NCBI RefSeq assembly: GCF_001413955.1
Contig: NZ_LCTZ01000002.1
Coordinates: 2,838,501 to 2,902,500, forward strand
Length of the DNA stretch: 64,000 bases
DNA from: Flagellimonas eckloniae
GTDB taxonomy: Bacteria > Bacteroidota > Bacteroidia > Flavobacteriales > Flavobacteriaceae
Direction of reading: 5' to 3'
The notes under the pieces were generated by a model, which was not told where the DNA came from, ran no database searches, and saw only the letters and a program-made list of their open reading frames with translations. Below, one piece after another: positions 1-64,000 of the stretch (positions are counted from its first letter, which is position 1; the number at the start of each line of letters is the position of its first letter). Both the position numbers and the translations under genes were made by a program.

Positions 1-805
1 CTTCCAGGTACATATCCAGCTCATAATTGAGGCAACATTTGAGCTTTCCGCACTGACCTGCCAACTTTTGGGGGTTCAATGCCAATTGCTGGTATCTGGC
101 TGAAGCTGTACTTACCGATCTAAAATCGGTCAGCCAAGTTGAGCAACAAAGTTCTCGCCCACATGAGCCAATTCCTCCCAAACGCTGTGCTTCTTGTCTG
201 TAACCTATTTGGCGCATTTCAATTCGGATACTAAAAGCTTTGGCCATATCCTTTATCAATTGCCTAAAATCTACCCGGTCTTCTGCTGTGTAATAGAATG
301 TGGCTTTTGAACCATCTCCTTGAAATTCAACATCGCTAAGCTTCATTTGAAGTTTTAATGAAATAGCAATTTCCCTAGATCTTTTCTGAATTTCGGGTTC
401 TTTATCTCTACATTTTTGCCAAATGTCAATATCCCGTTGTGAAGCTTTTCTGTAGATTTTGAGTACCGACTCATCGTCAAATGCAACTTTCTTTTTCTTC
501 ATTTGCACTTTTACCAACTCCCCTGTAAGGGTGACTATGCCGATATCATGGCCAGATTTGGCCTGTGTGGCCACAACATCACCAATGGCCAATGGAAGAT
601 TCTCCGTATTCCTAAAAAAACCTTTTCTACTATTCTTGAAACGTACCTCAACACAATCAAAAGGTTTTTGACCGTTGGGTAGCGACATATTGGAAAGCCA
701 ATCAAAAACGGTTAGCTTGTTACAACCATCTGTGCCGCAAGTACCATTGTTCTTGCAACCACGCGGTTGTCCATCCTTGCCGGTTGAACAACTGCTACAT
801 CCCAT
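1..805 (-). CDS. ricT: RicT/PSP1-domain protein, 3' end cut off
   Basis: The minus-strand reading frame opens with ATG at 803-805 and stays open to the window edge, so about 268 residues are visible and the C-terminus is missing. The N-terminus is cysteine-rich (MGCSSC, then a Cys cluster around residues 17-27). The C-terminal half carries the PSP1 hallmarks GRELCC and GQCGKLKCCLNYE, where conserved cysteines sit. The family (RicT/YaaT) is known in Firmicutes as an Fe-S-associated partner in a complex that influences RNase Y. Its role in Bacteroidota is less clear. It is transcribed in the same direction as trhO, about 100 bp downstream of it. The family call is secure; the function is inferred from the family. 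Confidence 0.88.
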   Translation of the reverse strand, partial: MGCSSCSTGKDGQPRGCKNNGTCGTDGCNKLTVFDWLSNMSLPNGQKPFDCVEVRFKNSRKGFFRNTENLPLAIGDVVATQAKSGHDIGIVTLTGELVKVQMKKKKVAFDDESVLKIYRKASQRDIDIWQKCRDKEPEIQKRSREIAISLKLQMKLSDVEFQGDGSKATFYYTAEDRVDFRQLIKDMAKAFSIRIEMRQIGYRQEAQRLGGIGSCGRELCCSTWLTDFRSVSTASARYQQLALNPQKLAGQCGKLKCCLNYELDMYLE

Positions 806-905
806 ATTTTGTATCTTGATTTAAAGAAATGACCAGCATTTCCTTAAAAAGGGTTCATAAATAACTAATTGTAAATATAGCACAAATTGTTGCAGAAGTG
901 AAATG

Positions 906-1937
906 CTACTTTTTGTACTTTAATACTTCGGAACGTCCCTTTTTAAAAATTTTATTGCTAGCGTGTATGCCTTTTCTCAGTCGTTTCTGTTCCTCGAACG
1001 GCAATTCATGGGTTTCCTTGCAATCCAATGAACAACAATCGTTCATAGCTTCTGCACATTCCTGGCACTGAATAAAAAGAAGATGGCATGCCTCGTTTGC
1101 ACAATTGACATGGGTATCGCATGGGTTTCCGCATTGGTGACACTTGGAAATAACATCTTCGGATATTCTTTCCCCCCTTCTATGATCAAACACAAAGTTC
1201 TTTCCTAAGAATTTATTCTCCAGATCTTTAGCTTTTACTTGTCGCGCGTATTCGATAATCCCGCCTTCTAACTGATACACATTTTTGAACCCTTTATGCT
1301 TGTAATAGGCACTTGCCTTTTCACATCGAATTCCACCGGTACAGTACATGACCAGTTTTTTGTCTTCTTTATGTTCTGAAAGGTCCTTTTCTATGATATC
1401 CAATGAATCCCTAAATGTATCCACATCCGGGGTTATGGCATTTTTAAAATGACCTATTTCGCTTTCATAATGGTTTCGCATGTCCACCAGAACAGTATCC
1501 GGATCTTCAATAAGTTCATTGAATTTTTCCGCTCCAACGTGCACGCCTTTATTGGTAACATCAAAAGTGTCATCATTCAATCCATCCGCAACGATTTTCT
1601 CACGAACCTTGACTTTTAGCTTCAAAAAAGACTTGTTGTCTTGTTCAATGGCGATGTTGAGCCGCACATTTTCCAAAAACGAAACACTGTCCAAATGTGC
1701 TTTGAATACTTCAAAATTCTCTGCAGGAACGGAGAGTTGGGCATTTACTCCTTCATTTGCCACATAAATTCTTCCAAGCACATCCAATTCATCCCAATGG
1801 ATAAATAAGTGGTTTCTAAAAATTTCAGGATTTGCTATGTGCGCATATTTGTAGAAAGAGATAGTAAGTCGGTCTTTCCCGGCTTCTTCAATAAGTTTCT
1901 CCCTTTCCTTTGCACTTAATGTATTGTACAGTTGCAT
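906..1937 (-). CDS. trhO: tRNA uridine(34) hydroxylase TrhO (YceA-type rhodanese)
   Basis: The 343-residue product has the TrhO layout: an N-terminal acylphosphatase-like domain (about 1-115), a rhodanese domain (about 135-235) with active-site loop CTGGIRC and catalytic Cys199, and a C-terminal cysteine-rich tail (CHQCGNPC, then CxxC pairs) likely to bind metal. The family hydroxylates U34 of certain tRNAs to ho5U without O2, acting in the cytoplasm. ATG is at 1935-1937. A strong Bacteroidota promoter lies just upstream (TTTTTTG, 17-bp spacer, TACCTTTG). Length is usual for Bacteroidota members. Confidence 0.92.
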   Translation of the reverse strand: MQLYNTLSAKEREKLIEEAGKDRLTISFYKYAHIANPEIFRNHLFIHWDELDVLGRIYVANEGVNAQLSVPAENFEVFKAHLDSVSFLENVRLNIAIEQDNKSFLKLKVKVREKIVADGLNDDTFDVTNKGVHVGAEKFNELIEDPDTVLVDMRNHYESEIGHFKNAITPDVDTFRDSLDIIEKDLSEHKEDKKLVMYCTGGIRCEKASAYYKHKGFKNVYQLEGGIIEYARQVKAKDLENKFLGKNFVFDHRRGERISEDVISKCHQCGNPCDTHVNCANEACHLLFIQCQECAEAMNDCCSLDCKETHELPFEEQKRLRKGIHASNKIFKKGRSEVLKYKK

Positions 1938-1982
1938 ACTATACCAATTGTTTAAGTTTAAGAAATGTTGTTATACTAGCTG

Positions 1983-2014
1983 CAAAGGTAAAACTCTATC
2001 CTTAAAACAAAAAA
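1983..2014 (-). promoter_or_regulatory. trhO promoter (Bacteroidota sigma-A type)
   Basis: Read on the minus strand, TTTTTTG (2014-2008) is followed by a 17-bp spacer and a perfect -7 box TACCTTTG (1990-1983; consensus TAnnTTTG). This gives a leader of roughly 40 nt before the trhO ATG. The -33 T-run is shared with the terminator of the candidate RNA just upstream. Confidence 0.7.
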
Positions 2015-2134
2015 GGCCTCTTTTATCAAGAGACCTTTCTAACCGATTAATCCTTTTTCATAGCGCGGATTTTCCCATTTTTGCCATTTGGCAACGAACT
2101 AATAAGAAAAGTCCGCTATTATTATTCGAGTTAG
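2008..2134 (-). ncRNA. candidate structured small RNA with terminator, between recA and trhO
   Basis: No gene covers this span. On the minus strand it folds into one long interrupted rod. The basal stem is 2134-2126 with 2046-2039 (CTAAC/GTTAG, then CGA/TCG). Next is an internal loop, then a stem of TAGCG (2118-2114) with CGCTA (2065-2061), continuing near CTTTTC/GAAAA. The tip is a perfect hairpin TTGCC-AAAT-GGCAA (2094-2081). Immediately 3' is a terminator-like hairpin with 11-bp arms and one mismatch (2038-2012), followed by TTTTTTG. The order structured body, terminator hairpin, T-run favours a minus-strand transcript. No clear TAnnTTTG box was found for it. A 6S-like RNA is conceivable by shape, but I cannot identify the family. 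Confidence 0.4.
2012..2038 (-). terminator. Rho-independent terminator-like hairpin
   Basis: The arms are 2012-2022 and 2028-2038, with 10 of 11 positions paired and a 5-nt loop. On the minus strand the hairpin is followed by TTTTTTGTTTT. It would end a leftward transcript arising upstream of trhO, most simply the candidate RNA. On the plus strand no T-run follows. Confidence 0.6.
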
Positions 2135-2173
2135 TACCCGTTAGATACCAACTTTTAAAAAGGTTGCGTCTGC

Positions 2174-2205
2174 TTTGCGGTATGAAGAAAGAAATGGTAA
2201 TTTAG
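2174..2205 (+). promoter_or_regulatory. probable recA promoter
   Basis: TTTG (2174-2177), a 20-bp spacer and TAATTTAG (2198-2205) match the Bacteroidota -33/-7 pattern with one mismatch in the -7 box. The predicted start point leaves a leader of about 14 nt before the recA ATG at 2226. I see no LexA-type palindrome. Confidence 0.5.
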
Positions 2206-2225
2206 CCTTCCTAATTACGAGAACC

Positions 2226-3233
2226 ATGAGCAACGAAAAAGAAGCAAAATTAAAAGCCTTAAAACTTACACTTGACAAATTGGACAAAACCTACGGAAAA
2301 GGTGCCGTTATGAAAATGGGGGATAGTGTAGTGGAAGATGTTGAAGTTATTCCTTCTGGATCTTTAGGATTGGATGTTGCTTTGGGCGTAAGTGGTTATC
2401 CAAGAGGTAGGGTCGTTGAAATTTATGGCCCAGAATCTTCTGGTAAAACAACCTTGACCTTGCATGCAATTGCAGAAGCTCAAAAAAACGGCGGTATTGC
2501 CGCTTTTATAGATGCAGAGCATGCATTTGACCGTTTTTATGCAAAAAATTTGGGCGTTGATATTGACAACCTTATCATTTCACAGCCAGATCATGGTGAG
2601 CAGGCATTAGAGATTGCCGATAACCTTATCAGGTCTGGGGCTATTGACATTGTTATCATCGATTCTGTTGCTGCGCTTACCCCAAAAAGTGAAATTGAGG
2701 GAGAAATGGGAGATTCAAAGATGGGGCTCCATGCTCGTTTAATGTCTCAGGCTTTAAGAAAGTTGACCTCTACCATTAGCAAAACAAACTGCACCGTAAT
2801 TTTCATTAATCAACTAAGAGAAAAAATTGGGGTAATGTTTGGAAACCCTGAAACGACTACCGGTGGAAATGCCCTTAAATTTTATGCTTCCGTACGATTG
2901 GACATTAGAAGATCCACACAAATAAAAAATACGGATGGAGCTGTTCTTGGAAATAAAACCAGGGTTAAAGTAGTGAAGAACAAAGTTGCACCTCCTTTTA
3001 AAACTGCTGAATTTGACATTATGTATGGCGAAGGTATTTCCAAAGTTGGGGAAATCTTAGATTTGGGAGTCGCCTATGAAATTGTAAAGAAAAGCGGGTC
3101 TTGGTTTAGTTATGGTGATACAAAGTTGGGCCAAGGAAGAGATGCGGTAAAGGCCTTGCTTGCAGATAATCCAGAACTATCTGAAGAATTGGAAACCAAA
3201 ATCAGGGAGGCAATCACAACTGTGAATTCATAA
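2226..3233 (+). CDS. recA: recombinase RecA
   Basis: The 335-residue protein is a full-length RecA, the ATP-dependent strand-exchange enzyme of homologous recombination and SOS signalling. Visible hallmarks are Walker A GPESSGKT (residues 68-75), the Walker B strand [14 protein letters not shown], the L1/L2 DNA-binding region around [10 protein letters not shown] and [12 protein letters not shown], and the polymerisation N-terminus. I chose ATG 2226 rather than the in-frame ATG at 2175 because homology begins at [14 protein letters not shown] and the promoter lies between the two. It stands alone, divergent from trhO and the candidate RNA. Confidence 0.97.
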
Positions 3234-3331
3234 ATTAATCTTTACTTTTTATCCGTTTAATCTGTAGGTTGTAGAAATCGCACGCAACCCTTGTATATAC
3301 CGTTCATCTAGGGGTTAAAAAGATTTTATTG

Positions 3332-3760
3332 ATGAAAAAGGTAATTTTAGTATTTATTCTTTTTGGAGCATGTTCCTTATTCACTTCGTGCAACTTGGAT
3401 GATGATGGTCAAAATTTTCATTTTACAACACTTGATATAATTGAAGCCACGGTTCCTGAGTCGTTTGATTTGAATGAAACATATACCATAGAGGTAACTT
3501 ATTTGCGTCCTAATAGCTGTACTTTTTTTGAAGGGTTTGACTTTTCCAAACCTGCAGAGACTGATAGAGATATTGTAGCAATAGGTTCAGTTCTTACAGA
3601 TGATACGGCATGTACGCAAGCAACTGAAGAAGTTGTTGCAACATTTGAATTTAACGTGATTTTTACAGAGGACTATCATTTTCGATTTTTTTCAGGAATG
3701 GATGAAAATGACGATGCAACCTATATTGAGTATACTATTCCGGTGAACGTTCCAAACTAA
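3332..3760 (+). CDS. small lipoprotein of unknown function
   Basis: About 142 residues. A lysine-initiated hydrophobic signal ends in the lipobox LFTSC (Cys about residue 20), followed by NLDDDG, an acidic stretch that fits surface-exported Bacteroidota lipoproteins. The mature part is acidic and probably beta-rich, with two cysteines (in NSCTFF and DTACTQ) that could form a disulphide. I do not recognise a family. ATG 3332 is preferred over the TTG three bases earlier. It precedes the ECF sigma gene by about 30 bp and may be co-transcribed. Confidence 0.7.
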   Translation: MKKVILVFILFGACSLFTSCNLDDDGQNFHFTTLDIIEATVPESFDLNETYTIEVTYLRPNSCTFFEGFDFSKPAETDRDIVAIGSVLTDDTACTQATEEVVATFEFNVIFTEDYHFRFFSGMDENDDATYIEYTIPVNVPN

Positions 3761-3790
3761 AAATAGTTATAATCCAAAATTGACCAACAT

Positions 3791-4321
3791 TTGGATCTTG
3801 AAGAACTGATACATAATTGTAAAAAGGGAAAAAGAAAGGCTCAAGCCGAACTATACCGGAAATATTCCGGTATTCTTTTCGGTATGTGCCTCAAGTATTC
3901 CCGTAATAAAACTGAAGCTGAAGACAGTCTTCACGACAGTTTTATGACGATTTTCAATAAAATAGATCAGTACAATTTTAATGGTTCTTTTGAAGGTTGG
4001 ATCAAAAGGATTACCGTTAACACCGTACTTCAAAAATATAGAAAGGAGCAACATCTAAATGTGGTTTCCGAAAATATTGGCGAAGAAATGGATGTGGATA
4101 TTGAAGAGACGGATATTAGTTTATCCACTTTGTTGGGATACATTCAGGAATTACCAAATAAATATAGATTAACATTTAACCTATATGTTTTGGACGGTTA
4201 CAGCCATAAAGAAATAAGCGAAATGTTGGGGACATCCGCTGGTACTTCAAAATCAAATCTGGCCAGGGCCAAGATGATTTTAAGGGAAAAGATTATAAAA
4301 GAAAATATAAACATTGCTTAA
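3791..4321 (+). CDS. ECF-type RNA polymerase sigma factor
   Basis: The 176 residues form a compact two-domain sigma-70 family member. Region 2 (about residues 10-75; EAEDSLHDSFMTIFNKI then GWIKRITVN) binds core polymerase and the -10 element. Region 4 (about 115-170; LPNKYRLTFNLYVLDGYSHKEI then a helix-turn-helix) reads the -35 element. The start appears to be TTG 3791. It lies 11 bp upstream of a membrane-anchored protein that looks like its partner, so it is probably controlled by protein-protein signalling at the envelope. The target regulon is unknown. Confidence 0.88.
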   Translation: MDLEELIHNCKKGKRKAQAELYRKYSGILFGMCLKYSRNKTEAEDSLHDSFMTIFNKIDQYNFNGSFEGWIKRITVNTVLQKYRKEQHLNVVSENIGEEMDVDIEETDISLSTLLGYIQELPNKYRLTFNLYVLDGYSHKEISEMLGTSAGTSKSNLARAKMILREKIIKENINIA

Positions 4322-4332
4322 ATGACTTCACA

Positions 4333-5877
4333 ATGGGGAAAAAGAATTTAGAGCAACTGTTCAAAGAAACTTTTAAGGAGTTTCATGAAGTTCCGGATGA
4401 AAAAGTCTGGAATTCCATTGAAGCCTCTTTGGACAAAAAGAAAAAGAAAAGAGTTGTGCCAATTTGGTGGCAACTGGGAGGGGTTGCCGCTTTATTGGCA
4501 ATTCTATTTTATGTTATGAATCCATTTGAGGATACAGACAACAATGTTCCAATAATTGTCACGGAAACAGAAAACAATGAAACTATTTTTGATAAGGATA
4601 GTATTTCAGAGAGTTCTGAAACTCAAAAACTGACCGAAGCTACAACAAACGACAACAGAGATACCGTTGAAGGTTCAACTATGAACAATCAAGAAGACGC
4701 TCAAGGGTCTATAAATAGAAACCAAAGTATAAAACCTGAGGAACAAATTGTTTCTACCAACACATCAGAAACAAAAGAGAGTCTAGAAAGAAATGATGTT
4801 CGTTTTAATACTGTTGATAACTCAAATCAAAATATTGCTTCCGTAGATAGCGTGGCAATCAGAAAATCTGAAGTTGGGAATAATCAGCAAGATGTTACGG
4901 ATGCTTTAAACAAAAATAAAGTCCAGACAATTGTTTCCTCAGAACAGAACGATAAAAAAGAGCCCCTTTTAACGGACAAGATTGATAATACTCCGTTACA
5001 ACAAGAAAAAAGTCTGGGAAGCTTTTCAGAAAATGAGGCTATTGCCCAAAATAAGGAAGAGGAAAAAAACATAGTTGAAAAACAATCAATTTTTGATGTA
5101 ATTAAGGAACAGGAAGAAGAAGCCATTGCACAGAATGGCACAAGCGGTAAATGGTCCGTTGGACCTTCCGTTGCCCCGGTGTATTTTAATGCAACTGGTG
5201 ATGGCTCGCCAATACACTCCAATTTTGCTTCCAATTCAAAATCTGGAAATGTTAATTTAAGCTATGGCCTTACGGTTGCCTATAATTTAAATAAGAGACT
5301 TAAAGTGCGATCTGGTGTACACAAAGTTAATTACGGCTATGATACCAATGAAATTGTGTTCTCCTCATCCTTAGATGCTTCTACCAATGCTTTGATAGAC
5401 AATATTGATTACAGTCAAACTTCTAGAAACTTGGTTGTACAAAGCAAGAATGAGCTACCACAATCTTTTGCAAATGATGCTTCACTTGAACTAAGTGCCT
5501 CCCAGACTCCTGAACTGGATGGAAAAATGGTACAGCAACTTGGCTATATAGAGGTTCCTTTAGAGCTTAATTATGCGCTAATAGACAAAAAATTTGGTGT
5601 GGATTTAATTGGTGGTGTTAGTTCTCTCTTTTTAGTGGATAATTCGGTTTTATTGGAATCAGAAGAATTAGTGACCGAAGTTGGTGAAGCCAATAATGCA
5701 AATTCGGTGAATTTTAGTACCAATGTTGGTGTGGGACTTAACTATGAATTCTCTTCAAAAGTTCAATTGAACTTGGAGCCTATTTTAAAATATCAATTAA
5801 ACACATTTTCGGAAACAGCAGGTGAGTTTAGGCCATTTTCTGTTGGAGTATATAGTGGTATAAGTTTTAAGTTTTAG
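4333..5877 (+). CDS. membrane-anchored protein with C-terminal beta-barrel-like domain, sigma-factor partner
   Basis: The 514-residue product has three parts. Residues 1-40 are cytoplasmic and charged (LEQLFKETFKEFHEVPDEKVW), like an anti-sigma interaction module, followed by a KKKKKR stop-transfer patch. There is one transmembrane helix at about 43-62. A long low-complexity Asn/Glu/Ser-rich periplasmic linker runs to about residue 270. The last 240 residues (from SVGPSVAPVYFN) show alternating beta strands ending in GISFKF, typical of PorT-like outer-membrane barrels. An inner-membrane anchor joined to a barrel-like domain would bridge the periplasm. Coupling to the ECF sigma factor is inferred from the 11-bp spacing. 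Confidence 0.72.
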   Translation: MGKKNLEQLFKETFKEFHEVPDEKVWNSIEASLDKKKKKRVVPIWWQLGGVAALLAILFYVMNPFEDTDNNVPIIVTETENNETIFDKDSISESSETQKLTEATTNDNRDTVEGSTMNNQEDAQGSINRNQSIKPEEQIVSTNTSETKESLERNDVRFNTVDNSNQNIASVDSVAIRKSEVGNNQQDVTDALNKNKVQTIVSSEQNDKKEPLLTDKIDNTPLQQEKSLGSFSENEAIAQNKEEEKNIVEKQSIFDVIKEQEEEAIAQNGTSGKWSVGPSVAPVYFNATGDGSPIHSNFASNSKSGNVNLSYGLTVAYNLNKRLKVRSGVHKVNYGYDTNEIVFSSSLDASTNALIDNIDYSQTSRNLVVQSKNELPQSFANDASLELSASQTPELDGKMVQQLGYIEVPLELNYALIDKKFGVDLIGGVSSLFLVDNSVLLESEELVTEVGEANNANSVNFSTNVGVGLNYEFSSKVQLNLEPILKYQLNTFSETAGEFRPFSVGVYSGISFKF

Positions 5878-5898
5878 TATAAAGAAGTTGGTTAGGAA

Positions 5899-5955
5899 GA
5901 TTGTCCCTTTAGACAATCATTTAAGCACCTCGTTTCGGCGAGGTGTTTTTGTTTT
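5899..5955 (+). terminator. double hairpin terminator
   Basis: Two stem-loops follow the sigma-partner gene. The first is GATTGTC/GACAATC (5899-5905 with 5912-5918). The second is CACCTCG/CGAGGTG (5926-5932 with 5939-5945) with loop TTTCGG, followed directly by TTTTTGTTTTT. The second is a classic intrinsic terminator for rightward transcripts. Confidence 0.85.
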
Positions 5956-6011
5956 TAAAATTATCGTAAGAAATATCCCAACAGGGATTATTCGTTAATT
6001 TTAAAAAGTTT

Positions 6012-7862
6012 ATGCCAAAGCCACTAAAGTTTATATTAATCTTACTGCTTCTAGTGCCACCCTTTTTAGGTTTTGGACAGGAACAAAGTGTTCTGGAAAC
6101 GTTTGAAAAAGAAATTCCATTCCTTGTATTTAAAACACAAGATGCCACTCTGAATTTTCAGCAGGTTCTAGCCTCACCAGACCTATTTAAAAGTCCTAAC
6201 GCTTTCAAAGAAAAAACACAGTCTGAAGATATCTATTGGATTCAGCTGGACTTTGAAAATCTACTCTCCAATGAAAGTGAAGCTAAAGACTTCTACCTAA
6301 AACTAAATATTTTCGACTATGGAAGTGTTTTTTATCAAATAGATGGCGCCACAACAGAAAAACCCATTGGACAGTTTGAGGAAAGTAATATCACCAAAAA
6401 AATAGGCACTTCTTATTACTATTCGTTCATAACTCTGAGTACCAAAAATCTTATCGAAGATCGTTATCTACTGATTAAGGCTCAGCGCATAACCTTCAAT
6501 GAGGATGTAAATAACTGGCATTTTAAGCGTTGTATATCTCCTCCCAATGAATACATGACCACAAAAGACTTTTTTAAACAAGTTATCTATTACTTTTTTG
6601 CAGGGCTTTGTTTCATTATGTGGTTTTCCACACTCTCATTCTTTCTACTGTTAAGAAATCGAGAATACCTCTATTATTCCATATATATTGTGGTAACTTT
6701 TATTTACCTCGCTGGAAATAAATTTGGGATTTATGATTTGTTTCTCGGCAATAGTTATCTGAAACATAATCTTTCGCAAAGTTTCCTAATATTGGGTAAC
6801 TTGAGTTATGTTCTCTTTGTTATGAGTTATTTACGAACTAAAAGAGACTATCCTGGAATTCATAAAGTGTGCAAAATCCTTGTTGTTTTAAATATTGCCA
6901 CCCTTGTTTTAATTGGTGTTTTTTATTCAGTCGATACAGTATCAATCGTCATGTATTCCTACGAGTTCACATGCGCCATCGCTTTAATCGCCATAATATA
7001 TTTGTTTTTAACAAGTAAAAATCTTTTGGGTCGCATTATTGCTTTAGCTTCTTTTGCGTATTCAATGGGTCCCTTGTTACGTATTTATTTTGTGGAACCC
7101 GAGGATGGACTATATCTGGACGGCACCTATTATTTAATCCTAGGAGTGTCTTTGGAAATGGTGATTTTTGTTTTTGGATTAAATTATAAGTTCCATTTGG
7201 AATTGCGAGAGAACTTTCAGTTGCAACAAGAGGCGTTTGTGAGTAAGACGAAAGCGCTACGCGCCCAGATCAATCCACATTTTATCTTTAATTCTTTGAG
7301 TTCCATAAAGCATTTGGTGCTACAGAAGGACAACAAAAATGCCGTAAAATATCTTTCCAAGTTCGGTCGATTGTCACGCAATATTCTGGAGAGCTCCATA
7401 GGGACCAATGCAACGCTTTCAGAAGAGGTCAAAATGCTTGAGGATTATCTTGAGTTAGAATCCTTGAGATTTGACAATGCTTTTTCCTATTCTATAAAAG
7501 TTGATGACACCTTAAATACCAGTATAATTGAGCTCCCTTCCATGATTCTCCAACCTTTTGTTGAGAATGCCATTGTTCATGGATTGTTGCCCAAAGAAGG
7601 TACTGATAAAAAGCTTTCCATAAATTTTATGCTCGATGGTAATGAGCTCGTGTCCGTAGTTGAGGACAATGGTGTTGGCAGAAAACAAGCAATACAAAGA
7701 AAGCATATTTATCAAAAGGAAAAAAAATCAAGAGGATTGGAGATTACCAAATTACGCCTGGAATCAATTGTCAATGATCAAGATTATCTTCAAATCATAG
7801 ATAAGGTAGATAACAACAATGCCCCCTTGGGCACTAAGGTAGTTATTAAGATTCCGCTTTAA
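6012..7862 (+). CDS. LytS-type sensor histidine kinase with 7TMR-DISM input, no adjacent regulator
   Basis: 616 residues. A signal peptide (1-22) is followed by a periplasmic 7TMR-DISM extracellular domain (about 30-185), seven membrane helices (about 190-395), a LytS-type phosphoacceptor region with QINPHFIFNSLSS (His423), and a HATPase domain with LQPFVENAIVHGL (N box) and VEDNGVGR. Such kinases usually phosphorylate LytTR-family regulators, but no response regulator gene lies next to it, so it is an orphan here. Its stop overlaps the end of the convergent plsC gene by four bases. The ligand is not predictable, although DISM domains are thought to bind small molecules or carbohydrates. Confidence 0.88.
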   Translation: MPKPLKFILILLLLVPPFLGFGQEQSVLETFEKEIPFLVFKTQDATLNFQQVLASPDLFKSPNAFKEKTQSEDIYWIQLDFENLLSNESEAKDFYLKLNIFDYGSVFYQIDGATTEKPIGQFEESNITKKIGTSYYYSFITLSTKNLIEDRYLLIKAQRITFNEDVNNWHFKRCISPPNEYMTTKDFFKQVIYYFFAGLCFIMWFSTLSFFLLLRNREYLYYSIYIVVTFIYLAGNKFGIYDLFLGNSYLKHNLSQSFLILGNLSYVLFVMSYLRTKRDYPGIHKVCKILVVLNIATLVLIGVFYSVDTVSIVMYSYEFTCAIALIAIIYLFLTSKNLLGRIIALASFAYSMGPLLRIYFVEPEDGLYLDGTYYLILGVSLEMVIFVFGLNYKFHLELRENFQLQQEAFVSKTKALRAQINPHFIFNSLSSIKHLVLQKDNKNAVKYLSKFGRLSRNILESSIGTNATLSEEVKMLEDYLELESLRFDNAFSYSIKVDDTLNTSIIELPSMILQPFVENAIVHGLLPKEGTDKKLSINFMLDGNELVSVVEDNGVGRKQAIQRKHIYQKEKKSRGLEITKLRLESIVNDQDYLQIIDKVDNNNAPLGTKVVIKIPL

Positions 7863-8602
7863 ACTTTTGTGGTTTCAAGCTCTTTTAAAATAACTTCACG
7901 AACCTCTTCGCGCAATGTCGATTTATCTTCCTCTCCCAAAATACCAGCCTCAAAAAAACTGTGGACTTTTGCTCTTATGCTACCGGGACCACCGCTTAAA
8001 AATGTGAAGGAAAATCGTTTTTTGTTATCATAAAAGGTAATCGGAACAATCGGAATTTTATGCGCTATCGCCATTTTAAAGGCGCCGTCCTTAAATTCAT
8101 CCAAAGCAATATGTTCTTCAGGTACTCCGCCTTCTGGAAAAATACAAATACTTAATCCTTGATCTAATCTTCTTTGTGCCCTTCTATATACGCCTGTCCT
8201 GCTTTTAATGTTATCCCGGTCTACCAAAATACAAACTCGCTTATAGAAAAATCCAAACACAGGAATCTTCACCAATTCTTTTTTGCCCACGAATACAAAA
8301 GGGTTTTTGCTTACCACCAACATCAGCATAATATCCAACATACTTGTATGGTTAGCAACCAACATATAGCTTTTTCCTTTTTCCATAGACTGTTCTGTTG
8401 TAATTTTTGGAAAACAACCCATACCATAAAGTATAGTTCTCGCCCATATATTTCGTGCCAGCCAAAAAAACTCTTTATAGGTCTTTTCAGAAAGTGTGGT
8501 CAATACCAAAAAAGGAAAGAAGACAACTATTGGAAGTGCCACAAGCACATAAAACCAAATTCTATACAAGACATGTCCTATATTTCTCAAAATTGGAAGC
8601 AT
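7859..8602 (-). CDS. plsC: 1-acyl-sn-glycerol-3-phosphate acyltransferase (PlsC family)
   Basis: 247 residues. It has the acyltransferase HX4D motif (His85, Asp90 within NHTSMLD) and the glycerol-phosphate-binding motif FPEGG (155-159). A hydrophobic N-terminal anchor (about 12-35) places it on the inner membrane. The family adds the second acyl chain to lysophosphatidate. Bacteroidota carry several PlsC-like paralogues, some used for aminolipids, so substrate specificity remains open. It is convergent with the upstream kinase and divergent from the small membrane protein at 8659. Confidence 0.88.
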   Translation of the reverse strand: MLPILRNIGHVLYRIWFYVLVALPIVVFFPFLVLTTLSEKTYKEFFWLARNIWARTILYGMGCFPKITTEQSMEKGKSYMLVANHTSMLDIMLMLVVSKNPFVFVGKKELVKIPVFGFFYKRVCILVDRDNIKSRTGVYRRAQRRLDQGLSICIFPEGGVPEEHIALDEFKDGAFKMAIAHKIPIVPITFYDNKKRFSFTFLSGGPGSIRAKVHSFFEAGILGEEDKSTLREEVREVILKELETTKV

Positions 8603-8658
8603 GAGCCAAAAGTAGAATTTTTGAATATCTTTATTGGAATAACCTTAAAAACTTAATT

Positions 8659-8901
8659 ATGGGATTAGTATATGCCTTATTGATTGGTGCATTAGCGGGT
8701 TGGCTAGCTGGCAAAATAATGAAGGGTGGTGGTTTTGGCGCACTATTGAACATTATTTTAGGGATTGTTGGAGGCATAGTGGGTAATTGGCTCTTTGGCA
8801 CCTTGGGGGTTCATATTGGCTCTGGAATTGTGGGTGACCTTATAACTGGAGTTATTGGGGCGGTAGTAATACTTTTTGTTGCTGGCCTCTTTAAAAAATA
8901 A
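8659..8901 (+). CDS. GlsB/YeaQ/YmgE-family stress membrane protein
   Basis: 80 residues with three glycine-rich hydrophobic segments, including ALAGWLAGKIMKGGG and LNIILGIVGGIVGNWLFG. This is the transglycosylase-associated (GlsB/YeaQ/YmgE) pattern and normal family length. Members are small inner-membrane proteins linked to general stress and acid response in other bacteria. The biochemical role is unknown. It is transcribed alone. Confidence 0.9.
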   Translation: MGLVYALLIGALAGWLAGKIMKGGGFGALLNIILGIVGGIVGNWLFGTLGVHIGSGIVGDLITGVIGAVVILFVAGLFKK

Positions 8902-8986
8902 CATTTATTTACGTTTATTTTATCAGCGCACAAGCCACTTTTTTTATCCCTTTTGGATTGTTACTTTTACGCCTTAAAAATTAAGT

Positions 8987-9955
8987 ATGTCCAGAATTTT
9001 AACCGGAATTCAAAGTACAGGCACTCCTCACCTAGGAAATATTTTAGGGGCAATAATGCCAGCCATTCAAATGGCACAAGACCCACAAAACGAGTCTTTC
9101 CTTTTTATTGCGGATATGCATTCCCTCACCCAAATAAAAAACGGAGAAGAACTTAGACAAAACACTTATGCAACCGCTGCAACCTGGTTGGCCTTTGGCC
9201 TGGATGTTGAAAAAACCGTTTTCTACAGGCAAAGTGATGTGCCTCAGGTAACAGAACTTGCCTGGTACCTTAGCTGCTTTTTTCCGTATCAGCGACTTAC
9301 ATTGGCACATTCTTTTAAGGACAAAGCAAATCGATTGGAAGACGTAAACTCTGGACTTTTTTCCTATCCTATGTTAATGGCTGCAGATATTCTCCTGTAT
9401 GATGCCAATATTGTTCCCGTAGGGAAAGATCAATTACAGCATCTGGAAATGACAAGAGACGTGGCTTCGCGATTCCATAGTCAATTGGGAGAAACTTTTG
9501 TGCTTCCCGAAGCTAAGGTGCAAGAAGAAACCATGTACATTCCAGGTACTGATGGAGAAAAAATGAGCAAGAGTAAGGGAAATCTCATCAACCTATTTCA
9601 ACCAGATAAAAAGTTGCGCAAACAAATTATGGGAATTGTTACTGACAGCACACCCATGGAAGAACCCAAAGACCCTACCTCCGACAACGTATTTGCCCTT
9701 TATAAAATACTGGCGCAACATGACCAAATTGAGGAGATGAGTGCCAATTATTTAGCTGGAAATTATGGATATGGCCATGCCAAACAGGCGCTTTACGAAG
9801 TTATCCTAAACAAGTTTGAAGAGCCACGGGAAAAATTTGAATACTACATGAACCATCTTAATGAAGTTGATGAAATTCTTGCTATTGGTGCTGAAAAAGC
9901 CAAAAAAGTTGCTGAGAAGGTTTTAGAGCGTGTCCGTGAGAAGTTAGGATACTAG
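8987..9955 (+). CDS. trpS: tryptophan--tRNA ligase
   Basis: 322 residues, the normal length for bacterial TrpRS. The class I signatures are TGTPHLGN (residues 11-18, the HIGH equivalent) and KMSKS (192-196). It charges tRNA-Trp in the cytoplasm. The tryptophan pocket region around LFIADMHSLT and the MAADILLYDANIVPVGKDQ stretch are family-typical. It is a single gene in its own unit. Confidence 0.97.
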   Translation: MSRILTGIQSTGTPHLGNILGAIMPAIQMAQDPQNESFLFIADMHSLTQIKNGEELRQNTYATAATWLAFGLDVEKTVFYRQSDVPQVTELAWYLSCFFPYQRLTLAHSFKDKANRLEDVNSGLFSYPMLMAADILLYDANIVPVGKDQLQHLEMTRDVASRFHSQLGETFVLPEAKVQEETMYIPGTDGEKMSKSKGNLINLFQPDKKLRKQIMGIVTDSTPMEEPKDPTSDNVFALYKILAQHDQIEEMSANYLAGNYGYGHAKQALYEVILNKFEEPREKFEYYMNHLNEVDEILAIGAEKAKKVAEKVLERVREKLGY

Positions 9956-10050
9956 ATATTTACTTTATAAAAAGTTATATTTTGTACTTCAACGTTAAAG
10001 TTTTTTCAAATATATTCTAAACAACATATCTTACAGTCTATCTTCAACAT

Positions 10051-12558
10051 ATGCAAATGAAGAAAAAGACGGTATTTGTTATAGCGATTTTTTTGCTGTT
10101 TCGACTTGCACAAACCAGCGCCCAAGAAAATCAAATTTTCCAAAACGTAATTAGTAAACTAGCCTCTTACACCAATAAGCATAGTCCCGAAAAAACATAT
10201 ATACATACAGATAAGGAATTCTATACCAACGGAGAGACCATCTGGTTCAAAGTATATCTGGTTGATGGTATTGCCCATACGCCAAGTAAAAAAAGTAAGG
10301 TAATTTATGTTGATCTCTTAAATCTACAGGATAGTATTGTTGCTCAGAGAAAACTATACGTAGATTATGGTTTTGGCACACACGGAGATATCGAAATACC
10401 GGAAACTGCTGATCAAGGCACTTATAGATTACGTTCCTACACTACATATATGTTGAACGAAAAAGAGCCTTTTTTCTTTTCAAAAGAAATCCATATTTGG
10501 GCACAACAAACAAATGATGATGAGCCTTTTGTAACTGTAGACACTTTAGCACAAGAAAGCATATCTAACATAAAACATCAAAGGCCCACTATTCAATTTT
10601 TTCCGGAAGGAGGAAATCTTGTAAATGGAATACTGAACAAGCTAGGGATAAAAGTCACCAATACTCAAGGAATAGGCATATCCCTTGAAGGAAGTATTGT
10701 TGATCAAGACAACAATATGGTTTCCCCTTTCAAGACCTTTGATCACGGTTTGGGTACAGCTTTATATAAACCAGAACCTGGAAAGTCCTATTATGCCAGC
10801 ATTTTAATTAATGGCAATGAAGAAAAGTATGCTATGCCACTTCCTTTGAAAAAAGGATATGTGTTAAACGCAAACAACAATGGAGAATCTGTTACCCTCA
10901 GGGTGGCTACAAACCATAAAAGTGGTTTACTGGGGACTTTACTTGTTGGTCATATGCGCGGATATACTTTTTTTAACCGCATTGAAAAATCCAATGACAC
11001 AAAGTATTCCGTTAGATTATTTACCAAAGACCTGGGCAATGGAGTAGCACATTTTACCCTATTTACAGCTGAAGGTGAGCCTGTTTGTGAAAGATTGATT
11101 TTTGTTGATGGCGAGAACGGAAAAGCCGCTCTTTCAACAAAAACGGATGCCAAAAAATATGAAAAAAGAGACAAGGTATCCGTGGAAATAGCACTCAATG
11201 ACTTAAAAAACAGCCCATTGAGCGGAAGCCTCTCGTCAAGTATAATTAAGACCCCCAACAAGACTAAAAAAAATTCCAACATTGTAAGTTGGTTACTGTT
11301 GAATTCAGATATTGGCATGACCGGTTTTGATCCTGACCTTTTCTTGGAAGATGATAGTTACACCAAAAATCATCTTCTAGATATGTTGATGCTAACACAT
11401 GGCTGGCGTAGGTTTATTTGGAAAGATTTCTTGAACAGCAAGGTTAACAAACAGCTGGCTTTTGAACCTGAAAAAGGAATCATGATAAGAGGCCAAACCA
11501 CTAGTTTTAGAAATAAATACAGCCCCAAGACCTCTTGGGTTACCCTAAGTACTTTAGATCCTTTTGTGTATCAGGAGAAAAAGCCCACAAATTTCCAGGG
11601 CAATTTTAGCTTTGGTCCTTTTGCTTTCCAAGATACCATACAGGCTTTTGTGAAAGCTGTCCCTGTAAGTGAATCAAAAAAAATAAGGGACAATGAACTA
11701 GCCATTCATGCTGATGACTTTTTGCTTAAAGTGCCAATTGAAAATCAAAAACCCCTAGTACATGAAACTATAAGGTTTGACTTTCCAAAAGCATATAAAG
11801 AACTGGCTTACAACAGGGAATTGAACGATTTTAAGTATAATCCAAAAGTAACCCAGCTTAAGGAAGTAACTGTAAAAGCTAAAAAAAAGACCCGTGAAGA
11901 AATTATTGATGAACAGATAAATAAAATTGCAATTTATGGAACTCCTGATAATCGTGTTTTCGCAGATTCTATTATGGGTTCGGCGGCATTAGGCGTATTT
12001 GATTTGCTAAGGAACATTGCAGGAGTACAGGTCGTTGGTTCGTACCCAGATCAAAACGTTCGGATTAGGGGAGCTGCAAGCTTCAGTTCATCTCCCTCTC
12101 CATTATTTCTTTTGGATGGTATTGAAGTTGATGTTGGATTTGTCGGTGCTATGCTAGCTATAGAAGTAGAGCTTATAGATGTGTTAAAGGGCCCTAGCGC
12201 TGCCATTTATGGATCTCGTGCTGCTAATGGTGTAATTGCTATCTATTCAAAAGGTACAATCTGGATAGATAATAATAAACGGCAACCTTCACCTGGAATA
12301 GCTACCTTTAAAGTAGATGGTTTTTATAAGGTGCGGGAATTTTATAGTCCAAATTACGATGTTCCAAAACCAAAGCATGAACAGGGAGATTATAGGACCA
12401 CTTTACATTGGCAACCTAATATTGATGTAGATACCAATGGAAAATCAAATTTTAGTTTTTTTACCAATGATGTTCCAGGTGAATATCTGATAAAAGTTGA
12501 GGGGATAACTTTGGATGGCAGACCAGTTAGTGCTGTACAGCATTTTGAAGTGGATTGA
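10051..12558 (+). CDS. MG2-like protein with C-terminal TonB-plug domain but no barrel
   Basis: 835 residues. A signal peptide (about 1-25, ending in TSA-Q) precedes a macroglobulin-like MG2 domain (about 45-150; SPEKTYIHTDKEFYTNGETIWFK is characteristic, quoted in part as YIHTDKEFYTNGETIWFK) and further beta-sandwich segments. Residues about 650-745 form a TonB-receptor plug (LLRNIAGVQV, VRIRGAASF, LFLLDGIEVD, IDVLKGPSAAIYGSRAANGV). No 22-strand barrel follows; the protein ends about 90 residues later. Related flavobacterial proteins are annotated as TonB-dependent receptor plug-domain proteins. It probably acts at the periplasmic face of the outer membrane, with an unknown partner. The ATG two codons downstream is an equally good start. 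Confidence 0.8.
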   Translation: MQMKKKTVFVIAIFLLFRLAQTSAQENQIFQNVISKLASYTNKHSPEKTYIHTDKEFYTNGETIWFKVYLVDGIAHTPSKKSKVIYVDLLNLQDSIVAQRKLYVDYGFGTHGDIEIPETADQGTYRLRSYTTYMLNEKEPFFFSKEIHIWAQQTNDDEPFVTVDTLAQESISNIKHQRPTIQFFPEGGNLVNGILNKLGIKVTNTQGIGISLEGSIVDQDNNMVSPFKTFDHGLGTALYKPEPGKSYYASILINGNEEKYAMPLPLKKGYVLNANNNGESVTLRVATNHKSGLLGTLLVGHMRGYTFFNRIEKSNDTKYSVRLFTKDLGNGVAHFTLFTAEGEPVCERLIFVDGENGKAALSTKTDAKKYEKRDKVSVEIALNDLKNSPLSGSLSSSIIKTPNKTKKNSNIVSWLLLNSDIGMTGFDPDLFLEDDSYTKNHLLDMLMLTHGWRRFIWKDFLNSKVNKQLAFEPEKGIMIRGQTTSFRNKYSPKTSWVTLSTLDPFVYQEKKPTNFQGNFSFGPFAFQDTIQAFVKAVPVSESKKIRDNELAIHADDFLLKVPIENQKPLVHETIRFDFPKAYKELAYNRELNDFKYNPKVTQLKEVTVKAKKKTREEIIDEQINKIAIYGTPDNRVFADSIMGSAALGVFDLLRNIAGVQVVGSYPDQNVRIRGAASFSSSPSPLFLLDGIEVDVGFVGAMLAIEVELIDVLKGPSAAIYGSRAANGVIAIYSKGTIWIDNNKRQPSPGIATFKVDGFYKVREFYSPNYDVPKPKHEQGDYRTTLHWQPNIDVDTNGKSNFSFFTNDVPGEYLIKVEGITLDGRPVSAVQHFEVD

Positions 12559-12569
12559 TCGCGAAAATA

Positions 12570-13676
12570 CTATATAGCTTCAAACATCTTTCCTGGCAAT
12601 GGACGCACCAATCCCTTCATTTCCATATTAAAAAGTGTTGATGAAACCTTGAAAACAGGAATTTTGCACTCCAAAGCAATCAAATCCAATAGTTGTTTTC
12701 CAGTAGATTGCAGATAGTGATAGATAGATTGTTCCGTTTCATCCAATTCTGCAAACAACTTTTTTTGCACACTGGGTCTTTTGGCGTTCTCCTCCAATTC
12801 CCATCCCAAATTATAGATGAGTTCTGCTGCAGAGGTCAATATATGTGCCTTTTGGTATTTGATCAAATCATTGCACCCTTTACTGAATTTATCCGTAGAT
12901 CTTCCTGGAACTGCAAAGACTTCGCGGTTATATCCATTTGCCAAATCGGCAGTGACCAAACTGCCTCCTTTTTCTGCTGATTCCACTACTACAGTAGCTT
13001 CGCTCAATCCAGCAATGATTCTATTTCGTTTTAGAAAATTCTCTCGGTCAGGACTACTTGTGCTCCAAAATTCCGTAAAAAACCCTCCATTTTTTTCTAT
13101 GGTAGAAACATATTTCTTATGTGCTTTGGGGTAAATCTGGTTTAACCCATGAGCCAAGCAACCTATGGTTTGTAATCCTTTTTCCATAGCTGCTTTTTGA
13201 ATTGCTATGTCCACGCCATAGGCAAAACCACTCACTATAATGGGGTTTAAAGGGGCTATTTCTTCAATAAAGGACTCACAGAAATCAACACCATAACCTG
13301 TAACGTTGCGTGTACCCACAACACTGATGATTTTTCGGTTTTTTAAATCAATATTCCCGCTTTTAAAAAGTAATATTGGCCGATCTGCACAGTGTTTCAA
13401 GTATTCAGGATAATCTTCATCTGTGAAATATGAAAATGCAATCTTTTCCTTGAGAAGATAGTTGTACTCTGCCTCAGCTTCATCAATATAGTTGGCATTA
13501 TGAAATCCTTTAAGGGTTAGGATGCCAATGCCGTCAATTTTTAAGAGATGGTGTATTTTATCCTCAAAAACTGCTGTTGGACTGCCACAATGGGCAATCA
13601 TTCTCTTTGCTAGTACATTGCCAATATTTGGAATTGCCTGTAGCCGAAGTGCGGCTATTATTTCACTTTCAGTCAT
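12570..13676 (-). CDS. dprA: DNA-processing protein DprA
   Basis: 368 residues. It has an N-terminal helix-hairpin-helix/SAM-like region (about 1-75; IPNIGNVLAKRMI), a central Rossmann-like DprA domain (about 80-290; VVGTRNVTGYG, GFAYGVD, FAVPGRSTDKFSKGCNDLI), and a C-terminal winged-helix domain (about 300-365). DprA loads RecA on incoming single-stranded DNA during natural transformation. No other competence genes are adjacent. It is divergent from the SPOR protein. Confidence 0.95.
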   Translation of the reverse strand: MTESEIIAALRLQAIPNIGNVLAKRMIAHCGSPTAVFEDKIHHLLKIDGIGILTLKGFHNANYIDEAEAEYNYLLKEKIAFSYFTDEDYPEYLKHCADRPILLFKSGNIDLKNRKIISVVGTRNVTGYGVDFCESFIEEIAPLNPIIVSGFAYGVDIAIQKAAMEKGLQTIGCLAHGLNQIYPKAHKKYVSTIEKNGGFFTEFWSTSSPDRENFLKRNRIIAGLSEATVVVESAEKGGSLVTADLANGYNREVFAVPGRSTDKFSKGCNDLIKYQKAHILTSAAELIYNLGWELEENAKRPSVQKKLFAELDETEQSIYHYLQSTGKQLLDLIALECKIPVFKVSSTLFNMEMKGLVRPLPGKMFEAI

Positions 13677-13780
13677 GTAGTAAATAGGTTAAGTTGTTCA
13701 CAAATTACAAAATTTCAAATGTTAATAAAAAGTGATGAGGTCTATTTTGTGCTCTACCTTTTTTTATAATATTTGTGCAA

Positions 13781-14725
13781 ATGCGGATTGACTCTTACAT
13801 AGAAGAACTTTTATACGATTATAACTGTGTTGTTGTCCCTGGTTTTGGGGCATTTTTGGCACATGGGAAATCAGCGGAGTTTGATGCGAAGACCAACACA
13901 TTGGTTCCTCCTACCAAAACAGTTTCCTTTAATGCCCAATTATCCAAGAACGATGGTCTTTTAGTTTCCCACATTGCTAAAGTAAAGCACTTGGGATACG
14001 AAGAATTGTTACAAGAGGTGGAAAACGAGGGTGAACTATGGAACAAAAAACTGAATCAAGGTGAGAGTATTGAACTTTACGGTGTTGGTAAGCTTTGGTT
14101 GAATGAAAATCAAAAAATTCAATTCCAGCCAGAAAACAAAATCAACTACCTAACCTCTTCCTTTGGTTTGTCGGCATTTACCGCCACTCCTATTCAACGT
14201 GAAGTTTTGAAAGAGGAGGTTGAAGAATTGGAGGAAAAGATTCCGTTTATTATCACTCCTGAGAAAAGAGAAGAATCTTCTTTTAGACCTTGGTTAAAAT
14301 ATGCAGCTGTTTTATTGATTTCCTTATCATTGGGTGTTACTTCGTACAATACGTATACTGATTTTCAACAAAAACAAATAGCAGCACAACAGGATGCCCA
14401 ACAGGAAATTTCCCGCCATATACAAGAAGCTACTTTTTTTGAAAGTGCTCCACTGGAACTTCCCTCAATCAACATTAAAGTAAATAAAAAGCAGCTAGGA
14501 AAACATCATGTTATTGCAGGTGCTTTTAGAATTGAAAAAAATGCCGAAAAGAAGGTAAGACTTCTTAAGGAAAAGGGATATAATGCATTTTATTTAGGAA
14601 CAAATAAGTTTGGCCTTCACCAAGTTGCTTATGATAGTTTTGAAAACCCTAAGGAAGCCCTAAGCTACTTAAGAAAAATTAAACGAACCGTTTCTGCGGA
14701 TGCTTGGTTGTTGTCTGAGAAATAG
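13781..14725 (+). CDS. HU-CCDC81-type / SPOR-domain transmembrane protein
   Basis: About 314 residues from ATG 13781 (a GTG lies two codons upstream). The N-terminus (about 1-125; YIEELLYDYNCVVVPGFGAF) matches the duplicated HU-like CCDC81 domain found in Bacteroidota. A single membrane helix follows (about 173-192, before TSYNTYTDF). The C-terminus (about 240-314; HHVIAGAFRIEKNAEKKVRL) is a SPOR domain, which binds denuded peptidoglycan at division sites. The layout places a nucleoid-protein-like domain in the cytoplasm and a glycan-binding domain in the periplasm. A DNA/envelope link is inference. Confidence 0.85.
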   Translation: MRIDSYIEELLYDYNCVVVPGFGAFLAHGKSAEFDAKTNTLVPPTKTVSFNAQLSKNDGLLVSHIAKVKHLGYEELLQEVENEGELWNKKLNQGESIELYGVGKLWLNENQKIQFQPENKINYLTSSFGLSAFTATPIQREVLKEEVEELEEKIPFIITPEKREESSFRPWLKYAAVLLISLSLGVTSYNTYTDFQQKQIAAQQDAQQEISRHIQEATFFESAPLELPSINIKVNKKQLGKHHVIAGAFRIEKNAEKKVRLLKEKGYNAFYLGTNKFGLHQVAYDSFENPKEALSYLRKIKRTVSADAWLLSEK

Positions 14726-14782
14726 TTATTGTTTCTTTAAATCCATAGTTCACTTCAATATCTTTGCCCAAAAGAACAAGGC

Positions 14783-15295
14783 ATGCGTCCAAAAACTCCT
14801 AATGATTCTCGTACGTTGATGACCGATATGGTTTTACCCAGCGAGACCAATCCTTTAAACAATCTTTTTGGCGGTGAACTTTTGGCCAGGATGGATCGTG
14901 CAGCCAGTATTGCTGCAAGAAGACATAGCCGAAGAATAACGGTTACGGCATCGGTAAACCATGTTGCATTCAACCGTTCAGTCCCCTTAGGAAGTGTAGT
15001 GACCGTTGAGGCAGCTGTTTCAAGGGCATTTAAAACATCAATGGAAATATTTATTGATGTGTGGATGGAAGACCGCTTTACCGGGGAACGTACCAAGGCC
15101 AATGAGGCTATTTATACTTTTGTTGCTGTTGACGATACCGGAATCCCAACTGAAGTTCCACCGCTACAACCGGAAACAGATTTGGAAAAGGAACGTTTTG
15201 CCGCTGCCCTTAGAAGAAAACAACTGAGTTTGGTCCTGGCGGGAAAAATGAAACCTTCAGACGCTACAGAGCTTAGGGCCTTGTTTACGTCCTAA
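14783..15295 (+). CDS. acyl-CoA thioesterase, hotdog fold
   Basis: 170 residues. A single hotdog domain (about 8-125) contains NPLNNLFGGELLARMD and VNHVAFNRSVPLGS, the signature of the YciA/ACOT group of acyl-CoA hydrolases. It hydrolyses acyl-CoA to free acid and CoA; chain-length preference cannot be read from the sequence. The last 45 residues form a helical tail. It is convergent with the aldo/keto reductase, with three bases between the stops. Confidence 0.9.
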   Translation: MRPKTPNDSRTLMTDMVLPSETNPLNNLFGGELLARMDRAASIAARRHSRRITVTASVNHVAFNRSVPLGSVVTVEAAVSRAFKTSMEIFIDVWMEDRFTGERTKANEAIYTFVAVDDTGIPTEVPPLQPETDLEKERFAAALRRKQLSLVLAGKMKPSDATELRALFTS

Positions 15296-15298
15296 ATC

Positions 15299-16135
15299 CT
15301 AGAAATCAAAATTGTCAGGATCGGGACCAAATCTTTGCCCCTTGTCTAGACTATCCAGTAGTTGAACATCTTCTGGTGTCAATTCAAAGTCAAAAATAGT
15401 GGCGTTGGAAATAATTCGCTCTTTCTTAACAGATTTAGGAATAGTGACCACCCCTTTTTGAAGGTCCCAATGTAAAACAATTTGGGCTACCGTCTTATCA
15501 TATTTATTTGCCAAATCCTTTAGAACATCCAAATCAAAGATTTTCCCCTGCATCATTGGCGACCAAGCTTCATATTGAATTCCTTTTTGATTGCAAAAAT
15601 CAACCAATTCCTGCTGCACCAGATACGGATGAAATTCCATTTGATTCACCATGGGCACTATATCGGCTTCGGTCAATAAATCCTCTATGTGATGTTGCAG
15701 AAAATTACTTACTCCAATAGAACGAACCCTTTTTTCATTGTAAAGACGTTCCATTGCCCTCCATGTCTCCTTAGATCTGTCTCCCTTTGGCCAATGAATC
15801 AAATAAAGGTCCAGATAATCCATTCCCAACCGCTCCAAGCTATCATCAAACGCTTTTAACGTAGTATCGTATCCTTGATCACTATTCCATACCTTACTTA
15901 CAACAAAAACGTCTTTTCTTTCTATATTGCTTTCCTCGACTCCTATCCCTACTCCTTTTTCGTTATTATAAATTGATGCTGTATCAATATGTCTATAACC
16001 ATGGTTCAATGCCTCCTTTACAGCATTGGTTACTTCATTGCCGTCTTTTGATAAATAAACTCCTAGGCCAAAATATGGCATTTGAACCCCATTGTGTAGT
16101 TCAAATGTTCCCTGTAAATCCGTTATTTTCTTCAT
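15299..16135 (-). CDS. aldo/keto reductase
   Basis: 278 residues, a compact AKR barrel. The catalytic tetrad appears as Asp and Tyr in DTASIYNNE, Lys in VVSKVW, and His in YLIHWP. NADPH-binding residues sit near the C-terminus (VTIPKSVKKERIISN). It resembles 2,5-diketo-gluconate/methylglyoxal reductases that reduce small carbonyls, but the substrate is not determined. It starts three bases after the envC-like stop in the same direction, so it may be the last gene of the 20119-15299 leftward run. Confidence 0.9.
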   Translation of the reverse strand: MKKITDLQGTFELHNGVQMPYFGLGVYLSKDGNEVTNAVKEALNHGYRHIDTASIYNNEKGVGIGVEESNIERKDVFVVSKVWNSDQGYDTTLKAFDDSLERLGMDYLDLYLIHWPKGDRSKETWRAMERLYNEKRVRSIGVSNFLQHHIEDLLTEADIVPMVNQMEFHPYLVQQELVDFCNQKGIQYEAWSPMMQGKIFDLDVLKDLANKYDKTVAQIVLHWDLQKGVVTIPKSVKKERIISNATIFDFELTPEDVQLLDSLDKGQRFGPDPDNFDF

Positions 16136-16138
16136 ATG

Positions 16139-17362
16139 CTACAATTGATATATCCAATCCTCTGGGTTTAACCGATTGGAATCTTGATAAAGATAAAACT
16201 TCAACTTTGTTGTACCATCAAACCGATTGGTATTAATGTCGCCAAGTACTTCTTTTACCACTACTTTATCTCCTTTCTTTACATATACATTTGATAAGTT
16301 GTAATACGTACTTATATAATTTCCATGTTTTATCGTAACTCCTCTACTCCCACCAGGAACAGATATTATTGCGATAACTTCTCCTTCAAAAATGGCCCTT
16401 GCTTTACTTCCCTGATCAGTAGCTATGGTAACGCCGTTGTTTCTATGTTTTATCCCAGGGTATAACTTATCACTGTAAACCCCATATCCTTGGCTTTTTA
16501 CACCTTTCTCAACAGGCCAGATAAGTTTTCCTTTATTGGCAGAAAAGTTATTGGCCACCAACTTGGCTTCTGGAGTCAAAACAAATTTTGTGCTACTAGA
16601 TTTTCCCGCTTTTTTGTTTGTGCTAACAATCGCGCTTTTAATAAGTCGTTCAATTGCTCTATCTATTTTACGGGCCTCCTTTTGCTTTTGCGCAATGGCG
16701 GCAGTGTACTTAGTTTCATTTTGTCGTATACTTCGTAACAAGTTCTTTTGCGATTCTATTTCATTGAACAGATTAGCCTTGACCTTTTTATTTTCTGCCA
16801 ATAATTGCTCCTTAGTTTTCCGTTGTAAGACCAAATCCCTATTGAGAGTGGCCAACTCATCAGCCTTTTTAATGATATCTTCCCCTTGCTTCTTTCTATG
16901 CTTGGCATATTGCTCCATATATTGAAGTCGCTTAAAAGCTTGAAAAAAGTTTTCAGCAGACAACAGAAACATTAGCCTATTGCTTTGCGACTTATTCTGA
17001 TATGATTTTTGGATAAGATTGGCATAATCATCTCGTAAAATCTTCAGGTCTTCACGAAGCTTACTTATACTTCTGATGTTCACATTAATTTGTCTGTTGA
17101 GCAAATTGGATTGTTGGTTTGTTACCCGAATAAGCTCCTGTCTTACATTGATTCTTTTATCCAAGGCTTCCATTTGGTCCAAAACATTGCCCTTTTCCTT
17201 CTTCTCGGCAAAGAGCAATCTATTGATTTCCTTTATTTCCTTTTGTAATCGTTCCCGTTTTGCTTCCAACGCTTTTTGCTCGCTGGTTTGTGCCAGGGTT
17301 GATGTAGAAAAAAAACAAATAAAAATCAGTAAATGAATGCAATATGAAATTTTATTTAACAT
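16139..17362 (-). CDS. envC: EnvC-like murein hydrolase activator (coiled coil plus degenerate LytM)
   Basis: 407 residues. The signal peptide (1-24) is followed by a long coiled coil (about 25-250; repeated E/K/L heptads) and a C-terminal LytM/M23 domain (about 285-405). In active M23 enzymes the zinc ligands are HxxxD and HxH. Here the first site reads HRNNG and the last reads KFY, so the zinc site is missing, as in E. coli EnvC, which activates amidases instead of cutting itself. It is one base apart from the DUF4292 gene and likely in an operon with it. Confidence 0.88.
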   Translation of the reverse strand: MLNKISYCIHLLIFICFFSTSTLAQTSEQKALEAKRERLQKEIKEINRLLFAEKKEKGNVLDQMEALDKRINVRQELIRVTNQQSNLLNRQINVNIRSISKLREDLKILRDDYANLIQKSYQNKSQSNRLMFLLSAENFFQAFKRLQYMEQYAKHRKKQGEDIIKKADELATLNRDLVLQRKTKEQLLAENKKVKANLFNEIESQKNLLRSIRQNETKYTAAIAQKQKEARKIDRAIERLIKSAIVSTNKKAGKSSSTKFVLTPEAKLVANNFSANKGKLIWPVEKGVKSQGYGVYSDKLYPGIKHRNNGVTIATDQGSKARAIFEGEVIAIISVPGGSRGVTIKHGNYISTYYNLSNVYVKKGDKVVVKEVLGDINTNRFDGTTKLKFYLYQDSNRLNPEDWIYQL

Positions 17363-17363
17363 A

Positions 17364-18143
17364 TTACTTTAATATAATTTCATTATACCCTTTTGGAACT
17401 TTATATGGAAAATTCAAAGATTTATCCAGTTCCATGTTTTTAAAACTTAAATCTATAGTTGTTCTATCTTGATTTTCTGCCGCAACAATCTGGATTTCAT
17501 CTGGAAGTATCTTTCCTAAAATATCTTGATAGGTATATTTTGCTTGTAGTCGTCTGTCTTCTTCCGGTTGTGCAACTTCTTGTGAGGAAATTTTAAAGTT
17601 TTTGGGTTCCAACTGAAATAATATTTTAAACAGTTCCTTTGCTCTTTTCGGTTTTAATTGATAATCGCCTTCACTGATTGCAGAAGTGTATTTGTCCTCT
17701 CTCAAATCAAAAACTGCGTTGCCCAATAACAAATTTTGAACCTTTTCAAAATCAAGCTCAGTTCTTAGTAGGTCGCTTAGATAGCTAAAATCTCCATCAA
17801 AATACTCTCCCTGTAACTTATTATAGAAAGACACCTTTTCCGGAGTAATATGTGCCTTAACCATCCCAAATGGGGCACTTATCCAAATTACTTTATTCTT
17901 CTCCATTCTAAGGCTGACATTCACTCCTTGGCTTTTTTCACCATCCGAGTAATCAATTTTTACCTTCCCGCTCAAAGTTTTAAAGTCAACCTGATTGGCA
18001 TAATGGTTTTCTATAATCCGTTTTGCCGAAATTCCAGAATCAACTTCACCGCCAGATACAGCCTTTGTGCTTTTGCAAGAACTTAAAACCAGTGCCATTA
18101 AAAGCAAGGTGATGGATTGTCTTTGTATTTGAAATAACTGCAT
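17364..18143 (-). CDS. DUF4292 lipoprotein
   Basis: 259 residues with signal peptide and lipobox LVLSSC (Cys about residue 23), then CKSTKAVSGG. The body (about 45-255) alternates strands as in the DUF4292 family, whose beta-sheet resembles lipid-binding periplasmic folds such as LolB/LolA. That resemblance is inference. Start and stop overlap the upstream TPR gene as TAATG, so translation is likely coupled. The order TPR - DUF4292 - EnvC is common in Flavobacteriia and suggests a cell-envelope role. Confidence 0.82.
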   Translation of the reverse strand: MQLFQIQRQSITLLLMALVLSSCKSTKAVSGGEVDSGISAKRIIENHYANQVDFKTLSGKVKIDYSDGEKSQGVNVSLRMEKNKVIWISAPFGMVKAHITPEKVSFYNKLQGEYFDGDFSYLSDLLRTELDFEKVQNLLLGNAVFDLREDKYTSAISEGDYQLKPKRAKELFKILFQLEPKNFKISSQEVAQPEEDRRLQAKYTYQDILGKILPDEIQIVAAENQDRTTIDLSFKNMELDKSLNFPYKVPKGYNEIILK

Positions 18144-19060
18144 TACAGACCCGTTTTTATTTTGTTCAAATATTCATTTGCTTTTGGGGTATTGCCAATT
18201 GCCGAATATGCCTTTGATAGTTCACTGTATATTTTATTCATCAAATCATTATCATCAAACAAATAATCTAGAGAACTTTCTAAAACTTCAACCGCTTTTG
18301 TGGATTTTGAAGTTCTGTTGAGGGCTGTGCCATAGGCAAAATGAAAATAGGGTTGTAGCGGATAGGAATCCAACGCATCTTTTGAAGCTGATTCCATTCT
18401 CTTAAAATCTCCTTTTTCGAAGAGTTCTTCTATTTCCGATTTATATGCAACCAGAGGGTCACTATCTTCTCGTTGTTGTTTTTCATCTTGAGCAACAACA
18501 ACTGTCTTCGTTTTATTGGTCTGTTGAATGGAGTCTTGGATTTTTAAAGTTAGTTCTTTAGCAAATTTAGAACCTTGTAGCCCTTCCAAAACAGCCAAAG
18601 CTTCATTATACTTTTCTTTTTTAAAAAAGAAAACGGCTAGATTCTCTTGAAACTTACTATTGGAAAAGGGAAGTTGTTCCTCCAGTACTTCAATAGATGT
18701 TCCCTGTTTTTCCGTAATGTTCAACAGTGTTTCCAAATACCAAAAATCTGTTGGTTTTGCGTTTATGGCATCTACGGCATATTGCTGCGCCTGAATATAT
18801 TGCTTATCTAAAAAATATGCCTTGGCCAACTCATAATCTATTACGCTATTGAATGAATCCAATTGTTTGCATTCCAAAAAAAGGCTGATTGCCCTATCAT
18901 AGTTTTGAATTCCCTTTTGTTTTAGTGCTTCAAAAAAGCGCTCCTGAAATTCATCCGTATACTCATCTAAAAAAACCTCAGCACTCTGCTCTTCCTCTTG
19001 GGCCCATGCCCAAAAAGAAAATAAAGAAGCAAGTATATATATGCCTATTCGTTTTTTCAA
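18143..19060 (-). CDS. tetratricopeptide-repeat protein
   Basis: 305 residues with a signal peptide (about 1-20, WAWA-Q) and several TPR-like helical pairs (for example AISLFLECKQLDSFNSVIDYELAKAYF and the C-terminal PYFHFAYGTALNRTSKS, each a helix-turn-helix unit). It is likely a periplasmic scaffold. The start is TTG at 19058-19060; no ATG fits the signal peptide. It couples to DUF4292 through TAATG. Confidence 0.8.
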   Translation of the reverse strand: MKKRIGIYILASLFSFWAWAQEEEQSAEVFLDEYTDEFQERFFEALKQKGIQNYDRAISLFLECKQLDSFNSVIDYELAKAYFLDKQYIQAQQYAVDAINAKPTDFWYLETLLNITEKQGTSIEVLEEQLPFSNSKFQENLAVFFFKKEKYNEALAVLEGLQGSKFAKELTLKIQDSIQQTNKTKTVVVAQDEKQQREDSDPLVAYKSEIEELFEKGDFKRMESASKDALDSYPLQPYFHFAYGTALNRTSKSTKAVEVLESSLDYLFDDNDLMNKIYSELSKAYSAIGNTPKANEYLNKIKTGL

Positions 19061-19102
19061 TTCGCATCAGAATTTATGTGCTCGTCCAAGCATTTTTGAT
19101 AG

Positions 19103-20119
19103 TTACTCCATAACGGAATAGTCACCGATGCTAATGGTCTCAAAATTACCATCAAAAACTACATGGTTACCTATCATCGCATTATCCAAATTAGCGTTTT
19201 TGATCACGCTATCACTTTGAATTAAGCTATTTTTAACGGTTGAATTTTCAATAACTGTTCCATCTCCAATAGATACATAAGGTCCTACGGTTGTGTTTTT
19301 AAGCACCACGTTTTCTCCAATAAAACAGGGTTCAATAATGTTTGTGTTTTCTTTTACAACAGAATTAGCAACCAATACTTCACCATCCTCTTCCAAAAAC
19401 CCGAGCATTCGCTGATTTGTTTCCACGGTTACATTTTTGTTTCCGCAGTCCATCCACTCATCAACTTTTCCAGGGACAAATTTCATGCCCTTCTCCATCA
19501 TCCGTTTTATACCATCATTTATTTGATACTCCCCTCCATTGATAATGTCATTATCCAAAACGTATTGCAATTCATTCTTAAGAACACCAACATCCTTGAA
19601 GTAATAAATACCGATAACCGCTAAATCCGACACAAACTCCTGTGGTTTTTCAACCAGCTCCACAATCTCATTCTGGTCGCTCAATTTTACAACTCCAAAT
19701 GCCTCTGGCTTGTCCACTTGTTTCACCCAAATCACACTATCTGCAGATGTATCCAAATCAAAATCCGCTCGTATTAGCGTATCTGCATAAGCAATAACCG
19801 CAGGACCACTCAAAGAATCCTTAGCACTCATAATAGCATGGCCTGTGCCCAAAGGTTCATCTTGTCTATAAATTGATCCCTTAGCGCCTAGACTCTCTGC
19901 CAATTCCATAAGACTGTCTACAACTTCCTCTCCAAAAAAAGCAGGGTCCCCCAAAATAAATGCAACTTCTTCTATTTTCCCTCCCAACACTTTGGCAATA
20001 TCACTAACTAATCTATGAACAATAGGTTTTCCCGCAACTGGAATCAATGGTTTTGGAACTGTCAATGTATGTGGTCTTAATCGGGATCCTCTTCCCGCCA
20101 TGGGTACTATTATTTTCAT
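19103..20119 (-). CDS. sugar-phosphate nucleotidyltransferase with left-handed beta-helix
   Basis: 338 residues. The N-terminal Rossmann-like nucleotidyltransferase domain (about 1-235) begins IIVPMAGRGSRLRP with PKPLIPVAGKP, the NTP-binding and activating loops. The C-terminus (about 250-338) is a hexapeptide left-handed beta-helix (repeats such as VVLKNTTVGPYVSIGDGTVI). It makes an NDP-sugar from a sugar 1-phosphate. Whether it uses dTTP or UTP, and glucose or another sugar, is not settled by sequence. Neighbouring flippase and dut genes run in the same direction. Confidence 0.85.
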   Translation of the reverse strand: MKIIVPMAGRGSRLRPHTLTVPKPLIPVAGKPIVHRLVSDIAKVLGGKIEEVAFILGDPAFFGEEVVDSLMELAESLGAKGSIYRQDEPLGTGHAIMSAKDSLSGPAVIAYADTLIRADFDLDTSADSVIWVKQVDKPEAFGVVKLSDQNEIVELVEKPQEFVSDLAVIGIYYFKDVGVLKNELQYVLDNDIINGGEYQINDGIKRMMEKGMKFVPGKVDEWMDCGNKNVTVETNQRMLGFLEEDGEVLVANSVVKENTNIIEPCFIGENVVLKNTTVGPYVSIGDGTVIENSTVKNSLIQSDSVIKNANLDNAMIGNHVVFDGNFETISIGDYSVME

Positions 20120-20183
20120 GCAATCAGTTTAAAGTTGTAAGTGTTCAGTTGTCAATAGTTTATAAAACGTAAAACTTATCTGG

Positions 20184-20618
20184 CTATTTCACGCCGGTAC
20201 TCCCAAAACCTCCAGTTCCTCTATCTGTTTCAGAAAGAGAATCTACCTCGGTCCATTCCGCTCGTTCATGTTTTGCAATCACCATCTGGGCAATACGTTC
20301 CCCATTTTCAATAATAAAATCCTCTGAAGAAAGATTTGTCAAAATGACACCAACCTCCCCTCGATAATCGGCATCTACCGTTCCAGGTGCATTCAGTACG
20401 GTAATTCCTTTTTTGGCAGCCAGTCCACTTCGTGGTCTTACCTGAGCTTCATAACCAACAGGCAATTCTATAAAAATCCCTGTGGGGACAATTGCTCTTT
20501 CGAGTGACTTTAATGTAATGGGTTCGGTAATATTTGCCCTCAGATCCATGCCTGCAGAAGCAAGTGTTTCATAATGGGGCAATTGATGATTTGAGGTATT
20601 AATTATTTTAATTTTCAC
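20184..20618 (-). CDS. dut: dUTP diphosphatase
   Basis: 144 residues, a trimeric dUTPase. All five motifs are visible: [39 protein letters not shown] and the C-terminal P-loop-like [11 protein letters not shown]. It hydrolyses dUTP to dUMP and PPi, limiting uracil in DNA. The start is GTG 20618, overlapping the end of the flippase gene by 11 bases, so the two are co-transcribed. Confidence 0.95.
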
Positions 20619-22077
20619 GCTTTAGAAATATGGTCTTTAACTTGTCTCCTTCCATTTTGTAAACTAGCATCAAAAATAGCAAAAGTAGCACCCCTCCTGC
20701 CATTAAATTTCGATTAAAAGCGTAAAAGGACAAGGCAGAAAACAAAATTGATATGGTTAGATAGAATACTATTTTCCGCATATTATAAGGAACCGGATAA
20801 TATTTTCTTCCAAAATAATACGATAACAGCATCATGCTTGCGTAAGCGGCCAAGGTGGCCAGAGCAGAAGCCATATATCCTATTTTACGGATAAAGGCAA
20901 TGTTAATTACCAATGTAATCAAAGCCCCAATTGAAGAAATATAGGCTCCAAACTTTGTTTGGTCCGTGATTTTATACCAAACAGACAGGTTATGATATAT
21001 TCCCAAACATAGACTCCCCAATAATATAATAGGCACCACATCCAATGCTTCCCAATAGGTGGCATTTCGAATTAATAATTTTCCTAAAACATCTATGAAC
21101 ACCACTACTGCCAATAATATGATACTTCCCAATATCACAAAATAATTGGTGATTTGGGCATAGGTCTTCTGCGGTTTTTCGGTTTTAGCGTGACTAAAGA
21201 AAAAAGGCTCCACTCCCATTCTAAATGCTGTTCCAAATAAGGTCATGAATAGTGCTAGTTTGTAGCATGCTCCATATTTTCCCACTTCCGAGGCCGCTAT
21301 ATCTTGAGGCAATAGCTCTGTCAACAAAATCTTGTCCACAACCTCATTTATGGTAAATGCAATTCCCGCCACCATAATTGGTCCAGAATACTTGAGCATT
21401 TGCTTCCATAAACTTGAATCAAACTTATAGGAAACTTTAAAGTACGTAGGAAATAACAAGATTAGAGTAACTGCACTTGCAATGATATTGGAGATGAAGA
21501 TATACTGTATCTCCCATCCCTCTTTATATATCGAATTTAAAACCCCTTCATTGGTATCTTGAACCACCTTTGGAAGAATAATCAGGAAAAAAACATTGAA
21601 TCCAAGGTTAATGGCAACATTAATAGTTTTTAGAACTGCATATTTCATTGGTTTTTCCTGTGCTCTCAAAAGCGCAAAAGGAATGATTACCAATGCATCC
21701 AAAACCAAAATATAGGTGGTGAATTTTATATAGTCAACCTGAATATTGGTAACGTTTGCCAAGCCATCCTTTACCGCAAGGGCCAGAGTCAAAAAAAATA
21801 AAGAAGACCCCAATAAAGATATGAGGGACGTGGAAATAACAGACTTCTTGTCTTCTCTTTTATGATAAAACCGAAAAAAGGCGGTTTCCATTCCATACGC
21901 CAAGAAGACGTTGAAAATAGCAATCCATGCGTAAATGTTTACATACTGACCATAGCCAGATGCATTCTCAAAAACAGAAGTGTATAGCGGAAGTAAAAAG
22001 AACGAAATAACTCTTGGCAAAACAGTTGCCAGGCCGTATACAAATGTTTGCTTAAAAAGTTTTTTTAGTGGATTCAA
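20608..22077 (-). CDS. polysaccharide flippase (Wzx/MOP superfamily)
   Basis: 489 residues with about 14 hydrophobic segments spread across the whole length. It begins [20 protein letters not shown], an opening typical of Wzx-like lipid-linked oligosaccharide flippases, with [17 protein letters not shown] after helix 1. It probably moves undecaprenyl-linked glycans across the inner membrane. The start is TTG 22077. This is the first of two flippases in the window; the other is at 61049. Confidence 0.87.
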
Positions 22078-22226
22078 TGGGAATTCGCTCGTTTAGAAAA
22101 CCATGGTTAACCTCAACGCAAGTTACACAAAACCCCTTACTTATCAGTTGGGCGCCCCTATTTGAATCTCCAATTAATACACCGAAGAAAATAATTTATA
22201 TCTTTTAGGTGTAAACAATTACGCTC

Positions 22227-23885
22227 ATGAAAATTATGACAAAGCAAATTTCCTTGACCATCCTAATTCTAATGGTGATTTCCTGCGGTGAAAAGAAGAA
22301 AAATGTAGATGCCGTTGTCCATGAAAAACCCAATATCATTTTTATAATGTCAGACGATCATGCATATCAGGCCATAAGCACCTATAGCAATCATTTGATT
22401 CAAACCCCAAATATTGATCGTATTGGCAAAGAAGGCATTGTATTTACCAATGCTTGTGTTTCCAATTCCATTTGCGCTCCATCACGAGCTACAATTTTAA
22501 CCGGGAAGCATACACACATTAATGGTAAGGTGGACAATCAGATGCCTTTTGATACCACACAGGTGACCTTTCCCCAGATTTTTCAACAAGCTGGCTATCA
22601 AACCGCAATGTTTGGAAAACTGCACTTTGGAAACAATCCAAAAGGGGTAGATGATTTCATGATTTTACCTGGGCAGGGATCTTATATTAATCCCGATTTT
22701 ATCACAAAAAATGGCGACACAACCCGAATTGAAGGTTATGTTACCGATGTTATAACGGACTTGACTTTGGATTGGTTGGACAAAAAAAGGGATACGTTAA
22801 AACCTTTTATGTTGATGTATCTGCACAAGGCTCCACATAGACCGTGGTGGCCCAGACCGGACAAGTTCAAGGAGTTTTTGGGAAAGAAATTTCCAGAACC
22901 TGCTTCTTTGTTCGATGATTACAAAAACAGGGGAACAGCAGCCAAGACCGCGGAAATGAATTTACTAAATGATATGATGTACAATCATGATAGCAAAATA
23001 AGACCGGCGGTTACCCAACGCATGAAAAATTTAGAGCCATTTGTGCGCGAATATGAGGGAGGGTTTCATAACCCCTATACAAATCGCGTCAATGAAGTTC
23101 AAAAAGCAGCTTACGAACCTATTTTGGACGAAATCAACAAAGATTTTGAGGAAAATTGGCCCTCGATGACAGATGAGGAGAAAATGAAATGGAAATACCA
23201 ACGCTATATGCAGGACTATTTGGCCTGTATCTCTTCTGTGGATGATAATGTAGGGCATGTTTTGGACTATCTGGACGAAAGTAAATTATCGGATAACACT
23301 ATGGTGGTGTATACATCAGATCAAGGTTTTTATTTGGGTGAACACGGGTGGTTTGATAAGCGTTTTATTTATGACGAATCTTTTAAAACTCCTCTTTTAG
23401 TACGATGGCCCAATAGAATCAAAGCAGGTATTACCAGTGAAGAGATGGTTCAAAACCTCGATTTTGCCCAGACTTTTTTGGAGGCTGCACAAATTGAAGC
23501 TCCAGAGGACATGCAAGGTGAGAGCTTAATGCCGCTGTTAACTTCCAACAACGGAGAATGGACAAGGGATGCTGTATATTACCATTATTACGAATATCCT
23601 GCAGTACATCAGGTAAAAAGGCATTACGGAATTGTCACCATTGATTATAAATTGGCGCATTTTTATTATGATGTGGATGAATGGGAACTGTATGATCGCA
23701 AAAAGGATTCCCAAGAAATGAACAATGTGTACAATGACCCTACGTATTCGGATATCGTTGTGGAACTGAAGAAAAAACTGGAAGAGCTGCGTGTGCAATA
23801 CAAGGATTCTGATGAACTGAACCAAAAGTATATTGACATACATCACGCAAACAGTATTGATTCGCCTTTAAATAAAAAGGGATAG
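22227..23885 (+). CDS. lipoprotein sulfatase (S1 family)
   Basis: 552 residues. The signal peptide ends in the lipobox MVISC (Cys20). The sulfatase domain starts at NIIFIMSDDHAYQ (metal ligands Asp43, Asp44) and has the formylglycine signature CAPSR with Cys83, followed by ATILTGKH. Asp and His ligands recur at TSDQGFYLGEHGWFDKR. The Cys needs conversion by a formylglycine-generating enzyme or anaerobic maturase, neither of which is in the window. It desulfates a polysaccharide or small ester; specificity is unknown. No SusCD pair is adjacent, so this is not a classic PUL. ATG 22236 is an alternative start. Confidence 0.93.
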   Translation: MKIMTKQISLTILILMVISCGEKKKNVDAVVHEKPNIIFIMSDDHAYQAISTYSNHLIQTPNIDRIGKEGIVFTNACVSNSICAPSRATILTGKHTHINGKVDNQMPFDTTQVTFPQIFQQAGYQTAMFGKLHFGNNPKGVDDFMILPGQGSYINPDFITKNGDTTRIEGYVTDVITDLTLDWLDKKRDTLKPFMLMYLHKAPHRPWWPRPDKFKEFLGKKFPEPASLFDDYKNRGTAAKTAEMNLLNDMMYNHDSKIRPAVTQRMKNLEPFVREYEGGFHNPYTNRVNEVQKAAYEPILDEINKDFEENWPSMTDEEKMKWKYQRYMQDYLACISSVDDNVGHVLDYLDESKLSDNTMVVYTSDQGFYLGEHGWFDKRFIYDESFKTPLLVRWPNRIKAGITSEEMVQNLDFAQTFLEAAQIEAPEDMQGESLMPLLTSNNGEWTRDAVYYHYYEYPAVHQVKRHYGIVTIDYKLAHFYYDVDEWELYDRKKDSQEMNNVYNDPTYSDIVVELKKKLEELRVQYKDSDELNQKYIDIHHANSIDSPLNKKG

Positions 23886-23891
23886 TTCAGT

Positions 23892-23913
23892 TCTCGACTC
23901 GCTCTAACTGACA
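23892..23913 (+). repeat. degenerate copy of dispersed TCTCGACT repeat
   Basis: TCTCGACTCGCTCTAACTGACA resembles the better copies at 27926-27948 and 42219-42241, sharing TCTCGACT, a GCTC core and a TGACA end. It sits between the sulfatase stop and its terminator. Confidence 0.4.
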
Positions 23914-23920
23914 TTAAACA

Positions 23921-23950
23921 AAAAGCCACTTCCTTAGAAGTGGCTTTTTT
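23921..23950. terminator. bidirectional intrinsic terminator
   Basis: Perfect 12-bp stem (23921-23932 with 23937-23948; AAAAGCCACTTC/GAAGTGGCTTTT) with loop CTTA and T-runs on both strands. It separates the rightward sulfatase from the leftward atp operon and can end both transcripts. Confidence 0.93.
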
Positions 23951-24022
23951 GAATTCATTTATATAATAGGCAAGTTGTTCAATGTTTCTGCATTTTTAAA
24001 TTTGACTTTGCTTATGCTACGC

Positions 24023-24883
24023 CTAATTGTTCAATGCCTCCGCACCACCAACAATTTCTAAAATCTCATTGGTAATAGCAGCCTGTCTTGCTTTGTTATA
24101 GGTCAACTTTAATTGATCTCTAAGTTCCGTAGCATTATCTGTTGCCTTGTGCATCGCCGTCATACGAGCACCATGCTCACTTGCGAAAGAATCCCTAATT
24201 GCTTTATACAATTGCGTTTTCAATGATTTTGGAATCAACTGTTCCACAATCTCAGGTTTGGATGGCTCAAAAATGTAATCTGAAGCGCCTGATGTATCTC
24301 CTTCAACAGGAACCAACGGCAAAAACTGTTCTGACATCACAATTTGTGTCGCCGCATTTTTGAATTTATTGTAAACCAACTCAATTCTATCATAATTCCC
24401 TTCAGTAAAATGGTCCATTAAACTCTGGGCAATTGCAGCTACATTGTCAAAAGTCAAATCATCAAAAACATTACTGTGATTTGCTATTACAGTACCCCTT
24501 TTTCCTAAAAGATCATTTCCTTTTTTTCCAATCGCCATAAAATCTACCTGCTTTCCAGCATAGGTGTCTTCAAGTAGCGATGTGGATTGTTTCATGATGT
24601 TGGAATTGAAAGCTCCACACAATCCCCTGTTGGATGTAATGGCCACAACCAATACTTTATTGATTGTCCGGTTATCGGTAAACTTACTTCCAGCATCACC
24701 ATCTAAACTTGCACTAAGATTCTGCAATAACTCAGTAAGCTTATTTGCATAAGGACGCATTGCGGTAATAGCATCTTGGGCCTTTTTCAACTTTGCAGCA
24801 GAAACCATTTTCATGGCACTGGTAATCTGCATGGTCGAAGATACCGTAACTATCCTATTTCTTATTTCTTTTAGATTCGCCAT
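24023..24883 (-). CDS. atpG: ATP synthase F1 gamma subunit
   Basis: 286 residues. The N-terminal helix MANLKEIRNRIVTVSSTMQITSAMKMVSAAKL and the C-terminal helix (ITNEILEIVGGAEAL) form the antiparallel coiled-coil rotor shaft; the central Rossmann-like part is complete (NRGLCGAFNSN). Gamma couples Fo rotation to catalysis in the alpha/beta hexamer. It is the last gene of the operon, 96 bp after atpA, a gap filled with short repeats. Confidence 0.97.
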   Translation of the reverse strand: MANLKEIRNRIVTVSSTMQITSAMKMVSAAKLKKAQDAITAMRPYANKLTELLQNLSASLDGDAGSKFTDNRTINKVLVVAITSNRGLCGAFNSNIMKQSTSLLEDTYAGKQVDFMAIGKKGNDLLGKRGTVIANHSNVFDDLTFDNVAAIAQSLMDHFTEGNYDRIELVYNKFKNAATQIVMSEQFLPLVPVEGDTSGASDYIFEPSKPEIVEQLIPKSLKTQLYKAIRDSFASEHGARMTAMHKATDNATELRDQLKLTYNKARQAAITNEILEIVGGAEALNN

Positions 24884-24888
24884 TCTTT

Positions 24889-24982
24889 AATTAGTATTTA
24901 GTCTCTAGTATTTAGTCATGAGGTTTCTAATCTAAAAACCCCTTCTAAATACTGAATACTTTGTACTCAATACTCAGTACTA
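24889..24982. repeat. repetitive spacer between atpA and atpG
   Basis: Short repeats fill the gap: TTAGTATTTAGTC and CTAGTATTTAGTC on the left, CTAAATACTGAATACT and CTCAATACTCAGTACTAA on the right. The left and right halves are partly inverted, so the transcript could fold. Spacers of this kind are unusual inside an atp operon. No function is assigned. Confidence 0.5.
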
Positions 24983-26560
24983 ATTTCTATACTTTCCTGA
25001 AAGGTCTTTACAAACAGCGGTCAATGTATCCGTGACCTCATCTGTCAGTTTTCCAGCTTTTAAGGTATCCAATACATCCCTGTGCTTAGCATTCATGAAC
25101 TCTATAAAGTCCCTTTCAAACTCTTTAATTTTGTCAACAGGAACATCTCTCAACAAGTTTTTAGACCCTGCGAAGATAATAGCTACCTGATCTTCTACTG
25201 TAAAAGGGTCGTTTTGCGCTTGTTTCAAAATCTCAACGTTTCTACGTCCTTTTTCAATTACATTTAAGGTAGCAGCATCCAAATCTGAACCGAACTTGGC
25301 AAAAGCTTCCAATTCACGGAACTGTGCTTGATCCAGTTTAAGTGTACCTGCTACTTTTTTCATGGACTTAATCTGAGCCGAACCACCTACACGCGATACG
25401 GAGATACCTACGTTAATTGCAGGTCTCACCCCTTGGTTAAATAAATCTTGTTCCAAGAATATCTGCCCGTCCGTAATGGAAATTACGTTTGTTGGAATAT
25501 ATGCCGATACGTCACCCGCTTGTGTTTCAATAATTGGAAGCGCGGTCAACGAACCTCCTCCTTTTACCATCGGTTTCAAGACATCGGGAAGGTCGTTCAT
25601 CTCTTTTGCAATGGTGTCGTCGTTGATTACTTTTGCTGAACGCTCCAATAATCTTGAGTGCAAATAGAAAACGTCACCAGGATATGCCTCACGTCCTGGA
25701 GGTCTTCTTAATAGAAGGGAAACTTCACGGTAGGCAACTGCTTGTTTAGATAAATCATCATAAATGATCAAGGCGGGTCTACCGGTATCTCTAAAATATT
25801 CTCCAATAGAAGCACCTGCCATAGGAGCATAAACCTGCATTGGAGCAGGATCTGATGCATTTGCAGCAACTATAGTGGTATATGCCAAAGCACCTTTATC
25901 TTCCAATGTCTTAGCAATAGCTGCAACGGTAGAAGCTTTTTGACCTATGGCAACATAGATACAGTATACCGGTTCTCCAGCATCATAGAATTCTTTTTGA
26001 TTTAGAATGGTATCGATACAAACTGTTGTTTTTCCAGTTTGACGGTCACCAATAACCAACTCACGTTGGCCTCTACCTACAGGAATCATGGCATCAACGG
26101 CTTTAATTCCAGTTTGCAATGGTTCGTTTACCGGCTGACGGTAGATTACACCGGGCGCTTTGCGCTCCAATGGCATTTCGTACGTATCTCCAGCAATTGG
26201 TCCTTTACCGTCAATTGGTACACCTAAGGTGTTTACTACACGACCAACGATTCCTTCACCAACATTAATGGATGCGATTCGTTGTGTTCTTTTAACTGTA
26301 GCGCCTTCCACAACTTCTCTGGACGGGCCTAATAATACAACACCAACATTATCTTCCTCCAAGTTCAAAACAATACCTTCCATACCGCCATCGAACTCCA
26401 CTAACTCACCATATTGAGCGTTGGAAAGTCCATACACACGGGCAATACCATCACCTACTTGTAATACGGTACCTACTTCATCCAAAGAAGCGGTAGCTTC
26501 AAAACCTGATAATTGCTTTTTCAATATTGCTGATACTTCAGCTGCTTTTACTCCTGCCAT
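24980..26560 (-). CDS. atpA: ATP synthase F1 alpha subunit
   Basis: 526 residues, full length. Walker A is GDRQTGKTT, followed by the family sequence [28 protein letters not shown] and [16 protein letters not shown] are invariant regions of alpha. It carries the non-catalytic nucleotide sites and forms the hexamer with beta. atpD (beta) is not in this window, which is the usual flavobacterial split. atpH ends two bases upstream. Confidence 0.98.
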
Positions 26561-26562
26561 TT

Positions 26563-27102
26563 TTATAGACTATTTGTAAATTCTCTTTTTAATCCGTTCA
26601 ATTTGTTTGCTACGCTTGCATCATATTGCAAATCGCCAACGCGCAATACAAATCCACCAATGATGCTTTCGTCAATCTTATTTTCTATGGTGACCTTATT
26701 TCCGGTCATTTTGGTTACCTCTGCCAAAATTTTCTTTTCCAATTCTCCTGTAAGGGGAACTGCTGTAGTAACATAAGCTATATCTTCTCCTTTTAATTGT
26801 TCATGGAGAATGATATATTTTAAAGCAACTTCTTGCAACAATCCTATTCTTTTGTTGTCTGTTAAAGTGCTAATAAGGCCTTTTGTGATTTCTTGGGAAC
26901 CCTTGAATAGTTCTTGCAAGGAATTCTTTTTAATCTCTCCTTTTACAACTGGGCTTTCCAAAAGGTTTTGAAGCTCTACATTTTCAGTAATTACAGCTGC
27001 TATTTCTCGCATATCCTTTTCCACAGCCTTAGCTGCTTTCTTTTCGATAGCGAAATCCAACGTTGCTTTTGCGTAGCGTATGGCTGCTCTACTCTCGTTC
27101 AT
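26563..27102 (-). CDS. atpH: ATP synthase F1 delta subunit
   Basis: 179 residues. The N-terminal helical bundle (about 1-105) and the small C-terminal domain with [22 protein letters not shown] are typical of delta/OSCP, which joins the stator stalk to the top of alpha3beta3. It lies between atpF (6 bp upstream) and atpA (2 bp downstream). Confidence 0.96.
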
Positions 27103-27108
27103 CTTCTT

Positions 27109-27609
27109 CTAGTTCAATTTGATATCACCCAACATATCGTCAACCAATTTTAGTTGCTTCTTCTTATCGGATAATTCTTCTTTGATCACTTTTTCTGCAA
27201 TATCCACTGAAAGGTTGGCCACTTGTGCTTTGATATCGGCAACGGCGGCTTTCTTTTCACTTTCAATAGTTGCTTGGGCTTGCTTCACCAATTTGTCTCC
27301 TTCTACCTGAGCCTGTTCTTTGGCATCAGCAACGATTTTATCTTTTATTTCACGAGCTTCTTTAAGCATGGCTTCTCTTTCTGCTCGTGCTTCTTTTAAA
27401 AGTTTCTCACTATCCGCAGTTACATTCTGCATTTCTTTTTTGGCATCTTCAGCTGCAGCCAAGGCATCCTTAATTCCATCTTCACGATCATTTACAGCTT
27501 TTAGGATAGGTTTCCATGCAAATTTCCACATGAGGAACAACAATAGTCCAAACAATAATGTCTGCCAGAAAAACAGTCCTAACGAAAACTCTTCTAATAA
27601 CTTTGCCAT
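27109..27609 (-). CDS. atpF: ATP synthase Fo subunit b
   Basis: 166 residues. There is one N-terminal membrane helix (about 10-30; FWQTLLFGLLLFLMWKFAW), then a long charged coiled coil rich in A/E/K, as expected for the peripheral stalk b dimer. Its C-terminus contacts delta. It lies between atpE and atpH in operon order. Confidence 0.96.
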   Translation of the reverse strand: MAKLLEEFSLGLFFWQTLLFGLLLFLMWKFAWKPILKAVNDREDGIKDALAAAEDAKKEMQNVTADSEKLLKEARAEREAMLKEAREIKDKIVADAKEQAQVEGDKLVKQAQATIESEKKAAVADIKAQVANLSVDIAEKVIKEELSDKKKQLKLVDDMLGDIKLN

Positions 27610-27692
27610 AATTACTTTCTATTTATATACATTTTTAAACAAAAGCAAGGGCTGCAACCAACCGTTACAGCCATTTGCCTTAGATGTTTTGA

Positions 27693-27884
27693 TTATACTG
27701 CAAATAATGCCGCGAAACCAATACCTTCAATCAACGCTGCTGCAATCAACATCGCTGTTTGGATTTTACCTGTAGCTTCAGGTTGACGAGCAATAGCCTC
27801 CATAGCAGAACCACCGATTCTACCAATACCAAGACCAACACCGATAACAACTAAACCTGCACCTACCATTACTGGAATTTCCAT
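27693..27884 (-). CDS. atpE: ATP synthase Fo subunit c
   Basis: 63 residues, a short c subunit with two hydrophobic hairpin helices and the loop ARQPEATGKI between them. The ion-binding carboxylate is Glu53 in ALIEGIGF. The residue after Glu53 is Gly rather than the Ser/Thr common in Na+-binding rings, so H+ coupling is more likely; this is inference. Confidence 0.95.
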   Translation of the reverse strand: MEIPVMVGAGLVVIGVGLGIGRIGGSAMEAIARQPEATGKIQTAMLIAAALIEGIGFAALFAV

Positions 27885-27921
27885 ATCTATCTAGTTTAAA
27901 AATTAAATATTCAACTTTCAG

Positions 27922-27948
27922 CACTTCTCGACTACGCTCGAAGTGACA
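27922..27948 (+). repeat. dispersed palindromic repeat, copy between atpE and atpB
   Basis: TCTCGACTACGCTCGAAGTGACA (23 nt at 27926-27948) closely matches the right arm of the repeat at 42219-42241. With the preceding CACT it forms an imperfect hairpin (27922-27945). It interrupts the atp operon between atpB and atpE. Confidence 0.6.
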
Positions 27949-27962
27949 ATTTTATTCATTTA

Positions 27963-29093
27963 TTAATGGGCAACTTCTGCCTCATGTTCATGGTCGTGCT
28001 CATGTTCTTCGGAAGCAAATCCGAAATACAAAGCGCTCAACATGGTGAAAATATATGCTTGTAGCAATGCTACCAATACTTCAATCAATGAAATGGCAAA
28101 AGCAAGTCCGAATGATAACGGGCTACCCAACCAACTTTTAAAGATGAACATCAACCCAATCAAACTCATTAATACAATGTGACCTGCTTGCATGTTCGCA
28201 TACAAACGAATCAATAATGAGAATGGCTTAATGAACAATCCTAAAATTTCAATAGGAATCAATATAATATATAATGGAATCTTAGCATACCAAGGCATGG
28301 TATCTCCCAAAGGATTAAACTGGTGCATCCAATAATCCTTGGTACCTGTAAAATTGGTTATCAAGAACGTCATAATTGCCAAAGAAACTGTTATAGCAAT
28401 ATTCCCTGTTACATTAATTCCTAGAGGTGTTAACCCAAACATGTTCAAGAACCATATAAAGAAGAATATGGTCAACAAAAATGACATATACTTTTTGTAA
28501 CGCTTCTCCCCAATATTAGGTCTGGCAATATCATCTCTAACATAAAGTACTATGGGCTCAAAGAAACGACCTACGCCTGTAGGCACTCCATTGTTCTTTG
28601 CATAGGACCTTGCCAAACTGGTGAACAACCACAACATCAACAATCCCGTAACAATAATCATCACAACATTCTTGGTGATTGAAAAATCCAAAGGTTTTAC
28701 ATTGGTAGCATGATGCTCTTCATCATAATGAATTGTGCCTTCAGCATCTGTTTTATAAATCTTACTGTGGTAGAGTTTGTAATAATTTCCATCTACCTCA
28801 GCCAAGGTCTCTCCATGGTGGAATTTGGAAGATGAAAAAACCTTTAATCCATTATCCCATAAAATCACTGGCAATGGAAACCCAACATATTTATGCTCTC
28901 CATTTTCTTTAGTATATGAAAACAAAGAAAAATCATGTGCGTCTTGAAGGTGATGGGAGATATATTCCTTAATTTCTGTCTTAAGGTCCTTTCCGTGTTC
29001 CTCGGTCTCTTTTTCCGTATCACTTGCAAAAGTGAACTGACCTAAAAATAGTGCAACTACAAGAAGAAATCTAGTCAAAGTGTTTTTTTGCAT
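27963..29093 (-). CDS. atpB: ATP synthase Fo subunit a
   Basis: About 376 residues from ATG 29093 (a TTG is three codons upstream). Unlike short bacterial a subunits it has a cleavable signal-like N-terminus (LLVVALFLGQFTFAS) and a roughly 100-residue extracytoplasmic region before five or more membrane helices. The conserved SLLIRLYANMQAGHIV holds the essential Arg facing the c ring. The C-terminus is His/Glu-rich (HEHDHEHEAEVAH). The long form is normal in Bacteroidota. Confidence 0.95.
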   Translation of the reverse strand: MQKNTLTRFLLVVALFLGQFTFASDTEKETEEHGKDLKTEIKEYISHHLQDAHDFSLFSYTKENGEHKYVGFPLPVILWDNGLKVFSSSKFHHGETLAEVDGNYYKLYHSKIYKTDAEGTIHYDEEHHATNVKPLDFSITKNVVMIIVTGLLMLWLFTSLARSYAKNNGVPTGVGRFFEPIVLYVRDDIARPNIGEKRYKKYMSFLLTIFFFIWFLNMFGLTPLGINVTGNIAITVSLAIMTFLITNFTGTKDYWMHQFNPLGDTMPWYAKIPLYIILIPIEILGLFIKPFSLLIRLYANMQAGHIVLMSLIGLMFIFKSWLGSPLSFGLAFAISLIEVLVALLQAYIFTMLSALYFGFASEEHEHDHEHEAEVAH

Positions 29094-29197
29094 TTCGCTC
29101 AAAATATCGGTCTCTCAAAATCGGTGCAAATGTAAGTCTTTCTTACAAAAAGAAAAAAGCTTTCAAACTTTTATTTTTGAGGATTTTGGACTGCTAT

Positions 29198-29602
29198 TTA
29201 TTTGGTGGATTCATCCAAATTCTTGAGCATTTTTGAAGTGAAAAAAGTCTCCAAAAAAAGACAAACCAAATACGGTACAAAAAAGGATGCAAATTCTAAA
29301 CCGGACATTTCCCCATCACTTTTATATGTGGGATAAAACAAAAGGAAGAAAAAGATGAATTTTAGGAAACTCCCTCCCATAAACAAAAAACCCATTTGGC
29401 TTTTCAGTCTTTTCCTATATTGATATAACAAAAAGAATATCGTCGCTGCCAAAAGAGCGTTTACCAAATAAGAGCGAATAATTAGGTTGTCAAAAATGGG
29501 CAGGTCTTTATAGGAAAGAATCCATATGTGCAATCCAAAGGAAAATAGAAGCAAAAACGCTAGTAACAGATAAAATTGAGTTGGCAAGCTTCTTTTTAGC
29601 AT
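29198..29602 (-). CDS. DUF6168-like four-helix membrane protein in the atp operon
   Basis: 134 residues from ATG 29602, with four hydrophobic segments (about 9-28, 40-60, 72-92, 104-122) and a basic cytoplasmic loop (YRKRLKSQ). I match it to the flavobacterial DUF6168 family from memory. Its position between atpZ and atpB is that of AtpI/UncI in other phyla. A role in c-ring assembly or ion supply is inference from position only. Its start overlaps the atpZ stop as TGATG. Confidence 0.7.
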   Translation of the reverse strand: MLKRSLPTQFYLLLAFLLLFSFGLHIWILSYKDLPIFDNLIIRSYLVNALLAATIFFLLYQYRKRLKSQMGFLFMGGSFLKFIFFFLLFYPTYKSDGEMSGLEFASFFVPYLVCLFLETFFTSKMLKNLDESTK

Positions 29603-29832
29603 CAATACTTAATACGTTTCAACTGTTGTAAAACTACCCAAATTGAAATTGCCACTCCTAATAAAGTGGCAATGACTGTGAAAATATTTTTCTCGTTTTG
29701 ATAATGGACATCCAACCATTTTCCGCCTTTAACCGCTAAAAAAATGATTACTCCCATTTCAAACGCAATACCGGAAAGCATTGCGGCATTTCTAAAATTG
29801 TTTTTCTTTTTAGGAGACTTTTGCTGGCTCAT
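29602..29832 (-). CDS. atpZ: AtpZ/AtpI-family membrane protein
   Basis: 76 residues from ATG 29832; a longer frame to 29928 exists, but it would run deep into the bactofilin gene and homology starts at MSQQKSPKKK. It has two membrane helices (about 15-35 and 48-68) joined by GGKWLDVHYQ, the AtpZ hallmark. AtpZ/AtpI proteins are assembly or Mg2+/Ca2+-uptake factors of F-type synthases. It overlaps the end of the bactofilin gene by 23 bases. Confidence 0.85.
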   Translation of the reverse strand: MSQQKSPKKKNNFRNAAMLSGIAFEMGVIIFLAVKGGKWLDVHYQNEKNIFTVIATLLGVAISIWVVLQQLKRIKY

Positions 29833-30241
29833 TGGTCTTGGTGGGCTGTAATCTTTGGGTAGGTGCAGCTGATGTAGCGCCTCCTTTACCCATTGTACAG
29901 GCGGCATTAAACGTAGCTCCCGGTTCAACAGCTAATTTGGCAACACTTACTGTTCCTTCAATAACTGCCGATGCTTTCAAAGAAAGAAGGTCATTAACAA
30001 AAAGCTCACCATTGAACTTTCCTTCTATATCTGCATTTACACATTCTACTTTGCCTTTGATAAGGCCATCTTTCCCTATGACCACTTTTCCGGATGTCTT
30101 AACATTACCTTCCAGTTTGCCGTCAATTCTAAAATCGGCCTCTGAAGTAATATTTCCCTTTATTGTGGTGTTCTTTTCAATTCTGTTGGGTTGTCCTCCA
30201 AGCTCTGTCATGGGACGAGGTTTTTTGTTGTCTGAAAACAT
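29810..30241 (-). CDS. bactofilin (polymer-forming cytoskeletal protein)
   Basis: 143 residues. The DUF583/bactofilin core (about 18-115) is a right-handed beta-helix of short repeats (TTIKGNITSEADFRIDGKLE, then GNVKTSGKVVIGKDG) flanked by disordered ends. Bactofilins self-assemble without nucleotide and act as scaffolds for envelope enzymes. It lies between sprE and atpZ with tight spacing (6 bp after sprE). Confidence 0.93.
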   Translation of the reverse strand: MFSDNKKPRPMTELGGQPNRIEKNTTIKGNITSEADFRIDGKLEGNVKTSGKVVIGKDGLIKGKVECVNADIEGKFNGELFVNDLLSLKASAVIEGTVSVAKLAVEPGATFNAACTMGKGGATSAAPTQRLQPTKTNEPAKVS

Positions 30242-30247
30242 TATGTT

Positions 30248-32803
30248 CTAGGGTTTTGGGGTTGAAATCTGTTCTTTGTAGGATTCTAAATTTTTATGGA
30301 CTTGTATTATTTTATAATTGTCTGATAAAACTACAAAATTCTCATCTTTGATTCTATAGTCCTTGTTCTTTTTTATAAGTTCTGCATAACCTAGTGCAAA
30401 ATCCTTGGATTTAAAACCATGCACCACCACAAACTGATCTTCCAAATTGTAAATGTCCTTGGAAATAATATTCTTGTATTTTAAATCCGTAATGGATTCT
30501 TCCAATCTTTCTTTAAGCTTTAACGCTTTTTCATTGTCCTTTATTTTGAATGGAAAGACCACTTTCCAGTTCCCCGCTCCAGAAGAACCTGTTTCTGGTG
30601 AAAATTCTTTTTTAGCCAGTTTTGGCAGCTGCTCGGCAACCATTTGCTCCGCTTTTTTCCCTTCGGGATTATTGGGATAGGTGAGCGCCACGTAATTAAG
30701 TGCTTCCTTGAAAGGCTCAAACCCTTGAAGTCTGCCAATTGCATTTGCCTTCAACATTTCAAACTTTGGCACTATTGGATCCCCTGTAAACTTATTGATA
30801 TAGTTTTGGGACATGGTGATGACCTGTAAAAATTCTTGTTGTTGGTACAATTTATACAATGATGCATAACGTGCATCCGGACTATCGGTATTTCCCTCCA
30901 AAACGGCCTGGGGGTTTAACAGGATTTCTGCATAGCGCGTATCCGGGTGATTGGAAATTATATTTTGTTTCATGTCCAAGGCCAATGGGCTTCCAGTTTC
31001 CTCATATATTTTATATAGATTGTATTTGGATGGCAAAATCAATCTTTCCTCTGGGTCAGCCTCCAAAACACGCTCCAGTTTTGAAGCTGCCAATAAATTT
31101 TCCTTGAACTTCTCTTTATAAATTAATCCTAACTGGTAATTGGCAAAATTACGCTCCGTTCTAAGGCTATCAATCAAGGTTATCTCTGTTGGGATTTGTT
31201 CCAGATAAAAATCCACGGAATATTTTTGTTCCTCCAATAATTCCTCTGGTGATTGTCCATTTGCCAGAACTTCTTCTGAGGTGGCCTCAGAAGGCAATGC
31301 CCTATTCTTATTGCTCCACCGCCAATCATCTTCCAAAACACGATCTCCCCAGCGGGTCTTAAAGTCGTTTTTACCATACCCAAGACTGGTAATATTATAA
31401 AAATAGAATTTCCCTTTATTTTCCTTTCCGCCCTTGCTTTCTGCAAAAGTGGCAAAGCCTGCATTGGAACGTTCCAATTTCTTTTTCGCTTCTTCTTCTT
31501 CTTTTCGTTTTATCTCGGCAATTACCTCTTCAAAATATGCTTTGCGTTCTTCCTCTGGCATTTCATAAAGTGTAATTACACTATCGGAGTACTGAACTAT
31601 ATCCTCATACTTAATAACATCTTCAAGGTTGTCCAACTTCTTTTTTATATTTCGGTACTTTCTTGTATTATCAGCCAAATTGGTCAACGTACTATCATAA
31701 TAGGCTCCAGAAATTTTGTATTCGTTTCTATCAAAATTATAATCTGCCAAGCTTTGATAGTTTAGGGCGTTCAATTTGAGTTCCCCCTGGGTAGCCCTAA
31801 GTGATTTGTTGTAATATGTTATTGCCAGACTGTCAAATTGGTTCTCCAAATGAAAATCTGCAATTTCCCTGTAGATTTTATCCAAAAAAGGTCGGTTTTC
31901 CCGATTTTCCTCCAGGTCGGTCAAATATTCAAATAACTCTTCCCTATTAGAATCGGTGATTTCTATATTCTGGATTTTCTTTAGATGGGCGTTGATCATA
32001 TAGACTCTTGGCGATTTTCTGTTCAACGCAATTACTTTATCAAAAGCGTAGTTGGCGCTATCCTTATGCCCCATTTGGTTGTACAATTGTCCTATTATGA
32101 ACAAATACCTTCCTTTTTCCGAGTTCTTTTTGGTATAGCCCTGCGCTATTTTTAGCTTTTGAATGGCGGTGTCAGCTGCCTTTAGGTTAATGTAGCATTG
32201 CGCCAATACCGCATTCGCATCAGCATATTCCTGGTCTTTTAGGGTTTCAAACTTAAAAAGTCTTCTAAGGTTTTTAATGGCCAGCTCAGGATTGTCAAGG
32301 CGCATATTGGTTTTTTCACGCCAGATGGTTACCTCATTTAGCTTATCACTTTCTGTATATTTTCTAAGAACATAGTTGAACGATTCAAGAGCAGGAATAT
32401 AGCGTTGGTCAAAATATCTTGCTTTGCCCAATAACAAAAAAGCTTCGTCTGTTTGAGGATTTCGTTCTTCATCCTCAATATCCATACTGTGCTTTTGGAT
32501 AGCTTTAGTTGCTTTTTCCTCGGCAATTATAAAGTTGGGGTTGTTATCCTCAGAGTCTAATTTTATTTCTTCTGTAACTTCCAATCGTTCCACCGGAAGT
32601 ATTTCCCAATAATCATCTCGGTAACTGGCATTCAATTCTTCACGGCCTTGTTCAAAAGCGATATTGCCATTGTACAGCGTATTGTACTTGGTGTTTAAGG
32701 CATGCCAATTGCGGTTAATAAACTTGTCTTTTTTGGTGGAACAAGAGTTAAAAACCAGTCCTCCTAAAATAGTCGCAATTAAAAGTGTTTGTTGAAGCTT
32801 CAA
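30248..32803 (-). CDS. sprE: SprE/PorW-like TPR lipoprotein of gliding and type IX secretion
   Basis: 851 residues. The signal peptide ends in LVFNSC (Cys about residue 20), then STKKDKFINRNWHALNTKYN, an opening closely like Flavobacterium johnsoniae SprE. TPR-like helical repeats extend from about 110 to 360 and again from about 540 to 720. SprE (PorW in Porphyromonas) is an outer-membrane-associated lipoprotein needed for T9SS export and gliding. The start is TTG 32803. It heads a leftward block that leads into the ATP synthase genes. Confidence 0.85.
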   Translation of the reverse strand: MKLQQTLLIATILGGLVFNSCSTKKDKFINRNWHALNTKYNTLYNGNIAFEQGREELNASYRDDYWEILPVERLEVTEEIKLDSEDNNPNFIIAEEKATKAIQKHSMDIEDEERNPQTDEAFLLLGKARYFDQRYIPALESFNYVLRKYTESDKLNEVTIWREKTNMRLDNPELAIKNLRRLFKFETLKDQEYADANAVLAQCYINLKAADTAIQKLKIAQGYTKKNSEKGRYLFIIGQLYNQMGHKDSANYAFDKVIALNRKSPRVYMINAHLKKIQNIEITDSNREELFEYLTDLEENRENRPFLDKIYREIADFHLENQFDSLAITYYNKSLRATQGELKLNALNYQSLADYNFDRNEYKISGAYYDSTLTNLADNTRKYRNIKKKLDNLEDVIKYEDIVQYSDSVITLYEMPEEERKAYFEEVIAEIKRKEEEEAKKKLERSNAGFATFAESKGGKENKGKFYFYNITSLGYGKNDFKTRWGDRVLEDDWRWSNKNRALPSEATSEEVLANGQSPEELLEEQKYSVDFYLEQIPTEITLIDSLRTERNFANYQLGLIYKEKFKENLLAASKLERVLEADPEERLILPSKYNLYKIYEETGSPLALDMKQNIISNHPDTRYAEILLNPQAVLEGNTDSPDARYASLYKLYQQQEFLQVITMSQNYINKFTGDPIVPKFEMLKANAIGRLQGFEPFKEALNYVALTYPNNPEGKKAEQMVAEQLPKLAKKEFSPETGSSGAGNWKVVFPFKIKDNEKALKLKERLEESITDLKYKNIISKDIYNLEDQFVVVHGFKSKDFALGYAELIKKNKDYRIKDENFVVLSDNYKIIQVHKNLESYKEQISTPKP

Positions 32804-32917
32804 AATTATTGGTAATCGTGTCTAACTTTAACTGAAAAACAGCTAGATTATTATAAGGCTGATCGGTAAAATGCAATAATTTTTATCCGTATTGGAATCA
32901 TTGACAAAAACTTGGGC

Positions 32918-33931
32918 CTACCAAGAAGTGGGCCTTTCAAAATTTACCCTGCTACGATTGTATTTTGTCTTGTACGCAACAGGTGATAATCCGGCGTATT
33001 TTTTAAATACTGTCCTAAACGCTTTTTGGTCTGCATATCCCACTTGGTACATAACCTCGTTCACATTCTTTTCTGTAGATTCCAGGCTCCGTTTTGCTGC
33101 TTCAATTTTTACGCGTTGAATATATTCCAAAGGAGTGTTTTGGGTAGCCTTTTTAAATCTACGGACAAAATTTCTGCTACTAATGGCATATTTCTTTGCC
33201 AATTGCTGTACCGATATTTTATCCATTACATTGCTCTCAATATATTTTTGCGCTTCTTGAATTGCCGCATCATCATGGTCTTTCTGACCCTGAAAAATTG
33301 CAAACTGATTCTGGTCTACGCGATCCATATCAATTTCAAAAAACTTTGAAATATAAATAGCTGTTCCACGGCCGCAATACTTCTCCACTAAATGTAACAT
33401 CAGGTTTAAAAAAGAAAATGCCCCTCCACTGGAATAAATTCCATCTTCATCTGTCACAATTTTATTGGACACCAAATTTACTTGAGGAAACATGGTCTTG
33501 AACATTTCCATTGCCGCCCAATGGGTGGCACATTGCTTCCCATTCACCAATCCTGTTTGTGCCAAAACAAAAGCTCCCATGCACATACTGGCAACCTCAG
33601 CATTATGTTTGTTGCGTTGGTTCAAAATCCAGGGAACAAAATCCTTGTTATCAGCCAAATCTTCGGCCAATTTATCAGGTCTAAGCGCCGGAATTAAAAT
33701 TAAATCCGTTTTCTCAATATCATCAATGGTCTTATCGCAGTGAATACTGAACATTCCATTATATAATGAATAATCATGTTCGAGCCCAACTAAATGTGTC
33801 TCAAAAAAATCGCCCTTTCTTGCACCAGTTTGTTTTAAAAACTGATTTGCCGCCATTAATACTTTAAATGGTCCAACAACATTGCTTAAAATGGCATTCC
33901 CTTTTGGCACCAAAATACTTACATGTATCAT
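32918..33931 (-). CDS. GlxA-type AraC-family regulator with DJ-1/PfpI domain
   Basis: 337 residues from ATG 33931; homology begins at MIHVSILVPKGN, so the upstream in-frame start at 33982 was not used. The N-terminal DJ-1/PfpI-like domain (about 1-190) contains ASMCMGAFVLAQTG, where the nucleophile-elbow Cys sits. The C-terminal AraC domain (about 225-330) has two helix-turn-helices (ISVQQLAKKYAISSRNFVRRFKK and VMYQVGYADQKAFRTVFKKY in part). Such regulators sense small metabolites. It stands alone; targets are unknown. Confidence 0.9.
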   Translation of the reverse strand: MIHVSILVPKGNAILSNVVGPFKVLMAANQFLKQTGARKGDFFETHLVGLEHDYSLYNGMFSIHCDKTIDDIEKTDLILIPALRPDKLAEDLADNKDFVPWILNQRNKHNAEVASMCMGAFVLAQTGLVNGKQCATHWAAMEMFKTMFPQVNLVSNKIVTDEDGIYSSGGAFSFLNLMLHLVEKYCGRGTAIYISKFFEIDMDRVDQNQFAIFQGQKDHDDAAIQEAQKYIESNVMDKISVQQLAKKYAISSRNFVRRFKKATQNTPLEYIQRVKIEAAKRSLESTEKNVNEVMYQVGYADQKAFRTVFKKYAGLSPVAYKTKYNRSRVNFERPTSW

Positions 33932-34043
33932 TATCAATACTTTTAATGTTATAAATGTACTGGTAATTGTTGGCGCAATCAACCCTTAAAAGTGTCTTAT
34001 TTACCCTTTCTTTCGCCGTAATTCCTTTTGTAGCTTTGGATTT

Positions 34044-34358
34044 ATGGAGTTTGAAAATTTCAAGGAAATCCGGGAGCAGTTTTGTTTGAAGCATCCCGAG
34101 GTTACTGAAGGTAAAATGATGAGTTCCCCCGCTATTCATTATAAAAACAAGGTTTTTGCCTTTTTTTCAAGACAAAATAAAATGGTGTTTAAATTAGGTA
34201 AGGACTTTCCCGTGGAAAAACACCATGCGCAATTGGTGGAGTTTAGTCCTTTTAAATCGAAAAAACCATTGACAGGCTGGTACGAATCTGATTTTGAAGG
34301 CTTTGAAATTTGGAACGAATTAACCCGTATTTCCTTAAGGAAAATCCAATCCAATTAA
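34044..34358 (+). CDS. MmcQ/YjbR-like protein
   Basis: 104 residues. A compact alpha/beta domain with HPEVTEGKMMSSPAIHYKNKVFAFF and a C-terminal WNELTRISLRKIQ helix fits the MmcQ/YjbR double-wing fold. The family has a CyaY-like fold and proposed DNA binding; the function is unknown. It is followed 5 bp later by the DUF2461 gene, in the same direction. Confidence 0.72.
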   Translation: MEFENFKEIREQFCLKHPEVTEGKMMSSPAIHYKNKVFAFFSRQNKMVFKLGKDFPVEKHHAQLVEFSPFKSKKPLTGWYESDFEGFEIWNELTRISLRKIQSN

Positions 34359-34363
34359 GTACA

Positions 34364-35023
34364 ATGATTACAAAACCATACACATCCTTTTTTAAAGAGC
34401 TTTCCAAAAACAACAATAAAGAGTGGTTTCATGCTAACAAAAAACGCTATGAAAATGATGCGAAAGTACCATTCCTTTTACTCTTGGATGAGGTGTTGGA
34501 AGTCATTACGGAGTGGGACAATCGAATTCTCCCCGACCCTAAAAAAGCAATATTCAGAATCAATAGGGATGTGCGTTTTTCCAAAGACAAAACCCCATAT
34601 CACAACATTTTAAAAGCTGGGTTTTCACCCAATGGGAAAAAATCCATTCTACCGGGTTACTATTTGGGAATAGATGCAACCAGCATCCATGTTGGTGGAG
34701 GGTTATTTATGCTCAGGCCGCCTGAACTCAAATTGGTCCGAGAGCTTATTGCAAAAGACCCTGATACTTTGGTAAAAATTATCGGAGCTTCCTCTTTTAC
34801 CCAAAATTTTGGAAAACTTAGTGGGGAAAAGGCAAAACGACTGGATAAGAGCTTACTTCCGACAGCGGAAAAAACGGATTTAATCTACAACAAACAATTC
34901 TATGCCATGGCAGAATTTCCGTTGGAACCATTTTATGGTTCAGATAAATTGCTGACGGAAATTTTAAATCATTTTGAGGCCATTAAACCTCTGAATACCT
35001 ATTTGGACCAAGCGTTCAATTAA
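34364..35023 (+). CDS. DUF2461-family protein
   Basis: 219 residues from ATG 34364. It shows the DUF2461 pattern: FFKELSKNNNKEWFHANKKRYE, then FRINRDVRFSKDKTPYHN, GYYLGI, and a C-terminal SDKLLTEILNHFEAIKPLN. The family (TIGR02453) is widespread and uncharacterised. An in-frame start at 34310 lies inside the previous gene and was rejected because homology begins at MITKPYTSFFKEL. Confidence 0.9.
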   Translation: MITKPYTSFFKELSKNNNKEWFHANKKRYENDAKVPFLLLLDEVLEVITEWDNRILPDPKKAIFRINRDVRFSKDKTPYHNILKAGFSPNGKKSILPGYYLGIDATSIHVGGGLFMLRPPELKLVRELIAKDPDTLVKIIGASSFTQNFGKLSGEKAKRLDKSLLPTAEKTDLIYNKQFYAMAEFPLEPFYGSDKLLTEILNHFEAIKPLNTYLDQAFN

Positions 35024-35061
35024 AATCGAGTTTATTTATTAATCATAAAACAAGAACAAGA

Positions 35062-35430
35062 ATGACAACACAAGAAGTAGCAGACAAACTAGTTAGCCTT
35101 TGCAGAGAAGGCAAATATCCTGAAGCCTACGGACTCTATGCCAATGATGCCGTCAGCATTGAAATGCCTGGAGTGCCCAATGAGGTTACCGAAGGTTTGG
35201 ACAATATTTTAAAAGGTTTTGAGCAATGGGCAAGTATGATTGAAGAAAGTCACGGAGGAACAGTAGGCGATCCAGTTGTTGCCGGCAATCACTTTGTTGT
35301 TCCCATGACCAGCGATGTAACCTTTAAGGATGGTAGACGGGTAAACATGGAGGAACTTTCCATGTATCAAGTTGAAGGAGGAAAAATAAAAAAAGCCTCG
35401 TTTCATTACGATCCTACCACCATGTTCTAG
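35062..35430 (+). CDS. NTF2/SnoaL-like domain protein
   Basis: 122 residues. It has an alpha+beta cone pattern: an N-terminal helix EVADKLVSLCREGKYPEAYGL, then strands DAVSIEMPG, HFVVPMTSDV and KIKKASFHYDP. This is the SnoaL/NTF2-like fold, used by small enzymes and binding proteins. No catalytic motif is diagnostic, so the function is open. A terminator follows. Confidence 0.8.
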   Translation: MTTQEVADKLVSLCREGKYPEAYGLYANDAVSIEMPGVPNEVTEGLDNILKGFEQWASMIEESHGGTVGDPVVAGNHFVVPMTSDVTFKDGRRVNMEELSMYQVEGGKIKKASFHYDPTTMF

Positions 35431-35458
35431 AATCTTTTGTTTAAGAAATAAATCATAG

Positions 35459-35484
35459 GCGCTACCTTGGGTAGCGCTTTTTTT
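35459..35484 (+). terminator. intrinsic terminator after the SnoaL-like gene
   Basis: Stem GCGCTACC/GGTAGCGC (35459-35466 with 35470-35477), loop TTG, then TTTTTTT. It overlaps the stop of the convergent ABC ATPase gene. Confidence 0.88.
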
Positions 35485-36178
35485 ATCCTCCAAAGAAAGT
35501 TTCCAACTCCCTTAAGGTCTCTTTTGAAGTCTGAATATCTTTTACAATTTCGCCCTTATTAAGCACCACAATCCGTTCACAAACTTCTGTGACATGAATT
35601 AAGTCATGGCTGGAAACCAAAACCGTGACTTCATTTTTAGCTGCCAATTCCTTGATAATTTCCTTTAAGCGAATTTGTGTGGTTGGATCTAGATTGGCGA
35701 AAGGTTCATCTAATATTACTACTTCAGGGTTACCAATAAACGAAGCAACTATTCCAGCTTTTTTTTGGTTTCCTTTAGATAAATCTCGCAAATACTTTTT
35801 TTGACCCAAAATTTCGCCATGAAAAAAATCTTCAAATTGGGAAAGCAGTGCATCCACATCGGCTTTGTTTCTTCCGCGCAATTCTCCAATAAAATAGAAG
35901 TATTCTTCGGGTGTTAAGTATCCTATTAGAAAAGTCTCGTCAATAAATGCAGATGTAAAAGGTTTCCACGCCTCACTTTTATCTACCTGAACTTCATTAT
36001 TGATGATATGGCCAGTGGTGGGTTGAATCAAATCCAACAAAAGGCTAAAAAAAGTAGTCTTGCCGGCACCATTATTTCCTACAAGTCCAAAGCTCTGGCC
36101 TTTGGGGATTTCCAAGGATTCAATATTTAAAACAGTTTGGGAACCGTAGGTTTTGGTAAGTGTCTCTGTGCTAATCAT
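35483..36178 (-). CDS. ABC transporter ATP-binding protein
   Basis: 231 residues. Walker A GNNGAGKT (34-41), signature LSKGNQKK and Walker B VVILDEPFANLDP are all present, with the H-loop in VLVSSHD. It belongs to the CcmA/BcrA-like exporter ATPases. It starts two bases after the end of the DUF5687 permease gene, so the pair forms one transporter. The substrate is unknown. Confidence 0.93.
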   Translation of the reverse strand: MISTETLTKTYGSQTVLNIESLEIPKGQSFGLVGNNGAGKTTFFSLLLDLIQPTTGHIINNEVQVDKSEAWKPFTSAFIDETFLIGYLTPEEYFYFIGELRGRNKADVDALLSQFEDFFHGEILGQKKYLRDLSKGNQKKAGIVASFIGNPEVVILDEPFANLDPTTQIRLKEIIKELAAKNEVTVLVSSHDLIHVTEVCERIVVLNKGEIVKDIQTSKETLRELETFFGG

Positions 36179-36180
36179 GG

Positions 36181-37650
36181 TTATTTTTGTTTGTACGCTA
36201 AAAGCGTTTTATACTTTTCTTTTTTATAGATATTTTCAATCATTTGAAAGGCCTTGTTTTTAAATACAAATCCAGCGGCACCAAACAAGGCCACAAAAGT
36301 GTAGCCTGCAGCGGCGTTAATCAAAAAGTGGCCGATAGCATAGATCACAACGGGCAATAGTAGCTTAGGAAGTGTCAATAAAAGTGTTTTTGCATTAAAT
36401 GCCTGTTTGTCTCCAAACGCTTTTTTATTGGATGTTAAATCTATAGGGGTTTTTACGTAGGCCCCTCCCCAAAGTACCAGATAAGAATTCACACCTATAT
36501 TATAAATGGCTCCAACCAGTATTGCGACATACGCTTCCCATCCAAAATAAATATAGAAGGTCGCTAAAAAGGTGGAAATAATTGTTGCAATAATTACCAA
36601 GTACCATTTTGAAGTTAGATATTCCCGATACTGGATGTTTTGGCTCATCATTAAAGGATAGTAGCTACTGTCCCAACTGGGAACATATTGTCCAAAACTG
36701 AACAAAAATCCTCCGGTAACAAATATGCCCGCAAAAATTTTCCAAAACGGACTGTCATATACTTCAATTGTTCCTGTAAAGAAAAGAAGCCCATAAAAAA
36801 TAAAAAAGAAGCCCATGATCACAGCCGTTCGAGAGCGCTTATTTCTTTTTATGAGCTTAATATCATTCTTTAAGAAAGTTCCGAGGTTTCCAAATCGGTT
36901 GAGCCAGTCTAGATTCTCTGTTTTGGCCTCGGTTGTTTTGGTTGCAAGCCCACCATCTAAATACATGTTCTTTTTAAAGTAATTGAAAGAACCTCCAAAA
37001 AGTGCTAACAGAATGGCCCAAGGTATAATTGCTGTTATCGGAATATCGTATAACATATCAAATAAAGGACCAGTATAAGTCGTAATATCAAACCAATTAT
37101 AGTATTGTGAAATCCCTAGCAAAATAAAAATACACGCAAAAATGTAAAAAGCGTTGTCTTTATTGTTAACCAGAACATTAATGAAATTGTTCGCATAAAT
37201 TAAAGCCATTAATCCAAGATGCCAACCAATAACATTTAAAACCTCATAATCTTTTGTTAGTAAAATGATGCTAAAAGGAATAAAGAAAAAAGCATGGGTC
37301 CAATTAAAAAAAGAAACCATAGTTTTTCCTAACGAATAATAAACCACCTCACTTTTTTTAAACGGAAGATAAAGTAATGGTTTGATATTCGTAACTGGCA
37401 TTTTTTGTAACATATACCTAAATACCATATCAAAAGCTAGATAGTAAATTGCAAACTGATTGACAACGCGAAGTGGATCTCCTAGCTCAAAACCTTTGAT
37501 AATTTTATAGGCAAAAAAACCTAGCATTAACATATACGCTATGATAATAAAGGCAAAAAAACTCATTAAAATCTTAAACCATATCTCGGTTTTAAAGGAA
37601 GCTGCCCTAAAAAAGGATTTCCACTGTAGATTGATAAAGTATTTGAACAT
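36181..37650 (-). CDS. ABC transporter permease, DUF5687 family
   Basis: 489 residues with about 12 membrane helices. The opening MFKYFINLQWKSFFRAASFK and the cytoplasmic loop FLKNDIKLIKRNKRSRTAV are characteristic of DUF5687, the Bacteroidota permease that pairs with a BcrA-like ATPase. It is probably an exporter of lipids or drugs, or a regulator of other membrane proteins; this is inference. Confidence 0.85.
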   Translation of the reverse strand: MFKYFINLQWKSFFRAASFKTEIWFKILMSFFAFIIIAYMLMLGFFAYKIIKGFELGDPLRVVNQFAIYYLAFDMVFRYMLQKMPVTNIKPLLYLPFKKSEVVYYSLGKTMVSFFNWTHAFFFIPFSIILLTKDYEVLNVIGWHLGLMALIYANNFINVLVNNKDNAFYIFACIFILLGISQYYNWFDITTYTGPLFDMLYDIPITAIIPWAILLALFGGSFNYFKKNMYLDGGLATKTTEAKTENLDWLNRFGNLGTFLKNDIKLIKRNKRSRTAVIMGFFFIFYGLLFFTGTIEVYDSPFWKIFAGIFVTGGFLFSFGQYVPSWDSSYYPLMMSQNIQYREYLTSKWYLVIIATIISTFLATFYIYFGWEAYVAILVGAIYNIGVNSYLVLWGGAYVKTPIDLTSNKKAFGDKQAFNAKTLLLTLPKLLLPVVIYAIGHFLINAAAGYTFVALFGAAGFVFKNKAFQMIENIYKKEKYKTLLAYKQK

Positions 37651-37727
37651 TGGTTGATAATTTCTAGAAGTTAGTGCCTAAAATACTTGATTTGTTACAA
37701 AACGAATGCTTTTTTCGAAATTCACTG

Positions 37728-37756
37728 TTCAAAATGGTGTTAATCCGTAATTTTGC
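37728..37756 (+). promoter_or_regulatory. promoter of the ferredoxin-reductase-type gene
   Basis: TTC (37728-37730), an 18-bp spacer, then a perfect -7 box TAATTTTG (37749-37756). The ATG follows 17 bp downstream of the box. Confidence 0.6.
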
Positions 37757-37773
37757 AAAAAATTTGATATCCC

Positions 37774-38823
37774 ATGAGTGACTTTCATGCGCTAAAAATC
37801 TCTGCGGTTGATGCACTGACCCCAAATTCAGTTGCCCTTACTTTTGATGTTCCCCAAGATTTAAAATCCTTTTTTGACTTTACTGCCGGTCAGTACATTA
37901 CCATAAGGCATAAGGTTAACGGAGAAGAACTGCGTAGGGCTTATTCCATTTCGTCAGCTCCATCATCGGGTAAAGTTACTGTGGGTATTAAAAAAGTGCC
38001 GGGCGGTACCTTTTCTGTGTATGCCAACGAAAGTGTCAAGCCTGGAGATATTTTGGATGTTATGCCTCCGGACGGGCGATTTGTTTTTGAAAAGAATTCA
38101 GAACGGAAAAACGTAGCCGCTTTTGCTGCCGGAAGCGGAATAACCCCGATTATGAGCATTGCCCAAACTGTTTTGGAGAGTAACCCAGAAAGCACCTTTG
38201 TGTTGGTGTTTGGCAACCAAACTTCTTCTGAGGCCATGTATTTAAATGATCTTCAGGAATTAAGCGATAAATATACCGATAGGTTTTTCATTCAGCATTT
38301 ATATAGTCGTTCCCGGGAAGAAAATGCACTTTTTGGAAGAATTGAAACCTCAACCGTAAACTTTATCGTAAAAAATAAATTTAAAACTACCGTTTTTGAT
38401 GCCTTTTATTTGTGCGGGCCTGAGGAAATGATTTACGCAGTCTCAGATACCTTAAAAAATAATGGCGTTCCAGAGAATGCCATTTTATTTGAACTATTCA
38501 CAAGCTCTGACACAGAGGATACATTAGCCGAAGATCTGGACGGTAAAACCCAAGTGGAAGTTCTTGTGGATGATGAAACTTTTTCCTTGACCATGGATAA
38601 AAAAGAATTGGTTCTTGATGCTATCCTAAAAGAAAATATAGATGCTCCGTACTCCTGTCAAGGCGGAGTGTGCAGTAGTTGTATTGCCCGAATTACTGAG
38701 GGTAAAGCGGAAATGGTCAAAAATCAAATATTAACTGATGGCGAAGTAACCGAAGGGCTTATTTTAACTTGCCAAGCTCATCCATTGACACCAACACTCA
38801 AAGTGGATTACGATGATGTGTAG
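37774..38823 (+). CDS. 2Fe-2S ferredoxin--NAD(P)H oxidoreductase (PaaE-like)
   Basis: 349 residues in three domains: an FAD-binding barrel (about 1-105; RRAYSISSAP is the flavin motif), an NAD(P)-binding domain (about 110-235; AAGSGITPIMSI and FYLCGPEEM), and a plant-type 2Fe-2S ferredoxin domain (about 260-349) with ligands Cys295, Cys300, Cys303 and Cys333. The layout matches PaaE, the reductase of phenylacetyl-CoA epoxidase, but no paa genes are adjacent, so the electron acceptor is unknown. Confidence 0.88.
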   Translation: MSDFHALKISAVDALTPNSVALTFDVPQDLKSFFDFTAGQYITIRHKVNGEELRRAYSISSAPSSGKVTVGIKKVPGGTFSVYANESVKPGDILDVMPPDGRFVFEKNSERKNVAAFAAGSGITPIMSIAQTVLESNPESTFVLVFGNQTSSEAMYLNDLQELSDKYTDRFFIQHLYSRSREENALFGRIETSTVNFIVKNKFKTTVFDAFYLCGPEEMIYAVSDTLKNNGVPENAILFELFTSSDTEDTLAEDLDGKTQVEVLVDDETFSLTMDKKELVLDAILKENIDAPYSCQGGVCSSCIARITEGKAEMVKNQILTDGEVTEGLILTCQAHPLTPTLKVDYDDV

Positions 38824-38827
38824 GTAT

Positions 38828-39619
38828 TTATTGCGCACTGTTCGCTAAGGCTCTATCTATCGCTTTACTGGCATGGTCATACCCAATAGTAAACGCCTTT
38901 TGAATTCCTTTTTTGTCCAATACCCCTATTTTCTCCAATTCCCTGGGTTCAATACTTAAATCGCATTCCTTAAGTTTTCTATGACTGGCGGCATAAATCA
39001 TTAATCCAGTAACCCGTCCTGCCAATTGAAGCGAGTTTCTAAGATCTTTTTTTCTAACCTCCCCAGCTATGGAAACATTGCTTCCGATTACAAAATCGGA
39101 TTTTTCCTCCACATATTCCTTTGGGAAATTATTCATCACACCCCCATCAGCATAAAGTATTTCATTAATCTTCACTGGACTAAAAACTGGAGGCAATGCC
39201 GCTGACGCCAAAAGCGGTTTTATCAATTCCCCTTTAGAAAACATCTTTTCCTCTCCTTTTAACAGATTGGTTGCAGCTACATACAACTGTTTTTCAAGAC
39301 TTTCGAAGCTATTTTGTGGAAAATACCCTTTAAAAATATTGAAATATCGCTCCGTGTCTATAAATCCCGGTTTGTTAATGGCAAAGAAATTATACTGGAA
39401 CAAAGGAGTGTCCCCAAAGAACTGGAGCATGTCTTCAATTGAATTTCCATTGGCATACAACGCGCCCACCAAAGCACCTACACTAGATCCGGCCACAAAA
39501 TTTGCTTCCAATCCATTTTCCTGCATCGCCTTGATTAATCCAATGTGTGCCATCCCACGAATTCCTCCTCCTGAAAGAACCAATCCAATAGATTTTGCAT
39601 GGGTAATATTCGTATTCAT
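38828..39619 (-). CDS. patatin-like phospholipase family protein
   Basis: 263 residues from ATG 39619. The oxyanion motif GGGIRG, the nucleophile elbow GSSVG and the catalytic DGG (in YADGGVMNNFP) are all present, so the Ser-Asp dyad is intact. It is the short RssA-like type without a barrel domain. It would hydrolyse acyl esters at the membrane; the physiological substrate is unknown. It is convergent with the reductase gene, five bases apart. Confidence 0.92.
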   Translation of the reverse strand: MNTNITHAKSIGLVLSGGGIRGMAHIGLIKAMQENGLEANFVAGSSVGALVGALYANGNSIEDMLQFFGDTPLFQYNFFAINKPGFIDTERYFNIFKGYFPQNSFESLEKQLYVAATNLLKGEEKMFSKGELIKPLLASAALPPVFSPVKINEILYADGGVMNNFPKEYVEEKSDFVIGSNVSIAGEVRKKDLRNSLQLAGRVTGLMIYAASHRKLKECDLSIEPRELEKIGVLDKKGIQKAFTIGYDHASKAIDRALANSAQ

Positions 39620-39622
39620 CAA

Positions 39623-39926
39623 ATAAGTAGATTAAAAGCAATACAAAATTAGCCTCTAAACATCATAACTCAGGATTTTAAGCCATTTTTTATGAGAATA
39701 TTACCGACTCAGTAGTCTGTCAAAACCAAATTTGCGAGTGTTTTATGCATTTCATCGAGAAGTCTTCGGCAATAATCCTTTCTTTTTTAACTGATTCATT
39801 TTCAGAACCGACCGGCGGGTCGGTATGTTAAAATTGAGGTTTTCTGAAGAAAATTGTAATCCCCAAAACCTTTTTCCGACCTAATTCAGTATCGATATTT
39901 ATCGTAAGTTTATAGGGTAAGCATCT
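39623..39926. other. intergenic region upstream of the arsenosugar genes
   Basis: About 300 bp without a gene. It holds a perfect minus-strand -7 box TAATTTTG (39651-39644) that may serve the patatin gene, the TetR-type operator at 39807-39824, and a weak rightward -7 box TAAGTTTA (39905-39912). Nothing else is evident. Confidence 0.6.
39807..39824. promoter_or_regulatory. TetR-type operator, site 1 (arsenosugar cluster)
   Basis: ACCGACCGGCGGGTCGGT: perfect 7-bp inverted arms ACCGACC/GGTCGGT around GGCG, in otherwise AT-rich DNA. Its reverse complement occurs with one mismatch upstream of the TetR gene at 48432-48449. It lies about 100 bp before the start of the first cluster gene. Confidence 0.75.
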
Positions 39927-40625
39927 GTGCCAGTGCAACAAAAACTAACTCAAAATACCGCTGTTCTCCTTTTTGCAAATTCTGCTGAAGAGGATTGCTA
40001 TATAAAAAAAATAGCAGACAGTAAACCTTTATTTGATGCACTTACTGAACGTACTTTGCGTACAGTTAAGGCTACAGGGCTTCCCTTTTTTCATTTGACC
40101 GAAAAAAACCAACTGGGCAATACTTTTGGCGAACGTTTTTCCAATGCTATCCAGCAAATTTTTGATTTTGGATACTCCCAAATAATTACGGTAGGTAATG
40201 ATAGCCCTCAGCTTATTGCACAACATATTATAGAAGCTAAAAATCAGCTTTCTGACCAAAATACAGTTCTGGGTCCTTCTTTGGACGGTGGGTTTTATTT
40301 GCTTGGCATTCATCGCTCCAACTTCAATAAAGAAACTTTTGAATCCCTTCCTTGGCAAACTGCCAGACTTTACGGAGAAACAAAAGAATATTTTAATTCA
40401 TACGGATGTGAAGTCCGAACTTTGGAAAGATTGATTGATGTCGATTCTATTTCAGACATTAAACAGCTATCCAATTATATCAAAAGCTTAACAAAATATT
40501 GGATTGGTCTATTTTCAGGAGTTTTACGGTCCAAAAACAGCTTCAGCAAGACAGCATCGCTTTATTTTCAATCTTCATACCGTTCAGTTTATTTCAACAA
40601 GGGGTCTCCTCTCCGTTTTGCATAA
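39927..40625 (+). CDS. DUF2064/TIGR04282-type arsenosugar glycosyltransferase
   Basis: 232 residues from GTG 39927; no ATG fits. It is a GT-A-like fold: NTFGERFSNAIQQIF, IITVGNDSPQL and DGGFYLLGI match the DUF2064 (TIGR04282) family, which NCBI models associate with arsenosugar clusters. It would transfer a sugar unit in arsenosugar assembly; direct proof for this protein is lacking. The last 50 residues (after VDVDSISDIKQL-type region) are not conserved in my recollection. It is the first gene of a five-gene rightward run. Confidence 0.8.
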   Translation: MPVQQKLTQNTAVLLFANSAEEDCYIKKIADSKPLFDALTERTLRTVKATGLPFFHLTEKNQLGNTFGERFSNAIQQIFDFGYSQIITVGNDSPQLIAQHIIEAKNQLSDQNTVLGPSLDGGFYLLGIHRSNFNKETFESLPWQTARLYGETKEYFNSYGCEVRTLERLIDVDSISDIKQLSNYIKSLTKYWIGLFSGVLRSKNSFSKTASLYFQSSYRSVYFNKGSPLRFA

Positions 40626-40725
40626 TATCATTTTCTTTTCGTCTCTAAAAAAGACCTAATCTATTCTTTAATCTAAGGCATCTTCTTTATGAATGTGCCC
40701 TATAATTACCCAAAAAGTAAAACAC

Positions 40726-41061
40726 ATGGCAAATTCTTATTATGACCCTGCAGATTTACGGAAATTCGGAAAAATAACAGAATGGAGCGAAGAGCTCGGC
40801 AACAAATTCTTTGACTACTACGGCAAAGTATTTGAAGAAGGTGCGCTGAGTGCGCGCGAAAAATCCTTGATTGCACTGGCCGTGGCCCATGTGGTCAAAT
40901 GCCCGTATTGCATTGATGCCTATACCAAAGATGGCCTTCAACGGGGAATCACCAAAGAAGAAATGATGGAAGCCGTTCATGCAGGCGCGGCAATAGAAAG
41001 TGGAGCAACTTTAGTACACGGAGTACAAATGATGAACAAGTACAACAAACTATCAATGTAG
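40726..41061 (+). CDS. arsenosugar-associated AhpD/carboxymuconolactone-decarboxylase-like protein
   Basis: 111 residues from ATG 40726; an ATG 11 codons upstream (40693) is possible but adds a non-conserved tail. AhpD-like helical fold with redox motif CPYC (Cys59, Cys62) and downstream HAGAAIESGATLVHG. The family is catalogued as the arsenosugar biosynthesis-associated peroxidase-like protein. It may handle thiol redox steps or peroxide. It is separated by one base from arsS, so the genes are translationally linked. Confidence 0.87.
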   Translation: MANSYYDPADLRKFGKITEWSEELGNKFFDYYGKVFEEGALSAREKSLIALAVAHVVKCPYCIDAYTKDGLQRGITKEEMMEAVHAGAAIESGATLVHGVQMMNKYNKLSM

Positions 41062-41062
41062 A

Positions 41063-42151
41063 ATGGAACAAAGTATACTTCCCAAAACTAAAAAAAGCCC
41101 TAAAAAATCACTGAAAGCCCAAGAAAATGAGCTTGCGAAAACCAATCGTCAATTAGAGATATTGAATGGGGGCATATTTGCTGATGGTGAACTTCCATAT
41201 TTTAAGGATAAGATTGCCGAAATAGGACATTTTCCGTTACGTCCGAATAAATTGGAAATCCTTCAGATCAATGTGGGCTATATGTGCAACCAAGTGTGTG
41301 AGCATTGTCACGTGGATGCTGGTCCGGACCGAAAGGAAATCATGACACGGGAAACCATGCAACAATGTTTGGAAGTCATTAAAAATACTGGCGCGCATAC
41401 ATTAGATCTTACGGGAGGGGCTCCGGAAATGAACCCTGATTTTCGTTGGTTTGTGGAAGAAGCAGCCAAAGCGGGAATCAAGGATTTTATTGTCCGTTCC
41501 AATTTGACCATAATTCGTGCCAACAAAAAATATTACGACTTGCCGGATTTCTTTAAAAAGCATAATGTGCATGTGGTTTCATCGATGCCACATTACACCC
41601 GAGGGAAAACAGACAAACAAAGGGGCGATGGTGTTTTTGACAAATCCATAAAGGCTTTGCAGGAACTTAATGCCCGGGGATATGGAATGCCTGGAAGCGA
41701 CTTGCGTTTGGATTTGGTATACAATCCATCAGGAGCATTTTTACCAGGAGACCAAGCTGCAATGGAACGCGATTTTAAAAAAGCGCTGAAGGAAGATTTT
41801 GATATTGATTTTCACAATTTGTTTGCCATTACCAATCTGCCCATTTCCCGCTTTTTGGATTATTTGATCGCTTCCGACAACTATGAGGATTATATGTATG
41901 CCTTGGTGGAAGCCTATAACCCTTCCGCTGTGGCCAATGTAATGTGTACTAATACCATTTCGATCAGTTGGGATGGGTGGTTATATGATTGTGACTTTAA
42001 TCAGATGTTGGATCTTAAAGTGGCCAGCAAAGTCAAACATATTAAGGATTACAACGAAGATATTTTAAACGACAGAAATATAATCATCTCGCAACACTGC
42101 TATGGTTGCACCGCTGGTGCCGGAAGTAGTTGTCAAGGAACTGTCGCTTGA
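41063..42151 (+). CDS. arsS: radical SAM arsenosugar biosynthesis protein ArsS
   Basis: 362 residues. The radical SAM motif CX3CX2C is Cys75, Cys79, Cys82 (MCNQVCEHCHVDAGPD). TLDLTGGAPEMNPDF is the SAM-binding GGE-like region. The C-terminal Cys-rich part (about 285-360; VMCTNTISISWDGWLYDCDFN, quoted in part as ISWDGWLYDCDFN, then QHCYGCTAGAGSSCQG) is the DUF3641 module. ArsS is implicated in attaching the 5'-deoxyadenosyl group to methylated arsenic. Some homologues use selenocysteine; here these positions read as Cys. Confidence 0.92.
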   Translation: MEQSILPKTKKSPKKSLKAQENELAKTNRQLEILNGGIFADGELPYFKDKIAEIGHFPLRPNKLEILQINVGYMCNQVCEHCHVDAGPDRKEIMTRETMQQCLEVIKNTGAHTLDLTGGAPEMNPDFRWFVEEAAKAGIKDFIVRSNLTIIRANKKYYDLPDFFKKHNVHVVSSMPHYTRGKTDKQRGDGVFDKSIKALQELNARGYGMPGSDLRLDLVYNPSGAFLPGDQAAMERDFKKALKEDFDIDFHNLFAITNLPISRFLDYLIASDNYEDYMYALVEAYNPSAVANVMCTNTISISWDGWLYDCDFNQMLDLKVASKVKHIKDYNEDILNDRNIIISQHCYGCTAGAGSSCQGTVA

Positions 42152-42175
42152 CCCAAATCCAATGAAAAAGTCTCC

Positions 42176-42241
42176 TCGAGCGCAGTCGAGAGGTTTTTAA
42201 GCTATTATTTTCAATAGGTCTCGACTGCGCTCGACCTGACA
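42176..42241. repeat. dispersed inverted repeat between arsS and arsM
   Basis: Perfect 16-bp arms TCGAGCGCAGTCGAGA (42176-42191) and TCTCGACTGCGCTCGA (42219-42234) around a 27-nt loop. The right arm with its tail CCTGACA matches the copy at 27926-27948. It splits the arsS-arsM transcript and could form a stable mRNA hairpin. No T-run follows, so it is probably a REP-like element rather than a terminator. Confidence 0.85.
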
Positions 42242-42253
42242 AAAGTTACAATT

Positions 42254-43222
42254 ATGAGTTATTTACAAGCTACTGAAGATTTATATAAAGAAGCCGCATT
42301 GACCCCAGATGTAGGTCTTTGCTGCACTACCAATCCTATTTGGGAATTGCCCGGATTAAAAATCCCAAAGATCATGCAAGAAATGAACTATGGTTGTGGC
42401 AGCACAGTGCATGCCAGAGACCTTTCCAATAATCCAAAAATGCTCTATGTTGGTGTAGGCGGTGGAATGGAATTATTACAATTTTCATATTTCAATCGTC
42501 AAAAAGGGGGTGTTGTTGGTGTTGATGTTGTTGATGAAATGCTACAGGCCAGTCGGGATAATTTTAAAATTGCCGAAACGGAAAACGATTGGTTCAAATC
42601 TGAGTTTGTTGACTTGAAAAAAGGGGATGCCCTAAATCTCCCTGTGGAAGACAATTCCATTGATGTTGCAGCACAGAACTGCCTCTTCAATATTTTTAAG
42701 GAAGAAGATCTAAAACGTGCCATTGAGGAAATGTACCGGGTTCTAAAACCGCATGGCAAATTGGTAATGAGCGACCCGACCTGTGAGCAGGAAATGAATG
42801 AAACGCTAAGAAATGATGATAGATTACGTGCACTTTGCCTTAGTGGAAGCCTGCCCATTAAGCAATATGTAAAGGCATTAACGGATGTTGGTTTTGGAAC
42901 CATTGAAATACGAGCTCGAAAGCCTTACCGTATTTTGGACCCAAAAAACTATCCTACGGACGAGCTCATTTATATTGAATCTATCGAGGTCGCGGCCATT
43001 AAAGACCCGATGCCGGAAGATGGACCCTGCGTATTTACGGGTAAAGCAGCTATCTATTTTGGCGATGAGGACTATTTTGATGACAACAAAGGACACGTTT
43101 TGTTAAGGAACCAGCCCTTGGCGGTTTGTGATAAGACTGCAGGAGCACTCGGTTCTCTTGGAAGAGATGACATATTTATAAGCGAATCTACTTTTCATTA
43201 TGATGGTGGTGGCTGTTGTTAA
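42254..43222 (+). CDS. arsM: arsenite S-adenosylmethionine methyltransferase ArsM (arsenosugar type)
   Basis: 322 residues. A Rossmann methyltransferase domain (about 60-190) has SAM motif VGVGGGMELLQF, and acidic VVGVDVVDEML follows. Cysteines suited to As(III) are Cys23, Cys24, Cys48 (NYGCGST) and the terminal pair Cys321-Cys322 (YDGGGCC). It would methylate arsenite to mono- and dimethyl species that ArsS then modifies. The arsenosugar-type ArsM group has this length and Cys-rich tail. Its end overlaps the receptor reading frame by a few bases. Confidence 0.9.
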   Translation: MSYLQATEDLYKEAALTPDVGLCCTTNPIWELPGLKIPKIMQEMNYGCGSTVHARDLSNNPKMLYVGVGGGMELLQFSYFNRQKGGVVGVDVVDEMLQASRDNFKIAETENDWFKSEFVDLKKGDALNLPVEDNSIDVAAQNCLFNIFKEEDLKRAIEEMYRVLKPHGKLVMSDPTCEQEMNETLRNDDRLRALCLSGSLPIKQYVKALTDVGFGTIEIRARKPYRILDPKNYPTDELIYIESIEVAAIKDPMPEDGPCVFTGKAAIYFGDEDYFDDNKGHVLLRNQPLAVCDKTAGALGSLGRDDIFISESTFHYDGGGCC

Positions 43223-43281
43223 ATTGGCCATCATCCCGAACAAAAATTTACGCTAAACACATATTGAAGAAGAATCCCCGG

Positions 43282-46200
43282 ATGAAAAGAACATTCATAC
43301 TGGTTGTCCTCCTATGGAATGCTATTTCGTACTCCCAAGAAACAACCGGAAAGGTAGAAGGAAAAATAACCTCACAGGAAGGCATCCCTCTAGAAACCGC
43401 AACAGTGCTGGTTTTGGATACCGAAACCAATTTTAAATTTGGAGCTATTTCAAAAGAATCCGGTTACTATTCAGTAGCCAATATTCCACCGGGCAACGCT
43501 TATACGATTACTGTTAGTTTTATAGGGTACCAATCGGTATCAAAACAAAACATTAGCATTAATCTTAGCGAAACCAGTTATCATGACTTTGTTCTAGAAG
43601 AAATGAGTCAAACTTTGGAAGAGATTGTTGTGATTGCGGACAAAAAGAACAATTCGAGTATTGAGCAAACCATTAATTCAAAATCGATTCAAAATACGCC
43701 AACAATAACCAGGAGCATTCAAGATTTGACCCGTACCCTCCCTGAAGCAAATTTGAATTCTTTTGCCGGTGCCAGTAATCGCTTTAACAACCTTAATATT
43801 GATGGTGTTGCCAATAACGATGCTATTGGGTTTCAGGAACCATCGAGCGGAGCTGCGGGATCTTCAGCAAATGGTAGCCCGGGCAGCTTGGCCAGAACAC
43901 AGCCCATTGGTTTTGGGGCCATAAAACAATTATCCATTAAAACTGCCCCTTTTGATGTTAGTATTGGAAATTTTACCGGAGCCAATATTGATGTTGTAAC
44001 CAAGAATGGAACAAACCAACGGCAAAGTGAGATTTATGCCTTTGGAAATAATCAATTGTTGGTAGGGCGCTACGCGGATGGCATAGAACAAAACGTGCAG
44101 TCCTTCTATGATTTTCAATTGGGTTTTTCTACCGGTGGCGCCATAAAAAAAGATAAGCTGTTTTATTTTATAAATTTTGAACAAGCTAACTCCAGCAATC
44201 CTGTTCTGAATGCCCCCGGGAGTTCCAGTTCCAATATTTCAACAGAAACAGTTTCATTGGTTGCCGATAAGCTTCGAACAGATTACAATTATGACCCAGG
44301 GACGTTTACCAATGCCAATCTAAAGACCAACAGCACCAAACTATTTTTACGGTTCGATTTCAATATTTCAAAAAACACCAAATTAACGCTGCGGAACAAT
44401 TATGTAAACAGCTTTGCCGATAATTTGGAATGGAACGAGTCCATATTCAATTTTGGAAACCAAGGATTTCGGCATAATAGTGTGGCAAACAGCTTTACAG
44501 CTGAATTGAATTCAAATTTTAAAAACTCCAGCTCCAACCTGTTCAGTATTGGGTATAATATTGGAAGGGAAAACCGTGATTTTGATGGAGAATTATTTCC
44601 CCATCTGCAGATTTCCGATGCCTCCAATAGAATCTTTGCAGGTACCTATCGTGAAGCCTCCGTCTATACTACTGATTTGAACACACTTCAGATTTCTGAC
44701 AAATACACCTTGTTTAAAGACAAACACACGTTTACTTTTGGTGGTTTGGCGCAGTACAATGATGTTAATTATGGATTTTTGTCCGCCTGGAACGGACGTT
44801 GGGAATACAGCTCTTTGGATAATTTTTTAAATGATAGCCCATCCCGTATTCGAGGAGTGTACCGCTTGGAAAACAATACTTTTGATTTTGTACAAAACAA
44901 CCCCTCGGCTACCGTAGATGTATTGGTAGCCGGTCTTTATGCACAAGATCGTTTTAGATATTCCGATAAATTGTCTTTGACTTTCGGACTCCGACTGGAT
45001 TCCCAGTTCTTATTAAATGATATCCCTTTGAGCGAAGAAGTTACAAATACCCCTGAGTTTAGCCAGTTCAGTAATAAGATTAGAACAGCTCCCCACATAA
45101 ACCCGAGGTTAGGTTTTGAATATGTATTTGATGATGAAAGAAAAATAAAATTACATGGAGGATCCGGACTTTTTACGGGAAGACTTCCTTACCTATGGTT
45201 TGCCTATGCCGAATATATTTCTGGAACCCAGTATTTTAATGTTGATGTAAGGCCAGATGGCACACAGCCCATTGTGAACGATGTTTCTGAACTGGCCGGA
45301 AGCTCCCCAATTGCCGAGATAAATTTGGTGGATACTGATTTTGAACTTCCAAGGGAATGGAAAAGCAATCTAGGTGTAAACCTTGCATTGCCCAATAACT
45401 ATGATTTATCTTTTGATGCCACCTACACTAAAGTTCTAAAAGGCATCTTCTTTCAGTCCATTAACAGACAGGACAATTTGGGCACATTTGATGGCGCCGA
45501 CAACAGGTCTTACTTTTTAGAGACGGGAGACGCCATCAAAATCAACTCGAATTTTACAAACGTCTTTCTTTTGACCAATTCTGAAGCAGGATATAGATAC
45601 AACCTAACCTTGGGGCTATCCAAATCTACCCAACACTATACTGGGTATTTTGGCTATACCTATGGTAGAAGCGAGGATATTTCGAGTACAGTTCGTAGCT
45701 CCCCTGCCGCAAATTATGAATGGAACCAATCCATTACCCCAAACGCCCCCAGTTTGTCCGCGTCTAACTTTGATTTGCGCCATAAGATTGTAAGTTCCCA
45801 ATCTTATGCTTTCACTTTGGGAAATAATAGCCAGTTAGAAGTTTCAGCGCTTTACAATGGCACTTCGGGCAGTCCATTTTCTTTTGTGTATCAAGGCGAC
45901 GTAAACCGAGACGGCTCTTCCAGAAACGACCTCATCTATATCCCAAGGGATGCTTCCGAGATCAACCTTATCGACATTGAAGACACTAATGGCAGTGTTA
46001 CGCAAACCGCTGCACAGCAATGGGAGCGTTTAAATACATTTATAGAAGCCAATGACTACCTCAAGGAAAATCGTGGAGGTTATGCAGAACGTAATGAATC
46101 CAAAACCCCATGGAACCATCGTTTGGATGCCAAGTTAGGTTACAACCTTAATTTGGGTGGAACAAAACAACTGCGCTTTTCCATGGATATTCTCAATGCC

Positions 46201-46401
46201 TTTAATTTGATAAACAAAAATTGGGGAAGGCTTGTTTTTGTACCCAATGTGGTAAATTCCAATTTTAGCATTCTCCGTTTTACGGGTATTGAAAACAACC
46301 AACCCGTATTCCAGTATAGCAATACGGATGAAACACCTTGGGTAGTGGACAACCAAAACTCACGTTGGCGAATGCAGTTTGGTGTTACTTATAAATTTTA
46401 A
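43282..46401 (+). CDS. TonB-dependent receptor, Oar-like, in the arsenosugar cluster
   Basis: 1039 residues from ATG 43282; the frame is open to 43216 but the signal peptide begins at MKRTFILVVLLWNAISYSQ. Order: signal peptide (1-20), carboxypeptidase-regulatory-like beta sandwich (about 23-110), plug (about 120-245; NNLNIDGVANNDAIG), and a beta barrel to the C-terminal WRMQFGVTYKF. This is the large Oar-like subclass. It lies 59 bp after arsM, in line with the ars genes, and may import or export an arsenical or its precursor; this is inference from position. Confidence 0.9.
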   Translation: MKRTFILVVLLWNAISYSQETTGKVEGKITSQEGIPLETATVLVLDTETNFKFGAISKESGYYSVANIPPGNAYTITVSFIGYQSVSKQNISINLSETSYHDFVLEEMSQTLEEIVVIADKKNNSSIEQTINSKSIQNTPTITRSIQDLTRTLPEANLNSFAGASNRFNNLNIDGVANNDAIGFQEPSSGAAGSSANGSPGSLARTQPIGFGAIKQLSIKTAPFDVSIGNFTGANIDVVTKNGTNQRQSEIYAFGNNQLLVGRYADGIEQNVQSFYDFQLGFSTGGAIKKDKLFYFINFEQANSSNPVLNAPGSSSSNISTETVSLVADKLRTDYNYDPGTFTNANLKTNSTKLFLRFDFNISKNTKLTLRNNYVNSFADNLEWNESIFNFGNQGFRHNSVANSFTAELNSNFKNSSSNLFSIGYNIGRENRDFDGELFPHLQISDASNRIFAGTYREASVYTTDLNTLQISDKYTLFKDKHTFTFGGLAQYNDVNYGFLSAWNGRWEYSSLDNFLNDSPSRIRGVYRLENNTFDFVQNNPSATVDVLVAGLYAQDRFRYSDKLSLTFGLRLDSQFLLNDIPLSEEVTNTPEFSQFSNKIRTAPHINPRLGFEYVFDDERKIKLHGGSGLFTGRLPYLWFAYAEYISGTQYFNVDVRPDGTQPIVNDVSELAGSSPIAEINLVDTDFELPREWKSNLGVNLALPNNYDLSFDATYTKVLKGIFFQSINRQDNLGTFDGADNRSYFLETGDAIKINSNFTNVFLLTNSEAGYRYNLTLGLSKSTQHYTGYFGYTYGRSEDISSTVRSSPAANYEWNQSITPNAPSLSASNFDLRHKIVSSQSYAFTLGNNSQLEVSALYNGTSGSPFSFVYQGDVNRDGSSRNDLIYIPRDASEINLIDIEDTNGSVTQTAAQQWERLNTFIEANDYLKENRGGYAERNESKTPWNHRLDAKLGYNLNLGGTKQLRFSMDILNAFNLINKNWGRLVFVPNVVNSNFSILRFTGIENNQPVFQYSNTDETPWVVDNQNSRWRMQFGVTYKF

Positions 46402-46415
46402 AGGTTTGGAAATTG

Positions 46416-46557
46416 CACTTATCGGTTTGTATAAGAATAGTAAGGGGGTAAAATGCACTTACTTTTCGATTTAGCACTTAGCTAAATTTATTAAAAAGCA
46501 CTATGTTTTGGTTTGACACTTAACCCCTTATTATTTTTATACGTTGTTGTGTGTAGC
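46416..46557. repeat. left flanking element of the AKR-Crp cassette
   Basis: It begins CACTTATCGG and ends ACGTTGTTGTGTGTA. It contains an internal inverted pair TAAGGGGGTAA (46441-46451) and TTAACCCCTTA (46520-46530), and GCACTT-like boxes recur at about 46415, 46453, 46474 and 46497. The same two end motifs, in inverse orientation and with a different middle, occur at 48241-48297. Confidence 0.6.
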
Positions 46558-46562
46558 TTTTT

Positions 46563-47561
46563 TTATCGTTCTCCAACCCAATGTGGATAAATGGGAGCTT
46601 GTTTTGAAACTGCATTTAAATCATCCATTTGTTGTGCAGATAATTTCCATTCAACCGAATTTAAATTATCTATAAGTTGTTTTTCGTTTCTAGCTCCAAT
46701 TACAATATTTGAAACCGTTTTGTTTTGAGCTAACCAATTGATAGCAATTTGCGGAATACTTTTTCCTGTTTCATTTGAAATGCCGTCTAGTACATCTACT
46801 ACATTATATAAAAATTCATTTTCAACAGGAGGTGAGCCAATATCTCCTCCAGATTTTATTCTTCCTTCTGAAATAGGTTGATTTCTTCTAATTTTACCAG
46901 TCAATCTTCCCCAACCTAAAGGGCTCCAAACCATTAACCCCATTTCTTGGTCTTTTATAAGGGGCATTAATTCTTGTTCATAATCACGACCAATAAGTGA
47001 ATAATAACCTTGATAGATAACATATTTTTCTAAGTTATGTCGTTCTGAAATAGATAATGATTTCATTAATTGCCAAGAAGCAAAATTTGAACACCCTATA
47101 TACCTTACTTTTCCACTTGAAACTAAAGTGTTTAATGTTTTTAGTGTTTCTTCTATAGGCGTGTTTACATCAAAACCGTGTATAAAGTAAATGTCTACAT
47201 AATCTGTATTTAAACGTTTTAAACTGTCTTCACAAGCTTGAATTATGTGGGAACGGGAAGAACCTTTGTCATTTATTCCACTTCCCATTTCAAACGAGCC
47301 TTTGGTTGAAATAATTGTTTTTTCTCTTTTTCCTTTAATGGCTTTTCCTAAAATTTCTTCGGATGCTCCTTGAGAATAAACATTAGCTGTATCAAAAAAA
47401 TTGACTCCTCTCTCTATACATATGTCTATTAACCTTGATGCTTCTTTTACATCTATCTGACCCCAGCGTTGAAAGAATTCGTTTGTACCTCCAAACGTTC
47501 CTGTGCCTAAGCTTAATAATGGTACTTTTAATCCTGATTTTCCTAAATTTCGATATTCCAT
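46563..47561 (-). CDS. aldo/keto reductase (YajO/Tas-like)
   Basis: 332 residues. The tetrad is visible as Asp/Tyr in FFDTANVYSQGASEE, Lys in IISTKGSF, and His in IYFIHGFD. The NADPH-binding C-terminus has NIVIGARNEKQL. It resembles potassium-channel-beta-like/YajO reductases of small carbonyls. The DNA is visibly more AT-rich than the flanking ars and tetR genes. A CRP-like site and a -7 box TATCTTTT lie upstream (47611-47650), suggesting control by the adjacent Crp/Fnr protein. Confidence 0.9.
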   Translation of the reverse strand: MEYRNLGKSGLKVPLLSLGTGTFGGTNEFFQRWGQIDVKEASRLIDICIERGVNFFDTANVYSQGASEEILGKAIKGKREKTIISTKGSFEMGSGINDKGSSRSHIIQACEDSLKRLNTDYVDIYFIHGFDVNTPIEETLKTLNTLVSSGKVRYIGCSNFASWQLMKSLSISERHNLEKYVIYQGYYSLIGRDYEQELMPLIKDQEMGLMVWSPLGWGRLTGKIRRNQPISEGRIKSGGDIGSPPVENEFLYNVVDVLDGISNETGKSIPQIAINWLAQNKTVSNIVIGARNEKQLIDNLNSVEWKLSAQQMDDLNAVSKQAPIYPHWVGER

Positions 47562-47634
47562 TTGTTATAGTATTTAATACAACAAATTTGAAAGAAAAAA
47601 AGGTGGCTTTAAAAGATAAACCTCACAGATAAAG

Positions 47635-47650
47635 TGTGATGAAAGTCACG
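47635..47650. promoter_or_regulatory. CRP-like site upstream of the AKR gene
   Basis: TGTGA-TGAAAG-TCACG matches the CRP/FNR-type palindrome TGTGA-N6-TCACA at 9 of 10 arm positions. On the minus strand the -7 box TATCTTTT (47618-47611) places the site centre near -35 to -42, a class II activator position. Confidence 0.65.
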
Positions 47651-48217
47651 CTAATTAGTAATTAACCTACTTAAAGTTTCTCTTGAAACTCCAAGATATG
47701 ACGCAATCATTGTCTTTGGGACTCGTTGAATTAGAGATGGATATTGTTTGAGTAAATCTTCGTAACGGTTTTTAGCATTATTACTTATCAAGCATAAAAT
47801 TCTCCTTTGTAATAAGATGTGTTCTTTTGTCGCTTTTTTTCTAAAGAAGGATTCCATTTTATGCAAACTATTACACAATTTTTCTCTGTTTTCCAATGTA
47901 ATAAATAAGCTATTTCCGTCCTCTAGACATTGAATGTTTAATGTCGCTATTGTTTGATTGTTATATGCTTGAGGGTCTGTTATCCAAGAGTTTTCTGTAG
48001 CAAATTGTAAAATATGTTCTTTGTTTTCTTCATTTCTATGAGAGGCTTTTAAAAGTCCATTTAATATAAAAAAGTCATTATTTACAAAATCTCCTTCTTG
48101 TATAAGGAATTGGTGTTTTAAAAATCTTTTCTGACTAAAGTGAGATAGAACAAACTCAAACTCTTCATCTGTCAATGAGATGATTTTTTCTATATGTTCT
48201 CTAAGTATTTTACTCAT
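47651..48217 (-). CDS. Crp/Fnr-family transcriptional regulator
   Basis: 188 residues. The N-terminal cyclic-nucleotide-binding-like jelly roll (about 20-120; QEGDFVNNDFFILNGLLKA) lacks Fnr-type N-terminal cysteines, and I do not see the full cAMP-binding motif. The C-terminal helix-turn-helix ends VSRETLSRLITN, and its R179-E180-x3-R184 pattern equals the CRP residues that read TGTGA. A TGTGA-N6-TCACG site starts immediately after its stop. It is likely the activator of the aldo/keto reductase. The effector is unknown. Confidence 0.88.
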   Translation of the reverse strand: MSKILREHIEKIISLTDEEFEFVLSHFSQKRFLKHQFLIQEGDFVNNDFFILNGLLKASHRNEENKEHILQFATENSWITDPQAYNNQTIATLNIQCLEDGNSLFITLENREKLCNSLHKMESFFRKKATKEHILLQRRILCLISNNAKNRYEDLLKQYPSLIQRVPKTMIASYLGVSRETLSRLITN

Positions 48218-48240
48218 TAATGATTAGGGGATTTTTCAAG

Positions 48241-48297
48241 TTACACACAACGTTTAAGATATCGTTCGTTTAAATGAATGATATCGTCCGATAAGTG
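48241..48297. repeat. right flanking element of the AKR-Crp cassette
   Basis: Read on the minus strand it begins CACTTATCGG and ends ACGTTGTGTGTAA, the same ends as the element at 46416-46557 but facing the other way. Its centre is a 28-bp palindrome (48258-48285, GATATC ends, TTTAAA centre, two G-T pairs). Confidence 0.65.
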
Positions 48298-48431
48298 AAG
48301 TTCGGAGATTTTTGGTTAAGAATCAAGCTGGAATTGATCAATCCATTTTATGATTTAATACAGGGTTTTACCACCATACCCCATTCTACTAGAATTTGGA
48401 ATGTCTTTTATCCTACAAATGATTCCCTTAA

Positions 48432-48449
48432 ACCGACTCGCCGGTCGGT
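48432..48449. promoter_or_regulatory. TetR-type operator, site 2 (tetR upstream)
   Basis: ACCGACTCGCCGGTCGGT; its reverse complement differs from site 1 (39807-39824) at one of 18 positions. It lies 149 bp upstream of the tetR ATG and about 77 bp upstream of the -33 element at 48526. Confidence 0.72.
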
Positions 48450-48525
48450 CTGTTTTTTTGGTTACCCGTTTTTAGGTTCGTTTTTTACTTTTCACCGATT
48501 TTTCTTACAGCTACATCCTCATTTC

Positions 48526-48556
48526 TTTTGGTTGGGGCAAATCTGCAGAATCTTTG
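48526..48556 (+). promoter_or_regulatory. probable tetR promoter
   Basis: TTTTG (48526-48530), an 18-bp spacer, then AATCTTTG (48549-48556; one mismatch to TAnnTTTG). The leader to ATG 48598 would be about 35 nt. Confidence 0.5.
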
Positions 48557-48597
48557 TAACAGACTTAACGGTCTATTTAACCCAAAACCCAAATCTT

Positions 48598-49215
48598 ATG
48601 GAAAAGAACCTAAAAAAACGCGAAACCATTCACCGTTTGTGTGCCAAAGGCCTTGAAATCTTTCATGAAAAAGGCTATTACAATACCAGTTTAGATGATA
48701 TTCTTAAAGAACTGGAGCTATCCAAAGGTGCATTTTACCATCACTTTAAATCCAAGGAGGACTACTTTATAAGTATTATACAGAACCTTGTTGTCCAAAA
48801 AGTGTATGCCCTGTTGGTGGAACCCTTGAATACGCAAGAAAATCCATTGCCCGCTATTTTGGATACCTTACAAAATGCATTGGAGCCTGGAAAACGCAAT
48901 GAAATGGCCTATGGTTTTATGCTCAATGACTTTTTGACCGAGTTCAACAAACGGAATGAGGAAATCAGTACGTATTTAAAAGATATCATTAAGGTATGGG
49001 AGGTCAATTTGGTTTCCGTGTTGAAACGTGGAAAATTGGATGGCCATATTGCCCGACATATTGATTGTGAAGGTGTGGCTACTTATATCATTGCTTCCTA
49101 TTTGGGAATTCGCTCCTTATTGATGGATAGTACGAACAGACAATTAAAATATCAATACATTCAGCAATTAAAGCACTATTTCAGTTCAATTTCTGAACGC
49201 CAAACCGTGGCTTAA
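48598..49215 (+). CDS. TetR/AcrR-family regulator, likely controller of the arsenosugar cluster
   Basis: 205 residues from ATG 48598. The N-terminal TetR helix-turn-helix (about 12-58; IFHEKGYYNTSLDDILKEL then SKGAFYHHFKSKEDYF) is textbook. The C-terminal ligand domain (about 75-200) is helical with a single Cys (HIDCEGVATYI), so a three-Cys arsenite site as in ArsR is not visible; an organic ligand is more likely. The shared palindromes point to autoregulation plus control of the ars genes (inference). Its stop overlaps the convergent GT9 gene. Confidence 0.88.
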   Translation: MEKNLKKRETIHRLCAKGLEIFHEKGYYNTSLDDILKELELSKGAFYHHFKSKEDYFISIIQNLVVQKVYALLVEPLNTQENPLPAILDTLQNALEPGKRNEMAYGFMLNDFLTEFNKRNEEISTYLKDIIKVWEVNLVSVLKRGKLDGHIARHIDCEGVATYIIASYLGIRSLLMDSTNRQLKYQYIQQLKHYFSSISERQTVA

Positions 49216-50261
49216 TTATCCAAAATGCCCAAAAGTTTATCCACTACCTGTTGTGGTGCAATGGACTCCATTGCAGATTCATATCCCTTGGGAACTTTGT
49301 TCCCATATACTGAAGTGGGAATCAAAGGGTAACGTTCTCGATCAGCCAACAAAGCATTATCCATAGGTTGGTTAAACGGATAAAACCCAGCATACGGATG
49401 GGTAACTCCCCATATAGTAATCACAGGAATACCATAATTTGCGGCCAGATGGGCATTGCCACTATCCATGGAGAGCATTACGTCCAAGTTGGAAATTAAA
49501 TCCAACTCTTCAGATAGATTAAGCTTTCCAGCCATAGTAAGCGTGTGCATAAATTCATTTTCAAAAGCCTGTAACTGCTTTATTTCAGAATCCCCACCAC
49601 CAAAAAATAATATTTTATACTTATTGGTATTGTTTAGGTTTTTTATAACCTCTTTCATTAGTTGGATGGGATACATTTTTCCCTCATGAGCTGCAAAAGG
49701 GGCAATGCCCACCCACTTTTTTGTGTCTTGTTGTACAGCTTTCAACACTTTTTCAGAAAGTGGTCGGCGTTGCAGTAATTTCGTGTTGGATAACTGAATA
49801 GCATAGCCTAGACTCTCAAATACATCCGCGTAACGTTGATGCGTGCTTTTTAGTTGCTGAAACGCTTTGTTTTTGGCACATGTTAATGCTTTTTTCTCCG
49901 CACGTCCCTTATCAATTTGGGCAAAGGGTGTTTTGCCCAATGCAAAATACTTTTGAAGAATCCGACTCCGAAGTACATTGTGTAAGTCCGCTACACCGTC
50001 AATTTGAAGTTTTTTAAGTTCTTGGTATAGCCTCCAAAGTCCAACTAAACCTTTGTGTCTTTTTTTAATATCCGCCTCGTAAACTGACACATTTTCAAGG
50101 TCAGAAAAAATCGGAACAAACAGCTTTTTAGTTACTACGGTAATCTTAAGTTGTGGATATTTGGTGGTCAATCCCCGCAAGATTGGAACTGTCATGGCAA
50201 CATCTCCCATTGCTGAGAGCCTAATGACCAGGATATGGGCTTCTTTACCCTTTTTGTCCAC
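49212..50261 (-). CDS. glycosyltransferase family 9 (heptosyltransferase-like)
   Basis: 349 residues, GT-B fold. The N-terminus ILVIRLSAMGDVAMTVPIL and the C-terminal DVMLSMDSGNAHLAANYGIP with ITIWGVTHP are the ADP-heptose:LPS heptosyltransferase signature. It would add a sugar to the lipid A core on the cytoplasmic face. The start is GTG 50261, overlapping the DUF4254 gene end by 17 bases. Confidence 0.9.
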   Translation of the reverse strand: MDKKGKEAHILVIRLSAMGDVAMTVPILRGLTTKYPQLKITVVTKKLFVPIFSDLENVSVYEADIKKRHKGLVGLWRLYQELKKLQIDGVADLHNVLRSRILQKYFALGKTPFAQIDKGRAEKKALTCAKNKAFQQLKSTHQRYADVFESLGYAIQLSNTKLLQRRPLSEKVLKAVQQDTKKWVGIAPFAAHEGKMYPIQLMKEVIKNLNNTNKYKILFFGGGDSEIKQLQAFENEFMHTLTMAGKLNLSEELDLISNLDVMLSMDSGNAHLAANYGIPVITIWGVTHPYAGFYPFNQPMDNALLADRERYPLIPTSVYGNKVPKGYESAMESIAPQQVVDKLLGILDN

Positions 50262-50850
50262 GCAGCACAGGATTTAGTTCATCGTCATTGTACATTTTCA
50301 TCTGTTTGTAGACTTTCATGTATTTGTTTCCTGCCTCTATATCTGCCAATAATTGGTCAATCGCTGTGGAAAGGTCTTCCTTTTGTTCCAAGAGTACGGC
50401 CAACTTATCACTACACTTGGCAATATGTTCAGGAGAAGCATCCGTTCTGTTTGCCTCTTCCTGCATGTGATAAATTTTCAAGGCCAAAATAGAAAATCGG
50501 TCAATGGCCCAAGCTGGACTTTCCGTATTAATTGTTGCCCCTTTTTTTATCTCAACGGATTGGTATTTGTTTAAAAAATAACTATCGATATATTCCACCA
50601 AATCGGTCCTGTCTTGGTTGCTGGCGTCTATTTTTCGTTTTAAATCCAAAGCATCCAACGGATTGATATCCGGGTCTCTTATAATGTCCTCATAATGCCA
50701 TTGTACGGTATCAATCCAATTCTTTCTGTAAAGTAAATGCTCTATTTGATCTTTAGGGTATGGATTTGTAAATTCCTGATATACATCATCTACAATGTGA
50801 TAGGTATTTATGCTTTCTTCAAAAATAGTGTAGGCGTGTGCACTAAACAT
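50245..50850 (-). CDS. DUF4254 protein
   Basis: 201 residues from ATG 50850 (a TTG two codons upstream is possible). It is mostly helical, with HYEDIIRDPDINPLDALDLKRKID and SPAWAIDRFSILALKIYHM, the DUF4254 pattern. Members sit beside GT9 genes in Bacteroidota, so a role in LPS core synthesis is inferred from context only. Confidence 0.87.
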   Translation of the reverse strand: MFSAHAYTIFEESINTYHIVDDVYQEFTNPYPKDQIEHLLYRKNWIDTVQWHYEDIIRDPDINPLDALDLKRKIDASNQDRTDLVEYIDSYFLNKYQSVEIKKGATINTESPAWAIDRFSILALKIYHMQEEANRTDASPEHIAKCSDKLAVLLEQKEDLSTAIDQLLADIEAGNKYMKVYKQMKMYNDDELNPVLRGQKG

Positions 50851-50888
50851 GGGCAAATTAATTTATAGCAAAGATATTGCTTTATGCC

Positions 50889-51821
50889 TTATTTGCTGAT
50901 TTCTAAGAGAAAAACCAAAATGGGAATGAAAATTAGTGTTCCAAAGGCCAATTCCCTTAATCGCGTCTTCCGAATAGTCTCCAAATAATTGGTCAAAAAA
51001 ACAGCAACAGGGAAAAATGTGATCAAAATGGGGGATGCCCCTTTTGGTTTGAAAATTGATACTATCACCCCTACAATAAAAAATAAAAAAACGATTCGCA
51101 ACACTACCAGTTTACCTCCTCCCTTTTGTCGCAATCGCAGGAATACAACCAGCATTAAAATGAGCATCAATAAAGCATAAACTATTAGCTTATTGTTTGC
51201 ATACTCGCTGAAAAAACCACTGTTAATCGTATCAATTGAAAACGTATAGTGTTCTGCAAAAAAGGAGAGATTATCTGTGGTTTTTAAAATGGTAAATGTC
51301 AAAATAAAAACCGTAAATAGTCCCAAAAGTGGAACAAGCCAATTTTTGACCGTTTTTCTATCATATACATTGATCACCAAAAAAATTAGTGCCAAATAGA
51401 GCAATGCCCAATCGTAAAACAAGCTGGCAATACCTATCAAAAAAGAGGCATCAAATAGTCTGTGTTTTACATTCCTAAGGGAACGAATTGATAACAATCG
51501 CCAAGCCATCAACAGTAGAAAAAAATTACAGAAAATTGCATTCTTGTCTTCTATAGTATCAGAAAACGCAACTATGAGAAATACAAAGAACAACATGGCA
51601 TACGAGCTAAAGTCTGTTACCTTTTCTGCTCGTACAATATAGTTAATGATAAAAATGGTAAAGAGCAATACCCCAATAGTTAGAACCTCAAGAGGTATGG
51701 TATCTAGTATTACTTCCTTATTTTGAATAAAAAAATGAAAAAAACTATAGAAAAGAAACAAAAAAACAGATAGGACAATGTAGTTAATGGGTTTTGTTTT
51801 TCCGAAAAAACTTGAAATCAT
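50889..51821 (-). CDS. DUF6427-like membrane protein
   Basis: 310 residues with about nine hydrophobic segments and short loops. The opening MISSFFGKTKPINYIVLSVF and the RLLSIRSLRNVKHRLFDASFLIG segment match what I recall of the flavobacterial DUF6427 family. The function is unknown. It is divergent from the DUF6341 gene and precedes the DUF4254 gene in the same direction. Confidence 0.78.
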   Translation of the reverse strand: MISSFFGKTKPINYIVLSVFLFLFYSFFHFFIQNKEVILDTIPLEVLTIGVLLFTIFIINYIVRAEKVTDFSSYAMLFFVFLIVAFSDTIEDKNAIFCNFFLLLMAWRLLSIRSLRNVKHRLFDASFLIGIASLFYDWALLYLALIFLVINVYDRKTVKNWLVPLLGLFTVFILTFTILKTTDNLSFFAEHYTFSIDTINSGFFSEYANNKLIVYALLMLILMLVVFLRLRQKGGGKLVVLRIVFLFFIVGVIVSIFKPKGASPILITFFPVAVFLTNYLETIRKTRLRELAFGTLIFIPILVFLLEISK

Positions 51822-51842
51822 GCTGTTCTTTTGCTACTTTTG
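51812..51842 (+). promoter_or_regulatory. promoter of the DUF6341 gene
   Basis: TTG (51812-51814), a 20-bp spacer and a perfect -7 box TACTTTTG (51835-51842); the ATG is at 51862. It is one of the clearest Bacteroidota promoters in the window. Confidence 0.75.
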
Positions 51843-51861
51843 CAACGTAAATATAGCTAAG

Positions 51862-52083
51862 ATGAGCAAGTTTTTTTATGGCATTGAAGACTTATTTGTA
51901 AACGTCCTTTTTGCGCCTTACGATTTTTTCCGTTTTATGGGAAACTGGTGGGGCTCCAATACGATTAATTGGATGTTCTTTGTAATTGGTTTTGTTGCAA
52001 TGATTTATTGGATGAATCAGTTAAAAATTTTCAATGACAATGGTGAGGAGGACAAAAGCATTTCCTCGCACTCTTATCTATAA
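51862..52083 (+). CDS. DUF6341-like small membrane protein
   Basis: 73 residues from ATG 51862; the frame is open further upstream, but that start would precede the promoter. One strong membrane helix (about 36-55; WMFFVIGFVAMIYWMNQL) follows FYGIEDLFVNVLFAPYDFFR. It is a short, conserved flavobacterial family of unknown function. Its last six bases overlap the end of the convergent purD fragment, so this junction looks like the native purD neighbour. Confidence 0.8.
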   Translation: MSKFFYGIEDLFVNVLFAPYDFFRFMGNWWGSNTINWMFFVIGFVAMIYWMNQLKIFNDNGEEDKSISSHSYL

Positions 52084-53253
52084 ATCGAATCCCAAATCCT
52101 TTCTGTAGTACATTCCTTCAAAATGTAGTTTTTCCATGTTTTGATAGGATTTTTGGAGTGCTTCTCTAAAGTCTTTTCCATAGGATGTGATTGCAATTAC
52201 CCGACCTCCGTTGGTTACCACTTTGCCATCTGATAATTTTGTCCCTGCGTGAAATACCAAAGAGTCGGCAATGCTATCTATTCCAGTGATTTCCTTTCCT
52301 TTTTCATAAGCCTCTGGATATCCCCCTGAAACGGCCATAACAGTTGTTGCAGCTCTTTGATCTATTTCCAAATCGATTTCATCAAGCTTTCCTTCGGCAG
52401 TAGCAACCAATAAATCGACCAAGTCATTCTTTATACGAGGCATAACAACTTCTGTCTCTGGATCCCCCATGCGTACATTGTACTCAATTACCTTAGGTTT
52501 ATCCCCAACTTTGATCAATCCAATAAAAATGAATCCTTTATAAGGTAGATTATCCTTTTTAAGCCCTTCAACAGTAGGTTTTACAATTTGCTGCTCGATC
52601 TTTTGCATTAAGATGTCATCTGCAAAGGGAACCGGGGAAATGGCTCCCATTCCACCTGTATTTAGTCCGGTGTCTCCTTCACCAATACGTTTGTAGTCTT
52701 TTGCCGTTGGAAGAATTTTGTAATTGGATCCATCCGTCAACACAAAGCAACTCAACTCTATCCCATCCAAAAACTCCTCAATGACCACAGTGGCGCTGGC
52801 ATCGCCAAACTTGGAATCCAACAGCATCGCCTTAAGTTCCGCCTTGGCCTCATCCAAATCCTGAAGAATCAAAACACCTTTTCCCGCGGCAAGACCATCT
52901 GCTTTGAGCACATAAGGTGGTTGTAGGGTCTCTAAAAAGGCATGGCCTTCCTGCAAGTTTTCTGAAGTAAAACTCTGATAGGCTGCTGTTGGAATAGCAT
53001 GACGCATCATGAACTCCTTGGCAAACTCTTTACTGCCTTCTAATGCAGCTGCAGCTTTTTCGGGGCCTATTACGGAAACATTTTTTAGTTCAGCATCATT
53101 TAAGAAAAAATCGTGAACTCCATTCACAAGAGGGTCTTCAGGCCCCACTACTACCAAGGTGATTTTTTCTGCTACGACCAAGGCTTTAATGCCTTTAAAG
53201 TCATTAACGCCAATTGACACATTTTTAGCAACGCCAGAGGTACCGGCATTACC
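52077..53253. repeat. 1177-bp direct repeat, copy 1 (within truncated purD)
   Basis: The sequence from 52077 to 53253 matches 62684-63860 with no difference in the stretches I compared; offset 10,607 bp, same orientation. Outside, position 52076 (A) differs from 62683 (G), and 53254 (A) from 63861 (C), so the ends are sharp. The encoded proteins are identical over the shared part. Confidence 0.95.
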
Positions 53254-53274
53254 AACAATGTACAAGATTATCAA
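52078..53274 (-). pseudogene. purD: purD fragment lacking its 5' end
   Basis: The frame encodes residues from GNAGTSGV to the normal C-terminus DLGFDL, identical to the complete copy at 62685. The first 33 or so residues, including GSGGREHAIA of the N-terminal phosphoribosylamine-binding domain, are replaced by seven unrelated codons from a possible TTG at 53274. The promoter is also gone. It probably makes no working glycinamide ribonucleotide synthetase. Its 3' end overlaps the DUF6341 gene as expected of the original locus. Confidence 0.88.
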
Positions 53275-53467
53275 ATCCTTTTACCCTCAGAAGCGCGGAG
53301 GTTTAGCTTTGGTGAGAGATCAGTCTTTCTGATTAATTCAAGGGGATTTGACTGACGTCCCCCTTCGAAATAAATTAGGGATAGAACAAATTTTCCATAA
53401 CAAAGGAATCCTATCTAAAACCTTAAGAATTAAACCTACAAATACTTTAAAAATGAGATTAAGAAAT

Positions 53468-53821
53468 TTAATCCAGCGCTATTCCAAAATATACAAATTC
53501 CAAATCACTTTTTCCCTTATTGATTAACTCATGTTGAGATTTGGCAGGTATTCTAAGAAAAGTTCCTGGTTTTAAAGTTATTTCTTCTCCATTAACTTTA
53601 TAAATACCAGTTCCTCTAATAAAATAAAAGAACTCATCCATTGTTTGATGGGCGTGAAGTTCGCAAATTTCGCCAGGAGCAAACATACCATGGGCAAATT
53701 GGGTTAATTTGAAATCTGTATTTTTATTCTTTATGAATACCCTTTTTAACCCAGAAAGGTGAGCTGTGGGCTCACCTTTCATGTTTTCAAGGTACTCAAA
53801 TAACTTCTCCTGAGTTGACAA
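53468..53821 (-). CDS. cupin-domain protein
   Basis: 117 residues, a single cupin barrel. Motif 1 is GEICELHAHQTMDEFFYFIRG in essence (HxH, then Glu), and motif 2 is PGTFLRIPAKSQHELIN. Metal ligands His-His-Glu and His are in place. In such loci cupins act as sugar epimerases, isomerases or binding proteins; the exact reaction is not clear. The start is TTG 53821, overlapping the epimerase gene by 26 bases. It is the last gene of the polysaccharide run before the purD fragment. Confidence 0.83.
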   Translation of the reverse strand: MSTQEKLFEYLENMKGEPTAHLSGLKRVFIKNKNTDFKLTQFAHGMFAPGEICELHAHQTMDEFFYFIRGTGIYKVNGEEITLKPGTFLRIPAKSQHELINKGKSDLEFVYFGIALD

Positions 53822-54785
53822 GACTTTTATTTTTTACCTGTTCTGAAATCCATTTGTATGTAATCTCGGTACTCTCCCTTAAACTCATAGATGGTTCCCA
53901 ACCCAGTTTTTCCCTAATCAATGCATTATCAGAATTTCTACCGGCCACTCCTGTCGGGCCATCAATGTTTTTAATGGTAATGTTTTTTCCAGAGATATTG
54001 ATTATCATTTTGGCATAGTCATTGATCGATATCATCTCTTCCGAACCAATATTTACGGGTCCTATGAAATCAGATTCCATAAGCTTTCTCACTCCTTCTA
54101 CACATTCATCTACCAATAGAAATGAACGTGTCTGTTTACCATCTCCCCAAACTTCGATATGTCCATTGTTTTCTATTTCTGCAACTTTTCTACAAAGTGC
54201 AGCAGGAGCTTTTTCCCTTCCTCCATCCCACGTACCTTCAGGGCCAAAGATATTATGGAAACGGGCAATCCTTACATCTATTCCGTGATTTCTGTGATAA
54301 GTTAAATACAAACGCTCACTAAAAAGCTTTTCCCAACCATATTCACTATCAGGTGCGGCAGGATAAGCTGAATCTTCTGAACATTTGGGATTGTCAGGGT
54401 TCATTTGATTGTACTCGGGGTACATGCATGCCGATGAAGAGTAGAAAATTTTCTTAACTTTTTTGTTTTTTACCTCTTCTAAAACGTTAAGGTTGCATAA
54501 AGCTGAATTGTGCATAATATCGGCATCATTATCCCCTGTAAATACAAACCCTGCTCCACCCATATCGGCAGCAAGTTGGTATACCTCATCCAAATCATCT
54601 GTCACCACTTGTTTGACAATATTAATATCTCTAAGGTCTCCTACAATAGATTCGTCTGCATTGCTGTTTCCATACTCATTTTTCTTTAGGTCAACCCCTC
54701 GTACCCAATATCCTTCTTTTTTCAAACGGTTTACCAGATGTCCCCCTATAAATCCACCTGACCCGCATACTAAAGCTTTTTTCAT
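53796..54785 (-). CDS. NAD-dependent epimerase resembling GDP-mannose 3,5-epimerase
   Basis: 329 residues, extended SDR. The NAD motif is GSGGFIGG (8-15); the catalytic set is Ser in SSSAC (116-120), Cys120, Tyr149 and Lys153. The stretches LAADMGGAGF, FGPEGTWDGGREKAPAA and GDGKQTRSFLLVDECVEGV are close to those of plant GDP-mannose 3',5'-epimerase, which makes GDP-L-galactose and GDP-L-gulose. Reaction assignment rests on these motifs. It overlaps the WecB-type gene by four bases. Confidence 0.85.
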   Translation of the reverse strand: MKKALVCGSGGFIGGHLVNRLKKEGYWVRGVDLKKNEYGNSNADESIVGDLRDINIVKQVVTDDLDEVYQLAADMGGAGFVFTGDNDADIMHNSALCNLNVLEEVKNKKVKKIFYSSSACMYPEYNQMNPDNPKCSEDSAYPAAPDSEYGWEKLFSERLYLTYHRNHGIDVRIARFHNIFGPEGTWDGGREKAPAALCRKVAEIENNGHIEVWGDGKQTRSFLLVDECVEGVRKLMESDFIGPVNIGSEEMISINDYAKMIINISGKNITIKNIDGPTGVAGRNSDNALIREKLGWEPSMSLRESTEITYKWISEQVKNKSLVNSGEVI

Positions 54786-55591
54786 CTATTTTTTTTTAAA
54801 AAGTTTCCTTTGATTAACTCGGCAAAGTTATAATAAATAAAGAGAGGAACAATCTCGAAATATCTTTTCCACAATCTTTTAGGCTCCATTATAAGTCTAA
54901 AAAACCACTCCATCCCTATTTTTTGTACCCAACTAGGGGCTTGCTTTACATTGCCAATATGAAAATCAAATGCAGCGCCCACGCAGCAGATGTAATCGAC
55001 TTTCGTATATTTTGATAGATTAGAAGCAAAAATCTCTTGCTTGGGAGTGCTAAGACCAATCCATACAATCTTGGCTTTTGTTTCATTTATGGTTTGGGCA
55101 ATGGCGGGATAATCATAATCTGAAACATCGAGGAAGGGAGGACAATATGTTCCTGAAATAGTTGCTCCAAATTGGGTCTCACAGACTTCTTTTAGTATTG
55201 CAGCTACTCCTTCTTTTCCTCCGCAAAGGAAATGGGCTGTAGTTGTGTTTGCTGAGGCTATCATGGTCTCTTTAAAAAAATCTGGGCCGTAGCATCGCTG
55301 CATTTTTTTTGCGCCTTTGAGTCTGCCTATCCAAGCGGAGGGCATACCATCAGGAAGGTTCAAGAAGAAGGACTGAAGGATTTTCCTAAATATGTAATTT
55401 CTTTTTGAATATACTAATCCATGTGCCCCTGTGGCGCTCACACATCTTGATTCAAGAGATTCATAGTCGCTCTTTAACAACAGTTTTACCGCTTTAGCAA
55501 TATCTATTGCAAATATATTTATCCCTAAAATTTTTACTTCTTGCTCCAAAAGTTCGTATTTTAAATCCCTGACCGGTTCGCCATTGCTCAT
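54782..55591 (-). CDS. WecB/TagA/CpsF-family glycosyltransferase
   Basis: 269 residues. The GT26 core contains NLPDGMPSAWIGRLKGAKKMQRCYG and IVWIGLSTPKQEIFASN, the UDP-sugar-binding signature, with the usual C-terminal membrane-associated basic helix (FRLIMEPKRLWKRYFEIVP). It adds a ManNAc-like or other sugar to a lipid-linked primer. It overlaps both neighbours by four bases. Confidence 0.92.
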   Translation of the reverse strand: MSNGEPVRDLKYELLEQEVKILGINIFAIDIAKAVKLLLKSDYESLESRCVSATGAHGLVYSKRNYIFRKILQSFFLNLPDGMPSAWIGRLKGAKKMQRCYGPDFFKETMIASANTTTAHFLCGGKEGVAAILKEVCETQFGATISGTYCPPFLDVSDYDYPAIAQTINETKAKIVWIGLSTPKQEIFASNLSKYTKVDYICCVGAAFDFHIGNVKQAPSWVQKIGMEWFFRLIMEPKRLWKRYFEIVPLFIYYNFAELIKGNFLKKNR

Positions 55592-56355
55592 CCAATAAGA
55601 CTTTTCCCAAAAGTTAGATTTGGATTGATAAATGTAACCCTATGTATTTTTAAATTGAATTCAAAGCTTTCAGATACATATAACGGTGACCTGAAAACAA
55701 TGTTGTCGTTTTTTTTGACCTGAAACAAGGGGTGTCCCGCATATATAGTGCCGAATTCCTTACTAATTTCATCTATCCATTCTTTTTTGAAATACCTCAT
55801 GGAGCCATAAGGGAACGCTACGTTTGTCAATTTTGCCCCGAATTGCTGTTTGAAAAAATTTCGATTCAGGTCAAGATCTGTTTTTACATGGGACAATTGC
55901 AAGTTGTTAAAAGGCACATGGGAGAGGCCATGATTCCCAAAATCAAACCCTTCGTGAATCAGGTCAGAAATTTGATCAAGTCCTATTGGCCTTCCATTTG
56001 GTAAGCCCAAAGAATTATAATAGGCACTAACAAGACTGTCATTCATGAGGTTTGGTGCAAAATTGATGAAAAAAGTGCAGGTTGCTCCTTCTTCTTTTAA
56101 CGTTTGGGCCATTTTATACCAACTCTCATAATTGTCATCAAAACTCAGGTAAACTACTTTTTCTCCTGGTTTTTGTTCATAATCATACCCTCTTATCGTA
56201 TAGCCTTTATGTTGGACAAATCTTATGAATTCTTTTAAGTAATTGTTTCCGTCTTTAAAATAATGATGAAATATGTGTATAGTCTCTGGATAAAGTCCGT
56301 CTTTAAGTATTTTATAAAGAAAAGTCCTGTTGAGATTAAAAATCAAGCGCTTCAT
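55588..56355 (-). CDS. polysaccharide deacetylase (NodB/CE4-like)
   Basis: 255 residues. The NodB domain (about 65-230) has motif 1 LSFDDNYESW (Asp73, Asp74) and the metal site HGLSH (His142, His146). Motifs further on (NVAFPYGSMRYF) fit. No signal peptide is evident, so it may act on a cytoplasmic or membrane-bound intermediate. It would remove N- or O-acetyl groups from a glycan. Confidence 0.87.
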   Translation of the reverse strand: MKRLIFNLNRTFLYKILKDGLYPETIHIFHHYFKDGNNYLKEFIRFVQHKGYTIRGYDYEQKPGEKVVYLSFDDNYESWYKMAQTLKEEGATCTFFINFAPNLMNDSLVSAYYNSLGLPNGRPIGLDQISDLIHEGFDFGNHGLSHVPFNNLQLSHVKTDLDLNRNFFKQQFGAKLTNVAFPYGSMRYFKKEWIDEISKEFGTIYAGHPLFQVKKNDNIVFRSPLYVSESFEFNLKIHRVTFINPNLTFGKSLIG

Positions 56356-57427
56356 AGTGTGGTTTAAAGAATAATGTATTTACTTGTTCCAGCTTTTTCA
56401 ACTTATTTGAGTAATCACAAACAATTATTCTATTCTCAAGAATCTCCTTTCTCTTTTGTGAAATGAAGTTCACTATACTCTGAGTATCTGGCAGCACGGT
56501 CAGATTATCAAAAACAGGTATAAGTTCTTCTACAGCTCCCACAGGCAAACTAATGGCAGGTACATCATTCACACACGACTCGAGTACCACCGTAGGCACT
56601 CCTTCAACTTTACTTGTAAGTACGAAAAGGTCTATCTGTGAAAATAGTTCTGACGGAGACATATTGGTCACAAATTTAACTTCATTTAGATTTAAATCAA
56701 TGGCTTTATCTATAACATTGCGCTGGTAATAATTTTCCTGGCCATTAGAGTTTTGCCCTTGTATTATCCAATTGAATTCAATATTGTTGTCTTTTAGGGA
56801 ATGAGCAATTTCCAGACATCTTTCATGGGCTTTTTGCCAATTCCTATTCCCAAGGGTTCCAATGGTAAGGACTCCCTTTTTCATGTTTTTTTCAGCAATG
56901 ACTTCTTTTCGTATAGGAGGAAAAAAGACTTTATTGAAATCATTGATCTCAAGACCATATGCAGCAGCAACAGATTTACCAGTCAGAAGGATTCTATCAG
57001 CAAGGAACTTGTGAATCTTCCCAACTATCTTTCTAAATGGCTTTGGTGTAAATAATCCTGGCATTTCAGAAATGCTTTTCAGCCCATATATCCTAGAAAA
57101 AATCAATCCGGTAATATACAACGACCCATAATTTATGACTGCAATATTTGAATTGAGGTGCTTTTTGAGCTTCAGTGAAAGTCTTATTATATCGAAAATT
57201 ACTATTAATGGGAAAATCAATACGGTTGGAATATTTCGCTTGGTCGGGCGCCACAGACTCAAAGGGCAATAAATTATATCACTATTGTTATGAATGGACT
57301 CAAATTTTGAAATACCTTTAGGTGCAACAATAATATGTTGCTTTTTATCTTTTTTTGTGGCCAATTGTACAACTTGGTTATGGGGGCCTCCAAAAGTTCT
57401 TGTATATAATATGTGGATGCAATTCAT
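56336..57427 (-). CDS. glycosyltransferase family 4-like
   Basis: 363 residues, GT-B fold. The GT4 C-terminal part has LTIGTLGNRNWQKAHERCL and the donor-site FVLTSKVEGVPTVVLESCVNDVPAI (the EX7E pattern). Donor and acceptor are unknown. It overlaps the deacetylase gene by 20 bases. A 387-bp gap lies upstream. Confidence 0.87.
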   Translation of the reverse strand: MNCIHILYTRTFGGPHNQVVQLATKKDKKQHIIVAPKGISKFESIHNNSDIIYCPLSLWRPTKRNIPTVLIFPLIVIFDIIRLSLKLKKHLNSNIAVINYGSLYITGLIFSRIYGLKSISEMPGLFTPKPFRKIVGKIHKFLADRILLTGKSVAAAYGLEINDFNKVFFPPIRKEVIAEKNMKKGVLTIGTLGNRNWQKAHERCLEIAHSLKDNNIEFNWIIQGQNSNGQENYYQRNVIDKAIDLNLNEVKFVTNMSPSELFSQIDLFVLTSKVEGVPTVVLESCVNDVPAISLPVGAVEELIPVFDNLTVLPDTQSIVNFISQKRKEILENRIIVCDYSNKLKKLEQVNTLFFKPHYEALDF

Positions 57428-57814
57428 CTACTTATGGTAATGTATTATAAAGATTGATACTGTATCAGTATCTCTGTACAATCGAACGTCTAAATCTTTA
57501 CAGGGCAAAATAGATGTTCGTGCTTTTGATTTCATCTGACATTATTGCTAAAGGAAATGGATAACAGAATGTTTGACAGGTATTGAATTGCTTTTCTTCA
57601 ATTCCAGAAGGTACTTAATTTTTTTAACAACTTATATGAAAAACGATAATTCTCCATCTACTTTAAATCAAGCCCCAAAAATATGCAATTTTCATTATTC
57701 TGAATACATCCAGAGCATGATGCCTCTTAAAGAGATATTTCGTAGACATTAGATATGAATTCGCCAAAATCTCTGGGTTGAATACTCTGCTTATGCTAAA
57801 ATATGTCCTTGTGT
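57428..57814. other. gap within the polysaccharide run
   Basis: 387 bp without a recognisable gene. A perfect 7-bp hairpin GATACTG/CAGTATC (57456-57472, loop TAT) lies near the GT4 start. A 38-codon plus-strand frame (57636-57752, MKNDNSPSTLNQAPKICN...) has no recognised relative and may be chance. I see no promoter of consensus form. The gap breaks an otherwise overlapping gene run and may mark a deleted gene. Confidence 0.5.
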
Positions 57815-58930
57815 TTAATTAAGTTTGTTAAAAATGTTATTCATAATATCCGAAGTAAGAGCCTTATTTTTCAATGAGGGTGTTCTAGGGATATACCTTT
57901 TGTCATTGGTTAACAATTCACTGAATTTAGAAGTGAAGGTCTCAGGTTGTTGTAAATCCATCACTGCATGCATGTCAAGATCTATCATGTCCACAACATC
58001 AATTAGTTTTTGATGATATGGCACTATAAGCATATTGCATCCTACCAAATAAGCAATTACAGCGGAATGATATCGTGTAGCAATAAAGTACTTGCATTGA
58101 GCCAAAGGCATTACAAATTTCTCAGTACTATCTGAATGCTCATAAATTGTAACCCTGTTGGGGTCGATTTGGTACAAATGCTTTTTCAATTTTTCGCTTA
58201 ATGGAATATCTGATTCCCTAAATCCTCCTCTGAACACAAAAATTCGAATGGATATGTTTGTCTTTTTGTATATAGATCCAATTTGGGGTATTAGACTATG
58301 AGCCCATAAATTGTCTTCACTGGGTTTGGATGAAAAATTAAAAGAGGTTATGGAAATCCCTACCAAGGAATCACTTTTTACCCTTATGTGCTCCACTTCC
58401 CTATGAAGGGATGCCAAATCAAAAGTGAGGTGTTCCTCTGAAGAGAGTGATTTTTGCGATAAGTTGTTCAAATTTTTCAACGAAACTTTATCTCTTACGG
58501 TAATATGATTAGCAAGTAATAAGGATATTTTTGTATATTTTTTGATTGTCGAAGAACCTAAGGGTGCATATCCTACCCCTAGGTAATATACCTTTTTAAA
58601 ACATAGTCTATAAAACAAAGAAATGGTAAGAATCTTTGTAAGATATAAATAATGCCTTTTTAGGCGTTTTTTGTGATAGTCATCATGGAAATGCGTGCCA
58701 CCGCCAAGTATCAATACTTTCGTCTGGAAAAAAATTTTTAGTATGCTCAACAAACTTGGAGAGACATAGGTTACTTTACTTTTAGTGTTACTACTTTTTT
58801 TATTTACAATAAAAATTTTGCCAATTATATTGACCGTATCAAGATACTCTAGCAACGCTTCCAGCATAAACTCATCGCCAAAATTGTCTCCTCCATAGTG
58901 GCCAATTATAAATGTATTTTTTCTTTCCAT
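57815..58930 (-). CDS. polysaccharide pyruvyl transferase
   Basis: 371 residues. IIGHYGGDNFGDEFMLEALL, VLILGGGTHFHD and ATRYHSAVIAYLVGC are the CsaB/WcaK-type pyruvyl transferase motifs (GT-B-like, PEP donor). It would place a ketal pyruvate on a sugar, adding negative charge to the polymer. It overlaps the sulfotransferase as TAATG. Confidence 0.9.
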   Translation of the reverse strand: MERKNTFIIGHYGGDNFGDEFMLEALLEYLDTVNIIGKIFIVNKKSSNTKSKVTYVSPSLLSILKIFFQTKVLILGGGTHFHDDYHKKRLKRHYLYLTKILTISLFYRLCFKKVYYLGVGYAPLGSSTIKKYTKISLLLANHITVRDKVSLKNLNNLSQKSLSSEEHLTFDLASLHREVEHIRVKSDSLVGISITSFNFSSKPSEDNLWAHSLIPQIGSIYKKTNISIRIFVFRGGFRESDIPLSEKLKKHLYQIDPNRVTIYEHSDSTEKFVMPLAQCKYFIATRYHSAVIAYLVGCNMLIVPYHQKLIDVVDMIDLDMHAVMDLQQPETFTSKFSELLTNDKRYIPRTPSLKNKALTSDIMNNIFNKLN

Positions 58931-59802
58931 TACAACTTCCAGCTGTTTTTTGCTTTTTTAATTTCTTTATTCTCAATCGAGCCATTTTGCTCTAACCAAT
59001 CATACAACGTATTGAAAGGTTGTCTGTAGATCTCCAATAATTCTTTGGTGAGTTTGGAATCCAATTTAGGGCTTTTGGTTTTAGATGATATCTTAATCAC
59101 CTCGCTGATGCCGTTCAATGCCTTGGTGGTAAATTTATTGATGGGCATTTTCCTTTCCAGATAAACAAGGGTAGAGGAATAGCTATTGCCTTTCGGCTTC
59201 CTTTTTAAAGAGGTAGGAACATAATCTGGTGAAACATTTAGAAAAGAATAAATACTGCGAAGAGTAGTTTTAGGTGTGTTTTGAATGTCATCGAACAAAA
59301 CCAATCTAATTTGGTCTTTTTCAAAATTTTCATGGAGTTGTATTATAGCATCCGTATATAAACTACGTCTTATCAATTCTGAATAAATAGTCTCAGAACC
59401 GGATCTGTAATCATCAATTGCCTTTCTAATACCATCATCAAGAGATATAGTCTCGATAATCTTTTTTCTCATCAACCAAAAGAAAGCGGATATTGTTCGC
59501 TCTACAGGATTTCGAAGCGCAACTATTATTTTTATGTCAGGGTATTGTCTGCGGGCCTGTTCTATAGAGGTCACGTCCCAAATGTAATCTACAGAGGCAC
59601 TCCCCAGTTTTTGATTGACAGAAGCATCTGCAAAAAGACTTTCAAACCAATCAAGGCCTTTTTGATTGAAGATTTCTCCTCTAAAATAGTAGGTTTCATT
59701 CTTTCCTCCTCCCACGAATAACTCAGGATGCTCATTAAGACAGTGGTAAATCCATGTAGTTGCACACTTTTGGGCTCCAATCAGTAGAAAATCTAGATTC
59801 AT
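58930..59802 (-). CDS. sulfotransferase
   Basis: 290 residues. The 5'-phosphosulfate loop of PAPS-dependent sulfotransferases is GAQKCATTW (8-16), and the 3'-phosphate-binding strand is IIVALRNPVERTISAF. The substrate is presumably a sugar of the exported polysaccharide, as neighbours encode its synthesis. Sulfation and pyruvylation together would give a strongly acidic polymer. Confidence 0.92.
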   Translation of the reverse strand: MNLDFLLIGAQKCATTWIYHCLNEHPELFVGGGKNETYYFRGEIFNQKGLDWFESLFADASVNQKLGSASVDYIWDVTSIEQARRQYPDIKIIVALRNPVERTISAFFWLMRKKIIETISLDDGIRKAIDDYRSGSETIYSELIRRSLYTDAIIQLHENFEKDQIRLVLFDDIQNTPKTTLRSIYSFLNVSPDYVPTSLKRKPKGNSYSSTLVYLERKMPINKFTTKALNGISEVIKISSKTKSPKLDSKLTKELLEIYRQPFNTLYDWLEQNGSIENKEIKKAKNSWKL

Positions 59803-59853
59803 ATAGTTGTCTTCATAAGTAATCTTAAAACCCCCTATAAATTAATAATTGTC

Positions 59854-61068
59854 TTACACTTGTTTATATCTGGCAACTGAATTGGTTTTATGCCTGCCCA
59901 GAGGCCTGCAAAAATGATATGTTAAAAAGAAAAAAACCAACGAAATAGTCTCTTTTACAATAGATGGGCCAATTAGGCTTTTAATTGAAATAATCATAAT
60001 AAAAGAGATAAAAAGCATTTTGTCATATCCTCTTTTCAGTGAAATTCTAAACATTTTGGTCAATACAAGAATAAAAAGAATTAATGATATTATACCGGAA
60101 TTGAATAAAATCTCGAGATAGGTGTTGTCAAGATTACTCTTATAAGCAAAATGAGAATCAACGCCAGGTAAATAAAACCTTGAACCATAGTAAAATCCAT
60201 GGCCAATAAACAACGATTTCAGATCAATATTCTCAAGAGCAAAAAGCCAATATTTTACACGCCCTGTCAGCTCGAATAGTTTTGAAGTATCCCCGTCACG
60301 TAAAATGTAAACATCAATAAAGTCGGTTTGTGAGACTGCATAAAGAATAACAATACAACCAACAAAAAAGAGAATTGCAAATCGTTTAATATTAGTAATT
60401 AGATACAAAAAAACTATTAATGCAACAATCAAATACGCAAATCTGGATTTTGTGCCGAAAATCACAAGAATACCGACAATAATATTGATGGCATCTACAA
60501 GAGTTTGTTTTCTCTTATAAAACAAAAAAGTGGAAACTGCCAACGAGAAGAGTACTAGCTCGGCCATCTCATTCGGTGGGATATACAACAATAGATTACC
60601 AGCAATCCGGTTTTGAGCTATGAAAGACCCTACTTGGGAGTCTGGAAACAAAAGACAGCTAATACTAAAAATCAGTACAATGTTTCTATAAGGAATCAGG
60701 ATATTCTCAGCGCTTTCTGCATGGTTAAAAACTGTTCTGGCAGCGTAAATTAGAATAAGCAGTTGAAAAAACTTTGAAACGCTGATAATAGGGTTTAGCG
60801 AAATGGCTGCACTTAAAAACATAAAGGCGTAAAAACCATTCATAACCCAGTTTTCTCGATTGAATTTGAAGGTTATACCGCTGACCTTACCTGCAAATAA
60901 AAAAATCGAAAGCAGGCACCCCAATGAAAAAATATTGCCAACTTTTATGATACTTGATCTCGCTTGATCAACATCATGAACATGTATGCTGTCTTGAAAA
61001 AGGCCTTTTCCATATACCGCCAACAACAACAATGAAATAAGGATATAATTAGTCGTCCTGGAGTTCAT
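59854..61068 (-). CDS. O-antigen ligase/polymerase-like membrane protein (Wzy-like)
   Basis: 404 residues with about 11 membrane helices and a larger periplasmic loop near residues 250-320 (LTGRVKYWLFALENIDLKSL with the downstream GHGFYYGS), the pattern of the O-antigen ligase/Wzy superfamily. Polymerase rather than ligase is favoured by the adjacent flippase. It overlaps the flippase gene by 20 bases. Confidence 0.85.
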   Translation of the reverse strand: MNSRTTNYILISLLLLAVYGKGLFQDSIHVHDVDQARSSIIKVGNIFSLGCLLSIFLFAGKVSGITFKFNRENWVMNGFYAFMFLSAAISLNPIISVSKFFQLLILIYAARTVFNHAESAENILIPYRNIVLIFSISCLLFPDSQVGSFIAQNRIAGNLLLYIPPNEMAELVLFSLAVSTFLFYKRKQTLVDAINIIVGILVIFGTKSRFAYLIVALIVFLYLITNIKRFAILFFVGCIVILYAVSQTDFIDVYILRDGDTSKLFELTGRVKYWLFALENIDLKSLFIGHGFYYGSRFYLPGVDSHFAYKSNLDNTYLEILFNSGIISLILFILVLTKMFRISLKRGYDKMLFISFIMIISIKSLIGPSIVKETISLVFFFLTYHFCRPLGRHKTNSVARYKQV

Positions 61069-62218
61069 TTTTTCTAAGGTATGAAAATAAAAAATGGATG
61101 GCCCAAACAGTGGGGACCGTCATTAAATAATATACTTCTTTGGCATTTGCAAACTGGAATAGACTTAAAAGTAATACAAGGCCCAATTGAAGCATGACCA
61201 TAAGAAAAAGTTGCTTCCTTTTCTTATTGATTACCAACCATGGGCCCAATGGGCCGGCTGAAAGAAAAAGTACACCGCCTATAAGATATATTGTTCCATA
61301 TTCTGAAACAAAATCATATTGTTTCCCATATAAGAACGCGAATAAGCTTTGAGCAAAAAGAAAATACAACAAACAATAAAATGCGGATAACACCAGTGAA
61401 ATGTTTCTAAGTTTCTTAAATTCAGCCAATCCATTTCTTTTTATTGAAGGAAGAGCTACAAAGTTGATAGCCCCTTTGGTCAAGCTAAATACCAAAAAGA
61501 CAAGACCATGGACACCAATACTGGCCACTGTCTCTTTATCGAAAAATAATGCCGCGTTGAGTTTATCGAATTGAAATAGGTAAACGGTTCCGACACTTTG
61601 AAATGCAAAAGTAATATTCGATTGCCAAATATCTTTTAGGGATGATAATATTCTTTGGGCCTGCTGCTTTATATTAATAGTGCCGTCAAACGTTACCCAG
61701 GCCAAAAAAAAGGGAATAGCGGAACTAACTAAGATGGCGACCGGTATCCCCTCCGTATAGTAAGCGCTGCACAGCAGTACTGAAGCCAAAAGTAATGCAG
61801 ATTTTGTTACATCCTCAATCAAAATGGGCTTTCTAAACGACATGTCGTAGGTCATTGAACTACAAAAAACCCTTGTTATGGATGTGAATATGGCCGCATA
61901 TGCCAATGCAATGATATTATATAAGGGAATGGTCAATGGGGTAAAAGACAACGCAACACCTCCGAGTAAAACCAGATGCCCAAAAATAAGTATGAAACGA
62001 ATCTCATCGGATATATCTTTTGGATTGTTTTTTGCAAAAACTCCATTGTCCAGACCAAAAGATGTAAACACACCCATTACTCTTACAATGCCCCAATAAA
62101 TCAGGAAATCCCCAAAAAACTCCTTGGAAGTAAATAGACTTATTGCAAAAATCACCAAGGCACTACCTACTTTAGATGACAGCCGCAGTAGTATGGAAAA
62201 GACATTCTTAAAATTCAT
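61049..62218 (-). CDS. oligosaccharide flippase (Wzx-like)
   Basis: 389 residues with about 11-12 membrane segments, opening NVFSILLRLSSKVGSALVIF and then FFGDFLIYWGIVRVMGVFTSFGLDNG in the manner of MOP-family flippases. It would pass the lipid-linked repeat unit outward for Wzy polymerisation. It is the first gene of the leftward polysaccharide run. No consensus promoter is seen in the upstream gap. Confidence 0.85.
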   Translation of the reverse strand: MNFKNVFSILLRLSSKVGSALVIFAISLFTSKEFFGDFLIYWGIVRVMGVFTSFGLDNGVFAKNNPKDISDEIRFILIFGHLVLLGGVALSFTPLTIPLYNIIALAYAAIFTSITRVFCSSMTYDMSFRKPILIEDVTKSALLLASVLLCSAYYTEGIPVAILVSSAIPFFLAWVTFDGTINIKQQAQRILSSLKDIWQSNITFAFQSVGTVYLFQFDKLNAALFFDKETVASIGVHGLVFLVFSLTKGAINFVALPSIKRNGLAEFKKLRNISLVLSAFYCLLYFLFAQSLFAFLYGKQYDFVSEYGTIYLIGGVLFLSAGPLGPWLVINKKRKQLFLMVMLQLGLVLLLSLFQFANAKEVYYLMTVPTVWAIHFLFSYLRKNELQDD

Positions 62219-62683
62219 TTTTTTTTAAAGCCTGATAATCTATAATTTGTAACAGATGAATTTGTTTAAGATAATCGTATCTATTCCCAGAATAAGCGAG
62301 ATTTCGTTTTTGAGAATCCTTTGTAACACCTTAATCATCAGTTTTAATGGTAAACAAATTATAATGATGCCCCTTTATACACTTTGCTTAATCCAAAAGA
62401 CAGTGTTTTTGCAAAGATATATGTCTTGGATATACTTCAAGAGTTTCCGTACACTTTTTATACTTTTTTCAAATTTTAAGACTAAATCTTACAATATTCT
62501 TTCAACAAGAGTCAGGGTTTAAAGCCTTACTCTTCATCCACATTGAATGCATTATTTTCTTTGTGAGACTTAGTATATTCTCAAGACTCCTAGACTGCAC
62601 TTCGTCTCAGCTCAAACCAGACATCTCGGGGTGACTATCCAAAGAGATTTTGTCCCTATTTAACCAGCGGTATTCAGAAATAG
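62219..62683. other. gap between the flippase and the complete purD
   Basis: About 465 bp. A plus-strand frame (62256-62522) lacks any recognised domain and is probably chance. A degenerate relative of the dispersed CTCGACT repeat may lie near 62590-62635 (CTAGACTGCACTTCGTCTCAG). No terminator or clear promoter is evident. Confidence 0.5.
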
Positions 62684-63860
62684 TCTATAAATCGAATCCC
62701 AAATCCTTTCTGTAGTACATTCCTTCAAAATGTAGTTTTTCCATGTTTTGATAGGATTTTTGGAGTGCTTCTCTAAAGTCTTTTCCATAGGATGTGATTG
62801 CAATTACCCGACCTCCGTTGGTTACCACTTTGCCATCTGATAATTTTGTCCCTGCGTGAAATACCAAAGAGTCGGCAATGCTATCTATTCCAGTGATTTC
62901 CTTTCCTTTTTCATAAGCCTCTGGATATCCCCCTGAAACGGCCATAACAGTTGTTGCAGCTCTTTGATCTATTTCCAAATCGATTTCATCAAGCTTTCCT
63001 TCGGCAGTAGCAACCAATAAATCGACCAAGTCATTCTTTATACGAGGCATAACAACTTCTGTCTCTGGATCCCCCATGCGTACATTGTACTCAATTACCT
63101 TAGGTTTATCCCCAACTTTGATCAATCCAATAAAAATGAATCCTTTATAAGGTAGATTATCCTTTTTAAGCCCTTCAACAGTAGGTTTTACAATTTGCTG
63201 CTCGATCTTTTGCATTAAGATGTCATCTGCAAAGGGAACCGGGGAAATGGCTCCCATTCCACCTGTATTTAGTCCGGTGTCTCCTTCACCAATACGTTTG
63301 TAGTCTTTTGCCGTTGGAAGAATTTTGTAATTGGATCCATCCGTCAACACAAAGCAACTCAACTCTATCCCATCCAAAAACTCCTCAATGACCACAGTGG
63401 CGCTGGCATCGCCAAACTTGGAATCCAACAGCATCGCCTTAAGTTCCGCCTTGGCCTCATCCAAATCCTGAAGAATCAAAACACCTTTTCCCGCGGCAAG
63501 ACCATCTGCTTTGAGCACATAAGGTGGTTGTAGGGTCTCTAAAAAGGCATGGCCTTCCTGCAAGTTTTCTGAAGTAAAACTCTGATAGGCTGCTGTTGGA
63601 ATAGCATGACGCATCATGAACTCCTTGGCAAACTCTTTACTGCCTTCTAATGCAGCTGCAGCTTTTTCGGGGCCTATTACGGAAACATTTTTTAGTTCAG
63701 CATCATTTAAGAAAAAATCGTGAACTCCATTCACAAGAGGGTCTTCAGGCCCCACTACTACCAAGGTGATTTTTTCTGCTACGACCAAGGCTTTAATGCC
63801 TTTAAAGTCATTAACGCCAATTGACACATTTTTAGCAACGCCAGAGGTACCGGCATTACC
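62684..63860. repeat. 1177-bp direct repeat, copy 2 (within complete purD)
   Basis: It matches 52077-53253, with both edges sharp. It covers the 3' 92 percent or so of purD. Recombination between copies would release a 10,607-bp circle. Confidence 0.95.
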
Positions 63861-63956
63861 CGGAGCAACAAACAGTGTGTTTACTTTCGGGCTTTTAGAA
63901 ATTTTAAGGGCAATAGCGTGTTCTCGGCCGCCTGAACCTAGAATTAAGATGTTCAT
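62685..63956 (-). CDS. purD: phosphoribosylamine--glycine ligase (complete)
   Basis: 423 residues from ATG 63956. The N-domain starts ILILGSGGREHAIALKIS, followed by the ATP-grasp core (about 105-320; YVLKADGLAAGKGVLI, NVRMGDPETEVVMPR with metal-binding residues) and the C-domain (about 325-423). It makes glycinamide ribonucleotide in purine synthesis. It is the only intact copy in the window. A -7 box TATTTTTG lies 16-23 bp upstream. Confidence 0.96.
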   Translation of the reverse strand: MNILILGSGGREHAIALKISKSPKVNTLFVAPGNAGTSGVAKNVSIGVNDFKGIKALVVAEKITLVVVGPEDPLVNGVHDFFLNDAELKNVSVIGPEKAAAALEGSKEFAKEFMMRHAIPTAAYQSFTSENLQEGHAFLETLQPPYVLKADGLAAGKGVLILQDLDEAKAELKAMLLDSKFGDASATVVIEEFLDGIELSCFVLTDGSNYKILPTAKDYKRIGEGDTGLNTGGMGAISPVPFADDILMQKIEQQIVKPTVEGLKKDNLPYKGFIFIGLIKVGDKPKVIEYNVRMGDPETEVVMPRIKNDLVDLLVATAEGKLDEIDLEIDQRAATTVMAVSGGYPEAYEKGKEITGIDSIADSLVFHAGTKLSDGKVVTNGGRVIAITSYGKDFREALQKSYQNMEKLHFEGMYYRKDLGFDL

Positions 63957-63971
63957 CAACTAAAATTTTGC

Positions 63972-63979
63972 CAAAAATA
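63972..63979 (-). promoter_or_regulatory. -7 box of purD
   Basis: On the minus strand, TATTTTTG fits TAnnTTTG exactly and lies 15 bp upstream of the ATG at 63956. The matching -33 box would fall at or beyond the window edge. Confidence 0.5.
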
Positions 63980-64000
63980 CACTACCGAAGTCCCTTTCTA

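Follow-up and report, generated by a model that had tools for sequence, protein, structure and literature searches.

How did a block of genes for polysaccharide synthesis come to lie between two copies of purD in Flagellimonas eckloniae? The question arises within a 64,000-nucleotide stretch of contig NZ_LCTZ01000002.1, hereafter the window, and the features that bear on it are collected in Table 1. We consider it a relocated block that recombination at purD brought in from another genus, with the purD copies newly duplicated or homogenised, and place the probability of this reading at about 0.58. A rare rearrangement of a purD-anchored sugar locus seems a better description of the layout than a dedicated docking site.

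Table 1. Features of the purD repeat and the block that it encloses (window positions).
Feature	Position	Strand	Evidence
DUF6341 gene, usual 3′ neighbour of purD, convergent	51787..52083	+	PF19868
Repeat copy 1: purD without first ~31 codons and promoter	52077..53253	-	identity to copy 2; GARS_N from 28
Junction J1, 214 bases, truncated purD to cupin gene	53254..53467	.	comparison with own genome and relatives
Cupin protein, last gene of block	53468..53821	-	PF07883
NAD-dependent sugar epimerase/dehydratase	53796..54785	-	PF01370
WecG/TagA/CpsF-type glycosyltransferase	54782..55591	-	PF03808
Polysaccharide deacetylase	55588..56355	-	PF01522
Glycosyltransferase group 1	56336..57427	-	PF00534
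Polysaccharide pyruvyl transferase	57815..58930	-	PF04230
Sulfotransferase	58930..59802	-	PF13469
Wzy-type O-antigen polymerase/ligase family protein	59854..61068	-	PF04932
Putative Wzx flippase, membrane protein	61049..62218	-	position and ~10 hydrophobic stretches only
Junction J2, flippase-like gene to purD, with TATCTTTGC promoter-like box	62219..62683	.	spacer comparison
Repeat copy 2, within complete purD	62684..63860	-	base comparison
Complete purD, native, 423 aa from its ATG	62685..63956	-	93.2% nt identity to sister G020, 74.4% to Saonia
purD upstream region	63957..64000	.	~23 bases before start align with sister; beyond is foreign

The two repeat copies agree at 1177 of 1177 positions when compared base by base. 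Their ends are abrupt, identity extending 0 bases beyond either edge, and a 1.2-kb match of this exactness cannot be chance. The copies lie 10,607 bp apart, start to start, with polysaccharide synthesis genes filling the approximately 9.4 kb between them, and each covers about 93% of the gene. Copy 2 belongs to a purD with a complete GARS_N domain (profile positions 1-100 of 100) together with GARS_A and GARS_C. The copy 1 reading frame matches GARS_N only from profile position 28 and is presumably a pseudogene; it ends at 52078, overlapping the end of the DUF6341 gene by 6 bases. The preliminary description of this DNA had the geometry right in each of these respects: the exact direct repeat, the complete copy 2, the 5′-truncated copy 1 and its overlap with the DUF6341 gene.

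That description also placed a glycan cluster between the copies, which is correct as far as it goes. Pfam profiles matched eight of the nine open reading frames there, cupin through Wzy, and these include glycosyltransferases and sugar-modifying enzymes. The Wzy protein gave no NCBIfam match, though it has its Pfam assignment, and the sulfotransferase carries a weak HTH_Tnp_IS630 match below the cut-off for that profile. The ninth product matched nothing in Pfam, NCBIfam or the PDB sequences; hydrophobicity analysis indicates about ten hydrophobic stretches, and on this and its location it is taken as a putative Wzx flippase. The cluster does not stop at copy 2, however. Past the window end (L021) are an epimerase, an initiating polyprenyl-phosphate sugar transferase (L021:2599-3948; PF02397, and TIGR03025 with a score of 371.6 against a cut-off of 295.55), a second Wzy (L021:4214-5449; PF04932), an unknown protein and an APS kinase. 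Since sugar genes lie beyond copy 2 as well, purD is enclosed by a single larger locus for polysaccharide synthesis. The initiating transferase, the Wzy proteins, the glycosyltransferases and the sugar-modifying enzymes agree with a locus of the Wzx/Wzy type, in which the Wzx would be the putative flippase.

The usual surroundings of purD are well conserved. It lies within 60 bases of the DUF6341 gene (gap 0-60) in all 69 of the other genus genomes that have purD, a count from which the partial second purD matches in G012 and G029, and weak additional DUF6341 matches, are left out; a single intact purD beside DUF6341 in relatives is what had been anticipated. Normally purD borders a variable polysaccharide locus on its 5′ side, and an epimerase adjoins it in 19 of 19 genus relatives inspected. 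The wider family set comprises 397 genomes, 384 with purD and 377 with DUF6341. From the best 150 genomes listed per gene we drew 106, this one included, and the two genes are convergent within 200 bases in 102 of them, among the best matches listed (the copy 1 row of this genome was omitted and a row for G179 added). The four exceptions are this genome, G465, G472 and Saonia flava (G201), a member of another genus. In G465 the genes are 47 kb apart and in G472 1.1 kb apart, on the same strand in both, and a protein search of the surrounding stretches gave a complete purD and no remnant. At least two purD matches at E ≤ 1e-10 occur in 8 of the 384 purD-bearing family genomes, with at most four candidates scored per genome such that small remnants could be missed; to judge by coordinates and identities, those other than in this genome and Saonia seem to be genes that are split, pieces at contig ends or distant paralogues.

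A site at which many clusters dock, and at which clusters are swapped as the preliminary description suggested, is not what these comparisons reveal. Among the 106 family genomes checked, only Saonia besides this one has the site occupied, and by the same cluster.

The purD copies and the genes around them differ in origin. By nucleotide identity (Table 1) both purD copies are native. The sister genome G020 can be aligned, at 89-95%, from 49.0 kb to 53253, across purD, and again in two stretches, 69.09-71.84 and 72.95-75.95 kb. Nothing in the island aligns with it, and from purD to 69.09 kb the epimerase gene alone does so, at 75%; the sister has a different cluster at the corresponding place, on the 5′ side of purD. 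Of 71 genus genomes no other has the flippase-like gene, save for one 26% partial match in G031, which supports a foreign island. Foreign origin extends to the genes across purD from the block, namely the epimerase, sugar transferase and second Wzy, which lean to Saonia. A foreign 5′ end of purD was considered and rejected, since the first 95 bases have an identity of 0.88 with G020 and of 0.73 with Saonia; L050 and L051, in which the anchor motif was not found, are not part of this comparison and their purD was compared separately.

Gene order was compared with that in other lineages. Croceitalea and DT_32 have one purD and carry the genes as block, sugar transferase, epimerase, purD, DUF6341. 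This genome and Saonia have sugar transferase, epimerase, purD, block, purD remnant, DUF6341, and this placing of the block between purD and DUF6341 is found in 2 of the 106 family genomes checked, among the matches listed. A remnant of the duplicated gene is thus present at the old place in both: copy 1 here, and in Saonia the last ~227 nt of purD, 80% identical to Saonia's own purD and interrupted by an in-frame TGA. That Saonia has the same order while two lineages have the usual one indicates a relocation within the locus, probably predating this genome. The cupin gene also closes the block in Saonia, Croceitalea and DT_32, and the block epimerase shares 89-94% amino acid identity with those of all three. 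The history of the block is a mosaic: its flippase-like gene groups with Saonia, its Wzy, epimerase and cupin are nearer to Croceitalea, and a mixed picture emerges for the genes that lie between these.

The spacers were compared by scoring homology as z against shuffles. J3, between the second Wzy and sugar transferase genes, is homologous to that of Saonia over its full length (z = 14.9; halves 10.0 and 8.9), and therefore the absence of the block from its old place is shared; as a control, J3 of this genome or of Saonia against Croceitalea spacers gave z = -1.0 to -0.2. The flippase-side half of J2 is homologous to Saonia's (z = 10.1) and the purD-side half is not (z = 0.0). The TATCTTTGC promoter-like box of J2 is found in Saonia too and is absent from Croceitalea and DT_32. 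J1 scores z = 0.2 against Saonia's and resembles it over only ~20 bases after the cupin stop. Matches to Croceitalea spacers are weak: z = 3.7, under the best shuffle, for Saonia J2 and z = 2.4 for J2 of this genome, both against the Wzy2-flippase spacer, and z = 2.3 for J1 of this genome against the cupin-sugar transferase spacer.

A DNA search of the genome with J1 and J2 returned only themselves, and comparison with the relatives examined gave no source for J1. A 244-base piece of J2 matched in 59 of 397 family genomes; outside the genome itself these matches are short, with E of 1.3e-4 or weaker, and are taken as chance. A degenerate repeat-like element in J2 was considered and not substantiated. 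No remnants of other duplicated genes were seen at J1, J2 or J3; there is only a 17-nt match between Saonia's epimerase-purD spacer and its J1 (E = 0.016). No genome among those compared carries the full duplication that an intermediate would show. J1 and the purD-side half of J2, being unlike their Saonia counterparts, speak against the reading given at the outset and would suit either separate insertions or subsequent reworking; the missing intermediate, the lack of other gene remnants and the mosaic block count against it too.

On the reading that we prefer, a stretch containing purD would have been duplicated in an ancestral lineage, after which each copy would have lost what the other retained. 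A remnant of purD would have stayed behind next to DUF6341, where the overlap between the two genes would keep some purD sequence in place. The rearranged locus would later have entered the present lineage through recombination at shared purD sequence, displacing the resident cluster. The purD pair seen today may have been duplicated in that event, or made identical later by gene conversion, a process that we infer from the identity of the copies alone. Copy 2 would perform the purine work and copy 1 would be a pseudogene.

One alternative has the cluster acquired in the usual order beside the lineage's own purD, followed by a recent duplication of the purD stretch and loss of one copy of each other gene, independent of Saonia. 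It would explain native, identical purD copies with no call on gene conversion, and it agrees with a J1 and a purD-side half of J2 that are not common to Saonia. We nevertheless judge it unlikely: deletions that took place separately would seldom produce an identical joint, as J3 would demand, and so uncommon an order would have to arise twice with the same cluster.

Rather unlikely in our estimation is the proposal of the preliminary description, that a circle with the block and a 5′-truncated purD entered the resident purD through a single homologous crossover. The geometry is that of such a single-crossover (Campbell) product, a direct repeat of the target with a complete purD on the promoter side, a truncated one on the DUF6341 side and the block between, and the parts of J1 and J2 unlike Saonia's are as from a separate insertion. 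A foreign donor should, however, leave donor-type differences in one copy, and there are 0 in 1177 between two native copies, though later homogenisation could mask them. Nor would a circle with the block alone bring the foreign, Saonia-leaning genes on the far side of purD, and the J3 spacer is common to Saonia. No integrase or transposase was recognised by Pfam among the nine island reading frames of at least 90 aa, and the short attachment repeat typical of a site-specific integrative element at a gene 3′ end is absent, the repeat here being 1177 bp. A circle with a native purD piece, or with a foreign piece then homogenised, is possible but not favoured. An assembly artefact, by false duplication or misjoin at purD, was raised earlier and is very improbable: the second contig is an apparent artefact, a 13.5-kb palindrome with halves 99.4% identical and with a 5-kb piece that also matches chromosomal sequence near 3.38 Mb, but such a palindrome is of the kind that long reads would make, such reads would span a 1.2-kb repeat, a single 4.118-Mb contig makes up the chromosome, and the independent genome of Saonia has the same gene order.

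Parts of this history have counterparts elsewhere. In tandem duplication and random loss, gene order shifts when a stretch is duplicated and each copy then loses what the other keeps, with a pseudogene as the trace; the papers found on this process concern animal mitochondria, whereas here it would involve a bacterial sugar locus. Passages of a report on Vibrio parahaemolyticus (PMC7829505) place the border gene rjg of the capsule locus in its middle (K17, K19, K32) or describe it as split, and tie multicopy genes at the locus to recombination or duplication. The likeness is a presumed border gene inside the polysaccharide locus in some types; the border gene is a different one, and those passages describe no long identical repeat around the block. 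Merodiploids arising by transformation of Streptococcus pneumoniae, in the account given in parts of PMC3784515, form when incoming DNA pairs at two places on sister chromatids. They resemble the present case in direct duplication with an intact essential gene copy retained, but they span ~100 to ~900 kb, and here only 1.2 kb of purD is duplicated, around foreign DNA. Homology-facilitated illegitimate recombination, as outlined in sections of PMC3240628, combines a homologous and an illegitimate end and could yield the shared purD end and the abrupt end at J1; the insertions described there are coupled with deletions, and for this organism the route would be hypothetical. Titles and abstract openings of the literature on purD, flavobacterial polysaccharide and Wzx/Wzy gave no description of a purD-bordered polysaccharide locus, and no literature on Saonia flava was found.

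What might the repeat do now? Recombination between its copies in silico restores an intact purD beside DUF6341, in keeping with the excision envisaged earlier, and RecA-type recombination over so long a repeat could occasionally delete the block with an intact purD remaining. That the repeat is kept identical so that the block serves as a deletable cassette, giving a polymer-off subpopulation with no metabolic cost, seems to us quite improbable. If it were true, exactly 10,607 bp would be removed, taking the flippase-like, Wzy and glycosyltransferase genes of the block. Polymer-off cells would be useful, for example under phage attack, and could regain the block only via circles or neighbours' DNA through purD.

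These observations indicate that purD forms the conserved border of the variable locus for surface polysaccharide in this flavobacterial genus. They show, too, that foreign sugar genes can lie on both sides of an essential housekeeping gene that itself remains native. The lineages compared form a series in which the reshuffling of polysaccharide loci can be studied: the usual order, a rearrangement with a decayed remnant, and a young or homogenised rearrangement. The purD repeat also permits a direct and cheap test of spontaneous surface-polymer loss.

Compared directly, the two purD copies match base for base (1177 of 1177), the match extending 0 bases beyond either end, and they lie 10,607 bp apart in direct orientation. 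Copy 2 is part of a complete purD. About 31 codons are missing from copy 1 and with them, as judged by profile match, the beginning of the GARS_N domain; this copy retains the usual 3′ neighbour, a DUF6341 gene, with an overlap of 6 bases. An exact repeat with abrupt ends, one copy 5′-truncated beside its native neighbour and the other complete, is thus as the preliminary description had it. In silico, recombination between the copies excises 10,607 bp, so that a single purD, encoding a 423 aa protein identical to that of copy 2, remains beside DUF6341; in cells the intervening block may be lost in the same way.

A single contig of 4,118,402 bases makes up the chromosome. The sole other contig is a 13.5-kb palindrome, the halves 99.4% identical; a 5-kb piece of it aligns over its full length with the chromosome near 3.38 Mb. 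This contig is probably a long-read artefact and not a plasmid, which suggests indirectly that long reads would span the 1.2-kb purD repeat.

Coordinates of the purD repeat, its junctions and associated features
Feature	Sequence	Position	Strand
purD copy 1, truncated	window	52077-53253	-
purD copy 2	window	62684-63860	-
Complete purD	window	62685-63956	-
J1, cupin gene to truncated purD	window	53254..53467	
J2, flippase-like gene to complete purD	window	62219..62683	
J3, second Wzy to sugar transferase	beyond window		
No alignment to sister species	window	53254-62683	
Only epimerase gene aligns to sister species	window and beyond	~63980 to 69090	
Extra gene in flank	beyond window	71.8-72.9 kb	
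APS kinase gene	L021, just beyond window	6111-6524	
NAD-dependent epimerase gene	L021	9399-10409	
Stretch with second partial purD, genus relative	L044 (G012:C75)	1-3791	
Palindromic contig	L023 (G000:C1)	1-13877	

Nine polysaccharide-synthesis genes lie between the copies, eight with Pfam matches. The ninth has no family match in Pfam, NCBIfam or PDB sequences; its product, with about ten hydrophobic stretches on hydrophobicity analysis, is a putative flippase. The glycan cluster first noted here is real, but the locus continues past copy 2 and the window end with an epimerase upstream of purD, an initiating polyprenyl sugar transferase, a second Wzy, an unknown protein and APS kinase. The sulfotransferase and APS kinase genes flank purD on opposite sides, in keeping with a single split locus that would make a sulfated polymer. 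The APS kinase gene matches profile positions 46-151 of 152 only and is possibly 5′-truncated. Further on, a NAD-dependent epimerase gene separates DUF6909 and GH3 genes that adjoin in the sister species (G020).

purD is present in 70 of 71 genus genomes, and in all 69 others that hold it the gap to DUF6341 is 0 to 60 bases (0 in 62). An epimerase occupies the purD 5′ side in 19/19 relatives for which 1.5-kb flanks were examined and in 8/8 with 20-kb flanks. A single intact purD beside DUF6341 in sister strains, with different glycan clusters in others, had been named as support for the initial proposal; the contact holds, but the sister species carries its different sugar cluster on the 5′ side instead. 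Contact, epimerase and cluster together identify purD as the border of the locus, the variable part normally lying 5′ of it. The 44-60 base purD-DUF6341 spacers of five genus genomes (L062-L066) differ from one another, that of L064 being apparently flanked by an 8-base repeat. In G012 the end of one contig carries a further, partial purD (codons 226-424 at 77% identity); in place of DUF6341 it is followed by a 514-aa ORF, which we take to resemble a transposase.

Against the sister species, the complete purD shows 86 differences in 1272 bases, 75 of them within the 1176 bases of the repeated part, and it is 74.4% identical to that of Saonia flava; for the first 95 bases the identities are 0.88 and 0.73, respectively. 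By these comparisons purD is native along the entire gene, the first 95 bases included. Its surroundings are not: alignment with the sister stops about 23 bases upstream of purD, nothing between the copies aligns, and on the far side the epimerase gene alone does so, at 75%. The outer flanks align at 89-95%, one extra gene excepted. With no difference between the two copies and 75 separating them from the sister, the copies are either very young or under ongoing homogenisation, and both fit the data equally.

The flippase-like gene occurs in one of 71 genus genomes, that of F. eckloniae (G031 gives a weak 26% partial match), and in four of 397 family genomes: F. eckloniae, Saonia flava, an uncultured Croceitalea and Flavobacteriaceae DT_32. 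All other-genus genomes compared are Flavobacteriaceae. Croceitalea and DT_32, with one purD each, share the order second Wzy, block, sugar transferase, epimerase, purD, DUF6341. Saonia has the F. eckloniae order: second Wzy, sugar transferase, epimerase, purD, block, purD remnant, DUF6341. The Saonia remnant comprises approximately the last 227 bases of purD, is 80% identical to Saonia's own purD and has its reading frame broken by an in-frame TGA. Among the 106 family genomes with listings for purD as well as DUF6341, the two genes abut or nearly abut in 102; we therefore take a block beside DUF6341 as the derived state. In G399, another genome of Saonia's genus, the two genes are in contact as usual. 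On the same strand, the two genes are 47 kb apart in G465 (L056, L057) and 1.1 kb apart in G472 (L058); protein searches of the stretches fetched there found no purD remnant, and these are probably ordinary rearrangements.

Junction homology between F. eckloniae and Saonia was scored as z against 300 shuffles. J3, the spacer from which the block is absent, shows homology over its full length (z = 14.9; halves 10.0 and 8.9), and the flippase side of J2 is likewise homologous (z = 10.1). The purD side of J2 has no homology to its Saonia counterpart (z = 0.0), nor has J1 (z = 0.2) save some 20 bases past the cupin stop. Both genomes thus share the lack of a block at its former site, while the block's joints to purD differ or were remade. 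When sites were compared across the four genomes, the genes divided: the flippase-like gene, the second Wzy, the sugar transferase and the purD-adjacent epimerase have more in common with Saonia, and the block's Wzy, epimerase and cupin with Croceitalea. The rest of the block gives a mixed picture, and purD favours neither (50 against 50 sites). Repeated recombination has probably shaped the cluster.

The simplest account of the layout would be that a stretch containing purD was duplicated in a lineage preceding F. eckloniae, that reciprocal loss then produced the rearranged order, and that F. eckloniae acquired the rearranged locus by recombination anchored at purD. Two published reports describe related processes: natural transformation in which DNA pairs with sister chromatids yields direct duplications while an intact essential gene is preserved (PMC3784515), and recombination can also combine homology at one end with illegitimate joining at the other (PMC3240628). 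The likeness to the former is the intact essential gene retained; such a route would presuppose that F. eckloniae is competent. Single-crossover integration of a circle carrying truncated purD, proposed initially, is a possible source of the block, but needs later homogenisation or a native purD on board and leaves the foreign genes on the far side of purD unaccounted for.

A border gene inside a polysaccharide locus has a parallel in Vibrio parahaemolyticus, where rjg lies mid-locus in K17, K19 and K32 (PMC7829505). The literature titles and abstract openings searched contained no counterpart of purD as locus border, of a native purD within foreign DNA or of the graded remnants; all three appear, to us, to be new.
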